The notes beneath the pieces were generated by a model. It was not told the origin of the DNA. It saw only the letters and a program-made list of their open reading frames with translations, and did no database searches. From Cymbomonas tetramitiformis (lineage: Eukaryota; Chlorophyta; Pyramimonadophyceae; Pyramimonadales; Pyramimonadaceae): DNA of 64,000 nt. The position numbers were made by a program, and so were the translations under genes. Position 1 is the stretch's first letter; each line of letters begins with the position of its first letter. The DNA lies in NCBI GenBank assembly GCA_001247695.2, contig LGRX02026029.1, forward strand, positions 35,098 to 99,097, in the 5' to 3' direction. Below are positions 1-64,000 of this stretch, piece by piece.

Positions 1-736
1 GTACAGTAGGACCGGCATGATTAACTTCCTAGCCACTCGGAGGTTGCGGCACGGCAGTGCCTGCCCGCAGAAGTGTCACCGGGCCTGCCAAGCACAAGCC
101 GCGGTGTTATCGCGGAATCAATCGTGGAACACATCGAGGAATCTCCGTTGCCAAGATCGCCACCCGAAGCCTCCGTAAAACTATTATTCGGGAATCGTTT
201 AACCCAAAATGGGGAATAGAAAAAAATGATGTTTTTCGGGAATAGAATATATAATAGAATATATGGCACGTGCATGAGACACATCCAATATCGCGTTCAA
301 ATATGGCCGTCTATGACCAGTCGCTTTTATTTTTTTGCAAACATGAGAAAGCCTCCAAAACACTACACAAAAATTCATCTTGCTTGCGATAAAGGTGGGC
401 GCGTTTATATAGAACACACTGATGGCATGCCTTTTATTGTCCTCTATTCAAGAAAGAGGACACGGTAAAAGATTCTCCATCAAAGATGAAAGGTGAGTTG
501 CCCTTGCTTTCCGCTCCCTTGTGCAGTTGTGTGTGAAACTCTTGCGCTTTTTTCGATATCAAATCGTTCGCTTCTTCAGAGTTGAAAAAAACGTACCACG
601 CTTCCACGTCTCATAAGCTACGGTCAAAACCGGGGTATTTATCATATTTATCACACGGGGCATTAACACAACATAACTTTCCATATACATTCTACGTAAT
701 AAGTGTTAGGAACAACTTCTTTTGCGCAAGCAAGAT

Positions 737-878
737 TACGGGGCTTTCATTGAACCAGATATGGGGCTTTCGTTGAACCAGATACGGGGCTTTCGTTGAA
801 CTAGATACAGGGCTTTCGTTGAACCAGATACGCGGCTATCGTTGAACCAGGTACGGGGCTTTCATTGAACAAGATACG
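737..878. repeat. Tandem repeat, about 24-bp unit
   Basis: Six imperfect copies of a unit reading roughly TACGGGGCTTTCGTTGAACC plus AGA run head to tail. They differ by single substitutions. No coding role is apparent. Confidence 0.85.
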
Positions 879-1588
879 TAATTCTACGAGTTCCTGACCA
901 CGATACCGAGTGTGCAGGCAATTCTGCTTAAATTAGAACGGGTTGGAAGCAAGATCCGTTCGGAGTCTAGGATGCTGGACGGTTCTTGTGAGGGTGGGTA
1001 ATGGGCGTGATTCGAGCCAGCCAACTCGGCTCACGCCCAACAAGGACGCATCCTGCACAACATGAACATATCACGCATACGCATATAAGTATAATACACA
1101 CATACTGACCGTTTGGCAGTGCAATTTCACCTCTAGCGGAAACGCAGATGTCAAGCGCGTCCACGTTTCCGCTAGGCGTTTCTTCCCTCATTCGCGCGCT
1201 CGTTTGCAAGAGGGCCTGGGCAACGGATGAGGGAAGCGTTAGAAAAAATAGTGTTTCGTATGCGTTGTTTTCCCTAAGCAAATTGCACAGACTGAACGGT
1301 CAACCAAACATCTCGTTGTGGGCTGACGCGTTTATTTGGCGGAAGCGCGGGTGGAATTTAAGGAATTCGAAACCCGCAATAGTTGCGCTATGGGTTTTCA
1401 TTCTTTGCGAAACGGGTACCCACATACTAAGTAGGAATATGTGATAATATTTTGAAGCAAAAGATTACTCAGATTAGTATACAATCTTAGGGAGATCTTT
1501 ATTTCGCTGGACAGGGGCACACTCCCGGAGAGAAAGCCTTCCGCCTTTAGTTAAAATTGCATATTTAACAAATCAGACAGTAAGTATT

Positions 1589-1905
1589 TCCCTAAGTATT
1601 TTCAGACGTGTTCTAGTTCTCTAAGTATTTTCAGACTGTAATACTTACAACTTAGTGTTGTCTCGCGTGTTGTCAGCTTGTCACCAAGCCTAAACTCACG
1701 ATCTCACTCCCAAAGTGACCAAAAACCGTTCGATCGCCGATCGTTCGGTTTTTTGTCACTTTGGGAACGTCTGAAAATACTTAGAGAAAATACCAGACAG
1801 GTCTTTGCAACCAAGCCGACTTCAGTTCTCACATAAACGTACGGTTTACGCCCTCCCGAATCTGGAATTCACGGCCGTGAATATTAAATTCACGGCCGTG
1901 AATAT
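1589..1905. promoter_or_regulatory. Relic of the palindromic control module found at 48 and 51 kb
   Basis: This stretch contains CCCAAAGTGACCAAAAACCG and its near-complement around 1715-1770, then CTGAAAATACTTAGAGAAAA. Two perfect TTCACGGCCGTGAA palindromes follow at 1868-1881 and 1889-1902. The parts and the linker (ACATAAACGTACG, CCCTCCCGAA) match the divergent control regions at 48.0-48.7 and 50.8-51.4 kb in inverted order. No long reading frame starts beside it, so it looks like a promoter relic. Confidence 0.6.
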
Positions 1906-2035
1906 TAAATTAAGGCTTCACTGCACGTCTACCCCACACTGTTTGCGAGTAAATTAGATTAGGAAAACATTTTTCCAACGTTCGCAACGCACATAGATAT
2001 ATCATTTAGACTCCTAGGAAGTTTTTGAGCTCTTG

Positions 2036-2620
2036 ATTGAGCCGATCCGTGGCCGCATCAGCTCAGTTTGCAGTCGCGACTGCGAGCTAAGCTGATAGGC
2101 CCTTATAACTTTCATGCACATCGCATAAAAACTCAAACAGCGGAGGGGTTCTCGTGCGTTCTAGCGCACGATACTTGGCACCAATATTGCTAACAGCAAT
2201 ATTGGTGCACCCTCAAACGCACAACCTCGGATGTAAGCTATGCGCAAAACGCGTGCTACACATCATGGGTTTGGGTACATGCAAACCCAAACCCAACATC
2301 TTATCAATATATTTTGCAAAGTTACGTGCGCTGGAACTCACGGGAAGCCCTTCGCTGTTTGGCATGTTTGGGTTTGGGTTTCAAACCCAAAAGGCATCAT
2401 GCCAGCACGCGGCCATCTTTAATATACTCAACGGCTTGCCATATGCTCTTGAGGGTGCACTGATATTGCTATGAACAATATCACTGCCAAGTTTCGTGAG
2501 AAGATTCTCACGAAAACCCCTATTATGCAAAGCCGCAAGTGGTTGAAACCATCTCACACCGCACCAACTTAGCTTGCAGTCGCGAAGGCTAAGCTGATGC
2601 GGTTGCGGATGGGGCCAATC
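2036..2620. other. Cluster of perfect hairpins
   Basis: Several dyads lie close together: 14-bp arms GCACCAATATTGCT at 2178-2191 and 2195-2208 with a 3-nt loop; 11-bp arms at 2492-2515 (TTTCGTGAGAA); GGGTTTGGGT with its complement near 2266-2295; and an inverted AGCT/CAGTCGCGACTG block near 2055-2095 that recurs in part near 2570-2600. No gene was recognised. The pattern suggests nested foldback elements. Confidence 0.55.
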
Positions 2621-2898
2621 GATAGCTCAAACGAAAGGTATTCACCTAATGAATACAAACGCTTTAGAATCGAATGGTGGAAAAAAGTATGCTTCATGCT
2701 ACATGCAATAAATTGTTTAGAAGAAGGGGGTGTGCCAGACGCAAAATATTGCACACGCTGAACCGCTTGTACCTCCGCGGTACCTAGTGATAGTTCATAG
2801 TTGATAGTACAAACGATAGATGGCATGTGACATTTAATCTATTCCCGAATTACATCAATTATTTTTTCTATTCCCCATTTTGGGTTAATCTATTCCCG

Positions 2899-3786
2899 CA
2901 TAAATACCCTACCCTTATGATGGCGCAGTCCTCTTCTCTCATCGCCCGGAGTATCTCCCCTATTTCCATTACAGTAATCACCCACCTTTAAGAAAACAGG
3001 AGATATGGGGCCAGCCAGCGATATTCACCAACTTGGGTACCCCCCTCCCCCGCCGCCAGCTGTCCTATGAAAACGCTATGAATAGTGCACCGCGATCTCT
3101 TCACTCAGCCAGCGCATTTCTTAGCCATCCACATGGACACGCACCTAGCCCAGACATTTTCTTAAAATTTTCACTTTGTCACATATCACAGTAATGAGCG
3201 TATGAACACCAGCTGTCCACACATATGTATCTGATGTGTTGTACTAGTTGTCCCTTATTATTTGAATTGTGGTTGTATATCGATGTACATTAAATATTGA
3301 GAGAAGTGATATATTGATGTCACATATCTATAATATCATATGTAATATTTGCAAATGCCAGCATTTTTTTCTTAGCTATAAGAAATTGGATAATCATATC
3401 TTAGGCCGGCCAGCCAGCACCAATATTTCTTATTTTGGTCCGTGCCATAACCTTCAAAAACCAGCCAGCGATATTCACCAAAGCGGGTACCACCCCCCAT
3501 GAAACAGCGGGGGCCTCTTATCGTCGGGTTTTCTTAACGGTGAGTGATGTTCGCATGCCGACACCCTGCCCTTGCATTGTTGTCTCCACTCTTTCCTTTG
3601 TGCAGTCATGTGTCATTCTCCTCATGAATGCGCTCGCTGCTCCTCTCCGTTGAATCTGGTCTCCCTGTGTTTGCGGCTTTTTTCGCTTTCGTTTCACTTA
3701 CCACTTCCACCTCTCCTGTGCCCTCCTCGGTGTGTTGCATCTCTTCCTTCATAATGGCTGCCCTCACCTTTGGTCTGATTTTTTCT
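2899..3786. other. No gene recognised; short direct repeat
   Basis: A segment starting GCCAGCCAGCGATATTCACC occurs near 3010 and again near 3465, about 455 bp apart, each followed by a GGGTACC-containing C-rich stretch. Open frames here lack recognisable domains and look like chance. Confidence 0.5.
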
Positions 3787-4125
3787 CTACATTTTTTGCG
3801 CTATTTCCGCAGTGTGCAGCACGACATTCCGGTTGGTTTGGACCGTTTTTTGTGTATGTTTGCTGTACTGTATCCACGGTCCGTTCTGTTCCCGCAGCCA
3901 TTGTTGCCACAGTTCCGTCATGTATATTACCCATATCCCGCAGTTGTACGCGTCGTACTGGTGTTTGTCGTACATTACCGTGGCCCGGGACTCTCGGCAC
4001 TCCATCGCCCCTTCGTTATCCCTTACCCATCTGCCAATTGCTGTTTGTAGTTCCCCCAACATTCCTTTTTGGCTGGGGGCGCCTTTGTTGCGAGCCGACC
4101 TGACGGCGCCCATCGAGTCATACAC
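3787..4125 (-). pseudogene. Ulp1/C48-type cysteine protease fragment
   Basis: A short minus-strand frame contains QYDAYNCGIWVIYM. It resembles the C-terminal active-site strand of Ulp1/SENP-type proteases, where a Gln lies a few residues before the catalytic Cys of a (D/N)CG motif. The usual upstream His and Asp blocks are not visible in a continuous frame, and the frame is far shorter than a whole protease domain. Ulp1-like domains are common cargo of plant and algal DNA transposons, so a transposon remnant is the likely origin. The call rests on one motif. Confidence 0.4.
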
Positions 4126-4458
4126 TGCTGAAATCTGTATAGAACATGCTATTCGATGAAATTGACATTAGGGTAGATAATTGACATTAGCTGTTTTTGG
4201 CGATATTTAGAAAATATTTGTGCTGAAAATGTTAATGTTGAAAATATTTTTGCTCGCAGGCCTCCGCAACGGTAAAATTACAAGACACGCACGAAAATGT
4301 TTCCAAGACACGGTGAAGCATGCATTTTATTTTCTGTGCTGTAAATGGTAGCGAGCATGGCATACGAAAGAAATGAGCAATTGCCATATCAGATTTCTCT
4401 AATAATCGTATTTACATTATGTACATCTATTTTGTGCGTCTAAGTCAGCTGATTCTAT

Positions 4459-7400
4459 TCACATTTCAACATCGCTACCGTCGTCTAGCTCATTTTCCTC
4501 GTTTTCGCTATTGTCTTCATTGCCTACTGTTTCTTCCATTTGCCCGTTATCAATTCGTCTTTTCTTGGCTCTTTGCGCAAGCAGTGCGACTATAAGTTGC
4601 CCATACTGCTCATATGGGATACAACCTTTTGCTTCGTTAGCTGCGATGTTCCACGCTAGCAATATCTCTGCACTTTTGAAGGGCTCAGTTGACGGCGTAT
4701 CGGATGCGTTCTCCCAGAAGGCTCCCGCTTTCGCTGCCAAAACCTTTCCGAGTCTTCGCTCCTTAGTGTCCGTGTACGTCTTCACTTTCAGGTACTTGTA
4801 CTTCAACTCCTTCGCGTGGACAATCCGTGCATGCACTCGGACAAGCATCAGGGGGTCCGACCATTCTTTGCTGTTGAGCTTGGCACGGAATTGGCATACA
4901 TCGTTGGCCTTCACGCCCGTGATTTCTCCGAAGCAAACGGCGTAGCTGTTTACGGTCATCTGATCGAACGAAACCTCCCATACCGGGTTGGCCACGTACG
5001 CTTCGGCTTTTCTAGCAGCCCGATTCACCGCCTTACGTTTGCCCGTGTACACGGCAATCGGTGCACGTTCTACGCGTTCTTAAATTCGGGCTGGAATTTC
5101 GGCGGCTGCTGGCATCTGAGCTTCGGCGAGTCTGAGGGGAGCTTCCAGGGCATGCACCAACGGGGCATTCAAACGTGCGTGCAATTTGCTCGGCAAAACG
5201 AACGGGACATTGGGCTCCTCGAAAATGCCCTCCTCGGTCAGCTTTCGTTGCTTCCTCAACAGCTCCGCCCACCACGCCTCGTGGGTAGGTGTAAACGTCG
5301 TACTCAAAATGGTCCGTAACCCTTGCACCAGATCCTCGAGCTTCGCAAGCCCTTCGTCGGAGAAGGCTTTCGGTTTGACAAAATCAGGCAGGTTCTCAGG
5401 CATAGAATTCGACACCTTGAGGCCCTCCTCCGGTAGCCACTTCTTGTCGGTGGAATACATCTTGTATTGCACAACCACTTCGCCGGCCTCGTTCTTGTAC
5501 GCTTTGAAGGTCTGCTGTGTGGAGATGCCACAGACGTTCTCGTAGCGACCACCGAACCAGGTCTTCAAATCGTGCACTTTCCCCACCGCGGTCGTGAAGA
5601 TGCCATCCGAGAAACACTCCTTTGCGATTTCCATCATTTCGTCAAGGGTCATCGCAAGCTTGCGTTTTAAGCGCACAGAAAAACGCGAGAACATCTGGTC
5701 GATGTTCTCGTGGGTGTTGCCGACGACCAGGAAGTTCACCTTCACCTTCTTGAACGCGCCAGACATAACCAACCAAGAGATATACGCCAAAAGCATATAT
5801 AACGCTCTTGTTGGTGCCCGCGTTGTCGAGCTGGACGTATAACACTTCCGGCATCGGGTACGGTTCCTCGCCATCCCCTTTACGACGGTGCTCTTGAATT
5901 CGAGTGACGTCACGATGCAGCACGTTCAGCAAGAAGTTGGCGTCGTCGCCGTAATTCGCGTAGTTGAAGTCCATAAAAAACCGGCCAACGTTTTCGATGA
6001 TGCTACCCTTGTTGTGCACGTCCAAGAAGTCCTTCCGGTCCAGATATGATGGCATGCGCCTGAAATGCGGCAGGCGCGTCGTCCATTGGGTCATCCCGTC
6101 AATGATGACAGAGGAATATTTCCACCACGTCTTGTTTTCCTTGATGCTCTTAGTCCGATGTTGGATTTTCGGCCGTGTTTGTAGAATTTCTCACGCTCGG
6201 CACGCGCTTGGTTAAGGTGCACCTCTCGCATTTTGGCGTATGGACCTGGAATAAAAAACGTTTTAGAATACAAACTTCTAAAACAACGTAGAACAAATGC
6301 AAATACTATCTTTTTAAGAATTTAGCTTACCGTGCTGGGATTTGGGTGTGCCCTCCTTCAAGAGTTTGATCGAAGCACATACACTGCACTGCGAAAAACG
6401 CTTGCACTTCGGAACTTTGAGCCAAGATTTGAACTTGTCTTTCCAGATGTCGTAGAAGTACGGCAAGGAGACTTCCTTGGAATTGCGGTCGTGAATAGAT
6501 AAAGAATCGAGATATTCATCCCAAATCTCTTCTCTTGTCACCCCGCCCGACGGGAGATGCGTCTCAGGCTTATAGGGCTGAGGTTCGCCCTGTTCAGCCG
6601 CATATTTATTCACGAAGGCAATGACATTCGATTTTTTGCTGGACAAACGCCGATTTGCCTCGCTGCCCGTCAGCCCGTGAATGAAATTTGTTCTTCCAGA
6701 GAGAACGCGCTCGCGTACGTCGCAGAAATAGCCTTGGCTTATTTTGTAAACCTTCTGGTAGAAGGCCGAGCACACCTGTAAATATACAAGCAAAGTGAAG
6801 TTTTTCAAAAAGAGTCAAACTGCTCATTAAGCTAATGAGCAGTTTGGACAAACTTTCAGGAATATGAACAAAGATTTATACTTCAAGGGAATGCTATAAA
6901 AAAAGGAGGAAAACTGCTCATTAGCTTAATGAGCAGTTGGGGCAAAATTTCAGTAATATGCACAAACATTTATACTTCAAGGGAATTCTATAAAAAAGAA
7001 GAAAACCTGCTCATTAGCTTAATGAGCAGTTGAGGCAAAATTTCAGTAATATGCACAAACATTTATACTTCAAGGGAATTCTATAAAAAGAAAGGAAACT
7101 GCTCATTAAGCTAATGAGCAGTTTAGACAAACTTTCAGGAATATGAACAAAAAAATATTCTTCAAGGGGATTCTATAAAAAAGAAGGAAAACCGCTCATT
7201 AAGCTAATGAGCAGTTTTGGCAAACTTTCAGGAATATGAACAAACAGTTATACTTCAAGGGGATTCTATTAAAAAGAAGAAAAACCGCTCATTAAGCTAA
7301 TGAGCTGTTTTGGCAAACTTACCGGTCTGTCACATATGAAGAACTTAAATATGAATCTTGAGTCACAAGTTCTGGTTCCGCTCTTCATAAGATCTGTTAC

Positions 7401-8075
7401 CATCCATTCTTTACGATCCTTTTGAGACAAGTCCCAAAACATTTTGCGTTGAGCTGCTAAAGCTGAAGTGTGAAACATTAACGAGCAAAACGATTTGCAC
7501 TTGCACCGATAAACCGCAATACTTTCTATGTCAGACTGTGAAAGGTTTCGTTCTTTGATTGATATTTGACTCTTTTCTTTGGGTTTTCTTTTTGCTGATG
7601 TGTAAACTGCTCGCTCTTTACCGACCTTAGTTGTTTTCCCATTCAGCACACTTTCACTCTTTTCGTCACCCACGGAGTGCGAACTAAAGCTTGCTTCAAG
7701 GCTTTGCGTTATCTCATTGAAGTCAACACTTGTGATCTTTCGCGAACTAGACCCTTGCGTGTTTATTGTGTGATCAGAGTCCGATGAGCGCTGAGTCGCG
7801 CGAGAGTCGCTAGTCTTTTGCAAGTTTGCAGTCATTGGAGTTTCTGCGCTTTTCGAGTGCATTGGCGTTTCAACGCACGGAAAGCATAATATCTCATCGT
7901 CGCAAACTGTTTTGTATAGCGATGAGCGAGGAGCGTTAACTGGCGATGAGCGAAAAACGTCTGTTTCTATTTCTATGATATCGTCTTCCTTCTGGGTGTA
8001 GTATACTGCAGGCTGGGAAAGGTCAATAACTTCGTCGATAGCTTCGTCAGCTATTCGCCAGAACGGCCCCATCAT
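4459..8075 (-). pseudogene. DUF7869-type putative transposase, multi-exon, decayed
   Basis: Exon 1 (8075-7323) ends in phase 0 at CCG|GTAAGT. Exon 2 (6775-6331) starts after TTTACAG and ends at CACG|GTAAGC. An 85-bp intron (6330-6246) leads to exon 3, down to 4459. Exon 3 contains a QLDN...NK block near 5820 and GNTHENIDQMFSRF near 5700, which match the paired motifs of the DUF7869 family, suspected RNase H-fold transposases. The C-terminus is acidic. Exon 3 has one frame change near 6150 (before ENKTWWKYSS), another near 5775 and an in-frame TAA at 5080-5082, so it is not translatable as read. The Cys-rich end of exon 1 (CKCKSFC) precedes exon 2 as usual for this group. Divergent to the gene at 8505; 429 bp separate the starts. 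Confidence 0.65.
6776..7322 (-). repeat. Six-copy ~93-bp tandem array forming intron 1 of the DUF7869 gene
   Basis: The inferred intron consists almost entirely of six head-to-tail units. Each has the dyad GCTCATTA-N3-TAATGAGC, at 6822, 6916, 7009, 7101, 7194 and 7287. On the minus strand each unit reads dyad, then a pyrimidine-rich tract ending in TATAG or AATAG, then AGTTTGCC before the next dyad. The true donor GTAAGTTTGCC sits just before the first dyad, so each unit looks like a copy of the intron's donor-proximal part. Confidence 0.8.
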
Positions 8076-8504
8076 AAAAAAAGTTCAAAAAACTTATGAA
8101 GCCGATTTCCGTGAAATGAAAACGACGAGAGTTCATTCCGAGTTTCGTCAGGGGCGACAGCCGATGACTTTGAATTTGAATATTACGGTCGGTCATATTA
8201 AATTCGTCGGATCGATAGACCAAACTTTGTCCAATAACATCACTCTGTACTCAAGTTCCCGGATCGAGTGCAGATGTCATCAATCGAAATCGAGAACTTA
8301 AATGCAGATTCGAGTTCTTTGTCGCGTTCGGCCCGTCCAATAAAATATTTCGATTCGCAATTCTCGGATTTTGATGACGAGAGCACGGAACTTATTGAAA
8401 CTTCATAAACTCGACCAGTCTTCCTCACAATTCAAAACCTACTTTGCATAACACCGCTTACAGCTCATCGCCTTTTTTCTTTTACTTTTTCGTGAATCAA
8501 AATA
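8076..8504. promoter_or_regulatory. Divergent intergenic region
   Basis: These 429 bp separate the start codons of two divergent genes and probably hold both promoters. I see no canonical TATA box or repeat that can be assigned to either side. Confidence 0.35.
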
Positions 8505-11209
8505 ATGGCAACTGCGGATCAATTTCGCGCGTTGTTGAGCGGAGGAAACATACTACAGCTACCCGACAAGCAGTGGTCAGTTGAGCGCGTATCTAGTTTA
8601 CAGGGCCATTGGCTGCGAGTATCTGTTTTTCTCGCAACAGCCGATGGCGGTACAGTTCAGAAAAACCTGCCGCTTTTGCCAGCAAACGCCGATGAGAACT
8701 TGCGTATCTCCTTCGCTGGCGCTGCGCCAGCCGGCGGCGGCAATACGCCGGTGTACGTGCTGACAACGGGCGAACGCGCGCATGAGCATATGGCTGTCCG
8801 TCTTGACGCTGAAAATATGCTGATTAGCAGCGTGGCGCCACCTTACACAGCGCGCAAGAACAGACTCGATGAGCTGGTTAGACGAGCAGGGACCAGAGTT
8901 GCTGCTGCTGCTTACAGTTCTTTTTTAATGAAATGTGGCGAAATTCCGAGAACGAAGACTTCTGGAAGTGTCCTGAGAAGTCTGGAGAAGAGTTCAGTCT
9001 CTTGGACGAATCGATCGATACGGAGATGGGTGGCACTGGAGTACTTCCAACCGCGGTAAGTTCAAACTTTTTTGAAATTCTGTAATATATATAAAAATTT
9101 TTTGTCATTTTTACAATTATTTCTGTGTCTTAAAAAGCTTGAACAAAAAGCCTCATTAGCTTAATGAGCAGTTCTACAAAGTTTCTGAACTTTCCGTGTT
9201 TATTACAGTTTGCATGATACCTTCTGTCATTATATGACATGTGTGACTGTTTTACCCGATAAATTCGATGACTGACCAAAAGCTTATACAAAAAGCCTCA
9301 TTAGCTTAATGAGCAGTTTTGCAAAGTTTCTGACCTTTATGTTTTTCTTTACAGTTTGCATGATACCTTCTGTCATTATATGACATGTGTGACTGTTTTA
9401 CCCGATAAATTCGATGACTGACCAGAACTTGAACAAAAAGCCTCATTAGCTTAATGAGCAGTTTTGCAAAGTTTCTGACCTTTATGTTTTTCTTTACAGT
9501 TTGCATGAAACCTTCTGTCATTATATGACATGACATGTGTGACTGTTTTACCCGATAAATTCGATGACTGACCAAAACTTGAACAAAAAGCCTCATTAGC
9601 TTAATGAGCAGTTTTGCAAAGTTTCTGACCTTTATGTTTTTTCTTTACAGTCTGTATGATACCTTCTGTCATTATATGACATGTGTGACTGTTTTACACG
9701 ATAAATTCGATCACTGACCAGAGCTTAAACAAAAAGCCTCATTAGCTTAATGAGCAGTTTTGCAAAGTTTCTGACCTTTATGTTTTTCTTTACAGTTTGC
9801 ATGATACCTTCTGTCATTATATGACATGTGTGACTGTTTTACCCGATAAATTCGATGACTGACCAAACTTGAACAAAAAGCCTCATTAGCTTAATGAGCA
9901 GTTTTGCAAAGTTTCTGACCTTTATGTTTTTTTCTTTACAGTCTGTATGATACCTTCTGTCATTATATGACATGTGTGACTGTTTTACCCGATAAATTCG
10001 ATGACTGACCAAAGCTTAACAAAAAGCCTCATTAGCTTAATGAGCAGTTTTGCAAAGTTTCTGACCTTTATGTTTTTCTTTACAGTTTGCATGATACCTT
10101 CTGTCATTATATGACATGTGTGACTGTTTTACCCGATAAATTCGATGACTGACCAAAGCTTGAACAAAAAGCCTCATTAGCTTAATGAGCAGTTTTTCAT
10201 TTTTTGCCCTTTACTGCAGGATTCTGGACCAAGTATTGACAAAAAGCACATATTATTTACATATATATATTCTTCCTTTCATTCGAGCCAGATTCAATTT
10301 TCGTATGGATACAATAGGCGACCCATATCCACATGGTGATGCTTTGACGAGGGAACATCTCAACAATCCTGCCTTAAGGGAATTAATTCTTGCAGAAATA
10401 CGTAGACGGAGTCGTAATTATGATTGACCACCTATGTTTTTGTATATGGCAATAAATTTATTTGTTCGAAAATGCAATTAATTTACAATTAGAAAAACTT
10501 CTCATTAGGCTAATGAGCTTCCTTTGGTTCTTTTGTTGCATTCTGTATTTTGCAGACCACTTGGGAGCCGAAGGAATGCTTTATCTGCCTAAAGGTAATA
10601 GATGATGTCGACGAGGCTCATTTTAAAACTGGGATTCCGATACAATGTAGTGATTTCGAATGTCAGTGTATTGACAAATTCATGCACAAGGCATGCTTCT
10701 GCAAGTATGAGATGCAAAACTATGAAATAGAGTTTGCAACACCAGTTCACTGCCCATGCTGTAGACAACACTGGTTTGACCATCATACTCCAAATGTATA
10801 AACGGTTTTATCACCATCTTTGTATATGTAAATAATATGTTTTTATAATGAATATAAGTATTGTTTCGAATTGCTCATTGTCCTAATGAGCTGTTTCCAG
10901 TTAGTGACTAACTTTGTACTTTTATATTACAATATATGTTTATAGGTACCAATGACACCTGCAGCAGAAAGCGATCTGGCTGCTAATCGTGGTCCGGGCG
11001 GCTCATTGTTGGCTTACGGGCCTGGAGAGACAGCGAAGGCGGCAAAAGAACAGAATGCTCAGCAACAGTGTCGACATCGGATCCTGTCCGACCTTGCCAA
11101 GTTAGCTTGGCATCGTTGCCTTGTAGTCGGTGTCGGGGTCGGTGCAGGCCGTCGGCCTGTACTTGTAGTCGGTGTCGGGGTCGGTGCGGGCCTTCGGCCG
11201 CACTTGTAA
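8505..11209 (+). CDS. Multi-exon RING-like zinc finger gene of the 4.4-11.2 kb element
   Basis: Exon 1 starts at ATG 8505 and ends before GTAAGT at 9056. Its distal part may be read in another frame after an acceptor at 8919 (TGCTTACAG), because that frame is acidic and open to the donor. Intron 9056-10219 ends TTTACTGCAG. A RING-like exon (10556-10795, after TATTTTGCAG) has CFIC, then a Cys pair, HKAC and CPCC, in C-x2-C...C...H-x2-C...C-x2-C order. It joins in phase 0 across intron 10796-10945 to an exon from 10946 that runs into a minisatellite and stops at 11209. The link between 10220 and 10556 is unresolved: a frame at 10306-10427 ends in a stop followed by AATAAA near 10452, so there may be two genes. 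Function unknown; RING folds often mark ubiquitin ligases. Confidence 0.45.
9120..10195 (+). repeat. Eight-copy ~145-bp tandem array inside an intron
   Basis: Units begin near AAAAAGCCTCATTAGC, with the dyad CTCATTA-N3-TAATGAG at 9152, 9297, 9442, 9592, 9738, 9882, 10028 and 10173. Most are followed about 45 nt later by a polypyrimidine tract ending in TTTACAG, then a conserved segment including ATTATATGACATG. Units differ by a few bases. The last dyad lies about 30 nt before the functional-looking acceptor TTTACTGCAG at 10219. Confidence 0.9.
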
Positions 11210-11365
11210 TCGGTGTCGGGGTCGGTGCAGGCCTTCGGTCTGTACTTGTATTCGGTGTCGGGGTCGGTGCAGGCCTTCGGCCTGCACTTGTAATCGGTGT
11301 CGGGGTCGGTGCAGGCCTTCGGCCTGCACTTGTAATCGGTGTCGGGCCGGTGCAGGCCTTCGGCA
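11119..11365. repeat. 42-bp minisatellite
   Basis: About six copies of a 42-bp unit with core TCGGTGTCGGGGTCGGTGCA run head to tail. Because 42 is divisible by three, several frames on both strands stay open through it and code repeated 14-residue peptides. It forms the 3' end of the gene starting at 8505. Confidence 0.9.
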
Positions 11366-11480
11366 ACATATTGGCATATCGCACGCACGATTCCGGTCAC
11401 GTTTCATCCGAAACTGAAATTATTTTCTGGTGCGCCCGCGATACCGATAGGGTTATCAATTGGGGACTAGCGTTTGAATG

Positions 11481-11825
11481 TTAAGTTAAATGCCGAAAAC
11501 GGTTCCATGAAGAAAGCTGTATCCAGTAGCCAGGGTGAGAGGGGTCGTCGCGAGCGTCCTCGCAGACTTGGAAACGAATAGCTGGGGATCTTGTAGCACG
11601 TTGTCCACTGCCAAACCTTTTAACGTCGCAATACTCAACTGCCTCCGCGCGGAATTGCTTATTTTTCTCACTGTCGGGAGCATTATCGAACCAGTGCCCC
11701 GGGACGTTCACTACTACTTTCAAAGCTACCTGCTCCTCTCCAGGGTATTGCTTAATTAAGAGGTTGGCGTCGATAGCAGGCTGACTAAAAACTTTCTGCT
11801 TGGCCTTACTCATCTCATTCGGCAT
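11481..11825 (-). CDS. Hypothetical protein, possibly frameshifted
   Basis: An open frame from ATG 11825 reads to 11481. It has no family I recognise. The segment LLIKQYPGEEQVALKVVVNV suggests a folded protein, but near 11640 the neighbouring minus frame becomes more protein-like, so a frameshift is possible. Convergent to nothing obvious; the flanking sequence is repetitive. Confidence 0.3.
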   Translation of the reverse strand: MPNEMSKAKQKVFSQPAIDANLLIKQYPGEEQVALKVVVNVPGHWFDNAPDSEKNKQFRAEAVEYCDVKRFGSGQRATRSPAIRFQVCEDARDDPSHPGYWIQLSSWNRFRHLT

Positions 11826-11929
11826 GACGGCATGAAGGCGTTGGCGTGTAGCGGGAGGGAGGGACGACCTAGTTCTTGGAACGAGCGGAGGGAGGTCGGC
11901 AAAAAACTGGCCTAGATGGGCGTGGTTGT

Positions 11930-12245
11930 CGGGCGAAGTGGACGGGGTCCGATCGAACCGCCAGTGTCGGTCAGATGCAGTGCAGCTCGATTTTTTAACG
12001 GTGCAGAACCTGCCAGTGTCGGCGTAGGGCTCCCCACCCAACCGCACGATCGGTGTCGGATCGGCGCAGCTCTATTTCTTTACGGTGTAAATCCTGTCAG
12101 TGTCGGTGTAGAGCTCTTTTTGGAACCGATGACGGGTTCGGGATCGGATCAGGCACCTTCCCTCGATCCGAAGTAACGGATACTCGCGGTGCAGCTGAAA
12201 ATTTAACGGTGTCGGATCATTTACGGATATGATCCGACACCGATG
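11930..12245. repeat. Degenerate CGGTGTCGG repeats ending in a perfect hairpin
   Basis: Segments such as CGGTGCAGCTCGATTTTTTA and CAGTGTCGGTGTAGAGCTC recur at irregular spacing. A perfect 14-bp dyad, CGGTGTCGGATCAT at 12207-12220 and its complement at 12229-12242 with an 8-nt loop, closes the block. The motif is shared with the 42-bp minisatellite to the left. Confidence 0.65.
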
Positions 12246-12283
12246 TCGACACTGCTCAGCAAGCAGCGCAGGACTGGCAGTCC

Positions 12284-12865
12284 TTGCTCACTTTGCCGAA
12301 ACAGCGGCGTTCAATATCTCATTCTAATACGATTCGGTATCAGATTGAGTATAACCACCGGTACCCCAGAGTCGTTAACGCCAAAGACGTCAAGGGGTGT
12401 ACCTTCAACATACCTATCCAGTACATTATACAGGCTGAGGACTACGAGCGCATCAGGGATGAGGACCGTGCGCAAGTCGTGAACTTGAAAGAGAGCATGG
12501 CTTGGAACCCACACTCTTTTCAGAACACCTCCCTAGTGTACGTTATATGGGCGGACTCTGGGGAGCACCTCACAAGCGCGGAGGAGTTTGACCCCAGTAA
12601 GGTGTACGACGGCGTATATCGTTTCGTGTGCTTCGGGCACCAACATAGCCTCACCGCTCGGCGGGAGCTTCACCAAGAACAACCAGATAACGAAGCTTTT
12701 CAGCAGATCGAGTGCAAATTGTATTTTAATCTACAGTCCGACATGGTCCGATTTTTGGCTGACGAGCAGAACAGCGTCGACCAGAACGTGAAGGGCAAGT
12801 CGCACCAGCAAATCATAAAATCCATGCGAGTTGGCATGCAGGTGATTTCTGAGAAAATAATGTAA
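12284..12865 (+). CDS. Unassigned ORF with weak ParB-like look
   Basis: The 193-codon frame has a coherent protein-like composition. The stretch VCFGHQHSLTARREL faintly recalls the G(N/H)HR...A motif of ParB/sulfiredoxin-fold nucleases, but the pattern is imperfect and the usual Arg is absent. It lies just upstream of the Dam-like/integrase element in the same direction, as does a second short frame at 12914-13183 preceded by the acceptor-like ATTTCTCAG. Whether these are exons of one TE gene is unresolved because the phases I tried do not match. Confidence 0.3.
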   Translation: MLTLPKQRRSISHSNTIRYQIEYNHRYPRVVNAKDVKGCTFNIPIQYIIQAEDYERIRDEDRAQVVNLKESMAWNPHSFQNTSLVYVIWADSGEHLTSAEEFDPSKVYDGVYRFVCFGHQHSLTARRELHQEQPDNEAFQQIECKLYFNLQSDMVRFLADEQNSVDQNVKGKSHQQIIKSMRVGMQVISEKIM

Positions 12866-12913
12866 CTTATCCATCTTTGTCACTTAAAGCTCTTACTTAC
12901 TTGAAGCAAAAGA

Positions 12914-13183
12914 ATGTTACTGACCGTAATTTCTCAGCAAACCATGCAGGCATCGAAGGGCCCTCTCCACAAACTCTATTGGCATTGTGGCATCACCGAC
13001 TGGGACGTTCAGCTCCAAGACTGGACGGAGGACGGCCTGGTGAAGCAGTTGGAAAAGCACGATCCCAGGACTTTCAGGCTTCCAAGGAGGCCGGAAGTTA
13101 GGAAGCAGGTCTACGAGGGGTGTAATTTCACCAAAAGCTTGAAGAAAATGGTGGTCCTACCACAAGGACCACCGTTATTTTGA
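12914..13183 (+). CDS. Small ORF between ParB-like ORF and retroelement
   Basis: This open frame includes LHKLYWHCGITDWDVQLQDW and a basic C-terminus. It runs into the 108-bp repeat that starts at 13116. No family recognised. It may be a 3' exon of the preceding frame. Confidence 0.25.
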   Translation: MLLTVISQQTMQASKGPLHKLYWHCGITDWDVQLQDWTEDGLVKQLEKHDPRTFRLPRRPEVRKQVYEGCNFTKSLKKMVVLPQGPPLF

Positions 13184-13223
13184 GTATTAGGAGTCACATG
13201 AGGGGCTCACGGTGATGCTCATG
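13116..13223 (+). repeat. 108-bp dispersed repeat with hairpin, copy 1
   Basis: This segment matches 40144-40251 with about two differences. It contains the dyad GGTGGTCCT / AGGACCACC separated by six bases. Copy 1 abuts the start of the retroelement ORF; copy 2 lies about 200 bp before the MULE TIR. Confidence 0.85.
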
Positions 13224-14855
13224 AGCCCGTTAAGCCCCCAGCCAGAAGGTAGCTCCCACCACGACCAGGTCGTGGATCGCCAGGACTGGAAGCTGATCAG
13301 GGAGCGCTTTGAGGAGATAGCGGCCCAGTACGGGATGTTTGACGTTGACGCGTGTTGCGACTCCATGGGCGTTAACCGGCAGGTTGACACCTATTGGACC
13401 GACTGCTTGAAGGAAAAGTGGCGCGGGAAACACGTTTGGTGTAACCCCCCTTACACGAAGGATTCGGACTTGATAGAAAGAATTCTTCGGCATTTCCTTG
13501 CTGAGTGGCGCGCCGATCCGGAAAACACCTCGGCAATGTTCCTTCTACCAGACTATGACGCTCCCTGGAGGCGGTTGATTCACCCCAAATATGGGCTTCA
13601 TCCGGTCAAAGTCTTTGATATGAAGGACGAAAAAGGTCGTCCCAACCACCTCTTCGAGTCTCCCGATGGAGGTCGGCCCCCGCTGCGCTGGCCGGTCCTT
13701 CTGGTTTGGGCCCCAGCAGCCAGTAGGGCAAAGCCCCGAGCGCCACCTGCGCGAAAGGACAGTGAGACGGAACCCGACGAGCCTTTAGTCACTACAGGGG
13801 TTGCAGCGAAGGTCAGAGCAGCGTCGGGACCACTGAAGGCTGATGAGTTCGTCCGCGCCTTGCAAGCGGAATACGAACGCAGCCCGTACCTCAGTTCGTT
13901 GAGAGAAGAACTGATCGCAGCCCCACATCAGAGAACAGACACGTTTCGCATGGTAGACGACATGATTTGGCGAGTGGCAGAAGGGCGGTATCAGCTGGTG
14001 CTAGCTCAGGATTCCCCCCTCAGAGAGTTGGTGATGCGCGAGGCACACGAGTCCCCGGCAGCAGGGCACACAGGAAGGGATAAGACACTGGACAGGGTAT
14101 CCCGTCGTTTTTGGTGGCCACGCATGAGCAAGGATGTCACCGACTGGTGCAAATCCTGCGTCGTGTGCCAGCAGACCCGGCCGCGCAACGGGTATCCAGA
14201 CGGTCAGCTTAACCCCCTGCAAGTCCCAGTAAGACTGTGGCAAGTGGCTAGTATCGACTTCGTCACTGGGCTGCCTCGCACAGAGCGAGGGTACGACGCG
14301 TTTGCTACCTTCACGGACAAGCTTTCCAAGATGGTGCACGTAGTCCCCATGCTTTACGCTGACAGCTCGGCTGCTCAGATCGCGCGCATGTATTTCGACC
14401 AAGTGTGGCGTTTGCACGGCGCTCCCATGAAGATCGTCTGTGATCGGGACTCCCGCTTCAGAGATGAAATGCATCTCGAGCTACACCGGTTGATGGGAGT
14501 CCAGGTTGCCTCTACCACGCCGTACCACCCACAAGGTGATGGGCAGGCAGAGCACACAAACCACACGGTCGAACGTATGTTACGCGCGTATGTCGACGCC
14601 AACCAGCACGATTATTGGGACTTGTGGTGTACCCCGGTCGAGTACGCCATCAATGACTCTCGTTCCGCCGTCACGGGCTTCACCCCTTTTGAACTGACGT
14701 ACGGTCACGCTCCGGCCTCTCAGCTAGACTTCTTCGTGGAGGCAGCACTTGCATCACGGAGAGGCCGAGCTAAGGGGGGGGAGGGGCGCAGCAGTAAAAA
14801 AGGGTACAGCCCACGAGACAGCCCGCCAATTTGTTCGCCAGTTGCAGCTCGCTAG
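13212..14855 (+). CDS. Dam-like adenine methyltransferase fused to Ty3-type integrase
   Basis: The first ~170 residues resemble phage-type N6-adenine methyltransferases: FDVDACCD, then VWCNPPYTKDSD at about residues 75-86 (catalytic NPPY), then MFLLPDYDAPW. Next come an HHCC integrase zinc finger (HESPAAGH...CKSCVVC, about 279-320) and a DDE core with Asp in IDFVTGLP (~348), Asp in VCDRDSRF (~410) and Glu in DGQAEHTN (~446). The Glu context differs from the usual GQTER. No gag, protease, reverse transcriptase or RNase H is visible. The frame runs out at 14855 after a G8 tract and an A6 tract; the integrase C-terminus continues in another frame from about 14800. A rearranged or cargo-bearing Ty3/gypsy (chromovirus-like) element is the best fit. 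Confidence 0.75.
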   Translation: MMLMSPLSPQPEGSSHHDQVVDRQDWKLIRERFEEIAAQYGMFDVDACCDSMGVNRQVDTYWTDCLKEKWRGKHVWCNPPYTKDSDLIERILRHFLAEWRADPENTSAMFLLPDYDAPWRRLIHPKYGLHPVKVFDMKDEKGRPNHLFESPDGGRPPLRWPVLLVWAPAASRAKPRAPPARKDSETEPDEPLVTTGVAAKVRAASGPLKADEFVRALQAEYERSPYLSSLREELIAAPHQRTDTFRMVDDMIWRVAEGRYQLVLAQDSPLRELVMREAHESPAAGHTGRDKTLDRVSRRFWWPRMSKDVTDWCKSCVVCQQTRPRNGYPDGQLNPLQVPVRLWQVASIDFVTGLPRTERGYDAFATFTDKLSKMVHVVPMLYADSSAAQIARMYFDQVWRLHGAPMKIVCDRDSRFRDEMHLELHRLMGVQVASTTPYHPQGDGQAEHTNHTVERMLRAYVDANQHDYWDLWCTPVEYAINDSRSAVTGFTPFELTYGHAPASQLDFFVEAALASRRGRAKGGEGRSSKKGYSPRDSPPICSPVAAR

Positions 14856-16206
14856 GGAAAAGCTGCTCTTGGCTCAGCAGCAGCAGATCGCCCAGTACGA
14901 CGCGCGTCACAAGTCCAGGAGTTACGCAGTAGGTGATGAGGTTTGGGTAGACGCCACGTACCTCACCCAGCCGGGCGACCGCGGGTTGCACAAGAAGTTG
15001 CTTAAAAAGCGCCTCGGACCCCTTCGGGTGCTGGAAGTCTTTCACAGCGACAGGCAGATGGCCCTTCCCGCGAGCGATAGGGGCGCACCGTCGGCCTATA
15101 GGTTGCAGACGCCTAAGCAGTGGAAAGTGCACGATGTGTTCACCGTGGACCGGCTTTCGCCGGTGGAGTCGAGTAGCCGCTTTGTCGAGAGAGCTAAGGA
15201 GATCCCCCCTCCTCCGTTGGACGTCAGTGGGCGCAAGGAAACCCACGTCGAGAGGGTGGAGCGTTCGCGTACGCGCCAGCGTCAGGGCAGGAGGTGGACG
15301 GAGTACCTAGTCAAGTGGACAGGGATGCCCCGCAGTGAGAACGAGTGGAAGACCCGAGAGGATCTGGAGTGGGACGGAGCCGGCAGGCCCGGCGTTCCCA
15401 ACCGGGCGTTGTTGGAGTTTGAGAGGATCGAGGCTAAGAGAGTGGAGCGAGAGAAGCTTAGGGTCCGTAAGAGGCGCGACGAATCCGCAGGAGCAATGTG
15501 GACCACACTTTCGGAGGAGCTCAAGGTAGACGGCGCAATGCCATGGGTGCCAGAGGAGAGGTTTGATGAGGAAGTAGGAACTTTCGCGAGAGTATCTGCT
15601 CAGGGCACCCTGCCGCCAGTCAACGGAGCCGCAGCACTTGAGAAAGAGCCAGTCGGCCAGTCTAAAATTCTCGTATTGTTCAGTGGGACCGGGTCAGTCG
15701 AGAGGCAATTTACTAAGCAGTTTCCCAACAGCGAAGTAGTTGCCGTAGACATTCAGCCCAAGTGGGGCCCCACACATTGCGAGGATATCATGCGATGGGA
15801 CTACCGACAGTTCAGACCAGGACACTTCGACGTAGTCTGGGCTAGCCCACCTTGTACAGAGTACAGCCAGGCGAAGACGGTAGGCATCCGAGATTTGCGC
15901 GCTGCGGCCAGGCGAGTTCGTAGGACATTGGAGATCATCCGGTACTTGAGGCCCGAAGCATACTTCATTGAGAACCCGAAGGGAAGAGAGCCCCACGGTC
16001 TGCACACGCGTCGATGCATGGGCAATCTACCAGCTCCGCACCTCGTCACATACTGTAAATACGGGACCGCATACAGAAGCCCACGCACATCTGGACCAAC
16101 GTTCCGTTGCACACACCCCTGCGAGTGTGCGATGCCGACACGCCTTGCGAGTTCTTCCGGCAACACGGTAGGCACGAGAAGGTCGCGCAGGGAGGGCGCG
16201 CGATGA
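14749..16206 (+). CDS. Integrase C-terminus, chromodomain and C5-methyltransferase-like domain
   Basis: From about 14805 this frame continues the integrase (TARQFVRQLQLAREKLLLAQ, then VGDEVWV, KLLKKRLGP and VHDVFTVDRL). A chromodomain follows at about residues 165-205 (HVERVERSRTRQ...YLVKWTGMP). After a charged linker a class I methyltransferase begins: ILVLFSGTGSVERQF (about 306, motif I), WASPPCTEYS (about 364, PPC of motif IV) and YFIENPKG (about 405, motif VI ENP). This order matches cytosine-C5 enzymes, and capture of such enzymes by eukaryotic retrotransposons is known. Near 16080 the proper frame is lost and resumes in the frame of 16107-16508. Translation would require a shift near 14800 and another near 16080, so it is probably inactive. 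Confidence 0.75.
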   Translation: MHHGEAELRGGRGAAVKKGTAHETARQFVRQLQLAREKLLLAQQQQIAQYDARHKSRSYAVGDEVWVDATYLTQPGDRGLHKKLLKKRLGPLRVLEVFHSDRQMALPASDRGAPSAYRLQTPKQWKVHDVFTVDRLSPVESSSRFVERAKEIPPPPLDVSGRKETHVERVERSRTRQRQGRRWTEYLVKWTGMPRSENEWKTREDLEWDGAGRPGVPNRALLEFERIEAKRVEREKLRVRKRRDESAGAMWTTLSEELKVDGAMPWVPEERFDEEVGTFARVSAQGTLPPVNGAAALEKEPVGQSKILVLFSGTGSVERQFTKQFPNSEVVAVDIQPKWGPTHCEDIMRWDYRQFRPGHFDVVWASPPCTEYSQAKTVGIRDLRAAARRVRRTLEIIRYLRPEAYFIENPKGREPHGLHTRRCMGNLPAPHLVTYCKYGTAYRSPRTSGPTFRCTHPCECAMPTRLASSSGNTVGTRRSRREGAR

Positions 16207-16508
16207 GAGCCGGAGGTGTGTTTGCGAAGGGCATGGGAGCGCGAGAGAATTTGTATGGGATTCCTTCAGCACTGTTAAAACAGCTTTTCCACAACCTGAC
16301 CTTACATGAAGAGGTGCATGCGTTCCTGTCTGAACTGCTTGTCAGGGAAGATCTAAGCGAGATGAGCGGTTTAGTCCAGTCAGCTGTTGTTGAGAGCGAC
16401 CTGCCCGAGTTTGAACCGGAACCGATAGCGTTAGCGGGAGTACGAGCCGAAGTGACGATCATACCCGAGGGCGGATGGGAATCTGGCGCGAGTGGTCTTA
16501 GCGATTGA
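16083..16508 (+). pseudogene. Displaced C-terminal part of the C5-methyltransferase-like domain
   Basis: In this frame the residues after the ENP block make family sense: KPTHIWTNVP, then CDADTPCEFFRQHGRHEKVA, and near the end LYGIPSALLKQLF, resembling the terminal (Q)LYAIP...L(V)..LF strand of bacterial-type C5 enzymes. It joins the preceding frame across a one- or two-base shift near 16080. About 60 acidic residues follow to the stop at 16508. Confidence 0.55.
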
Positions 16509-16528
16509 GAGCGTTGGAGAGTTTCGAG

Positions 16529-16900
16529 AAGAGCGGTGGCTCCAGCCTTGGCGAGACCAGGCGGCAGGTGAGAACCTGGGTAATCCATCCAACAGAGCAG
16601 TGGCTCTAGCCTTGGCACAGCCAGGCAACAGGTGGAAGTCTGTATAATCCATTTGACCCCAGCCTCGGTATGACCAGGCGGTAGGTGAGAACCTGGATAA
16701 TCTATCCAACCGAGCAGTGGCTCTAGCCTCGGTATGACCAGGCGGCAGGTGAGAACCTGGATAATCTATCCAACCGAGCAGTGGCTCTAGCCTCGGTACG
16801 ACCAGGCAACAGGTGGAAATCTGTATAATCCATTTCATGAGAGCATTGGCTCTGGGTCTGGCACGACCGGGCAGCAGTTGGAGATCTGGGTAAAAGCTCT
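16529..16900. repeat. ~72-bp tandem repeat, about five copies
   Basis: Units contain GAGCAGTGGCTCTAGCCT, then GACCAGGC, then CAGGTGAGAACCTGGATAAT. It lies in the 3' untranslated part of the retroelement. Copies alternate between two subtypes (AGAACCTGGATAATCTATCC and GGAAATCTGTATAATCCATT). Confidence 0.85.
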
Positions 16901-17277
16901 ACGCATTCCGAGGAGGCGGTAAGGGTTTAAAACCTTTCCTCCGGGCCGGCATCCCGAGAACTGTCAGGTAATTGGCAAACCTATTGTCATCACCTGTAAG
17001 TGTACCGTGTTGGAAGGTTTGAAACCTTGAGCGTGGTAATGGATGTGAGAGCTCGAGCCTTGGGGGAGCCTGGTAGTGCAGATGGCAGACCGGTGAGAGG
17101 CCGACCCTTGTGCTTAAGAGGTTGATCTCCTTACTGCGGTGTGTCATGGGAAGTGTAATGTCATCCCAGACAAGAGACAACAGGCGGCTGAGACCTGTAT
17201 AATCATCCTGAGCAACAGTAGAAGATCTGTATAAAAACTTTACTGGTCCGACGTGGTCAGCGTGGACGTGACCTTCC

Positions 17278-17559
17278 CTAAGGGGGGGGAGTTGTGCTAG
17301 GAAGCAAGCACAAGAGCAAGAAAAATGGCTAAGTACAAAACGCAAGAGTACTCAGTACGGAGTACAATAGGACCGATCAGAATGATGTTGATGTGAGGTG
17401 CCTAGCCTGTTGTACGGAGTACTCAGTACAGTTGAGTTATGGAAAGAGTTCATGAATGTATAAGAACTCGAAGTGTAACCAGTTTCGGAGATGAGAACTG
17501 AACTGAAAAGTGTAACATAAAAGTAAGAAACTGTAACCGCTGTATATTGTGTAATTGCA
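17278..17559 (+). other. Possible polypurine tract and start of a 3' LTR
   Basis: AAGGGGGGGGAG at about 17280-17291 precedes TTGTGCTAGG, a layout typical of a polypurine tract before a 3' LTR. The LTR end was not found: a DNA element interrupts from 17560, and no matching upstream LTR lies in the window. Confidence 0.35.
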
Positions 17560-17679
17560 TATTCTCCCGGGGGTGGGTTAACCCACCGTAAGAGGGGTTT
17601 ACGGTGGGTTACCCAACCCTAAGCATTCCACATTTCCCGCGTACTCCGCGCGATAACAGGTGGTTAGCCCCGTGAAAAA

Positions 17680-18343
17680 TGTCTCTTACCCATCTGTTGG
17701 CTATAGCCAACATTAGGGCCCCTTATGTTGGCTGGAGCCAACATAAGCCTTGCTGACAATGCCGGGAGCTGTCGATATCGGATTGTACATTTTATTAGCT
17801 CAAAATGACGGCGGGGATGTTCTCTATCACACATGCGTTAACACCATTGGGACGCTCGAAATCATCGGCGAGAATTTGGGTTACTATTCAAGAGAATGTG
17901 AAATTTTGTGAAATTTCCAAGGAAGTTTGGGTGTTTACACACCCATGGTACTTCGATCGATATTTTGAGGGTCAAGATGAACTCGGATGAAAGTTTTGAC
18001 AAGACACTCCAGAAAGAGCAGCTCGAGATCTTGACAACACACAAGTGTCCGATTTTTCAATGCCCTTCTCATGCCGCTCACATTGCACAATTTTCTTATG
18101 TTGGCTGCAGCCAACATAATGGGCATTTTGCATTTTCGCGATCATACCCCAAATCTAGGGCACAAGTATGCAAGCCCCCATGGGTGTAAGAAGGTATACC
18201 ACGTATTGACATTTTTCTAAAGGTCTACTAGCCCTTCAAACAACATTACTTTGGAGCAATATGTACCATTAACCATGAGTAATATGCTTCGGAACTTCGG
18301 GTTTAATGTTGGCTGCAGCCAACATAAAGATGGGTAAGAGACA
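17680..18343. mobile_element. 664-bp nested MITE, TIR TGTCTCTTACCCATCT
   Basis: TGTCTCTTACCCATCT at the left is exactly mirrored at the right end. TGTTGGCTNNAGCCAACA palindromes sit beside both ends (about 17693, 17728 and 18306) and once internally (18099). Flanks are AAAA on both sides, consistent with a 4-bp duplication but weak because of low complexity. The TIR start resembles that of the element at 23771-24850. Confidence 0.75.
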
Positions 18344-18471
18344 AAAATAACAACTAGACGCCCATACGAAGCTGGCAAAATCACCAACAACCCAAGCAGG
18401 GCTCTGGAAACTCACAAAACTCATGCCGCCGTTAACCCAAACCAGAAATCCAGAAAAAATATGTTGGTCGT

Positions 18472-18840
18472 TTGCTTACCGTCCCGTCAGGTGCCTGTCT
18501 GTGGTCGGGATTCGTTGGGCCCTTCAAGAGTTCGCCGATAACTGTAGTGACCTCTTTGAATACCCTCTCGACGGACGCAGAGGTAGTAGGCTATGACCCA
18601 GGGAAGGCAGTGAGCAAGCTCTTCAATGTCAAATTCAAATACGATGGTGACGTGCACGACAAGGCTTTGAAGTTCGCGGAGGAATATCTGGTCGATGACC
18701 CACCAGAGAACGAACGCGACGAAGAGGAGGCACCAACCGAGACAACCTTAGCTCTTGTTGTTCGCAGTGGCAACGGCTCTGACTCGGCCGACCCAGCAGC
18801 ACCACGTGTTCGCCCTAGGCCTCGCAGGAATTACCGTTAA
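18472..18840 (+). CDS. Hypothetical ORF inside the TIR element
   Basis: A 122-codon frame with an acidic C-terminal half (ENERDEEEAP) and an Arg-rich end. A CAG acceptor-like site lies near 18488. No domain recognised. It could be a last exon of the transposon's lost gene. Confidence 0.3.
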   Translation: MLTVPSGACLWSGFVGPFKSSPITVVTSLNTLSTDAEVVGYDPGKAVSKLFNVKFKYDGDVHDKALKFAEEYLVDDPPENERDEEEAPTETTLALVVRSGNGSDSADPAAPRVRPRPRRNYR

Positions 18841-19459
18841 TATGCGCTTACCCCGAGTAATGTGAGTATTTCTTCTAAAATTTACATGATATTTTGCTGT
18901 ATACCCAAATATGGATTAGCGCGCGGGGGGTTGGCTATCTTGACTTTGGGCATGCATGTGATAAATCGTGATGCCTCAACACATTATCAAACCTTAAAAA
19001 GTCTTAACATGCCATCAGAGATGAGGTATATAGCCTAGGTGAACCTACCAATGCGTCCGGTTTTTGGTAACCCACCGTAAGCAATTGCCTCAACCCACCA
19101 GTCGACCCTATCGACTTGGCATATCATTTTCATGAAATAAATCAGTCGGAGTGCATTATATTAGGGTATCTACGGTCAAAAGGACTCATAATAGTTATCG
19201 CGAAGCATAGGTTCGATGCCTCAACTCGATTTGTGCATGAGTTATAGGCCATTCAAAATTGCTCTTACGGTGGGTTAACCCACCTTAACCCCGGGAGAAT
19301 AGGCATAATGAAAGCATACACTGAAAGCATACTTGAAAGAATTACGAAACCGAATTCCGGATAGTGGACCAACCGTAGTATCGAAACCATACCTCGTGCG
19401 GTCGTTTAATAGTAGATATAAGATAAGTCCGAAACCGTAAAGAAGAGGATAAGCAAGGG

Positions 19460-19690
19460 TGTAGACTCCCACACTGCAGAGGAGTGCGCCCCTGGCGACG
19501 GTCTAGCGCGGCAACGAGCCGTTGCTGCCCGAAGCCACAGCGCTGCAAGGCACGTTTGCGGCAGTGGTACGGCGCAACAACGCGTGGGCCCATACTGTAG
19601 AGAGCGACGCCGCTGTGACCACCATCGACAGCGCCGTCACTGTGGCCATCCGCCACCGTGGCCACCGTGGCCACCACCCCTACCAAATAG
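19460..19690. repeat. Copy of the CCACACTGCAGAGGAG segment
   Basis: About 190 bp here match 23458-23650 at roughly 95 percent by eye, beginning CCCACACTGCAGAGGAGTGC and ending GCGTGGGCCCAT. It then runs into CCACCGTGGCCACC repeats. It marks a shared repeat family on both sides of the GGTCCATG arrays. Confidence 0.75.
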
Positions 19691-20690
19691 GGACGGGTCC
19701 ATGTGATTCACAAATCGCATGGACTCCATGTGGACCTCACGTGGACCCCCGTGGACTTGGAATGGACCTCGCATGCCCCAAATGGTCAGACATTTCTCCC
19801 TAGGGGTCCATATGGGGTCCATTGAAGGTTCATGTGGGGTCCATGCGGTTTTCAGTCACATGGACCTCACATGGACCCTCCCTACGGGTCCATGTGGGGT
19901 CCATGTGATACCCCTCACTGTGTACGTAGCATGTGGACCCCACATGGACCGATGAGGACCACATGGGTCCGATGGTCAGACATTCCTACGGATCCATGCG
20001 ACGCATGGACCCCACATGGACCCCGCATGGACCAATAGGTATAATCGCATGGACTTCACGGGGACCACTCGGTTATCATCACATGGACCCCACATGGACC
20101 GGTAAGGACCACATGGGTCCGATGGTCAGACATTCCTACGGGTCCATGCGACGCATGGACCTCGCATGGACCCGTATGGAATGCATCACATGGACCCAGC
20201 ATGGACCCCGCCCGTTTGGGCGCTCGCTCGATGGGTCCATATGATTACTCAGCAGGTCCATGTGATTATTAAGCGGGTCCATATGATTGTCTTGCGGGTC
20301 CATGTGATTATTTAGCGGGTCCATGTGGGCATTAAGCGGGTCCGCGTGATTCTTCAGCGGGTCCATGTGGGCATTAAGCAGGTCCGTGTGATTATTTAGC
20401 GGGTGCGTGTGATTATTAAGCGGGTCCAAGTGAGTACTCCGTTGGTCCATGTGATTATCAAGCGGGTCCATATGATTGTCTTGCGGGTCCATTTGATTAT
20501 TTAGCGGGTCCATTTGAGTATTTATCGGGTCCATGTGGGTATTAAGCGGGTCCGCGTGATTCTTTAGCGGGTCCAACTATTAAGCGGGTCCACATGATTA
20601 TTCCATGGGTCCATGTGACTATTCCACGAGTCCATTTGATAATCATGCAGGTCCACGCACGTGATTATTTAGCAGGTCTATGTACTCTCT
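19690..20690. repeat. GGTCCATGTG satellite-like array
   Basis: About 1 kb is built from GGTCCATG and its complement. The left half (to 20230) is irregular and mixes both orientations. The right half (20240-20660) is a regular 24-bp array with unit GCGGGTCCATGTGATTATTA. Because 24 is divisible by three, a minus frame of repeated MDPLNNH octapeptides stays open; I regard this as a by-product. Confidence 0.9.
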
Positions 20691-22070
20691 TGTGAGTCCG
20701 AAAATGCTGCCGTTCGTGCTATCGCTGGGCATGAGATTCTCGCATGGCGCGGAGGAAGGCAAAGCATTGTTACAAAGGTTGTGCATGCTAACAAAGCAAG
20801 CAAGGGCACGTCATCTTTCAACAAACGATAACGACGGAACTGTTACACATACATGAACGTATTACATTCACGTATTATTTTCAGCCTATCCACCCTATCG
20901 TTATAGAATTCACTACAGACCAGGTTGGCACGAAACCGTAACATCGACGAAAGGCACCATACATAAAATACTTGATGAACAAATAATACTTAAAGGTTAA
21001 ATATGACTAGTTACTCGCACAAAACTGCTAACATCCTACTAACTATTTTCCTATACCGTGAACGCGGAGATGCAACCGGCCGGTAAGCAGACCTGCAGCG
21101 ATCAGCGCATCAGCAGACCTGCAGTCGGACAACGAGACAAGGAAATTAGTAAACGCATAATAAGAAAGAGACCGAATGCAACACAACTGCGAATTATAAT
21201 AAAGAAATGGAAACCAAAAAGCGAACAATACAACCGACGATTTGAGTGTCGCGCACCAAACATCCGACTGTGCTGATGTTCGTGAGGGAGCTCAACTGGA
21301 TACATCGTCCAGCAGATTTCTGCGGGCACAAGGACAATCCGGTCAGAATATTTCCAAAAAAACAAAATACGTATCGTCCGGTGGGGTGGGTTGGAATCAA
21401 ACCATCGAACTTGCTCCAGTCCGAAGAACTGGGGAGACGCATGTCTCTTCCACCCCAAATGGCACAAACAAGTAGCGAAAGATTGCGCAAAAAATACGCG
21501 TCAGCAAACCATAATGAAAATTCAACAAGGTCTACGTATGCATCAATATCACAGTATACAGAAAGCACACAGAGCAAGACTGCACGAGGGCTCTCTGAGA
21601 CCGCCGACAAAACTGAGTGGAGGACTTTTGAGCTCCATCCTCCAAATGCTGAAAAGTCAATACCGAGGTTGACGTTGAGCTTGACACACGCCTATCGCCT
21701 TCACCGTGTCCCTGCGCTGTCGATGTCGATGTCGATGTCGATGTCGTGTGATGACGATGACGATGACGATGACGATGAAAGGCTACTGTGTCACGTTTAC
21801 CCCCCCCGACCCCCGCCCCTCTTTCGCCAACTGATTTCCGTTCTTCGATTTTTTCCCTTCAGTTCGATTTGAAAAAATCGCACGCACAAAAATGCCGATA
21901 TCTCACGGGAAAAAAACATTTTTGCTTTTTTGTTTGGCAGGATATATTGCAATCAACCTGCCCCTTTTAGTGCCCAATTTTTGTTTTTTTCGATTTTTGG
22001 GTCGATTTTCGCCATCTCTCAACTAGGAACTTTTACACCGCTGCTTGCCTCGCCGACGTTCTTTAGATAG
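20690..22070. other. No gene recognised; two hexamer microsatellites
   Basis: Open frames up to 208 codons (21246-21872) lack recognisable domains. Short pure arrays (TCGATG)n near 21720-21746 and (GATGAC)n near 21752-21778 lie inside. The rest is unassigned. Confidence 0.45.
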
Positions 22071-22117
22071 GTCCACGTGAGGTCCATGTGACCAGAATCC
22101 CCCAAAATGTGAAACTG

Positions 22118-22562
22118 TGCGTCGGTCCCATAGGCTTCATCACGGGTCCATGCCGTCGGTCCGACAGTGGTCCGATGTATTATTTGGCAAGTCCACGCGA
22201 GGTCCATGCATGGTCAGACATTTTTGCACCACATGGACCCGGACCCACGCCTAGACCCAGTTGTTTTTTTGTAAATCTCGGGGACCCGCTGATTTTCATT
22301 GGGGCAGCGTGAGAGCGAGCCTTTAACACTGGTCGGTCCAAGTGAGGTCCATGTGTAACGCGTAACCCAAAAATGCATTTTTTGAGCAAAAAAGGCAAAA
22401 ACACCTGTGCGTCGGTCCCATAGGCTTCATTACGGGTCCATGCCGTCGGTCCGACAGTGGTTCAACGGGTTATTTGGCAAGTCCATGCGAGGTCCATGCA
22501 TGGTCAGACATTTTTGGACCACATGGACCCGGAACCACGCCCTAGACCCAGTTGTTTTTTAC
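22118..22562. repeat. Two-copy ~150-bp repeat with GGTCCATG motifs
   Basis: A block starting GTGCGTCGGTCCCATAGGCT occurs at about 22118 and again at about 22407, with the same internal order and the same ending CCTAGACCCAGTTGTTTTTT. Differences are few. GGTCCATG motifs continue to about 23120. Confidence 0.8.
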
Positions 22563-23119
22563 TTTACCCCATAGGGGCGGGCTGTGTTCCATCTGGGGGA
22601 CCATAGGGTTTATTAGGGTTGCGGCGTATTGCTGCGGCGGATTCCGGACGGGTCCGTGTGGGGTCCGTGTGGGGTCCAAGGCATGGTACCGACGGGTCCA
22701 GAGTGTGGGACCGGTTATGGACTAGGTGGTTCCCCATCGGTCCGAGCCCCCGCCCTCGTATTGTACTGCTCAATTTGAACACGTACTCGCCCGAGCGTGC
22801 TTCGTGTATGTATGAACTTTTGCAGGTGTTCTACGTGCACTACTATGCTGGATTGACGTTGGTTTATCACTCGTCTATGTGACGATAGATGGCGACTCCA
22901 CAGGACATACAAGGGAGCCGCCCGGGACGGTACGTTTCAGAGTACGGCAGGGATTTTCGGACCAATCTAGTGGTAAAAACCCGAAGGCTTCATCGACGGG
23001 TCCATGTGATCCAGTTTTCACGAGTCCATGTGGGGTCCATGTGGTCCCTACGGGTCCATATGGGGTCCATGCGGGGTTCCTATTGGTCCCGGGACCGCAT
23101 GGACCCGTCCTTATTTGGT

Positions 23120-23770
23120 AGGGCACCGAGAGCGACGGCGTTGTGACGCCCTCTGCCGATAGCGTCGCCACCGTGGCCACCATCGACAGCGCCACTACCG
23201 TGGCCACCATCGACAGCGTCGCCACTGTGACCACTACCGCCGAGAGCGACGGTGCTGTGGCGTCCACTGCCAACAGCGTCGCCACCGAGGCCACTATCAA
23301 CAGCACCGTCACCGTGGCCACCACCGAGACCCGTTGTGATGGCCGCGAAAACTGTGACAACACCGGCAGTGGTTTGTCATGGCAGCGAGACGCTGCAGCT
23401 TGCAGCCGCAGCGCAGCTAAGTGTGCTCCCAGCAGCGACCCAGTGCGGCGACGAGCCGCTGGCTCCCACACTGCAGAGGAGTGCACCCCTGGCGGCGGTC
23501 TAGCGCGACAACGAGCCGTTGCTGCCCGAAGCCACAGCACTGCAAGGCACGTTCGTGCGGCAGTGGTACGGCGCGACAACGCGTGGGCCCATCGAGACGC
23601 GACGCCGCTGTGACCACCATCGACAGCGCCGTCACTGTGGCCAACGTGGCCACCGTGGCCACCACCGAGAGCGACGGCGTTGTGGCGCCCTTTGCCGATA
23701 GCGTCGCCACCGTGGCCACCATGCATCGACAGTGCCACTACCGTGACCACCATCGACATCGTCGCCACTG
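23120..23770. repeat. Ala/Thr/Val-coding GC-rich repeats, left block
   Basis: Units such as GCCACCGTGGCCACCATCGA recur with CAGCGTC and GAGAGCGAC variants. Frames on both strands stay open and code VATIDS-type peptides. It shares its units with 24851-25425 and was originally continuous with that block before the element at 23771-24850 inserted. Confidence 0.8.
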
Positions 23771-24850
23771 TGTCCACTACCCGGTGGTACATGGGGATGT
23801 ACCCAAGAGGGTCTGGGTACATAGGGATGTACCCAAGCTAAATCGACGGTATGGGGGCATAAATTTAACGGTTTGTCGTTACGAATCATCAATATAGCTA
23901 GCCAACATCGTCATGAACACGGGAATATGCCGTCACAAGCATCCTGGTAGGATATATATCATGTCAGGTGCATTCAAACCCATGCAAATCACAACTTGGC
24001 TCCCAAAAACATTTTTCTAATTGTTTTTTTACCACGGTTTGTTGCGACTCGCCTTTTTCACAGTCTCGCATATCTTAGGGGGGGGGATTCTTCACAAAGT
24101 GGAATACTTTTTAAGGTTTGTTACACCACAATATCTTAATTAATTTATTCTCGTCATGTTCGGCGTACCCTAGATCCCCAAGCTTAACTGCTTACTTGCC
24201 GCACGGCACGAGGTACCGTATCGGGTGTGGGGACGAGTCGGCGCGAGCGGTTGAAGGTGACCTGTGATATCGATTATTATTACCAAAAATATTTGTCAGC
24301 TCATTCTTTGGCAATCGTATTTGCGATAACATGCATTGCACAGATAAATATGTCTTCGTTCAATAGATCGATGGGTGGGAGTCATCACATATGTCCGCGC
24401 GCATTTTTTAGGCGAAATCTAAAATCTGACACTGTTTTATGATGAGAAGTCTTGGTGATGAAGTATGATAACTTGTGAGGTATGGTACCGCCCCATAATA
24501 AAATAAGTGCTTTGAGGGGTCTATGTTAATGCCCTAATGAAACATCGACCAAATATGCAATTTTCATGTGCATAACCATGCATACAAATCGATGTACCCA
24601 AGCGATGTACCCAAGAATTTGGAACTTAAGAATTTCGCCTTTTCTGGGAAATCACCTAGGCAATCGCCCCCAAAAACCCATGTCTATGACATGAATACCG
24701 CCAATCATATGGTTCATACCCAAGATTGGTGTGTTATTGACAACCTATATTGGCCATATGGACACTTGAAATGTTTCGAGCTCGCCATGGCGTGCGGAAC
24801 AAAGAGTGGCTTGGGTACATCGTGATGTACCCAAGACCGGGTAGTGGACA
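23771..24850. mobile_element. 1,080-bp MITE, TIR TGTCCACTACCCGGT, 4-bp target duplication
   Basis: TGTCCACTACCCGGT (23771-23785) is mirrored exactly at 24836-24850. ACTG flanks both sides (23767-23770 and 24851-24854). Inside each TIR lies GATGTACCCAAG; at the right end it forms the dyad CTTGGGTACATC-GT-GATGTACCCAAG. Single copies recur near 24595. It inserted into the GCCACTGTGACCAC repeat. No coding capacity seen. Confidence 0.85.
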
Positions 24851-25425
24851 ACTGTGACCACTACCGAGAGCGACGGTGCTGTGACGTCCACTGCCGACAG
24901 CGTCGCCACCGAGGCCACCATCGACAGCACCGCCACCGTGGTCACCACCGAGACCCGTTGTGATGGCCGCGAAAACTGCGACAACACCACAACGACAACG
25001 AGCCGTCGCTGCCCGACGCCACAGCGCTGCAAGGCACGCTTGCGGCCATGGTACGATGCGACAAAGAAACCGCTGAGACCCGCAACCACAAGGCTTGCTC
25101 TCGACAGTGGTTCGGCGCGGCAGCGAGCCGCTGGTACCCGTGACCACGATGCAGAGTAGCGCATCGCCAGCGGCAGCTCAGCATGGTAACATACCGCCAG
25201 TGCTCACAAACAGCGCCGCCGCTGTGGCCACCATCGACAGCGTCGCCACCGTGGCCATCACCGAGAGCGCCGCCAGTGTGATCATTGCCGAGAGCGCCGA
25301 CACCGTGGGCCCGTCGAGAGCGACGCCGCTGTGACCACCATCGACAGCGTCGCCACCGTAGCCACCATCGACAGTGCCGCCACTGTGACCACCATTGTGG
25401 CCACCACCAAGAGCGTCAACAACAA
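24851..25425. repeat. Ala/Thr/Val-coding GC-rich repeats, right block
   Basis: Continuation of the repeat interrupted at 23770, with ACCATCGACAGCGTCGCCAC-type units and a CGACAACGAGCCG segment also seen at 19500 and 23500. Open frames here follow from repeat periodicity and lack a domain. Confidence 0.75.
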
Positions 25426-26815
25426 GAAAAAATAACCAGGGAACCTAAGAACTGGAACTTAGATGGGTACTTTAGTGGAGTAATCCTAGGAGGTAGATCA
25501 CTCCTAGGGGGAGGTCCGGAGGCATAGCGTACGCCGGTATACCTGAGTTGATGTGCGTCACCAAGGGTAATCAAGAATCGACAGGGTGACAGTGAAGTCG
25601 GGCTTGAGATTACGATAAGAATGAGTACTAGATGTCCGAGGGATGACAGTATGGCGCTATGACCGTATGCAACCATGACAGCACAGTAGTATGACAGTGC
25701 CGTATGCCAGTCATGGTGACACTTGGTCAGATCATCGGACTACGGTCGAATTCGTGTTCAGATTGAAGAAACGATGAAAATAAGTATCAGATGTCTGGGG
25801 GTGGAAAGTGTGACCCGATGACGGTATGACAGTATGACAATATGGCAGTACTGTATGACCGTCACCGGGATAGTTCGTCAACGAGACGTCAAAATCGACG
25901 ATATTGCATCGAATCAGAAATGGAAAGACTTGAGATATGATCGGGTCAGAACCGAACGCGGTGCATCGTGATGTGACATCGGGTAGTCGTGTCGGTGGAC
26001 CGATCTGCCTGCGTTGCAAGCATAAGTAGAGCGCTTGAGAAGTGTACGGCCTTCAGAACTCAGATCGTAATTAACGTTTGCACCTAATTAATCTGGCCCT
26101 GCTCCAGTGATATAATACAAAAAGAATATTGTACCTTTACATGTTCAAACAAAAACAGCTTCTGAGTATATAGACTAGTACCCCGTTACAGAGTTTACTA
26201 CCTTAGATAGTAGGGAAAAGCTACGCTGTGTTTCAGAGGTCGTTGATCGACTTTTGAAGGAGGATAGCAAATTGTCTTTCATGGATTAAACTAGTGGCAC
26301 GAGTGGGTAAATTCATACTTATCTATTAGCACTTTGTGGTATGTTGTTGGTGCAAATGTGGATTATAATAACATTGAAACATTCGCCAATTTTATTTATT
26401 TCCCTGTGACTTCGTGGTAACGAGCGGGAGGGCCGAATGTTTGCATATGGATACCGTGGCTACTTTATTGATTCTTTTTATATGTAGTTAACGAAGTCAC
26501 AAATTCACCAATTCCCACCTCGCAGGCGTCCAAAAAACAAACAAATATAATTAAATAATGTGCCACGCACGTCACCACAACAAATTCAGACAACAAAGTG
26601 TTAATTGAATAATTCTTGCCATTCCCCTGTGCTTGAAAACAAACAAACAGTAAAAGCATACTCGCTGAGGAGAACGGCATTCCCTCTGAGATGTTTGCTA
26701 CAGTGGTGTCAAATGTAAAAGGAATTATGGCTTCGCGTGAGGGGTGCCGGTGCCCGCGCTAGTGCTCCTAGTGGATGTGAGTAGGCAGCGAGTTGCCGCA
26801 CAATAGCGTGAACAG
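25426..26815. other. No gene recognised
   Basis: The stretch contains scattered GTATGACAGTATGGC-like motifs near 25650-25860 and is AT-rich afterwards. I see no conserved frame, RNA or element ends. Confidence 0.4.
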
Positions 26816-27590
26816 TGCAATACCGTGCAACAGTGCAATAGGTACCGTACCGTGCAACCGTACAATACAATACGGTAGCATCAAGTGTGCAACGGTTTAA
26901 GTGCGCAATAGTTTAAGTGTGCAAGAATGCAAATTAAGTTACGTATGTGTTATCGATACCATTCAGCACTTGCTTACACGTACCGAATTGTAGGGACTTG
27001 CCTAGATACCACATGTAATTATACGTATGGTGCCACACTGCGAATTTCAGTTTTGCATGTCATACAATGATCATCGTCTGCGCGTCGAATAACCTTCTGT
27101 CTCGAGCTGGTGCCATTCAGAATAAGTGTCCATTGAGCACAAACCGGCACTGGGTATGACACCGATGTCGTAAGCATGTAAAACANNNNNNNNNNNNNNN
27201 NNNNNTGCAATACCGTGCAACAGTGCAATAGGTACCGCGTACCGTGCAACAGTAGACAACAATACCGCGGTGGCGTGCAACACGTCAAGTGTGCAACGAC
27301 TGTTTAAGTGCGCAACAGTTTAAGTGTGCAAGAATGCAAATTGAGTTGTGCGTTATGGATACCATTCCTCACTTGCTTACAAGTACCGGATTGTAGGGAC
27401 TTGCCTAGGGACTTATTCTACGTATGATGCCACACTGTGAATTTCAGGTTTGCATGTCATAAAACGAGCACCGGTTGCGCATGGAATAACCCTCTGCTGT
27501 CTCGAGCTCGCATGGAGTCATTCAGAAATCAGAATAAGTGTTCATTGAGCACAAAACGCCACTGGACATGTCACCGATATCGTAAGCATG
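26816..27590. repeat. ~390-bp duplicated segment spanning an assembly gap
   Basis: The block starting GTGCAATACCGTGCAACAGT at about 26816 recurs at about 27205, right after 20 N bases at 27186-27205, with the same order of elements (TTTAAGTGTGCAAGAATGCA, then CACTTGCTTAC, then GGGACTTGCC). Several short indels separate the copies. The gap at the boundary makes copy number and order uncertain. Confidence 0.7.
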
Positions 27591-28859
27591 CAGAAACATG
27601 AGGGAAAAACAATCATTTGAATACATGAAACACACTGCTGCGAACAAACAAACAAAGACGATTAATTAAACAATTCCGCATCGATCTCGGCTTAAAACAA
27701 ACAAAGTTAAAATCAATTAAATAATTACTCGGTCACAGCCTTCATTAAGTACTTTATTTATGCCTATTTAATTTTTATTATTTTATGTCTAAAGCAGGAG
27801 CAGGATGGCCCCGTGACAAGATACCACCAACTCATACATATTCCCCCCCAGATGGAAAGCAGCATGAAGAATGGTTGGTCTCTGGGTAACGGAGTAAGCG
27901 GACCCTGCTGGCATGCCCCCCAGTGGCTCACGGTCGATGGATGGGACCTACTGCTGGTCCATCGATGGTTATGCCATGAATGCAGTCCCCCCACACGGTA
28001 TGGACACCCCATAGTGAAAAACTAAAAACATGCGGGGCATCTAAGTGCTCCCCGCTAACACCAAGGGAAAACCCCGAACACGGACTTCACCACTCTCTGC
28101 CTCTCCCCTTGCAACAAAGGCAGACGCATCTACCGAGCTCTCCAAGAGGCAGTGCCCGCCAGAATGGCACCACAGGGACGACCACTTCGCAAAACCCACT
28201 GCTTCCACCTGGCGACAAACGAACACACACACACACACCACACCAAGCACAAATAGGGTCCCGAAATGTGTGCTGAATCTATCGATCTCCGATGGGTACA
28301 TTGTGCATCCAACATTCTGTGGCTATTTGATGCCAATGAAAACGATCCATCGATAAGCGCACCCACAGACACACATACACCAAAATTGCATGTAGGGCAC
28401 CGAAGCCGAAGCCAACCCATCACCACCTAAAATATATATAAACACTTACTATTGGAAACAATTGTGTACAAATTGCTTTTTTACAAACATTCGAGATAAG
28501 GGACAAGTTTAAATCGTTGAATAAAAAATATGGTTGTGTAATTCGAAGATATGTTGACACAAGCCTGAGGAAGGTTAATATGCTCACACAAGTCTGAGGG
28601 ACGTTAACATGCTGATATAAGTCTGAGAGGCGTTGATATGCTGATAACTCGCAGGCCAGGAATGCTCTCTTCTTACAAAACTGAAGTGAAGGAGCCTCAA
28701 ACTGCAATTGCCCCACACAAGCGATCTGTCTGAAAGAAGTTACAGCAGTACCTCAGCATCCGCGACATCCTATCAAAGGTGCCGCCCAGGTGGCTCTTCC
28801 AGGCCTGCTACGAGGTCCCCTCAGCGAAGTGTTGTCCGGTTCTACCTTTCTCCAACGCT
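27591..28859. other. No gene recognised
   Basis: AT-rich intergenic sequence with a short (AC)n run near 28225 and three degenerate ~33-bp repeats (CAAGTCTGAGG-AC-GTTAA) at about 28560-28645. It lies downstream of the TLDc gene. Confidence 0.4.
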
Positions 28860-30619
28860 CTATGCGATGCTCCACAGTTCGCAGTGCTGGCACTTCCACT
28901 GGTCAGTAGTGGCCAAGCAGGGGGAATCGAAAGTGTCGCACTCGCCGCTTGAGCCGCTACCTAGCTCCTCGTCGATGAGCAGTGCAAAGTGCCCACCTCC
29001 TCCCACAGCTATGTACTTCTGCCCGTCACTATTCACGGAGCTGTGTTGGAAATATGAGTTCTTCCGGGACCAACGCCAGTACTGGCCGTCGCTCCCACTC
29101 TGCCCCCCGCCCCGCCGCCCCCACCCCGTTCAGACACGCATTCCATCGGCCTCCAAGTTGTTCATCCCTCTCTACCGTCCGAGTTGCTCGTCCCTCTCTA
29201 CCAACGGTGTCATCAATCCCTCGCATCGGCCAAGATATTCCTCGCAGGAGTCGTGCGAGCACTGCAGGGTACTGCATAGCGGCTTCCCACAAGAAGATCT
29301 ATCGCCGTCGTGCGACCGCATATATGGTGGACCCCAGCAGGACCACGCAAGGTGCGCGGTGCGGTGCGCACCTCCCCAGTCACCTCCACCCCTTCCTTCG
29401 CGGCCCCTGCACTCAGCTGGAACACGAAAGTCTCCCCGTTCCCGTAGTATGCTGCCGAATTTCGCCACCGCTCAGCGGCGTAGCACCCGAAGACCCCCCC
29501 TCCGCGATCCTTAAACACAAGCACGGTGGGCGCCTTATTCACGGCCTTGCGCAGCAATGTGTGAAGGCTAACTCCGTCGCGCTTCATACTGTACTCGAGA
29601 GTCCACTTCCCCATATGGTACCGCGGTGGCATTGCCACGGTGAGCCGTCGCACGTCACGCTCCGAGAGCAGACTCGAGGAACCTTCCATCTTCGGTGTCT
29701 TGTAGACTTCACGCCCCAACGCGCGGCAAGTTCCAACTTTCCCAGAAGAGGGGGAAAGAGGAGGGGAGTGCGGGGAGTACGAGCTTGAGGGTGAAAGCGG
29801 GGGAGTCAAATATGCTTCGTCGATACTCGCACGATCGATACTCGCACGAGGAGTCACGAGGAGTTCTCCAGGCTTATTGATTTCGGTCGCGGCGGGGTCC
29901 GTGGCACCGGCCGCAGACTTTGCCGCTTCTTCCTGTCGGGCTTTCTCGAGCTCGAGGAGGTAGCGCTCTTTCTCGTTTTCTTCAAGTTCGTCGAAAAGCT
30001 CCAAGGTGCCACGCAGCCGTGAGGAGAACCCCTTCGCAAGGTTCACGCTGCTGTGTGTGGCGCCGCGTGCGGAGAGAGACACCGCTTCAATGCTACCGGC
30101 GAGTGGCTTGCACAAGAGTTCGAAGGAACCTTTAGCCAGACCTCGCGTGATTGAAAGTGGAGTCCCGTCGTTCAAACCTTTAGCGGACTCGGCCACCAAC
30201 CCCGTCACGCCATCGTACATACCCCCCCCGAAGACTTTGAGTCCACTAACGATTCCTCCCGTGACACCCACCTCACTTCTCTCCAAATCCTCCGAAGTGG
30301 ATAGGAACTTGGGCTTCAAGTTTGAAAAGCGCTCCTGAAGCCGCGAAGGCGCGGACTCCTCCTCCCTACGCGCTCCCCATCCAAAGAAGCGGTCCGGAGT
30401 GTTCTTGATACCGGTCGCAGCTGCGTCGGTCAGTTCGTATATGCCTTCTGTAACGTTCCATAGCCCGGTGCCAAAGCTGCCAATTATGCCTACACGCTCG
30501 TCAACGTTTCCAGGGGGTATCGCTGGGGACTGCGAGGGTGGGTTATCTTCTGCTGGCAGGAAGAAGCTTTCTCCTTCGATGAAGGTGTGCTGCTTAGTGG
30601 TAGTGGCCGTCGCGGCCAT
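28860..30619 (-). CDS. TLDc domain protein with VPS13-C-like N-terminal segment
   Basis: Two exons fit well: 30619-29372, then a 272-bp intron (29371-29100, GAG|GTGCGC...GGCAG|AGT, phase 0), then 29099 to the stop at 28860, giving about 495 residues. Residues ~50-210 carry repeated amphipathic Gly-rich blocks (GGIVSGLKVFGGGMYDGVTG, then SITRGLAKGSFELLCKPLAG) like the C-terminal region of VPS13-type lipid-transfer proteins. A short coiled-coil and a Ser/Pro linker follow. The TLDc domain starts at LLSERDVRRL and continues across the intron to YWRWSRKNSYF, KYIAVGGGGHFALLIDEEL and CDTFDS. TLDc proteins (OXR1/NCOA7 type) act in oxidative-stress protection and V-ATPase regulation. The donor could instead be the earlier GAG|GTGACT. 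Other codon-start choices lie upstream, but 30619 is the first in-frame ATG near a TATA-like box. It is the most convincing host gene here. Confidence 0.85.
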
Positions 30620-30648
30620 CACGGACGAGCAACCAGAACTCCTGAAGG

Positions 30649-30660
30649 AAATATATAAAC
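30649..30660 (-). promoter_or_regulatory. TATA-like box of the TLDc gene
   Basis: GGTTTATATATTTCC on the minus strand lies about 35-40 bp before the chosen ATG at 30619. The short distance would imply a very short leader, so a spliced leader from a more distal promoter is also possible. Confidence 0.3.
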
Positions 30661-31742
30661 CACGAGAGGGCAGTACTGTTCTTTCGACCAAGATCTTGAA
30701 AAGTGTTTCTGTTATCACCTCGCATAAAAGTGTAAAGAGGATGAGTCTATCAGGTTGCAACAGACCCTGTAGGTTGACGATGACAAACGCCGTCTATCTC
30801 CGAAGCCCACGCTATGACCAAGGTTAGTGATCGACAGATACCTGTGTGTTGCAGTGGAATGTCGCCTGTCTGAAGACGGGGAGCTGGTTTGAGGTTTTGG
30901 AGGCGAAGCCTTCTTTCATTTCGTTTCGGTTTGGAACATCTCATATCAAGCGTATCTACTAATCTTGAAAATTCATCATCATCTTCTAGCTTCGAGCATC
31001 AGCAATTCAGCATGTCTCTTGTCTGCACGAGCACGAGCTTGAAAAGGATTCTGTCGTCACGGCATCCGGATCGGCATCCGGCACGGCAGACGGCAGCGGC
31101 ACGCGAGACGCGACGGCAGCGGCAGCGGCATCCGGCAGCGGTTCAGCTGTTGATCGCCGACTTTCCTTCCGTCATCAGTGATGACCGTCATTCCGGGAGA
31201 CGGATCGTCTGATCTCACTCCCCGGATCGAGGAAATGAAGGATCACGAAGTGGCTGTTCACCTCCAGCTTCGGAGTCCAAGTGTCGCAGGGTGTCGCTCT
31301 TAAGTCGGAAATTGGTGAAAATACTTCACTTTTCCTACCTGCTGACGATTGCTGCGTCTTTCTCCTCCGTTTCCTAATAATAATAATGATAGAACATTTA
31401 CGCTAGCAAAGGGGACAAAGTCCTGAGAGTGCGGTATCCCTGCAAAGCAGGCTAGTGAATTTCCTAACACAATTTTTCTTTTGCAAACGGCATGAGTTTC
31501 GCAGCAATCGCTTCAAATTCTGATTTGCGGAGGGCGACCCGCGCCTCCCGCAGCGCACGGGCTCGTCAGCCTGACGAGAATTCCGTACCCAACGTGACGC
31601 CCGCGCTGAATGCAGCAACCTCGTCTCCGCGGTTCTCCCCTCCGCGGGAGGAGCCCGCAATCTTTCGCTCTTGGGTCTTCATAAATCTGAAGGCGGCGAC
31701 GAGGTGGTTCGTGACGCGGGGGAAAGGTGGTCGCGGGAGAAT
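30661..31742. other. Intergenic; weak ORFs only
   Basis: A plus frame at 31492-31764 (90 codons, basic, Ser/Arg-rich) and one at 30889-31212 lack recognisable domains. CGGCAGCGGCA-type repeats occur near 31065-31140. Confidence 0.35.
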
Positions 31743-31992
31743 TTATAAGAAAGTAGATATATAGCAATATATGTACTGCCAGAAGAATGTCAAAAGCACA
31801 GTGAGATAGGGTTCTCGGTTGTCTAAAGTCGGATTAAACTGTAAGATAATCGGGTTTAAACTGGCGGACAGACCGTGACACACGAGCGGAGCAAAGAGCA
31901 GGCACTGCAAGTGACATCCGAGCAGGCGAGGGGTGACACAGGGCACCACAGACCTCCCCCCTTATGGGGGGTGAAAGTCAGTGTTCCCATGA
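31743..31992 (+). repeat. 250-bp direct repeat, copy 1
   Basis: Matches 33273-33522 with one difference noticed. It includes TTATAAGAAAGTAGATATAT and ends CAGTGTTCCCATGA. The 1,530-bp offset suggests LTR-like or duplicated promoter/leader sequence. Confidence 0.85.
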
Positions 31993-33272
31993 CACCACCT
32001 CACCCCGAAGGTGGGAGGTGCACTGCAGGGCCAGCCGGTACTCCCGGGCAGGCGGCTAGGAGAAATGTAATGTTTCCCTAGTTACTAGCTAACTCGTGAT
32101 GTGTCAATCGAGGGTTTCAACCTAAGCAGGCTAAAAACGGCGGCGGCGGCGCTCTCAATGATGTGAAGCACCAGCCCATCGTCGTGGATCGACCGATGCC
32201 CAAGCGAGGCCAAAGCCCACAATGGCGTGGCACCACCAGAGCAGATGAGCCGAAGTAGGGGGGGCGAGAAGGGCGAAGGTGGAAAATGCGGTGAGCGTGC
32301 TCAACGAACGCGCTGCACACAGCAAAGGTGAGGATCGAGGAATTGGAATGGGAGTGGGCGGTGGTGATAACACCACCACACACCACCAGATGACGGCCAA
32401 GGGATGCGTCGGGTGAAAGCGGAGAATGCGGAGAGGCGAGATCATAGGAGTCAAAGTCCTTGTCGTCGATCAAGCCAAAAATGTCGGAGTCGAGGTTGGT
32501 GCCTGGCGAACAAGCTCCACCAGACACCACTAGGTCGCAACCAGGGGTAAGATGTTGTCGATGTAGTCGTAAAGATACCAACGCTGAACGTGTAGCGGCC
32601 ATACGTACACGCTGGAGTGAGGCGGCCATGGCCACAGACTGCAAACTGCAGAATCTGCAAACCCAATGATAGGGTTCCCAAGCGAAAAAATAACTTGTCG
32701 TAAAATCAACCGAATCCAGCGATGAAAGGGTCAATTCGGGGTAGATTTTCGCGGGGAACACGGCGGTGAGGTCAAAAACGTCGTGCGGAAAGCCAATTTT
32801 CCGGCAGCAGAGGTGCTGCTGGCCAGAGTGTCGAAGGCGTAACGTAAAATCTCGTAAAACCAACCAAATCAGATGATGAAAAGGTCAAATTGCAGTAGAA
32901 TTTCGCGAGGAAAACGTCGGTGAAGTCAAAATAGGCGTAAGGTAAGCCACTTTTGCTGCAGTTCAGGTGCTGTCGTCCAGAGGTTGAAGAACACAAAGGA
33001 ATTGTCGGTTATAAAGTAGTGTCGGTCCAGTTGAAATTTGACGCACGGAAAGTGCGTTAATTTGGAAAATGTCGGATTGTCGGTAAAAAAATGACGGAAG
33101 CGACCGATGTGAAAACAAGCCGGTCGTTGTCAGAAGTGTCGGCTAGTAAGTGTCGGCTAGTAAATGTCGGCTAGTAAATGTCGGAATTGTCGGCTAGTAT
33201 AGAATCACAGGGCGCGAAGCGGACGGAAGACTGACGAAAACACCACCACTGAACGTGGGTGGGCTATAACCT
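31993..33272. other. Spacer between direct repeats, with ~150-bp degenerate repeat
   Basis: Two degenerate ~145-bp copies run from about 32697 and 32845 (TCGTAAAA-CAACC, then GATGAAA-GGTCAA). A short (TGTCGGCTAGTAAA)n array lies at 33138-33200. A 248-codon minus frame (32117-32863) has no recognisable domain and is probably chance. Confidence 0.5.
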
Positions 33273-33522
33273 TATAAGAAAGTAGATATATAGCAATATA
33301 TGTACTGCCAGAAGAATGTCAAAAGCACAGTGAGATAGGGTTCTCGGTTGTCTAAAGTCGGATTAAACTGTAAGATAATCGGGTTTAAGCTGGCGGACAG
33401 ACCGTGACACACGAGCGGAGCAAAGAGCAGGCACTGCAAGTGACATCCGAGCAGGCGAGGGGTGACACAGGGCACCACAGACCTCCCCCCTTATGGGGGG
33501 TGAAAGTCAGTGTTCCCATGAA
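33273..33522 (+). repeat. 250-bp direct repeat, copy 2
   Basis: Second copy of the 31743-31992 repeat. Its terminal ATG (33518-33520) opens the gag-like frame that follows, so the repeat may supply a leader or promoter. Confidence 0.85.
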
Positions 33523-34326
33523 GAATGTTGAAACGCCGGAGTCACCGTCCGGACCGTCCTTGTTACAAGAGCTATCGTTTGGTGACCAGGCAGCTCCTGG
33601 GCGTACTGACTCTCCTCCTCCGGCGAGGAATGTGTTGCAGAGAACGTCCTTGGCGGAGGATGTTGCGGGGGGGGCAGCCTTTCTCTCCGTCCGCAGGCGT
33701 CCCGTGATGAAATCCACCAGGTGACGGGAGAGAGGCCGACTATCCCCGATATGACGGTGAACGCCTTTAACGGGCTGAACTTTTTCGTGTTGCCGAGCAA
33801 GGACCTCCTGCTGAACCCCTCAATCTTCAAGTCCGAACACCTTCGGAAAATCTGTGCCAAGGTCCCCGGTCCGGAAGTCACGAACAGCCAATCCAGAGCC
33901 ACTATGGTGAAGAATCTGGAAAGTTTCCGCGAGGTGCTTGAGAAGTCCCGTACGGTCCCGACGGGGGATACGGCTCAACCTGTGGTGCTGACCCCGCGTG
34001 CTGATCTGAGCGCGGGGGGGCGGGTCCCCCCGCCAATGGGGGACGTCCCGATCGACTTGGTGTCCCAAGAATCGGGACAGCAAACCCCTCCCGTCGTCCC
34101 TGTTACCGAAGGCACGGGCCCCCGGCGGCCCCCGTCCCCGTTGCACGTCCGGCCGGGAGCCTCACAGACCCCGACGTACCCGCCGGCGGGGTTCGGCCCG
34201 TACGTGGACCCGAATGCGGCGCCAAGCCCGGAGCAAGGACTTTTCTCTGGTCTTAATCCTCCCGCAAGCCAAGTCCAAGAACCTCTTCAACCAGCCCAGG
34301 TAGCTAGCCCGAGCACTCCTGCTTGA
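33518..34326 (+). CDS. Gag-like Pro-rich ORFs, frame change near 33721
   Basis: From ATG 33518 a frame runs to a stop at 33724; an overlapping frame from 33721 continues to 34326. The second contains a compact helical-looking segment (MTVNAFNGLNFFVLPSKDLL and after) and then a long Pro-rich tail. The composition and position after a direct repeat suggest a retroelement gag or capsid-like protein, but I see no diagnostic motif. The frame change implies decay or an unrecognised intron. Confidence 0.35.
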
Positions 34327-34875
34327 CCTCTCCTTTCCTTTAGAAGTTTGAATTCCCTTCGGTTAGTTTGCTAGGGCCTTCTTTCTTCCCGGTAGCTTGA
34401 AAAAACTTAATCAGCCTGTTCAACCCGTTTCACTAATTAGGAATTCCTTCCCCTCCTTTAAGAATAGTCCGGTCCCCGTCCTAGTCCCAAAGGGTAATTA
34501 GTTAGGGCCCTTGCAGTAATCTAGGAGCGCAGTACCCGTGCTTGTAGGCGCTACCTAGGTGGTGAATTTATGGTTCTTGTGAATTTTTATGCTTGCTGTT
34601 TGTGGCCTGCCAAGTTTAAGTATTTGACTTACTTTGGAAGTTTGAATTTAAATGCTGCTTGTGTCCCGTGGGGACAACAAGAATTGATGTTATCCTCACA
34701 CTGAGTGAGGCTCTTCTTGGAAGAGTATTACCCCGTGGGGGTTTTTGTTGCTTGAAATCCTCAGACTGTGAGGTGTCTCCTCTTTACCCCGTGGGGGTTG
34801 TTTGTGTGAACAATGAGTTTCCAAAATCTGGTCGGATGTAAGCTCCTGGTGTAGGCTTTCCTGACACAAAATTGG

Positions 34876-35133
34876 TTGAAATTACAGGCTCAGGAGGCCA
34901 ATGAGGAAGTGGTACTCACGAGGACAATGCCTGCCCCAACGGTGGGAGACGACTGTGCAATCTGCTTATCTAGCCTGCTGGGAGAGAGCATGCCATGTGT
35001 TTCAACTGCATGTAATCATCATTATCATGTAGCCTGCTTTGATGGCCTAGATGAGATATATCATTTGTCCAGCCTAGTCCAGCCGGCAGCAACCCATGCG
35101 GTATTCACCATGAATTATAGGGAAAGTGGTTAG
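34876..35133 (+). pseudogene. Truncated RING-like finger
   Basis: DDCAICLSSLLGESMPCVST followed by ACNHHYHVACFDGL gives the first six ligands of a RING-H2 finger. The last Cys pair is missing in this frame; CPA followed by a stop occurs in another frame. An acceptor-like TGAAATTACAG lies at about 34887. Possibly an exon of the surrounding gag-like element. Confidence 0.45.
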
Positions 35134-35219
35134 TAGGTGTCCATTGTGTAGGACCTTTCTGGTGGTGGATGAACTCCCATACGGGGAGGACAGATTCACA
35201 TATCTGTGGTAGGCATAAG

Positions 35220-35640
35220 TGTATAATTATGATGAGGGGAAGTTTGCATGAGGGTTGTAACTTCCTAATTGTGGCATGGTTTCAAATAATTTGGCATTAA
35301 TTGTTGTGATTATGATGGAAATTGGTTGTTGTGATTATGATGAAAATAATTGCTGTAATTGAGATGAAAATATTGCTATTTGTAAAAGATAAGTTTGTTA
35401 AGGATTACAAAATTTGAATTGCTGTGAAAAGGATTGCTAAAAATATGATTAAAATTAATTGTGTTACTATGATGATCGAATTGCTGTGATTATGACAAAA
35501 TAGTTGCTGTGATAATGGACAATAATTACTGGAATTGTGATGAAAATGATTGCTTTGTTTGATGTGAGGATAGATGAAATATAATGACTGTGATCCGATC
35601 GATGAATGGTTGCATGCTTATGACAAGCTGAAGTTGATAA
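35220..35640. repeat. AT-rich degenerate TTGCTGTGATTATGATGAAA repeats
   Basis: Many imperfect copies of a ~22-bp unit (GATTATGATGAAAATAATTG) fill this stretch. No coding potential. Confidence 0.7.
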
Positions 35641-35808
35641 ATAATGATTAGGGAGGGTGTTGTGATTGCCTCAGATTATGGCCCCTTATGATTATTGCAT
35701 TACGTGCATTATCAGAGTGGGGGCGAGAAGATGCTACTGTTGTAACACATTATTATGCATGTTTGTATCAAGACAAAGAAAGATATGTGAGTGTTTCCTC
35801 AACCTCAA

Positions 35809-36532
35809 GTAAAATGAAGATGGATGGTGGTATGAGGGAGCAGGCTCCCTTGGGATTGGCATCATCGGTGACGCCGGGATTCGACATTCAGGCATACGTG
35901 GACTCGGTACTCCAAAGATCCATGCAAGAGGCGACCAAGGGGGTCTCCAACTGGTTGAAAGCCCACCGATTGAGAAGCGAGCTATTGGAGTGGTGCCTGA
36001 CCCCGGGGAAGGCAGTACCGGAGATACCGAAGCTGATGCGGAAGGTGGCAGCTGCCTTTGGCCTGCCGGGAGCCAGTTCGAGGGAGCCGGAGACTCCTCA
36101 GTCCTTATCGATTCCCTTGCCACTCTCATTGAGAGGGAGTTGGCAGGAGGTACTAGGGATGCGTCCTTGCTGGACAATCACATTGCCCTGTTTGCACCTC
36201 AACAAATCAGGGCTACGGTTCCAGAGTGCGAGAAAGATTATGCGCACGAGTCAGAACTGCAGATGTTCATCAAAACTCAATCCAAGAAGGCCTCGTTATC
36301 GGGAGCCACTAAGCATATTACTGCAAAACCGGGAGCTCCTGCAGATAGTGATGCCAAATGCCCGAAATGCCAGGGGTCACATATGCTGCGGGACTGCAAG
36401 TCTCCTTATGCGTTGAACAAGGATGGATACATCAATGTGACTTGGGTGGACAAACGAAATAAGCATGACAATAGGAATAACCAGAACCAGTTGGCTCAGC
36501 TGCCACCACCTCCTCAGAGGGAGCCTGCCTAA
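35809..36532 (+). pseudogene. Gag-like protein with CCHC zinc knuckle, frameshifted
   Basis: A frame from about 35809 (MKMDGGMREQ) stays protein-like to about 35985. The product then continues in the frame that ends at 36532. Near its C-terminus lies CPKCQGSHMLRDC, a C-x2-C-x3-H-x4-C knuckle typical of retroelement nucleocapsids, then a basic, Asn-rich tail. One frame change separates the halves. No protease or polymerase follows. Confidence 0.5.
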
Positions 36533-36640
36533 AACCGTCGAAGTTACCAGAATTCTGGGCTGTATATTATGTAAATAGTGTATCAATAATTTGGGAGCGG
36601 GTCAGGGTGCATGTCTTACCGTGTAACATCAGATTCCGGG

Positions 36641-37065
36641 TTTAATATTAAATGGAAATGCACTGTTTCATGTGGAATGGATTTACTTGATAAAATGATT
36701 TTGCATTTTTGTGAATTTGCTCTACGTTAGATTTCGAAATTTCACTTTGGCTGATTTTGCTTTACGTTAAATTTCGGATTTCAGTCTTCGGGATGCTGGA
36801 TTTCGAATTTTGGATTTTCTTTTTGCTCTAAATTAGATTTCGTGTGTCAGTCAATATCAAATGGAAATGCGTTGTTTCATGAGGAATGGATTTGCTGGAT
36901 AAGTTAATTTTGCATTTTTGGTGAATTTGCTCTACGTTAGATTTCGAAATTTCGATTTGGCTGATTTTGCTCTACGTTAGATTTCAGATTTCAGTCTTCG
37001 GGATGCTGGATTTCGAATTTTGGATTTTGTTTTTTTGCTCTACGTTAGATTTCGTGTGTCAGTTT
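36641..37065. repeat. Two-copy ~215-bp tandem duplication
   Basis: Both copies contain AAATGGAAATGC, GCTCTACGTTAGATTTCGAA and CAGTCTTCGGGATGCTGGAT in the same order. Several substitutions separate them. Confidence 0.8.
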
Positions 37066-37644
37066 CGGAACACTGGATTTCGGACTTTGGGATGCATATC
37101 TCAAATTGGAGTGCTTCGCGATTGCAGGCAATTAATGCCAATTAACTTGCCTGCACGGACCACCTGGTGCCCGTCCGTCATAGAAGCCTCCCTTTTAACA
37201 TGGGGATGCTGGACGGTTAGAGTACTGACCGCAACGGGTGGGTTACTCTACACGAGTAACACACCGGAAGTGGCCAGGCTCGAAAATCGTCCATCCCTTT
37301 CCACGAGATTGGGGCCCGGTAGAGACCGGGGTGCGATTTTCGAGGATCAATTCTTCTAAAAGAAAGGGTGCTCTGGTGTGGTTGTTGTCTCGAACAGGGA
37401 CACGAGCCAAACTCAATAAAGCCTACTGAACACTGGGTGGGAAGGATGTCATGACCAGGTCGTGGCATCGTGACCCGAAATCGCGACGTCACATCGTCAA
37501 GGCGTGTCGCAAGTGTCGTCGCTTTCGTTTCGCCGGCGATTTCTGGCGAAATCGTACCTGCTCGCTTCCAAGATTCGATCTTGCCTCGACTTCTGTTGAT
37601 AACGCATTACCCTCTGAAACTCGACACTCTGCGCTACACATCGA

Positions 37645-37680
37645 TTGGGGCATGCCCGCTGCGCTGCGGGCATGCCCCAA
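37645..37680. other. Perfect 15-bp-arm hairpin
   Basis: TTGGGGCATGCCCGC at 37645-37659 and its exact complement at 37666-37680 enclose a 6-nt loop. The GGGGCATG core is the unit of the array 550 bp downstream. Confidence 0.85.
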
Positions 37681-37756
37681 GTACGTATGCCCCAACGCTT
37701 GAAAACAAGAAATAACTTTTTCGCGCCTGTCTGCCTATTACCTCTTTCTCGTGAAA

Positions 37757-38035
37757 ATGCCTAGCGTTTCCCGTGACCCAGCTGAGTCTGCCGAAAGGTA
37801 TATCGCAAAAGTCGAAAACCGCATCCGTGACGGCGTAGATGCCGACGGCTGCTGGCTTGTGGAGCACTGCGTGGCCTGTAAGTTCGACCCCATCTTAAGG
37901 AGAAAAGAAAGCCTGCGCTGTCGCAAAAAACATGATGGGCCCAACTGGTACACCAGCGTCTTCCCCGCTAACGGTCGTTGCTTGGTGGAGTACTGCGTGG
38001 ATAAGACCCAGCATCTTGCCTGGTACGCTTCCTAA
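37757..38035 (+). CDS. Small Cys/His-rich ORF, possible His-Me endonuclease zinc loop
   Basis: From ATG 37757 the ~92-residue frame contains GCWLVEHCVACKFD, CRKKHDGPNWY and CLVEYCVDKTQHLAW. The spaced Cys and His residues, with a C-x3-...-HL ending, loosely recall the zinc-binding loop of His-Me (I-PpoI-like) homing endonucleases, but the match is weak. No other domain. Confidence 0.3.
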   Translation: MPSVSRDPAESAERYIAKVENRIRDGVDADGCWLVEHCVACKFDPILRRKESLRCRKKHDGPNWYTSVFPANGRCLVEYCVDKTQHLAWYAS

Positions 38036-38199
38036 CCCTTCTCCGATAATCTTCCTGCACACAGCATGCACGCTTATCGCGCGTTTTTTTATGGCAGGAT
38101 CAAGTCGCGCGATGAAGACACCGGGCTCTACACCGTTCAGGACGCAACCCCCCCCATACGCGTTCCATGAGCGCGTTACTCTGGAGTGCCATTTCATGA

Positions 38200-38492
38200 G
38201 CATGGGGCATGGAGAATACAGTGTACCGTGGGGCATGGGGCATGCAGTAAGCAGTGGGGGCATGGGCATGGGGCATGGGGCATGGGGCATGGGGCATGCA
38301 GTAAGCAGTGTGGGGCATGGGGCATGGGGCACGGGACATGGGGCATGGGGCATGGGGCATGGGGCACAGTACAGTGCATGGGGCATGGGGCATGGGGCAT
38401 GGGGCATGGTGGCAGGCATTGGGGGCATGGGGCATGGAGCATGGGGCATGGGGGAATCTGTGTACCGTGGGGCATGGGGCATGGGGCATGGG
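38200..38492. repeat. GGGGCAT microsatellite-like array
   Basis: About 290 bp consist of GGGGCAT heptamers with interspersed GCAGTAAGCAGTG and GGTGGCAGGCATTGG breaks. Frames on both strands stay open through it and code HGAWGMG or PMPHAPC peptides; these are by-products. Confidence 0.95.
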
Positions 38493-38570
38493 GCAAATGC
38501 TGACCTCTGCCGACGGTTCGCCTGTTTCCGGATCGAAAACCATAGCCCCTTCAGCAACCCGAATGGTGCG

Positions 38571-39482
38571 TCAGGCATGTTGCACGTCTTTTGGTTTGAT
38601 ATTCTGGTTGTTCCTATACTGGAAACGGAGAAACTCGCGAAGAATAGGACTAATCTCTCGCCTAAAGAAATCGATACGGGTGCCGTCTGTGATCCTGAGA
38701 TCGTGAATTAAACACCTGGGAGGGCACGTGCTGATACAGTGGTTACGATGTTCCATGTTGAGGTAGGTTGCTGGAACGACAGGAATCTCGTCACCCACCA
38801 AAAAGGAGCGCACGGGCACACCAATCCGAAAGGATGCAGAGCAGTCACAAAACCGCGCAGATCTGTTTTGCTTGACCGATGTGGCCACACGTTGAACAAC
38901 GCCTTCAGGAGGGGGAGCACATGCGGCTTTGGCAGCTTTGCGTTTCGACCAGTCCGACTGGAATCCGCAGCGACACGCGTAGTGATGCTTGTACGGCCAG
39001 CCGTCATGCGCGGGACGAGCCTTGGCTAAAGTGCGATCTGTCTTGGGTGGTTTGGTTTTCCTAGTGGCGTCCTTCCTAACGCGCATGATGGAGAACTGCT
39101 CCGGATTAGGATCACTGGAAGGGGATCCGTAGCAACCTTCGCCCCGAATGAAATCTTGTACGCGAAGAACAGGAAGGTAGGTTGTTGGGAGGAGTTTAGT
39201 AGGTGATGCTCTCGCCATGGTCTCCCAGGACCAGTGAAGATCGTGGCGAGTAAGGCGACCCCAAGGGATGCGGTATTCATGACCGCCAGTGGAGGATAAG
39301 GTGAACACGGTATCGGCAAGGACGTTGGCATGGTCAGAATGCATGTTGGGGCAAAGAGGTTGGGAAACTGCTGGCTCTGTGCGAGCCTCCGCGGTGCTCG
39401 CATGCGAGGCAACCAAATGCGACGCAAAGCCGAACATGCAGCGCGCATGCCCACGAAGGGACATGCGTGAAAAGCAGGACAT
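38571..39482 (-). CDS. MULE-like transposase N-terminal fragment
   Basis: The 303-codon frame includes HYACRCGFQSDWSKRKAAKA and then CDCSASFRIG followed about 30 residues later by HRNHC. This arrangement resembles the FLYWCH/WRKY-GCM1 type zinc finger at the start of many MULE transposases. The frame ends near the GGGGCAT array and no DDE core follows, so it is probably truncated. An upstream minus frame (39528-39857) may belong to it, with a stop or intron between. Confidence 0.35.
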   Translation of the reverse strand: MSCFSRMSLRGHARCMFGFASHLVASHASTAEARTEPAVSQPLCPNMHSDHANVLADTVFTLSSTGGHEYRIPWGRLTRHDLHWSWETMARASPTKLLPTTYLPVLRVQDFIRGEGCYGSPSSDPNPEQFSIMRVRKDATRKTKPPKTDRTLAKARPAHDGWPYKHHYACRCGFQSDWSKRKAAKAACAPPPEGVVQRVATSVKQNRSARFCDCSASFRIGVPVRSFLVGDEIPVVPATYLNMEHRNHCISTCPPRCLIHDLRITDGTRIDFFRREISPILREFLRFQYRNNQNIKPKDVQHA

Positions 39483-40006
39483 GCCTCACCAACAGAAAAG
39501 CAATAGACACCGGACGGGTTAGGTTAATTATAAGTCTGCGTTAGAGAAGTAACGTCGTTCCACAGCAAGATCCCCGGCGAGTTGCGTCCATATAGGGAGT
39601 CCATGTCTGTTGTAAAGTACCCAAAAGAAACCGCAATTGCTAGTGGGTGGGAGCCGACGCCGAAGATGGGCTCGGAAGGTGAGAGGTAGATCTAGAGCGT
39701 GTTCCTCACACAAAGAGTAGAACTCCAAGCGCCAGTGGCGCACGCGAGGAACGGCGTAATTCGTCGTCTGTCGAATGGACGCAGGGTTATAAGGACGAGC
39801 AGCTTCCAGCTCCGCGTCTGGAGGGAGCAGTTCAACCGCCATAAGCGCAGCCACCAACCCGAAAAACAGAAATGTTTACAAGGAGGTACTCTAGAAATGC
39901 AAAGGGTTTTCGCGCGAAAAGAATATCTCATGTTTCTCTTTTCGCGCGAAGAGAAACATCGCTTATTTGATCGTTTTTGGTTGCCTCGCATGCGAGCACC
40001 GCGGAG
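39387..40006. mobile_element. 620-bp segment flanked by a perfect 31-bp inverted repeat
   Basis: The 31 bases at 39387-39417 (CTCCGCGGTGCTCGCATGCG and so on) are exactly mirrored at 39976-40006. No clear target duplication is seen. A further dyad (TTCGCGCGAAAAGA with its complement) lies at about 39909-39950. A foldback or MITE-type element is likely. Confidence 0.65.
39528..39857 (-). CDS. Hypothetical ORF within the inverted-repeat segment
   Basis: A 109-codon frame with protein-like composition (TFRAHLRRRLPPTSNCGFFW). No domain recognised. It may be the 5' part of the MULE-like fragment downstream. Confidence 0.25.
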   Translation of the reverse strand: MVAALMAVELLPPDAELEAARPYNPASIRQTTNYAVPRVRHWRLEFYSLCEEHALDLPLTFRAHLRRRLPPTSNCGFFWVLYNRHGLPIWTQLAGDLAVERRYFSNADL

Positions 40007-40143
40007 ATTTAGTTTTGATCACTAAATCGACTATTTGAGGCACAGGTAACATTTGCACATGATATTCATGAGTTAAATAAATGTTTTTTCTTATAGCGGC
40101 GGCCCCCGTGAGACTTTAGGTGTGTGGTTGAACGACACGATTT

Positions 40144-40251
40144 AGGGGTGCAATTTCACCAAAAGCTTGAAGAAAATGGTGGTCCTACCACAAGGACCAC
40201 CGTTATTTTGAGTATTAGGAGTCACATGCGGGGCTCACGGTGATGCTCATG
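40144..40251 (+). repeat. 108-bp dispersed repeat with hairpin, copy 2
   Basis: Second copy of 13116-13223, including the GGTGGTCCT hairpin. It ends about 200 bp before the MULE terminal repeat. No gene follows directly. Confidence 0.85.
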
Positions 40252-40601
40252 GTTATACATCTTGAGTTTATGACCAAATAAGATAACTGAATCGGTTACT
40301 TCGCACCCTCATCATCATTTCCGCTCTATTTCAGCATGGCGCATGTTCAACACAATGCAAATTCCGAATTTAGTGAATTCCGGACTTTAGAAATTGGCAT
40401 TCATCCATTCTAAAATGTACACGCCAGTCGAAAAAGGAAAAAAGGTTATCGAGGAATAGATTGCTCCAAAATGGGGAATAGAATTTTCGATCTGTTTTTG
40501 GGGAATAGATTATATGTCACATGTAACCATGCTTAATTCAATCGAGCGCCAAAAAATTTTACAAGCAGTTTCACTAGCACACTCCCCAACACTTCACAGT
40601 C

Positions 40602-42576
40602 ATGGAGGACCAGGAGGAGGAAAATTTGCAGTTCACTAGCCCCGGGAAGGATGGACGAGAAGTTTATGAGGATTCCGATCCCGAGGATGAAATTGAGGAG
40701 CTCTGTAGGCGCAAGCGGACACGGACGCACGAGCGTAAAGAGTGGGTGGCCTTGCTAAGTGCTTCATCTTTCGATAGGTGTATGGAAAGAATTAAGGAGG
40801 CGTGTTCTGAAGGCTTCTCCAAGGCGGACAAACCTCACATAGCTAAGAGAACGGGCAATATTACACACAAGTTTAAGTGCTCGTTCTACAAGTCCAGCGG
40901 TTGTCAAGCGTTTTTCAAAATCATACAAAAGTCGAGCGAGTGTTGTGACTTGTTCCAGAGTGGAGAACACGATCACGCGGGATTCTTCAACAAAGGCTTG
41001 AACCCTCGAGTAAAAACCTATTTGGACACGCACTTGAAGATGGGCAAGGGGCCAAAGTCCGTGTTCCTAGAAATGAAGGACGACCTCAGCCTCCCGACAG
41101 TACCGGCTTACGCAACAATCTGCAATTATGCCTACAACAATAAGTACCGAATTTGGGAAACAGAAGATATTAAAACCTACGGTAACTATATGCACGAGTG
41201 CGTGACAGCTAACTTGTTCGCGATCCCCATCACGGACCTCGACACCCCCGGGGTGTTGTGCATGTTTGACGGCCAAGTTCTTCTTCAAGACGGAAGCTAC
41301 GCCGATGTTCCTGCGTACAAGGATAACTCACGCAACAACTTACCTCCCTTGATTTTCCAAGCAACTTCTTGCTTGGAAATCATGGTAGCTTGGCGGCATG
41401 ACAAGTGGAGGGAGGACCCAGCCGTTTGTGAACGGCGCCTACAGCAAGAATTTGAAAAACTCTTGGCGTCAGACGGTTGTTCCCACTTCCTGGAGCTCGC
41501 GTCCAATCTTTTGGCATGTCACGGGTGGAGTACCAAAAAGTCGCATTTCTACAAGGGCAAGCTAAACCTTCGGGCGCTTTTACGCAACTACCAGCAACTT
41601 GTTGAGGACTACCAACTTCAACAAAAACGAAAACGCTGGACCGTGATCTACACTACTTGGGAACTACTTCAAGTTTTGTCCACTAGCGACCACCGCTCTC
41701 GGGACGACACCTACAAGACCAACTGGAACGGCTTTCCCGTTGAGTTCGGCGGTACTTGCTGGTTGGATAAACGTTTCAGAATGGGCTACATGGCCTTGAA
41801 GTCCCACGAGGACGCATTCGCCTCTGAGCTCGTGGACTTTCTCGTCCTTCGGGCAATACGCATTTCCTTTGGCGTTTTGTGGCAACCCAAGCTTCACACG
41901 CTTGACCACTCCCTAGCGTTTTACAATGCAAACTTGTCCCTACCCAAAACCGCTCAGGTCGTCTTCAATCACCTAGAGCGGGGAGACCGTGTTGACGAAA
42001 CCATTAACGACGAAATCATAACGGTGGAGGACGTCAAACAAGGCATATGTTGGGCACACTGCAAGATGAAACTCAACGAAAAGTCTAGCATGTTTAACGA
42101 CGCTAATAACGTCGAGAGCTTCAAGACCGGCGTTGCCGGTGTTCACCGTATCACGCTCACTTCTGTGCGCACCGAAGCCTTCAAGTTGTTGATGTTGTCC
42201 TTCGAGGAGGAGGAGGAGTACATATGCTCGTGGTTCGTGGACTTTTGGTGGGGCCAATGGAGTGGTTGGGTGCTAGGGACGATGCCTCCTGGCAAACCTT
42301 CCACGCAAAATAGCCCCGAGTCCAACAATCGGTGGGCAAAGGCAGCTCTGTGCAACGGCAAACAGCTACAACTGGCTCGGTTTCATAAAAGTGCTATGAA
42401 ATATGTTCGCAACGAAACTATTTTCGAGCGCGAACATCCTTTGCCTACTGGTCCAATTGTGCGACACGATATGTGGCGGGAGGCCCTACTCATGGTGGAA
42501 AGCAACGTCATGGAACTTATGACCAAGGCGACCCGCTTACCCCACCTACCTGACGAGGAGACCATGGTGTTCGTGT
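40602..42576 (+). CDS. MULE transposase, N-terminal and catalytic part
   Basis: From ATG 40602 the protein has an acidic start, a FLYWCH-type finger (FKCSFYKSSGC...GEHDH, about residues 88-127), and a MULE-like RNase H core. Core landmarks are DDTYKTNWNGFPVEF (~368), a conserved CWAHCK block (~485) and ESNNRWAKA (~570). The native frame ends at the hAT insertion point 42576/42577; the printed frame adds SRLGID from hAT sequence before a stop. Removing the hAT element and one target-site copy joins this exactly in frame to 46660, giving about 874 residues without stops. MULE transposases cut and paste their own DNA; here the copy is disabled only by the insertion. Confidence 0.8.
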
Positions 42577-42599
42577 CAAGGCTGGGAATCGATTAGTCG

Positions 42600-42930
42600 A
42601 GGAATTATGATTAATCGATTTAACACTGTATACAACTATCGAATCGATTTGCGATTATGACAAATTAGGAATCGAATAGGTTTGCAAGTATGACAAATTA
42701 TAAATCGAATAGGTTTGCGCTCAGGACTAATCACAAATCAAATAAGTTCGGCGATTACGACAAATTATAATCGAATCGGTTCCCACCCTGGACTAATTAC
42801 TAATCACATAGGTTGCGCGATTACTGGGTACATGAATCAAATCGGTTATGGTGGGTAATATACACCAATCGAATCGCTTTTCAGGAAATCGCCTTAGAAT
42901 CGCATATACACGAAAATCGGTTTGCGCCGT
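42600..42930 (+). repeat. hAT subterminal AATCGAATAGGTTT repeats, left
   Basis: About nine spaced copies of AATCGAATAGGTTTGC variants alternate with GACAAATTA or GACTAATTA. They are in the same orientation as those at the right end. Such clusters are the usual binding sites of hAT transposases. Confidence 0.8.
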
Positions 42931-43177
42931 CATGAAAGTCACCGAAAACCGGTTCTGTCATAACCTAATTGGCGGTATGGTCTGATATTTCGGTTTGATA
43001 TTTTGGTCGAATTGCGACTGGCCCTCGGTACTTGTCCCTGGAGAGCCACGTCCATGTGTCTCACTTGAAATTTTGAAATTTAAAATTTTCAGCTGTTCCA
43101 ACAGCTCGTCCAGCACCCTATATAGCAGCTATTCCCAGTTCAACCACTCATCAGAAGTTCAGAACTCTATCATCATC

Positions 43178-46100
43178 ATGGGTAAGCGTGCATCCAAGAA
43201 AAGTAAGTCTTCGACCAATGACAGCAGGCTCCCCCCCATTGGCAAGGGACCGATCAAACGCACGCCCAATCACGAGTTCGATCATCGTGATAACGCTGAC
43301 AACATTTACCTTGTCGAGTGTATTTTAGCCGAGCGATTGACCAAATCAGGCGATCGTGCAGTGGAAGAATGGCTCATTCGCTGGAAAGGCTACAGTCAGG
43401 CTCACGACACGTGGGAGCCGATCGAGAACCTGGCCGGTCTGGAGGACGATATCGCCAACTTCCGTAGAGAGAAGTCACTACTTGAGCCATTGAAGCTTGG
43501 GAAGCGTAAACGCAAAACCCCCGTCAACGATCACACCCCTGTCGTTGTAGCGGCTGGCAGTAGCGCCGGTGTCCTCAGCATCCAAAGTGGAGAGAATACT
43601 ACCCCTGCCACCCAAGAAGATGTTTCAGATGACGAGGAAGCTGAACATGGTGAAGAGATCCTTCGTCCTGCCATGCGAGGTCGTCGTACCGCGAAGGTAC
43701 GAGTTTGCATTGCCCCCATTGTATGATGTTCTATTTTCATATAGTGCCTCACTGACTGACTGCATTTGTTCACTGCGTGACCTTTGTTCACTGACTGACT
43801 GCGTTTGTTTTGATCGCAGGTCTGGTCGTTGTTCAACGAAATCATCTGCCCCACCACTGATAAGCCCATCGGACTTCTTTGTGCCATCGAAAAGTGCGGT
43901 GCGCGGTTGGCCTCCTCCACCAACACCACCAACGCCCGCCAGCACCTTTCGTATCTCCACAAGGCCCATCTCGCCGAATTGGAGGCCGAGGAGTTTGAGG
44001 CCAACTTTGCAGATGAGCCGTCCCAGGAGGCTGCCGCCCGCGTCCAGTCTGTGATTTCGAAGAACTCTGCCGTCTGGCCCCCTGGGAAACGTGACACTCT
44101 GACCCGAAAGGTGGTGAATTGGTTGTGCAAACGCGCGAGGCCTTTGAGTTTGCCCGAGCGTGACACCGAGCTCTCTGACGTCTTGATGTTCGCCTCCGAG
44201 GGTGCCTACTCCATGCCGTCCAAGCATAACGTCGTCCGCCAGCTCTGTGTGATTTCTGGGAAGGCCCTCGTTCACGATCGACAGAAGGTTGTTGTTTTGA
44301 AGAAGGATCGTGTACTTCCTTCATCAGGTGCGTGTTATTTCCCATGACTGTGCGAATACTTGAGCTGTGACCTGTATTGGAGTGCGTGATATTCCTTTTA
44401 TTCTTAACTGACGGGTACTTTATGGGGCGGGATGCTCGCAGCCATTGACATATGGTCCGAGAACGGTATTGCTCTGTTGGGGATCCTTCTCTATTTTTGG
44501 GCTGCTGGCGGCACTGCCATATCTGAGCTTCTCGTTCGAGCTGTCCCGTTTGGTGAGGTTGCGCACACCGGCACTGAGATTGAGCTGGCGACAAAGAGGG
44601 CACTTGCCCACCTCGGTGTTGGCGAATTTCGAGAGCCAACTTCCGATGCTGACTGTTTTGAGATCGTCGATACTGTCCGTCACTGTCTCCACAAAGCAGT
44701 GGCTGACGGTGCGAGCAACGTTCAAAAGGGCCTCGCTGAGTTCGAGACGTCACCTTGTCCCGCTCATGTTGGTCAGCGTTGTGTTCTGGCGTACCTGGAG
44801 GTCCCCTTGATCAACGCGGTGCACGTCAAAACAAAGGGCATAGCAGCTTTGTTCCGCCGATCTCCGCTCGGGCTTTCTTGTCTCCACCGCTGCCAAACGA
44901 AGTACCAGCTTCCAACCACCCAACCCCCCCGATCGGTGGCTGTCCGTTGGAATAGCACCTTTTTGCAGTGGCAGTGGTTCCCACCTCAGCAAACGGCCCT
45001 TCAAATGTTTGATGTGGAGTCCATGCAACTGAAACTCAGCACCGACGAGATCGGCTCCACGTACCGTGACTTTCAGCTGGATCTGACTGACTGGCAGCTC
45101 ATTCAGCAATCGGTACGACCTTCCCTTTTTATTGTTGAGGGATTTACTTGTCTTTAACTATAGCTTGTACCTGAAATAGATTGCATCAGGATTAAAAAGT
45201 TAGGGGTTGTCATATAACCACCGTTCAGTTCCGTTGATCGGTTCGGTGGCGACTTCCCCGCGCCTTACGACTGCGGGCTTGTACCCCGTGGCACCGGAGG
45301 TTTATCCGTGATAGCAATATAGTTAGTTGTTCACACTTTTATGTGATGAGCTGCAATTCTTCCTGAAAAGTTTTAACTTATCATCGCTGTGTGTTTGCAG
45401 CTTCCTGTATTGGAGCCGGTGAACGAGTACACCCGCATCATCCAAGGCACTCGTTATGTCACGATGTCCTTGGTGTTGCCCATGACGGCTTGGCTCATCG
45501 AGTTTGAGTTGAAGCCCTCTGTTGATGTGGTGTTGGCTGACGGAACGGAGATGAAACACACTGGGTTGTTACCTGCCGTGCGTGAGGGACGTGAAGCCAT
45601 GTACACGCAGTTCGAGCAACGGTGGTGTGCTGATCTCCCAATGGGCATCTTGGAGGACTACACCGTGTCAACCCTTCTTGATCCTCGCTGGAAAAACTGG
45701 GACTTCGACGGGTGCAATATCTTCGACTACGGCTCTATGACTCGTGAGCGTGCGCTGAGCTTTCTGCGAACTGCGTGGACCGACTTCAAGCCGGCTCTGT
45801 CTGCTGATTCTGCCCGTTTGTCCTCTTGCGCTTCTGAAAAGCGAGCAACTGGCGAGTCTTCTTTCATGAGGAAGAAGAAACAAACTGCTAGTAGTAGTAC
45901 CCTTGCTTTGGTCATAAAAGACCAACTTGACACCTACCTGTCTTTGCCCCAAGAAGCTAATGAGGAAGGGTTTGATGTTATGTTGTGGTGGAATGAGAAG
46001 GCAAAGGACCTGCCTGACGTGTATCGCATGGCAAGGCAGTTTTTAGGGTGCCCGGCCACAACTGGTGGTGTAGAACGAACATTCAGTGCTGCTGGTAGGA

Positions 46101-46180
46101 TGCATGATGATCTGCGCAAAAGTACTGATGAGGACACTTTGGAGCATATGCTCCGCGTAAGGATCAGTGACTGCTCATAA
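43178..46180 (+). CDS. hAT transposase with N-terminal chromodomain
   Basis: Exons 43178-43696, 43820-44327, 44442-45112 and 45401-46180 join in frame to about 825 residues; introns are 123, 114 and 288 bp with GT...AG ends. A chromodomain (YLVECILAERL...EEWLIRWKGYSQAHDTWEP, about 45-92) is followed by a BED-type finger (ICP..., then CGARL, then H-x4-H, about 178-215). The hAT core has DIWSENGIALLG (first Asp), VADGASNVQKGL (second Asp), a CPAHVGQR block and RWNST, and ends with the dimerisation motif FLGCPATTGGVERTFSAAGR. Chromodomains are rare in hAT proteins and could direct insertion to marked chromatin. The start is the first ATG after a TATATAGCAG-containing leader. Confidence 0.92.
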
Positions 46181-46319
46181 ATAATATTATTCATATGATA
46201 GATTGTCAGCCTGTTGTGTGCCTGAAGTTATGCCTGCCTGAGCTTATCTTGCCTGAACTTATCCTGCCTAGCTTGCCTGAATAACTTGCCTGAACCGGCC
46301 TTCGTGTGAAATACCCCTT

Positions 46320-46640
46320 GCAGTCTTGATATTCGGGAAAAAACACTGTTATCAAATAGGTTTGTATAGAGAAAAAACACTAACCCAATAGGTTTTGATC
46401 AGTTGATAAACACTAATCAAATAGGTTCCACCTGACTGAAAATTAAGAATCGAATAGGTTACAAAAAAATCAGTACAGTAATCAAATATGTTTGAAATGT
46501 GCACAAACACCCAACACAATAGGTTTCTCAGCATACACTAATTACAATCAAATAGGTATCAGAACATTGAAAATCAGGTATCAAATCGGTTATGAAAATG
46601 CACTAATTAGTTACTAAGAGGTTTCGATTTTCAAACTAAT
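46320..46640 (+). repeat. hAT subterminal AATCGAATAGGTTT repeats, right
   Basis: About nine copies of ATCAAATAGGTT variants at 25-40 bp spacing, with CACTAAT between some of them, mirror the left cluster in kind but are in direct orientation to it. Confidence 0.8.
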
Positions 46641-46655
46641 GCCCAGCCTTGGTTC

Positions 46656-47309
46656 GTGTTGCCTACAATGAAGACCTTCAACAGTCTGAAATCGGTCACC
46701 ATCGCGGACAAACGGAAAGAAATACTTGTTATGGCCGCTGAGTTCCTATCACTTATCCGTGATCCCGTGAACCCCCCCGCCAATGTGACGACGTTCAACG
46801 AGTTCGTCTCCCTATATGCCTCCTTCGTCCTTGTGCAGGCTTCAACAACCCCGACTGATTATGTGCACTACACGTGCAACTGCCCTGAGTTCTACGAAAG
46901 TGGTGTGTGCGCGGACGTGGTGGCAGTGGGGTTATTCAAAGGAAAGTTCAAAGCACCTTTGGAAAAACAGCTCGACTTGATCGGTCGGATTCCCAAAGCT
47001 GGCCGACCAATGAAACCTACTTCTGCACTTCGGCGACAACCCCTTGGCAAGATCACCGGCAAGTTGAAGAGGCTAGCGGGGAAAAAAGCAAGTGACGCTA
47101 TTGAGGAGGACGCAATGGACCGTGAGGTCATGAGCTCCCAAACCGTCTCGCACTCCTTGAAGTGCGAAATATGCATTAAGGCGACTTATGCAAGCAAAAT
47201 GCTAGTGTGCGATGGTTGTGACAAGGGGTACCACATGCATTGTACGATTCCTCCTCTCACACGAGTTCCAGATGGCTTGTTCATGTGCACAGTTTGCTTG
47301 TACCCGTAG
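46656..47309 (+). CDS. MULE transposase, C-terminal part with SWIM and PHD fingers
   Basis: This is the 3' part of the MULE gene displaced by the hAT element; it has no start codon of its own near the junction. YTCNCPEFYESGVCAD is a SWIM-like finger (C-x-C-x8-C-x-H expected, with Asp where His is usual). A PHD finger closes the protein: CEICIKATYASKMLVCDGCD, then GYHMHC and CTVC (C4HC3). PHD fingers read histone tails, so the pre-insertion MULE protein carried a chromatin-reading module. Confidence 0.8.
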   Translation: MLPTMKTFNSLKSVTIADKRKEILVMAAEFLSLIRDPVNPPANVTTFNEFVSLYASFVLVQASTTPTDYVHYTCNCPEFYESGVCADVVAVGLFKGKFKAPLEKQLDLIGRIPKAGRPMKPTSALRRQPLGKITGKLKRLAGKKASDAIEEDAMDREVMSSQTVSHSLKCEICIKATYASKMLVCDGCDKGYHMHCTIPPLTRVPDGLFMCTVCLYP

Positions 47310-47415
47310 ACACATGCAAACATATAATTAATAGCGAATGAACATGTATTAACATACATATATTACAAAGTGTTCTATTGCTAGCTTGTGTTCATAAAAT
47401 TGCATTGTGCTTCTT

Positions 47416-47961
47416 TCACAACAACTCGAAAGAGACCGTCAAAAAGTCTTGAGGTCCTTGGCGTCCAGAGCGTAAAGATGGCTTCTCCAAACCACGACAT
47501 AGGTTTTGGCATAGCCGCACGCACTTGCTACACACGTGAAAAGACTTGTATTTTTCAACAAGCCCGTTATAGTTCCGAATTCCCTTGTACTCAGTGTTCA
47601 CGCCCAAATACGTCTCGCGGAAAACGAGTCGCATGCTTGCGATCTCGTTGCACCACACCCAATAATTTTCCAACTTGCTTTGCCTTTCGGGACGGGGTCC
47701 AAGCATCGATGAAATACGCCAAGGCGATGCGAATTTTTCCACATGATCCTCTTCCCCGTATTCCTTCATTTTCACAAGTGCCTTATGCACTTGGCATCGC
47801 TCCGAAACGCGCGTCAAACATTGGTACGCGTGTGGATCTTGTAGAGGCGGGTACGGGCCGTCGCCCAACCCAAGCCAATATGTCCCAGCTTCTATAAGAT
47901 GTTCTTCGTCCTTTTTCGCTCTACGAATGTTGCAAGGGGTGCACTCCACGGTTGCGGCCAT
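47416..47961 (-). CDS. Cys-rich island protein A
   Basis: ATG at 47961, 181 residues. Putative zinc ligands are spread along it: CTPC near the start, CQVH (~57), WVWC (~101) and CSKC (~144). It is a clear but distant paralogue of the protein at 50202-50726: both share the order C-x2-HK, MxEYGE, WVWC(E/N)E-A, R-VF, CxKC-x3-C and a C-terminal F-L hydrophobic end. I recognise no known family. Its start lies 70 bp from the first long palindrome of the divergent control region. Confidence 0.6.
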   Translation of the reverse strand: MAATVECTPCNIRRAKKDEEHLIEAGTYWLGLGDGPYPPLQDPHAYQCLTRVSERCQVHKALVKMKEYGEEDHVEKFASPWRISSMLGPRPERQSKLENYWVWCNEIASMRLVFRETYLGVNTEYKGIRNYNGLVEKYKSFHVCSKCVRLCQNLCRGLEKPSLRSGRQGPQDFLTVSFELL

Positions 47962-48030
47962 TTTTTTGTTGCGTTTAATATGATAAATTAGCTCAAGTTG
48001 TTACGGTAAATTTACAAGACGGGTACGGTA

Positions 48031-48710
48031 TTTTCTCTAAGTATTATCAGATGTGTTCCCAAAGTGACCAAAAACCGTTCGATTCCGAATCGAACGGTTT
48101 TTTGTCACTTTGGTAACACATCTGATAATACTTAGAGAAAATATTGTATGGTATTTTCGCTTAGTATTATCAGATGTGTTCCCAAAGTGACCAAAAACCG
48201 TTAGATTCCGAATCTAACGGTTTTTGGTCACTTTGGGAACACATCTGATAATACCTAGAGAAAATACCGTACAAGTCTTTTCAGTATAGAGTATTATCTT
48301 GAGCCCGAAATTCACGGCCGTGAATATCTGATTCACGGCCGTGAATCGCGGCTGCACTGCGTTCGGAAAGGCCTAAACCATACGGTGCATGGGGTTCGGG
48401 AGGGGCTACGTACGTTTATGTGAGTGCTGATGTGGGCTTGGTGACAACACCTGAACACGCGCTATGACCGACGACCTGTGAATTTGTTCGGCATTTTCTC
48501 GAAGTATTTTGCGACGTGTTCCCAAAGTGACCAAAAACCGTTCGATTCCGAATCTAACGATTTTTGGTCACTTTGGGAACACATCTGATAATACTTCGAG
48601 AAAATACCATACAGGTCCCTCCCCTCCCGAACGCCCTGCACCCGCGATTCACGGCCGTGAATCTGATATTCACGGCCGCGAATCTGAAATTCACGGCCGT
48701 GAATTCCGGG
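48031..48710. promoter_or_regulatory. Divergent control region 1: long palindromes plus TTCACGGCCGTGAA clusters
   Basis: Near-perfect palindromes of about 111-119 bp lie at 48031-48141, 48150-48268 and 48494-48604. Each reads CTAAGTATTATCAGATGTG, CCCAAAGTGACC, AAAACCGTTCGATTC and then the mirror image. Two TTCACGGCCGTGAA copies lie at about 48311-48347 and three (one with a mismatch) at about 48648-48704. It separates the divergent starts at 47961 (-) and 48780 (+). Confidence 0.75.
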
Positions 48711-48779
48711 CTAGTGTAGCGACTTCCTCGTTTAGTAAACCTACCAAAGCCTAATACCTAACCCGATCTTTAAACAAAT

Positions 48780-50024
48780 ATGGCTTCGAATCAAGCTTCA
48801 CGTTGCGAATGTGGCCAATTAAACAAGATGGGAAAGCTTATTGAATGTAGACAAGATCCCTCGACTATGGACCACGCGGGCAAACCATGCACACGATCTA
48901 AAAGAGGCAAGGGCGAGTTGAGATGCGCAAAATGCAGCGGTCAACAAAAAAAGAAAGAGCCTGCCGTCAAGGAAACATTTTTGGACGACTTTGACCGTAC
49001 GCGAGCTATAGGTTTCGCTAACACCTTCGTGGTGTCTTTACCAGACGAGTCGCGAGAACATCTGGAAAGGCGGTATTCGTGTATGTGGAGGGAGGCCGTG
49101 AACAAGGTCCCGGACTGGAAAAATCTTCCTCCTGGGGTGGTAACCCTCACTGGAGGAAAGCTGGAGGTGTTTCACGAGTCCGCGAAACACGGGGGGGGGA
49201 AAGTGCAGACCGACTTCTACGAGCAATATCTCACGGACGAAGATCGAAAGCACTTGAACGTCTTCGTACACGAGTTGGAAACGAAGGTTATGGAAAATCT
49301 TCGTAAGGAGTACACAATCGAGAATCAAGCATTCTTAATCAACGACAATCTCGTTCGGGAGATTCAGGGGGCGCCTAATACGGTCCTCTCCACCCTTACC
49401 GGGTGGCAACCTTGGCACTTGGACCAGCCACTTAACCAACCTCTCACCGAACGCCCTCATCACTTGGCCATTGTGGCCTACCTTGGCCCATCATCCCCAA
49501 CAAGGTTGTGTTGTGCACCAACACCGTCCTTCGACGCGTCGGTTGAGCTCCTAGGCCAATCGACGCAAGAGAGGTTGCAACTCAACTGCGATGTCCAATT
49601 CCACGAGCAGCGAGCCCTCATGCTCTCGAAGGAAACCCTCGACGCGTATGCGACGAACGTTGGGGGAAAGGATAAAGTGGGATTGGGCGATTGCGCGGTG
49701 GTGGGAGGGGTACACCAAGGGGTGACCAACGCGGATGGCACGCCCCGGGTGGTGTTCTCCGCCAACTTGGCGTTGAAGGGCGTGGCGTCCTACGACCCCG
49801 ATGTTCAGCTGAACCCCGTGAACTCGGCCTTACATTGGGGTTATCTCGACTTCGTTACGAAGGAGTTCGTGAAGTACTTTCTAGCGGGCACAGACCTCAC
49901 CAACACGGTGGACGAGGAGCATAAGAAAGTCCTGAAGGTTTTGGCACGCGATGTTGAGAAAGCCTTAGACAAAGCCGCGAAGGGACCCGTAGGGAAGGCA
50001 CAAGCCAAGCGAATGCGTACATAA
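48780..50024 (+). CDS. Cys-rich protein with 2-oxoglutarate oxygenase-like motif set
   Basis: ATG 48780, 414 residues. The N-terminus has spaced Cys (CECG, then C, then CTRS, then CAKC, to residue ~52) that could bind zinc. The later part has WHLD (His213, Asp215) followed by LAIVAYL, and GGVHQGV (His312) with Arg about 11 residues on in GTPRVVFS. His-x-Asp, a distal His and a following Arg in beta-strand context is the ligand pattern of 2-oxoglutarate/Fe(II) oxygenases. The C-terminus is Lys-rich. Overall family not recognised; the oxygenase call is inferred from motif spacing only. Neighbours suggest a role in nucleic-acid modification. Confidence 0.5.
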   Translation: MASNQASRCECGQLNKMGKLIECRQDPSTMDHAGKPCTRSKRGKGELRCAKCSGQQKKKEPAVKETFLDDFDRTRAIGFANTFVVSLPDESREHLERRYSCMWREAVNKVPDWKNLPPGVVTLTGGKLEVFHESAKHGGGKVQTDFYEQYLTDEDRKHLNVFVHELETKVMENLRKEYTIENQAFLINDNLVREIQGAPNTVLSTLTGWQPWHLDQPLNQPLTERPHHLAIVAYLGPSSPTRLCCAPTPSFDASVELLGQSTQERLQLNCDVQFHEQRALMLSKETLDAYATNVGGKDKVGLGDCAVVGGVHQGVTNADGTPRVVFSANLALKGVASYDPDVQLNPVNSALHWGYLDFVTKEFVKYFLAGTDLTNTVDEEHKKVLKVLARDVEKALDKAAKGPVGKAQAKRMRT

Positions 50025-50201
50025 TAGGCTTACAAAATGCTTTACTTTCAAGACGTGTATGCCATGCTTGGACACTAGCTCAATAGGTGAATAAACATGA
50101 ACATTTACAAGTCTATGCATATTATTACTTGTTTTTGCAAACGAATATTATTTGTTTTACTTGCTCGTTATCGTTACTAGTCTGTGCTAATTCGTTATAT
50201 T

Positions 50202-50726
50202 CTATATTAGCTCGAACTCGACGTTCAAACGTTCATAAATATTCAAACTTGCATTGCGCTCGTGCCTCTCGAGAGGCTGCACCATCCCTTGACATGTTTT
50301 AGCGCACTTAGCGCACAACTTGTACGACACAAGGGAGGTGAAGATATCTGTCGATTTTATTTTCCCATCCTCGGCGTTTCCATGGTCGTGGAAAACGATG
50401 CGAGTGGTTGCGCTCTCCTCGCACCATACCCACGCACCCTGCGTGCGGTTGAGGATAGCGTAGTGGTCGAGCATTGGGAACCAATCGAAAGGAAACTCTA
50501 ATGGTTGCACGCCAGCCTCTCCATACTCCACCATGCATATGAGGACCTTATGCAACTCGCACCGCTTGTTGGGGCGAGTGAGTCCATAGTGGGGATCCTT
50601 GGTAGGGTTCTCGTCTTCCCCGCGCACCACGATGTGCTTCTGCCAAAGGGCTATGCAATTGTATGGGGCGGGTAGGTAGCCTCTGCAAGATTGATAATCC
50701 TCGTCCCTATTTATTATTCGATTCAT
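50202..50726 (-). CDS. Cys-rich island protein B, paralogue of protein A
   Basis: ATG 50726, 174 residues. Shared with protein A are CELHKVLICMVEYGE, WVWCEESATTRIVF, CAKCAKTC and the C-terminal LNVEFELI. Like protein A it lies on the minus strand, pointing away from a palindromic control region. Identity with A is low outside these blocks. Possible small zinc-binding regulator; function unknown. Confidence 0.6.
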   Translation of the reverse strand: MNRIINRDEDYQSCRGYLPAPYNCIALWQKHIVVRGEDENPTKDPHYGLTRPNKRCELHKVLICMVEYGEAGVQPLEFPFDWFPMLDHYAILNRTQGAWVWCEESATTRIVFHDHGNAEDGKIKSTDIFTSLVSYKLCAKCAKTCQGMVQPLERHERNASLNIYERLNVEFELI

Positions 50727-50814
50727 TATTTTATTTGCGGGTGAAGACTAGATTTATCGATATTTCCTTGTAGGGTTTATTACCATGAGAAGGAACCATT
50801 ATTATCTCTACGTA

Positions 50815-51385
50815 TTTTCTCTAAGTATTATCAGACGTGTTCTCAAAGTGACCAAAACCCGTTGGATTCGTAATCGAACGGTTTTTGGTCACTTTGGGAA
50901 CACATCTGATAATACTTAGCGAAAATACCGTACCCGTCTCTATATTTTTTGGTAAGTCTTTACTTTCAGATTCACGGGCGTGAATTTCAGATTCACGGCC
51001 GTGAATTTCCGATTCACGGCCGTGAATTGCGGCTGCGCTGCGTTCGGGAGGGCCTACACCGTGCACGGTGTATGGGGTTCGGGATGTTAATGTGAGTTAG
51101 GAAGTCGGCATGGTGACAACACGCGCTATTCTCTTCGACCTATCTGTCATTTTCCCTAAGTATTGTTAGACGTGTTCCCAAAGTGACCAAAAACCGTTCG
51201 ATTCCGAATCGAACGGGTTTTGGTCACTTTGGGAACACATCTGATAATACTTAGCGAAAATACTGTACAGCAAACCTTCGCTAAGTATTATCAGATGTGT
51301 TCCCAAAGTGACCAAAAACCGTTCGATTCGGAATCGAACGGTTTTTGGTCACTTTGGGAACACGTCTAACAATACTTAGCGAAAA
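50815..51385. promoter_or_regulatory. Divergent control region 2: same architecture
   Basis: Palindromes lie at 50815-50925, 51150-51260 and 51276-51385, with the same core as region 1. Three TTCACGGCCGTGAA copies (the first with one change) lie at about 50970-51028. The region separates the divergent starts at 50726 (-) and 51422 (+); the nearest palindromes end 89 and 36 bp from the start codons. Confidence 0.75.
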
Positions 51386-51421
51386 GTAAGGTTCGTTCCT
51401 ACATAAAATCGAAACGAAAAT

Positions 51422-52735
51422 ATGCGTAAAGAAAAGTGTAACGATATATGCGATGCGAAAGAGCCTAGCCTACAAGACTTTCGCAAAGTACTCGCGCGTT
51501 TATTAGGACCATACGCGAAGTTAGGCGATAGCAAGCCAGAGTTTTGGCCAGAAGGTGTTAAGTATAAGGATGGGAAAACAGGCTACGACTACGGACGCGT
51601 AGACTTGACAACGATTTTCGAAGCGTATTGTGGGTATATTTTCAACGATACGTATTCGATTAACCAGGGGGGAATATCATTGGTGTTCAAAGCACTGTTG
51701 ATGGTTCGCCCTGTGGAGAGCGCCGCGCTTGGCACGACATGTGGTGTTGGCACATGTTGTGCCAAGCATAGTCGAGTTCTCGCATTCGACAAGTGGGTAG
51801 ACAAGATAACAAGATGCGCGATATCTGAGAAGGTGTCAGAGGCTCAAGAGTTGGATGAAGTACCGGAGGAGGAGGCAACGCATGTGGAGATGCCCCAACC
51901 AGAGCTAGAGAGAGAGCTTGAGCATGAGGAGTTGCAAGATGTAGAGGCAGAAGTGGCACACAAAATGCCAACAAAAAGAAAGCGAAGTGCGCTATCAACG
52001 AGGTGTGCGCGCCTTTCAAGTTATCCATTTGCAATTGATTTACCACGCAAATGTTGCAAGTCTACAAGTTTTTATCCCACTCTTAAAGGGCAATACACAC
52101 CACTACTAGCTTTTTTCAAAGAAAGTTTCAAAGGCCTAAGGATATTTGATTTCTGCTGCGGACAAGCACCGCATTATGTTTACGAGAATCTTGTGGCGTT
52201 CAAGCCCAAGACAATTTTCCTGAGCGATCACAAGCCTGCAAAAGGGATAAGAAAACTTGATTTAGCAATAATAGACTGGGAACTTTTCAAACCGAAGATT
52301 GACGTAATTGTGTCGTCTTTACCTTATGCTAGAGGTTTGTGCGAACCGTTATTAGCAGCTTGCCTTAATTCAAAGGCGTCCGTGGTATGCTTGAAATTGT
52401 TGCATTCTTTCGAGCGACCAGTGGTGGGAGATAACAGAGCTGAATGTTTTAACAAGTTAGCTTTGAAGATCTTGTTACCCCCTGCGAAATACCCCGGGTA
52501 TGACCGCAGCTTAGGAGACGTGGAAGCGTGGTACGTTTTTTCCAACTCAGAAGAAGCGAAAGAAATGATAGCAACAAAAGCCCAAGAGTTCCACACACAT
52601 CTTTACAAGGGAATGGAAAGCAAGGGGAACGCACCTTATATGTATGATGGTGAAGCTTTTACCGTGGCCTCTTTCTTGACTAGAGGGATAATATTGTGGG
52701 AATCGCGGAGACAGGCGCAAGCGACTTCCAATTAG
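51422..52735 (+). CDS. Methyltransferase-like protein of the island
   Basis: ATG 51422, 437 residues. After an N-terminal domain of unknown type and an acidic linker (about 145-190), the segment RIFDFCCGQAPHYV (~243) looks like SAM-binding motif I, TIFLSDHKP like motif II, and DVIVSSLPYARG (~295) like motif IV of class I methyltransferases, with SLPY in place of the N/DPPY of N6-adenine enzymes. CLKLLHSFERP and WYVFSN fit later strands. The catalytic residue set is therefore atypical. The stop overlaps the open frame of the next gene by 44 bp in the +1 frame. Confidence 0.5.
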   Translation: MRKEKCNDICDAKEPSLQDFRKVLARLLGPYAKLGDSKPEFWPEGVKYKDGKTGYDYGRVDLTTIFEAYCGYIFNDTYSINQGGISLVFKALLMVRPVESAALGTTCGVGTCCAKHSRVLAFDKWVDKITRCAISEKVSEAQELDEVPEEEATHVEMPQPELERELEHEELQDVEAEVAHKMPTKRKRSALSTRCARLSSYPFAIDLPRKCCKSTSFYPTLKGQYTPLLAFFKESFKGLRIFDFCCGQAPHYVYENLVAFKPKTIFLSDHKPAKGIRKLDLAIIDWELFKPKIDVIVSSLPYARGLCEPLLAACLNSKASVVCLKLLHSFERPVVGDNRAECFNKLALKILLPPAKYPGYDRSLGDVEAWYVFSNSEEAKEMIATKAQEFHTHLYKGMESKGNAPYMYDGEAFTVASFLTRGIILWESRRQAQATSN

Positions 52736-53423
52736 CGACTCGCCTAGGTTCAAAGCGTTGTGCGGAGAGCTAGAATCCGTGTTGCATGCTGAAACGTGCA
52801 AGCGCATCGAGAGGCGCGACAAAAAGGACGACCGCGATGAAGAAGAAGGCGCGGCTCCGAAGGTGGGTTGGAATCTTGGATGGTGGTTCAACATGGGGAG
52901 AACTGCGCAACAGTGGGGATTCGCCAAGAAGAAGGACGGGACGTCTGCGTTTAGCTTGAAGCATCCTTTTTTCAAGAACAGAGGCGTATATCTAGACGAC
53001 CCTCTAGTGTCGAAGAGCAACCCATATTGGAAGAAGGAGATCTTTATGCTAGCAGGGGAACTATTGAAGTGTATTGATGCGAATTACCACGGCGTCCACG
53101 GGGATTGGTGTTTGTACGTATCGTGCATGATGAGCGACATGTGCGAGGTTGGTAGGCACACAGACAAGCACGACGTGTCACATCAATACAACATATTCCT
53201 AGGGAGGTTCGAAAATGCCGTTTACGAGGTAGAGTCGCCGTACAACGACGAAGTGAAGTGTTTTTTTGACACGCATAAAGTGTTTAAATCCGACGCAAGG
53301 TGCAAGCATAGGATCAATTCTGCGGGCTTCATAGGAGTGCGCTATTGTGTAACCTTCTACAAAATGTACGATCGTACACAGGAGAAGGAAGATCCTATAT
53401 TTTGGCCGCCTACCTATATCTAA
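52692..53423 (+). CDS. TET/JBP- or AlkB-like 2-oxoglutarate oxygenase candidate
   Basis: The frame is open from 52692 but has no ATG before about 52893; the protein-like start RKRLPISDSPRF overlaps the end of the methyltransferase-like ORF. In the C-terminal half VGRHTDKHDVSHQYN gives a His-x-Asp (about 53157), then KHRINSAGFIGVRYCVTFYKMY gives a distal His and an Arg before a strand, the ligand order of Fe(II)/2-oxoglutarate DNA/RNA oxygenases. Missing start plus +1 overlap suggest either a fused methyltransferase-oxygenase made by frameshifting, a lost intron, or an indel. Confidence 0.5.
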   Translation, partial: YCGNRGDRRKRLPISDSPRFKALCGELESVLHAETCKRIERRDKKDDRDEEEGAAPKVGWNLGWWFNMGRTAQQWGFAKKKDGTSAFSLKHPFFKNRGVYLDDPLVSKSNPYWKKEIFMLAGELLKCIDANYHGVHGDWCLYVSCMMSDMCEVGRHTDKHDVSHQYNIFLGRFENAVYEVESPYNDEVKCFFDTHKVFKSDARCKHRINSAGFIGVRYCVTFYKMYDRTQEKEDPIFWPPTYI

Positions 53424-53529
53424 AGAACTAGTATCCGTGGGGAGAAGTTGTCTTCAAAGTATTCCGGGCTCAAGCCCGCTCCACAGTCTACCCGACAAAA
53501 CTTAGTTGAACTCACCCTACAGATCTGCA

Positions 53530-54760
53530 ACCCTTGGGAAAGCTTTCCATAGGCATGGAAACGGGTGAAAACCCTATGGAAAAGCCCTATGGAAAAGGGA
53601 AAATGGATACTGGAGGTTATCTCGAAAACAAAAAATTTGAGTTTCCATCCCTATACTCACCCTTGGGAAGGTTTTCATTATTTTCCAGGGCATTCCATAG
53701 GGTGATTGTGCTTTCCATAGGGTTTTCCAAGGCATTCCATAGGGATGATTGTGGCGTCCATACCTATGGAACGTTTTCCATAGGGATGGAAGGAATCGTA
53801 TGGAAAATATCGTATGGAAAACCCTATGGAAACCCAATGGAAAGTCCTGGAATATCAAGCGTTTTCCGTACTTATGTCATCCCTATAGCATTCCTATGGA
53901 AAGCCGTATGGAAAACCCTGTGGAAAAACACACGGATCTGTTCCATCCCTATGATCACCCTATGCTGGCCCTATGGAACCTAATAGGTCATACCTATGGA
54001 AATCTTTTCCCCAGGCATGGTACCCCTTGGGAAACTTGTTTCCATACGGACGGTGTACCTATGGAAGCGGATTCCATAGGCATAGTATCCCTTGGAAAGC
54101 AATCTTCCATACGGTCGATATACCTATGGAACATTTTCCACAGGTATGGTATCCCCTGGGAAAGATCTTTCCATACGGACATTATGCCTACGGAAGACGG
54201 GCCCATACACTTAGCGTCCCTTGGGAAATAGGTTTCCATACGGCCGACATACTTATGGAAAGGTTTTCCACTGGGTGGCTCACCTTTGGGAAAGATTATT
54301 CCATAGGATGGCTATACCTATGGAAACACAATTCCATACGTGCTGTATACTTATGGAAAGGTATTCCATACGGATATTATACGTATGATTCCGTTAACAG
54401 CATCAGGAGTATACCTATGGAAACGCTTTCCGTAGGGTGACCCGCCCTATGGAATTCATATTCCATACGGTTATTATACTTATGGAGAGCATTTTCCGCA
54501 GGTGTACTATACCTACGGAAAGCTTTTTCCCCAGGGATACCATGCGTATGAAAACCGTATATTATAGGTATGGAAAACATCTTTCCCTACGTATGTTATC
54601 CGTATGGAAACTATTTACTATAGGCATAGTATAGGTATGGAACCGGTAGATATATATGGTTTCCATAGGCACGATATAGGGATAATATCGGGATGCTATA
54701 CGTATGGAACTTAATTAATATTTACTTTCCATAGGCACAGTAGTGGGGCAGTATAGGGAT
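53530..54760. repeat. CCTATGGAAA array
   Basis: More than 1.2 kb is built from CCTATGGAAA, TTCCATAGG and variants in both orientations at 15-45 bp spacing. The part at 54006-54440 matches 63566-63800 in the same orientation, including ATACGGACGGTGTACCTATG-type blocks and CAGGAGTATACCTA. These may be subterminal repeats of CACTA-like elements. Confidence 0.85.
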
Positions 54761-54879
54761 ACTGTACGTGTAGCACTGACTGTGTAGCATACATATTGCA
54801 CATTAGCAACATGCAGTGTGTTCACTATGTTTCCACTGTGCGAGATAAACAAAATACTCGAGCATCTTTACTACGATTA

Positions 54880-55400
54880 ACATGTATCTAGCTAGGCAGA
54901 AAGGAATACGAATGGGACTATCAAATTTTATCATACCAACGAATACACAAAATTATGTTCTACTCGTGCACTTTCTATTTACAATACGCAAAATAATGTT
55001 CTTCTCGTGCTCTTTCTATTTACAAGATGCCAACCTAAACGTTGACGTTGTACTCGAGGCCGTCGATTTTCTCCATCTCGCTTCGCTCCAAAACAACCGA
55101 TCTAAAATGGAAAGTAAAGAGCCAACACTTAGTAAAAAAGCGGAAACGCACAAAAGAATATTCTATTGAAAACATAAAGGACTTATCAACCTAGAATGTT
55201 TGAAGGGATGCTTGAAGTTGACGTTGTACTCGAGGCGGTCGATTTCCTCCATTTCGCCCTCCTCGAAAACAGCCAATCTGAAAAGGAAAGTAAAGAGCCA
55301 ACACTTAGTAAAAAGCGGAAACGCACAAAATAAACCTTTATTGAAAACATAATTAACAACCGAGCAACCTCAAATAAATGCGAATATGAACGCGAGATGA
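54880..55400. repeat. Two-copy ~180-bp tandem duplication
   Basis: A block from GTTGACGTTGTACTCGAGGC to GCGGAAACGCACAAAA occurs at about 55038-55153 and 55217-55331 with several changes. No convincing gene. Confidence 0.75.
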
Positions 55401-55535
55401 AAACCTAATATGACTTCGCCACGCGAACGTTTTCAGCGGATCTGAAAAACGAAACCAACCAACTAACGTTTAGTAAAGAAGAAAGAAAATAGCAGTCGTC
55501 AACGAAAGAAGCAAAGGAAAGTAAAAGGGGGATGT

Positions 55536-55602
55536 GGAGTGAGTTGGATTTGAACCAACTATTTCGAGTGCAAAGGACTCGCGGGAATTTCCCGTTCACT
55601 CC
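55536..55602 (-). tRNA. tRNA-like sequence, 67 nt, short D arm
   Basis: On the minus strand the ends pair as GGAGTGA/TCACTCC (7 bp). A T arm GTTGG-TTCAAAT-CCAAC is perfect and matches the B-box consensus. A 5-bp stem CGAGT/ACTCG encloses the loop CCTTTGC, which would give anticodon TTT but has C instead of T at position 33. The D arm is only GGG-AAATT-CCC and lacks the GG pair and A box. It may be a tRNA pseudogene, an organelle-derived tRNA or a deleted long-variable-arm tRNA. Confidence 0.4.
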
Positions 55603-55619
55603 TAGTCAAAGTTTCACGC

Positions 55620-56215
55620 ATGCCAAGTATGAGCGCGCGAAGCACACACAAAATAATACACACGCATAACCAAAACATGCACTGCAAACCAGTGCCATAT
55701 TGCAACCTGTGAGAATTAAAAATATCACAGCACGCAACTCACTGGCGAGGCTGCTGCAACATTGCTGACGGCGAACTGTGAAGAGTGCAATAACGTGAGT
55801 TTGAACTTGACCGTTCAGAAAAATCGAAGTGCTCAAAAACTTTGCCGTTCAGAAGTCACATCGGATCGACTCGTCATGCGAGCACGATCGACGATGACGA
55901 CGATGATGACGATGCGATGTCTCAGACTGAGACTCTCATCAGTGACATTGCATCGGAGATAATGACATAATCGACTTATAAAATTTAAACTGGGATTAAA
56001 TGTAATCGACCCTTCGTAATGGTCTAGAGGTGGCCGTCGTTCTCAGTCTCAATCGAACCTATGAGATCCCGATTTTTTTTGAAGTTCCAGAAATAAAATC
56101 TCGACTAGCCAAAACAGCGCATACAGGCCGCAATTTTGTTTTTTTGCCCCCCTCGTCAGTGAACAAATGGTTTGTTTTCTTGGGGGTGATCGAACAAGCT
56201 CATTTTATTTGGGGG
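55620..56215. other. No gene recognised
   Basis: Mixed sequence with a short GATGACGATG run near 55895-55915. No frame has a recognisable domain. Confidence 0.4.
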
Positions 56216-56800
56216 GTTTTTGGCGGCGGTAGGGGGTCTTCCATAGGGGTTTCCATAGGGATAGGCTCTGGATTTCCCATAGGGCACACCACTTTTTCCA
56301 CAGGCTCCGGATTTTCCATAGGGTACATTGGTGATGTTTTTAACCTGTTTCCAGGCCATTCCACAGGTATGGACGCCACTATCATAGGGATGATCTCTGT
56401 GGCATTCCTTAACAGTGTAATTCTGCATTTTCCATAGGCATTTTCCAAGTGCGGCGTGTTGCTGTTGTAGGGTCCAAAAAGGGCCTGTTTTAACCTGCCC
56501 TATTTTTCATTTTTTTGATTCCATCCCTATAAATTACCTATGGAATCCCGAAAATGGGGTGAGCCAACCTATGATCACCCTGTGGAAACGATTTCCATTG
56601 GGGCCTGTGGCAAATTTTCCAGAGCCATTCCATACGATTTTCAGATAGGGGATTTAAAAGTGCCCTATGGAAAGGTTTTTGCCCTATGGAAAGCCAATGG
56701 AAATGCGTTCCCATAGGTTTTACATAGGGTTTTTCCATCCCTGTGTAATTATTTCCAGCCCTACGGACGCCACTATTATAGGGTTAACACCTCGACCGTT
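56216..56800. repeat. CCATAGGG / CCTATGGAA array
   Basis: The same motif family as 53530-54760, with TTCCATAGG in the plus strand at its left part and both orientations after 56540. It is interrupted at 56810 by the LTR retrotransposon. Confidence 0.8.
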
Positions 56801-56810
56801 CATAGAATAT

Positions 56811-57023
56811 TGCTGGATTTGACACTGTGACACTCAAAACTGTCACATGTCACTTCCTATGGTAGGCTGGGTGACCGTCACCAGTAGACGGGAAACACCC
56901 GTTAGGTATTTATGTATGCCTCTGATTTATCTATCACACTTTATCGTTCTGATTCCGTAACCCTTAACTCAGGGGTTATCTCTCCAGTTAGATATATATT
57001 ACCTCAGCACTATATATCTGCCA
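56811..57023 (+). repeat. 5' LTR
   Basis: Starts TGCTGGATTTGACACTG and ends ATATATCTGCCA. The next bases, GGTTTGGCCCC, are the expected place of a primer-binding site, but I cannot match them to a tRNA with confidence. Confidence 0.93.
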
Positions 57024-57406
57024 GGTTTGGCCCCACTTGCGCTTTATTTAGCCACTGCGAGATTGCCACCATGAGTGGCTAAGCTCGGACGCCTGGGATG
57101 GAGTGAGGCGCTCCGCGCGTGAGAGTGCCGGCAGTCACGGGTATGGCCTAAGTTTTATGGGTTGATTTACGGCACGCCGCGCCGGTTGGAAGACAATTTT
57201 CTTACGGGGCTTAACGTTGGACTGGTTTACGCTTTCTGGTTGGATCCCACACCGTTGCGTATCGGCCGCCGCTACCACACGACTTCCCGGAATTATTTGA
57301 TCTCTCACGGCTGCCGTATCGGCGACCCACGCGTTTCTTGGCCGCCCGACACTGCCGCGCATCTCACGTTTCATTGCCTCACTCCGCCCCTTCAGTCCTT
57401 CTCAGT

Positions 57407-59707
57407 ATGGTAGCTTCTACTCGAGCCACCGCTAGCATGGCGAATCGCCGACGCGCACTAGCCACGATTTTTGATTCGGCAGCTGCGAGACACGCCAACA
57501 CTCCAGCCACACCGCCGGCAGCTCAGCCGGCTGCCAATTCAGCAGGTGCTACATTCCTTGCCTCGGTGCGTACACTTCAACGGGAGCACTTCGACATGAA
57601 AGTCTCCAAGTCCGTTCGTCAAAAGTTGTTCGAGGACAAGAACGGGCGGTTTTCGGCGGCTGAGGGCCACGCGTCTGCGATCTTCGCCAGGATGGTCTCT
57701 GCGCTGCAGACGGCGTTTGTCACGGAGGACATTGGTTTCGCACCCCTTTTCCTGCTGGACGATGCTACCCTTCCCATCCGCGTGGAGGCCAACGCCTTAT
57801 TGTTCTCCACGCTCGAGCTCATGGTTGACCCCGCGTCGCCGGCAGCGGACTGGATGGACTCCTCGCACTCCACATTCCCGAACGACGGTAAGCGGGTGCT
57901 TCTCGAGTTTGCCCGCCGCATGATCCCAGCGGGTGACCCCTTTCAGGGCCAGGCGGACATGTTGGGCATCCGCGTCTCTGCGGGCGTGGACCCGCATGAC
58001 AAGATCGGCGACTTCAACGCCGCTCTGAAGGCTGCGAGGACGCGGGCGACACTCCACGATGAGGACGTGAAGGCGCTGTTCATCAAGTCCCTCGACACCG
58101 TCTTCTACCAGCCGGTGGTATCACGGTTGCTTCTCCACGATCAACGAGCCGCTCACGACCTCCTCACGATTCAACAATGGGTGCGTGAATGCTACTCCGA
58201 GCACGTGCGGGCGGGCACCGCCACGGCGTCCGCACACCGCTACTCTCACGGCACGCATTTCATGGAGGGAGCCGCCGATGACTCCGGTGGACCCGGTGAG
58301 CTCGCGGACTTGAGGACGATGGTCCTCGACTTGAAGCGTCAATTAGCCGCATTCCTCGACACCGCCGAGTCCGGACCGGCTCCGCGGGGGTTTACTCCTC
58401 GCGCGGACAAGCCGGACCGCCGTATCAAGACTCGTTTCGCGGCCTCGCCCCTCCCCAAAGGGGGCAATTGGTCTCAGTCCATCTCCAAGAAGGTGGCCTT
58501 CCATCGCGACACCGGCGCGACCGTGCCGTACTGCCAAAATCAGGTGTGCGCGAAGGGCAAGGCGCGCCATTGGCATCGGGACTGCCCGAACGGAGGCCGG
58601 ACCGGGCTCTCGGCCTACGCTTTCGCTGAGGAGGCCGAGAACTCGGTGTTGGCCGCAAAATTTCAACATGCCATCGACCACGACGACGCCGAAGAGTTCG
58701 ACGCCCTTTGCATGCTCGCGGGCGGGAAGCCGGACATCTTCGCCGACCTCTCCGCGTGCTCATTCTGCGAGGAGGACGGTGAGGCCCTCGTGTCCGCCGT
58801 CACCGAGTTCTCCGAGTTGGCGCGCGCGGCTGGGGATTCGACATTCAACGTCAACACCTTCACTGCCGACTTGCCGGTGGTGTCGGAGCCGCCCGCACAC
58901 TCACCGCCCGCGTCGATTGAGTCCGAGGAGGAATGGACCGGTCCGCCGAACCCCTTCTGCCCTCCTGTCACCCGCACGTTTGCCGACTTCATTGAGAGCA
59001 CGGGGATTGCGTTGGTGCCCGATGAGCCGGCCCCGAGCATGAATTTGCTCTCCGCGGTTGAGGGGCCGGAACGCGTGATCGACTACAAGCCCGCGACTTA
59101 CGCCACGAGCGACGATGACGACGAAGATGCCTCGGTGACACCGCCGCGGCCACGGTACGGCTGCGGGAACGGCATTCCGAGGTTCGCGAGGTCTCTCCTC
59201 ACTTCCTCCTTGGTGTGCGCACTCTTTATAATTTGTGCCACCGCCGCACCGCACGCCGTTGCCGGTGTCGGTGGTGCCGGTGCGCGCACGTGCACGGGTC
59301 CACCGGTCGGTGGTGCTACGTGGACTGACTCGGCAGTCCCGGCTGCGGAGGCTTCGCCAGCTGACGTGATTCATGACATGCCGTGTGCTATTCCGCCTCG
59401 TCGCCAACGGCGGGAGCAGAGACGGCAGGACCTCTATATGGCTCCAATGCCGTGGCATCCCGGGCCGCCGCCGCCTGCCGAGCTGTTTGAGGACGGTCCT
59501 CCACTGTCGCCGGCGTCGTCTTCGGATGACGAGGCCCCGCCGTCGGGCAGCACTTGGCAGCACCCCGGTGCAGTGCAGCCTCCTGTGATCGAGAATTCAA
59601 CAATTTCTTCTACGAATGATTCACCACCGGCCCCGGGGGCCGGCAACTACTTCACCCTCACGCTGCTACGAGCCGGACCGCCAGCTCCGAAGACCTCCCG
59701 TGGCTGA
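57407..59707 (+). CDS. Gag-like protein of the LTR retrotransposon
   Basis: From ATG 57407 the product is about 766 residues; the frame is open from 57338 without ATG. The first half is helical and capsid-like. CQNQVCAKGKARHWHRDC (~380) is a C-x4-C-x8-H-x2-C zinc-knuckle variant. The C-terminal half is acidic and Pro-rich, with a hydrophobic stretch SLVCALFIICATAA (~600) that could be membrane-inserting. No protease triad (D-S/T-G) in an expected position. The frame has no disruption, consistent with a young element that needs its own Gag. Confidence 0.75.
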   Translation: MVASTRATASMANRRRALATIFDSAAARHANTPATPPAAQPAANSAGATFLASVRTLQREHFDMKVSKSVRQKLFEDKNGRFSAAEGHASAIFARMVSALQTAFVTEDIGFAPLFLLDDATLPIRVEANALLFSTLELMVDPASPAADWMDSSHSTFPNDGKRVLLEFARRMIPAGDPFQGQADMLGIRVSAGVDPHDKIGDFNAALKAARTRATLHDEDVKALFIKSLDTVFYQPVVSRLLLHDQRAAHDLLTIQQWVRECYSEHVRAGTATASAHRYSHGTHFMEGAADDSGGPGELADLRTMVLDLKRQLAAFLDTAESGPAPRGFTPRADKPDRRIKTRFAASPLPKGGNWSQSISKKVAFHRDTGATVPYCQNQVCAKGKARHWHRDCPNGGRTGLSAYAFAEEAENSVLAAKFQHAIDHDDAEEFDALCMLAGGKPDIFADLSACSFCEEDGEALVSAVTEFSELARAAGDSTFNVNTFTADLPVVSEPPAHSPPASIESEEEWTGPPNPFCPPVTRTFADFIESTGIALVPDEPAPSMNLLSAVEGPERVIDYKPATYATSDDDDEDASVTPPRPRYGCGNGIPRFARSLLTSSLVCALFIICATAAPHAVAGVGGAGARTCTGPPVGGATWTDSAVPAAEASPADVIHDMPCAIPPRRQRREQRRQDLYMAPMPWHPGPPPPAELFEDGPPLSPASSSDDEAPPSGSTWQHPGAVQPPVIENSTISSTNDSPPAPGAGNYFTLTLLRAGPPAPKTSRG

Positions 59708-59959
59708 GACAGATCACACCGTGCCTGCCTAGAGATTAGCTATAGTATAGCTTCCTAGATGTGCAGAAGAGCTCTCTGGATTTGAGCTGTGTTTAGGGTT
59801 TTGGCAATTAACAGCAGTATCTGACAATCTTTGCTGTGAACTGGGACCGCCCTGACCAAGAGTACAGGCCCCCAGTTGTGCTACAGTTTCCTCCTGAAGT
59901 TGAGTAGGGAGTTTGTTGCTTCGTTTCACTACTAGCTCCGGTCACCACCCTAGGTGGTG

Positions 59960-60172
59960 TGCTGGATTTGACACTGTGACACTCAAAACTGTCACATGTC
60001 ACTTCCTATGGTAGGCTGGGTGACCGTCACCAGTAGACGGGAAACACCCGTTAGGTATTTATGTATGCCTCTGATTTATCTATCACACTTTATCGTTCTG
60101 ATTCCGTAACCCTTAACTCAGGGGTTATCTCTCCAGTTAGATATATATTACCTCAGCACTATATATCTGCCA
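59960..60172 (+). repeat. 3' LTR
   Basis: Same 213 bases as the 5' LTR as far as I can compare. It is preceded by GGTCACCACCCTAGGTGGTG, a hairpin rather than a clean polypurine tract. Confidence 0.93.
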
Positions 60173-60177
60173 AATAT

Positions 60178-60480
60178 CAACCCAATATCCCTATGGAAAG
60201 TTCAAGTTATTTTCCCATAGGTTGTATAGGGTGGGCATCCCTATGGAACCAGAATACAGCATTCCTAACGTATGTCCACCCTATGTCCACCCTACGTTCA
60301 TGGTATGGAAGGTATTGAACACCTTCCATAGGGATGTCATTGGGCGGACCGCCCTATGGAACACATCGTATTGTTTCCATGCCTATGCCCACCCTACGCC
60401 CACCCTATGACCACCTCATGATCACCCTATGCCTAGCAAATGAAAAGCTAAAAAGGAAGCAACGGTTCCAAGTAGTCATG
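60178..60480. repeat. CCTATGGAA / CCCACCCTATG array before the CACTA-like gene
   Basis: Motifs continue from the left side of the retrotransposon insertion. The CCCACCCTATG form dominates at 60375-60435. Confidence 0.75.
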
Positions 60481-60535
60481 CGTGCTGGTATGGATGGTGT
60501 GTTGTGGGCCAGTATTAAACAACCACGGGGTCGAC

Positions 60536-63422
60536 ATGCCACCATGTCCTTGCACCGTGTGCCGACTACAAGTTGAAAAACCTCTTCGAACGATACAACG
60601 ACATACGAAGCTATACAAGAGATGGCAAGGAGCGGTATACATGGGGAAAGTAGTAGTGAAGACGATACTTCAAGTGATGACGGGGGTGACCGTAATGGTG
60701 GTGATGGTGGTTCCCTTGGAGGTGATGATGACATGGAAGATGCCAATGCAGAAGCGGACGAAATTCTCCAGGATCATTTGAGAAAGCTGGAAGATCATTG
60801 TGCCCGTCTCCTAAGTCCTGCTGCCAACGATGAGGATATGGATAACCAAGAGGTACCCCTCTTTCTGTATTTCCCAAGGGTGGGCGTACGTATGCCAACA
60901 GGTGGGCATAGGTTGGGAAATCGTTGAACGTTTCCATAGGTTGGGAACAGGCATTCCCAGAGGCGGGTATAGGTAGAGCGCTGGGTAAGTATGCCTATGG
61001 AAAGCATTGGACGTTTCCAGTGGGTGGGCATAGGGCGGGCATTGGGCGGGCATAGGTTGGGAAAACATGGAATGTTTCCATAGGGTGGGCCTGAGCATTC
61101 CCAAGGGCGGGTATAGGTGGTTCACTGGGTAGGCATGCCTATGGAAAGCATTGGATGTTTCCATAGGGTCGGCATAGGGTGGGCATAGGACGGGCATAGG
61201 GTGGACATGCGGAGGGAAATGCCTTTTTTTATTTTGCAGTTCCTGTAAAGTTGGGGATGCCTCTCGTGATTTCACAGGTCGTTGATCACGTCTATGCCGA
61301 GAAGGTTTCAACAATGCATCGTCTTGTCATTGATCTGCTGGAAACGAAATCCGACCACAATGCTACCCAATCCATGTTTGATCAAATCTTCAATCTCATG
61401 CGGCAAACGGTGATTGGCAACGTTGACATCATCGGCAATCAGAGACGAAATGGTTTCCCGACCTCCTTCAAACAAGCTTTGTCTATGTGGAAGGATTTTG
61501 CCCTGCCGTACCATACCGCCGACGTTTGCAGGAATGAATGCATGATCTTCACTCCGGGCCGGCATGACGACCTTACCCAGTGCCTCCATTGCCACAAACT
61601 TCGGTGTCACCCCAGCTCTCGACGTAATGGACGGCTTATTCCGGGAAAGCCGTACAAGGTATTTAGGTTTTGGCGCTTGGACGAACTCCTGCCGATGCTA
61701 TATTTGATACCAGAGATGGCCGAGCTCTTGGTATCACGGAAGATAACTACACCCGCGGAGAACGACGATCTGCCGGTTGTGACTACGTTTCACATGAACG
61801 GTATGTATACCTAGGCTCACCCTATGTTCACCCTACGTCCGCCCTATGCTATCCCTGTGATCACCATAGGGAATGGGAATCTCAAAGTTTCCCGTCCTAT
61901 GCCCACCTTATGCCCACCCTATATTTACCCTATGCCTTTACTATGTGTCGGTTCCGTACGTATACCGTGCCTATTGAAAGCTTCTTCCATAGGGAGAACA
62001 TAGGTATGGAAACGTCTGGCTGCACTGTACGTTTGTTTATGTGTTATGTATGTCGCAGGTCAGATGCTAGAAAAACAGCTGATGCTAGTCCGTGGCATAT
62101 ATGCTTCAATATCTAATGAGAAGGTTGCACCATACACTGGGCCACAAAAGCGACGAGTGGAGGTGATTGGCAAGCAAACACCGATAACCTTGGATGAAGG
62201 TACGCAGTGCCTTAGATGCCTTTGCGGTAGATGGCCGCCCTGTGCCCACCCAATGGAAATCTTTCCCGCCATATGCCCGCCCTATGCCCACCCTTGGAGC
62301 TGAAAAGAAATATTCCATCCCTGTGCTCACCCTATGCCTACCCTATGCCCCCCCTTTGAAATTCGTAACCATCTTATGCCCACCCATTGATCACCCACAG
62401 GTGACATAAAAGGTATACGGAAGTATATGCGCACGAATTTCCCATGGGCCCAGCTCCTGCAAAACGACTTTGACACCAAACTCGCTGAATGGAAGCGATT
62501 GAGTTTGAGAGAACGGCGGATCATGCCACGCCCCGTCATCCAAGATCTGGAGACATGGCGGTTGAACCGGTTGACGAGGGAATGTCGTCCTTTGAGTACC
62601 AAGGAGCGTTGTTATGTCTACATGGACGGTGTGATGAAGAGTCGGCACGTGAAAGTCGGACGAGACACTTTTCGTACGCGATCCGCCGACCGCCACCTCA
62701 CCACCTGTCAACGATACATAAAGGCAATCTTTGATACCCCAGTAAATGGATTGAATGCCCATGAAGACAGGTCGTTCATCCGATGCCCACCCTATGTTCG
62801 CCCTATATTGGCCCTATGCCTACCATGTGTTCGCCCTACAACATCCCTATACCGTAACATATATCATAGATCATGCGTATGCTCACCCTGTGCCCACCCT
62901 ACGACCACCCTACACCCTCCCTATGATTACGAGTTAAGCTTTCCCACTCTGTGTCCGCCCTATAGCCGCCCTATGTCCACCCTGTGCCCACCCTATGCTC
63001 ACCCTTTGGAAAGTATGTGTTGCGGGTACGGCGAGCTTCTGAAAATTTATAGCATCCCGGTTGGCAGGAAACAATTGGTTTTCCTCAAAGTAAGATGGTT
63101 TCCATTGAAGGCGGCATTTCAAGATACCGTGGCGAACAATATGATGTTGAGGTCGGACTTGCCATGGGACCTTTCCGAGGTTTTCATCCAAGCATTTGAG
63201 ATTGAGTGCTTGGTGTGCATTGTACCCATTCCATGGAACTTTGACCGGTTCATCACGACAAAGAGAATTCCAGCTGGACGACCCGATGCAAATAGGTTGG
63301 TATATTATCTCGGCGAGCACAAACTCGGTTTCAATGATCCACCATGGAGATATGATAAAGACAAGATGATGCTCATACTAGATAGGCATGTAGATTTTGT
63401 GGGCGACTTACATGACGAATAA
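60536..63422 (+). CDS. CACTA/EnSpm-like transposase gene, internally deleted
   Basis: An N-terminal CPCTVCRLQ...IQRHTKLYKRW finger (60536 on) matches the transposase-associated finger of EnSpm proteins; a frame change near 60622 leads to an acidic stretch ending at 60852. Later exons run from an acceptor between 61239 and 61278 to 61800, 62059-62199 and 62401-63422; introns 61801-62058 and 62200-62400 are both phase 1 with GTATGT/GTACGC donors and CGCAG/CACAG acceptors. CRNECMIFTPGRHDDLTQCLHC matches the Transposase_21 (TNP2) entry motif; KQLVFLKVRWFP near the end resembles DUF4216. The TNP2 catalytic middle is missing, so the copy is probably non-autonomous. A further 243-bp segment (62771-63013) of repeat motifs is in frame and could be an intron. 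Confidence 0.65.
60853..61239 (+). repeat. Intron filled with GGGTGGGCATAGG repeats
   Basis: Between donor GAG|GTACCC and acceptor TATTTTGCAG (61239) the sequence consists largely of GGGTGGGCATAGG and TATGGAAAGCATTGGA blocks. In this intron the motif is the complement of that in the later introns. Exact 3' splice site uncertain: CTGTAAAG (61250) and TTTCACAG (61278) keep the reading phase better. Confidence 0.6.
61801..62058 (+). repeat. Intron filled with CCCACCCTATG repeats
   Basis: Donor AACG|GTATGT and acceptor TATGTCGCAG|GT frame a 258-bp intron made mostly of CACCCTATGTTCACCCTACG-type units and TTCCATAGGG. Removal restores a continuous phase-1 reading frame. Confidence 0.75.
62200..62400 (+). 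repeat. Intron filled with GCCCACCCTATG repeats
   Basis: Donor GAAG|GTACGC and acceptor TCACCCACAG frame 201 bp of GCCCGCCCTATGCCCACCC-type repeats. The acceptor itself (CACCCACAG) looks derived from the repeat. Confidence 0.75.
62771..63013 (+). repeat. In-frame CCCACCCTATG array, probable fourth intron
   Basis: Donor-like ACAG|GTCGTT and acceptor-like TTGGAAAG|TATG enclose 243 bp (81 codons, no stop) of the same repeats. If unspliced it adds Pro/Tyr/Cys-rich residues before the DUF4216-like part. Confidence 0.5.
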
Positions 63423-63479
63423 CTTGTTCATTTCATAGATGGAATTATTCTGTATATTAATATGTATATATGTAGTAAA

Positions 63480-64000
63480 AGCCCTATGGAAAGCCTGGAT
63501 ATATCATGAATCATCACCCTATGCTCACCCTATGAAACCTGAATGGTTATACCTATGGAAACCCTTTCACAGGTACGGTATCCCTTGGGAAACATGTTTC
63601 CATACGGATGGTATACCTACGGAAGACCTTTCCACTGGGTGGCTCACCCCTGGGAAAGCTCATTCCATAGGCTGGCTATACCTATGGAACTCGGTTCCAT
63701 ACGTACGGTATACGTGTGGAAACGTATTCCATATGGATACTATAGGTATCGACTTTGCTACCTGTATCAGGAGTATACCTACGGCATGCTCACCCTGTGT
63801 TATCCCTATAGCTAACCCTATGGAAACCCCTATGGAATTACGTCTTTATTGACCGAGAATACGCAGAATGAATTGTATATTTCCATAGGTATACTATCCC
63901 TATGGGGGGCCTATGGAAAGCCCTATGGAATTACGTTGATATTCCCGAGAATACGCAGAGTGAATTATACGTTTCCATAGGCCTACCATACCTATGGCAT
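63480..64000. repeat. CCTATGGAAA array, right flank of the CACTA-like gene
   Basis: The array continues to the window end. The part at 63566-63800 repeats 54006-54440 in the same orientation. No element terminus is visible before the window ends. Confidence 0.8.

Follow-up and report, generated by a model that had tools for sequence, protein, structure and literature searches.

The locus analysed here raises the question of why a methyltransferase-like gene, two oxygenase-like genes and two genes for Cys-rich proteins lie together around palindromic control regions in the genome of Cymbomonas tetramitiformis, a marine green prasinophyte alga. A preliminary description had taken these genes for an isolated island and offered a mobile modification cassette or a viral insertion as its origin. 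In the window, by which we mean the whole 64,000-nucleotide stretch of contig LGRX02026029.1 that was analysed, we found that the genes and palindromes instead make up the right-hand half of a cut-and-paste DNA transposon that occurs repeatedly; the copy in the window starts at 40436, and complete copies carry a further cargo gene for a 255-aa protein. The suggested mobility is strongly supported by inverted ends, by short target duplications and by the many near-identical copies of the element in the genome.

The window copy (40436 to 53518, forward strand), which belongs to family 1, begins with the left end GGAAAAAAGGTTATCGAGGAATAGA and has lost its right end, being truncated at 53518 by another repeat. 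Copies read from end to end are about 9.85 kb long, with 5.8 kb more in one of them, and a 9-bp target-site duplication flanks four of the five copies for which both ends were read (A, B, C and L034, and not L035). The terminal inverted repeats of family 1 consist of about 55 bp that are nearly identical, inside an outer stretch of about 17 bp of lower similarity; the ends of a second family are likewise inverted, and the elements of both families start with GG and end with CC. By BLAST, each of 20 other copies, over whatever length it matches, is colinear with 40436-42576 and then 46652-53518 of the window, some of them with segments added or lacking relative to the window copy. The intervening segment (42577 to 46651) is a nested hAT-like insertion in the transposase gene, with an 8-bp duplication, GTTCGTGT, 10-bp inverted ends, CAAGGCTGGG, and a hAT dimerisation domain (E 6.3e-15), and no insertion occurs at this junction in the copies compared. 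Elsewhere in the window (183 to 2917, reverse strand) lies another copy, belonging to a related element and shortened by internal deletion, with remnants of the cargo, one palindrome (1708-1790) and two copies of a 16-bp site described below. All genome copy counts are lower bounds, with 40 of 729, 150 of 770 and the best 40 of 391 candidates scored. We found no earlier description of the element in the literature searched, including the available text of PMC10675990, PMC12730594 and PMC6446971.

The transposase encoded by the copies is DDE-like and includes a PHD finger. Its gene is disrupted in the window copy, where the 5' part (40602 to 42596, forward strand) has an uninterrupted 905-aa relative in copy L035 and the 3' part (46656 to 47309, forward strand) encodes a SWIM-like motif and the PHD finger (PF00628, 8.7e-10; E 1.7e-9 to 5.1e-12 among the element's transposases). 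MuDR/MULE transposases combine a DDE triad, with a C(2)H motif between the second D and the E, and a SWIM zinc motif. In the L035 protein we read by eye, as candidates for these, D428, D474, C516-x2-H519, E606 and CxCx8C, all of which are kept in the transposase of L009 at about 50% identity. The Pfam-A MULE transposase profile was unmatched, the matches listed up to E 10 being PHD-finger models and one C1-type zinc model, and we therefore call the element MuDR-like and do not file it as a member of MuDR/MULE. Target-site duplications in this superfamily measure 8-11 bp, according to excerpts of PMC6446971. From the PHD-finger transposase and the 9-bp duplications, we infer a MuDR/Rehavkus-like element.

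Complete copies carry six cargo genes, whose open frames, as far as previously described, are present in the window. Cys181 (47416 to 47961, reverse strand; 181 aa), open in all 21 copies examined, and Cys174 (50202 to 50726, reverse strand; 174 aa) encode the paralogous Cys-rich pair, with 33% identity over 143 aligned positions (BLASTP, E 3e-19). Between them lies P414 (48780 to 50024, forward strand; 414 aa), followed on the far side of Cys174 by MT437 (51422 to 52735, forward strand; 437 aa) and by the open frame of the 221-aa protein P221 (52692 to 53423, forward strand), the start of which is uncertain because no ATG precedes 52893. The sixth gene, Cys255, is represented by its last 31 codons only (53423 to 53515, reverse strand) and is whole, at 255 aa, in other copies; despite look-alike short Cys/His motifs seen by eye in all three proteins, profile comparison did not support it as a relative of Cys174 and Cys181. 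Comparison of the cargo proteins with Pfam, PHROGs and PDB sequences gave no convincing relatives, and the weak matches to FlbD, YDR124W, TCERG1 and others were judged to be chance. Since the searched libraries offer no matching family, the cargo proteins could be novel enzymes that modify bases or proteins.

The two control regions are of like design, as the preliminary description held. With a mismatch limit of 12%, we found three palindromes in each, with arms of 57-72 bp: in region 1 (48021 to 48704), between the divergent Cys181 and P414 genes, they span 119-145 bp (48021-48151, 48137-48281 and 48490-48608), and in region 2 (50811 to 51387), between the divergent Cys174 and MT437 genes, 115-119 bp (50811-50929, 51148-51262 and 51273-51387). 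From each of the four divergent start codons the distance to the closest palindrome is about 35-172 bp, in agreement with the preliminary description; the claim that every gene start faces a palindrome holds for these four genes and fails for the transposase, the 52692 frame and the 255-aa gene. A 16-bp palindrome, ATTCACGGCCGTGAAT, occurs 10 times in the window with up to two mismatches, against 0.02 expected, and 8 of the 10 sites are in the control regions (five in region 1, three in region 2). The AAGTATTAT of the palindrome agrees in 8 of 9 letters with the VANC21 motif YAGTATTAY as given in the available text of PMC5735166, a likeness that we attribute to chance, as the true motif occurs once in the window. 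In a search for palindromes scattered without these genes, 36 of the 40 palindrome contigs listed (best 40 of 391 candidates) also carried the 221-aa gene.

The methyltransferase and oxygenase readings gained moderate support from conserved motifs and from models of low confidence, which for P221 and MT437 pointed in the expected direction. MT437 carries D[FV]CCGxxP, which resembles motif I of class I methyltransferases, and SSLPY at motif IV, where amino-methyltransferases have [DNS]PP[YFW]; two alignments, one of 6 and one of 8 sequences, show these motifs retained. With N6-adenine-type enzymes as the best matches of its low-confidence model, MT437 is a putative class I N6-adenine-type methyltransferase. 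Both P221 and P414 contain residues that could form the HxD...H metal triad and the 2OG-binding R of 2-oxoglutarate oxygenases. In P221 these are H134, D136, H184 and R195 (numbering from 52758), invariant in 5 sequences from about three lineages, and the low-confidence model resembles 2OG oxygenases, which makes P221 a putative 2-oxoglutarate/Fe(II) oxygenase. P414, in which N-terminal Cys motifs precede the set, is a candidate for the same class by its motif alone, its relatives that span the motifs having kept GWQPWHLDQP and GGVHQGVxNADxTPR. The more specific assignment to the TET/JBP type is conjectural: neither P221 nor P414 matched a Pfam family, and a genome search with PF12851 (Tet_JBP) was empty and uninformative, its 14 control genomes being empty too.

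The second family has a transposase about 50% identical to that of the first and has kept five of the six cargo genes under purifying selection. It shares the gene set and control sites. Its P414-Cys174 block lies in the opposite orientation and has diverged much less, as if the block had been exchanged between the transposon families. These comparisons bear on whether the cargo might be functionless pieces of host genes captured passively, as in Pack-MULEs. MULEs often capture host gene fragments, according to the available text of PMC6431247 and PMC6446971, but here whole cargo frames have stayed open between families whose synonymous divergence is saturated, with dN/dS of about 0.2-0.3 where measurable (0.22 for P414 and 0.28 for Cys174), and 132 of the 150 scored P221 matches in the genome lack a stop (our own count; 150 of 770 candidates scored), so that, with gene set and control sites common to both families, we consider such capture very improbable. 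A viral origin, as an endogenous element of the polinton-like, giant or mirus type, is hardly credible: such elements are numerous in this genome according to excerpts of PMC10675990, but a length of about 10 kb, a transposase and 9-bp duplications speak for a transposon, IMG/VR scans with the MT437 and P414 alignments confirmed no relative, P221 had no match in phage records, and no capsid- or polymerase-like frame was apparent by inspection among those listed for a complete copy.

What the cargo does is a matter of graded probabilities. Our best guess is an element-encoded self-marking or anti-silencing cassette, in which chemical marks that the element places on its own DNA may let it escape silencing. 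The mark is perhaps adenine-directed, because an excess of CpG transitions, the footprint of decay, is not clear in the copies; for the same reason an eraser of 5mC is less favoured and another substrate preferred. MT437 would add the mark, of N6-adenine type, P221 and P414 would remove or convert it, and the Cys-rich proteins would bind, in the bidirectional control regions, both the palindromes of about 110 bp and the 16-bp one. In concert the cargo proteins would hold the element's promoters active, or tune transposition, against silencing by host chromatin, an escape of the kind that VANC gives VANDAL MULEs and that TET/JBP is proposed to give fungal transposons. We rate as evenly balanced the general claim of an autonomous MuDR/Rehavkus-like transposon whose co-inherited modification cargo keeps its own promoters active or tunes transposition against silencing. 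The fuller version, a complete reversible nucleic-acid marking system with an N6-adenine writer (MT437), erasers or converters (P221 and P414), three zinc proteins recognising palindromic operators, and blocks exchangeable between families, is less likely than not. Unlikely, yet to be taken seriously, is that the enzymes modify proteins, with chromatin proteins or the transposase as targets; P221 and P414 would then be prolyl-hydroxylase-like, and MT437 would methylate proteins (histones). HIF prolyl hydroxylases are the top matches of the P221 model, DOT1L and METTL21D are among the matches of MT437, and the PHD finger of the transposase belongs to a type of domain that often reads histones; against this, most MT437 matches are adenine-N6 methyltransferases, SSLPY stands at the [DNS]PP[YFW] position, and the AlkB-type enzyme ABH3 reaches a score of 6.5, the best prolyl hydroxylase one of 7.7. 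We also think it unlikely that the cargo serves transposition itself, with adenine methylation of ends or promoters coupling excision to replication and no anti-silencing role. Dam adenine methylation times the excision of bacterial IS elements to replication in this way, the cargo genes accompany the transposase in two families, MT437 appears adenine-type, and the CpG decay that silencing would leave is not evident; but the palindromic sites are internal, in the control regions and away from the ends, and a need for two oxygenases is not obvious.

The SET domain is a fold unrelated to those considered here. SET histone methyltransferases are carried by MuDR elements of Phytophthora (cited in PMC12730594), which thus also join MuDR to an epigenetic enzyme; an oxygenase is not mentioned in the available text. 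Another parallel is offered by retrotransposons that bring along their own DNA methyltransferase, of cytosine or Dam-like type and under purifying selection (de Mendoza 2018, PMC5890265), but they are RNA-copying elements of dinoflagellates and charophytes, and excerpts of that paper likewise mention no oxygenase. Rehavkus, or MuDR with a PHD finger (PMC6446971), shares the 9-bp duplication and the PHD finger in the transposase; as described in the accessible part of that paper, it comes from Arthropoda and Annelida and has one ORF and a minisatellite ahead of the 3' end. Fungal DNA transposons with TET/JBP (Kojima 2025, PMC12730594) resemble it in having a 2OG-type oxygenase aboard, gene exchange between lineages and frames that are kept. 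In the text available, they belong to Dileera, Kyakuja, Zisupton, hAT, Harbinger, IS3EU, EnSpm, ESTA, Plavaka and Helitron, not MuDR, and have no additional protein for further modification, in contrast to the multi-protein algal element; "green alga" does not occur in the main text. The VANDAL MULEs of Arabidopsis, with their VANC anti-silencing proteins (PMC5735166, PMC10398659), are also of MuDR type with proteins beyond the transposase, and by the available descriptions share non-coding family-specific repeated motifs (PMC5735166) and 9-bp duplications (PMC6446971) with the algal element. VANC is a DNA-binding protein, however, and the algal element instead carries methyltransferase-like and oxygenase-like proteins. 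Epigenetic factors on transposons (VANC, TET/JBP, SET, DNMT) have so far been known mostly singly, and with a conserved methyltransferase-like and oxygenase-like set that one sequenced alga holds in many copies, it would become directly testable whether mobile DNA writes and erases marks of its own, for instance from nanopore data like those already produced for C. tetramitiformis, as described in excerpts of PMC10675990.

The genes that a preliminary description had presented as a free-standing island belong instead to a transposon, as seen from its many copies, inverted ends, and 9-bp duplications. When the 851.7-Mb genome, whose annotated proteins belong to the prasinophyte alga Cymbomonas tetramitiformis, was searched with a 1201-bp probe from the island, we found the other copies that this description had proposed looking for, with at least 30 matches (window included) of at least 98% identity over at least 1199 bases among the best 40 of 729 candidates scored. 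We fetched 20 further copies and found that, where they match, they run along window positions 40436-42576 and continue along 46652-53518, the two segments overlapping by 8 bp where they meet. The intervening segment (42577-46651) is a nested hAT-like element that interrupts the transposase gene of the window copy and has its own 8-bp duplication (GTTCGTGT), 10-bp perfect inverted ends, and a dimerisation domain in frame 45389-46180. In the three copies for which both ends were read (A, B, and C), the sequence starts with GGAAAAAAGG and finishes with GCTACC, the ends are inverted, and 9-bp duplications (ATTACTATA, ATTGTTGGT, and CAGGTGGCG) lie on either side. Copies A and B are ~9.85 kb in size, and copy C (L016 joined to L031) has an extra 5.8-kb segment, with a longest listed frame of 255 amino acids, between repeats of a 16-bp palindrome, ATTCACGGCCGTGAAT. 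Seven copies (copy C and those at L013, L015, L017, L018, L022, and L027) cease matching at window position 50985. Near 48023-48271, four copies contain an additional palindromic unit of ~123 bp. The copy at L028 is without 50949-52367, and most of the cargo is gone from the L024 copy within the stretch read.

Another repeat truncates the window copy (40436-53518, plus strand) at 53518, leaving the window without the right end. The TTCCATAGG/CCTATGGAA array that cuts off this end runs from 53519 onward, and the same array sequence also abuts the left end of the L015 copy (99.3% over 297 bp). At 183-2917, the minus strand holds a copy of a related element that has undergone internal deletion; it retains remnants of the cargo, one palindrome, and two of the 16-bp palindromes. 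Elsewhere in the window, a minus-strand frame (29213-30760) encodes a TLDc domain (PF07534, 1.6e-23), and a Ty3-type retroelement remnant (13212-16206) combines two methyltransferase domains in one retroelement, one Dam-like for adenine before the integrase (PF05869, 5.2e-9) and one C5 DNA-methylase-like after the chromodomain (PF00145, 8.3e-5).

The transposase frame, interrupted in the window, is longer in relatives, with a 728-amino-acid piece in L009 and 905 amino acids in L035. At its C terminus is a PHD finger (PF00628, E values of 1.7e-9 to 5.1e-12), which follows a SWIM-like CxCx8C motif, and D, D, CxxH, and E residues read by eye are conserved at ~50% identity in the order typical of MuDR transposases. 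The Pfam MULE profile gave no match to this transposase, so the term MuDR-like suits the element better than assignment as a member of MuDR/Rehavkus, which it fits in the table of PMC6446971 because a 9-bp duplication occurs together with the PHD-finger transposase.

All five open frames of the preliminary description are present in the sequence (Cys181, 47416-47961, minus; P414, 48780-50024, plus; Cys174, 50202-50726, minus; MT437, 51422-52735, plus; P221, 52692-53423, plus), followed by a Cys255 remnant (53423-53515, minus). The paralogy of Cys181 and Cys174 was borne out, as were the palindromic control regions, with four start codons ~35 to 172 bp from the nearest palindrome. Six palindromes of 115 to 145 bp are split equally between the divergent pairs Cys181/P414 (control region 1) and Cys174/MT437 (control region 2), and these regions are mutually related (67-71% over ~650-680 aligned bases). 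The 16-bp palindrome (0.02 expected per window) has eight sites in the two control regions and a further two in the deleted copy, so that by coordinates all window sites are within the two element copies. Since P221 homology extends upstream of its first ATG and gene models P0006-P0008 join P221 to MT437, P221 may be produced via splicing, a non-ATG start, or frameshifting. In one annotated Cymbomonas protein (P0018, CYMTET_51044), an apparent transposase N terminus is fused to P221, perhaps because the copy suffered an internal deletion or because the gene model merged the two.

Element spans (first to last element match, which in the window takes in the stretch between the two copies) contain 137 of the 138 60-bp bins with palindrome-core matches and 191 of the 193 16-bp sites across the 37 fetched loci and the window, in a count that includes overlapping loci repeatedly and classes only ~80 kb as outside. 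The left flank of L035 holds every outside match (one bin and two sites). The preliminary description had also considered palindromes scattered without these genes. Of the 40 contigs that the genome search listed for the palindrome, 36 carry P221 as well, and four (C5775, C19877, C3432, and C880) are absent from the P221 list; scoring covered the best 40 of 391 candidates for the palindrome and 150 of 770 for P221. On C5775 and C19877, the palindrome is so close to the contig end that P221 would fall off.

Copy A carries six cargo genes in the order Cys181(-), P414(+), Cys174(-), MT437(+), P221(+), Cys255(-). Among 21 copies (20 fetched plus the window), frames are open over at least 98% in 21 for Cys181, 16 for Cys174, 11 for P414, 9 for P221, 8 for Cys255, and 7 for MT437; many right-hand genes are missed where the fetched sequence does not reach them or is interrupted at 50985, and the other misses are broken frames. 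A genome search with P221 gave at least 150 matches grading from 100% to 60% identity (150 of 770 candidates scored), 18 of which contain a stop codon by our count.

Family 2 (L034 and L035) has its own inverted ends, a transposase only ~50% identical to that of family 1, and a 9-bp duplication in one of its two copies. The L034 cargo is 50% (MT437), 58% (P221), 54% (Cys255), 75% (P414), and 87% (Cys174) identical; L035 is similar, but its MT437 frame is broken, and neither locus has a separate copy of Cys181. The P414-Cys174 block is inverted in family 2. Compared with the window, it shows much less synonymous divergence (dS of 0.78 and 0.22, respectively) than the other genes do (pS of 0.72-0.92, saturated), from which we infer that it was exchanged after the families split; the related control regions flanking it would make inversion through recombination more likely. 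Comparison of the two families gives 0.26-0.33 nonsynonymous differences per site, with synonymous differences saturated, and dN/dS, where dS is estimable, is 0.22 for P414 and 0.28 for Cys174, which on sequence comparison indicates that the cargo is maintained as protein and not passively carried. For L034 and L035, which are very similar to each other, the ratios (0.59 for P414, 0.72 for the transposase, and 1.06 for Cys255) come from few changes and are little informative.

An MT437-P221-Cys255 trio at L037 (contig C17208) has a 106-bp palindrome ~50 bp upstream of MT437, with neither transposase nor P414 within the 10 kb read, and could be a different type of element, a relic, or a gene cluster that has settled in the host. 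The annotated relatives P0002 (of MT437) and P0020 (of P221) each lie on an ENA contig of 3504 bp, probably one and the same; P0002 is closely similar to L034 by eye, so its source may be the same species or a closely related one.

The element is a transposon with conserved cargo and common control sites. We propose that bidirectional promoters drive the divergent gene pairs, that the Cys-rich proteins would bind the promoter palindromes, and that methyltransferase-like MT437, with the putative 2OG-Fe(II) oxygenases P221 and P414, would write and remove or convert a mark keeping the element expressed. A 5mC-centred reading is disfavoured by the element copies, in which transitions are not clearly enriched at CpG: singletons number 9 at 923 CpG bases (0.0098 per site) versus 34 at 2774 other C/G bases (0.0123), and transitions common to several copies number 12 (0.0130) versus 24 (0.0087). 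CpG observed/expected ratios, at 0.92-1.17 in the stretches measured, likewise speak against it. On the other side, 5mC across gene bodies has been reported in prasinophytes (PMC12344493). Together with the putatively adenine-type methyltransferase, the CpG pattern points to adenine as the substrate, with RNA or protein also possible.

Known systems offer partial parallels. VANC, encoded by VANDAL MULEs, strips methylation from its own family via short motifs, often tandem repeats (PMC5735166), and retrotransposons carry DNMTs or Dam-like enzymes (PMC5890265). TET/JBP genes are found on many fungal DNA transposons, have been exchanged among these, and have been suggested to act against silencing, but MuDR is absent from the carriers named; the related CcTET is also active on 6mA (PMC12730594). 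Our literature search found no green-alga MuDR-like element with a methyltransferase-like and two oxygenase-like proteins.
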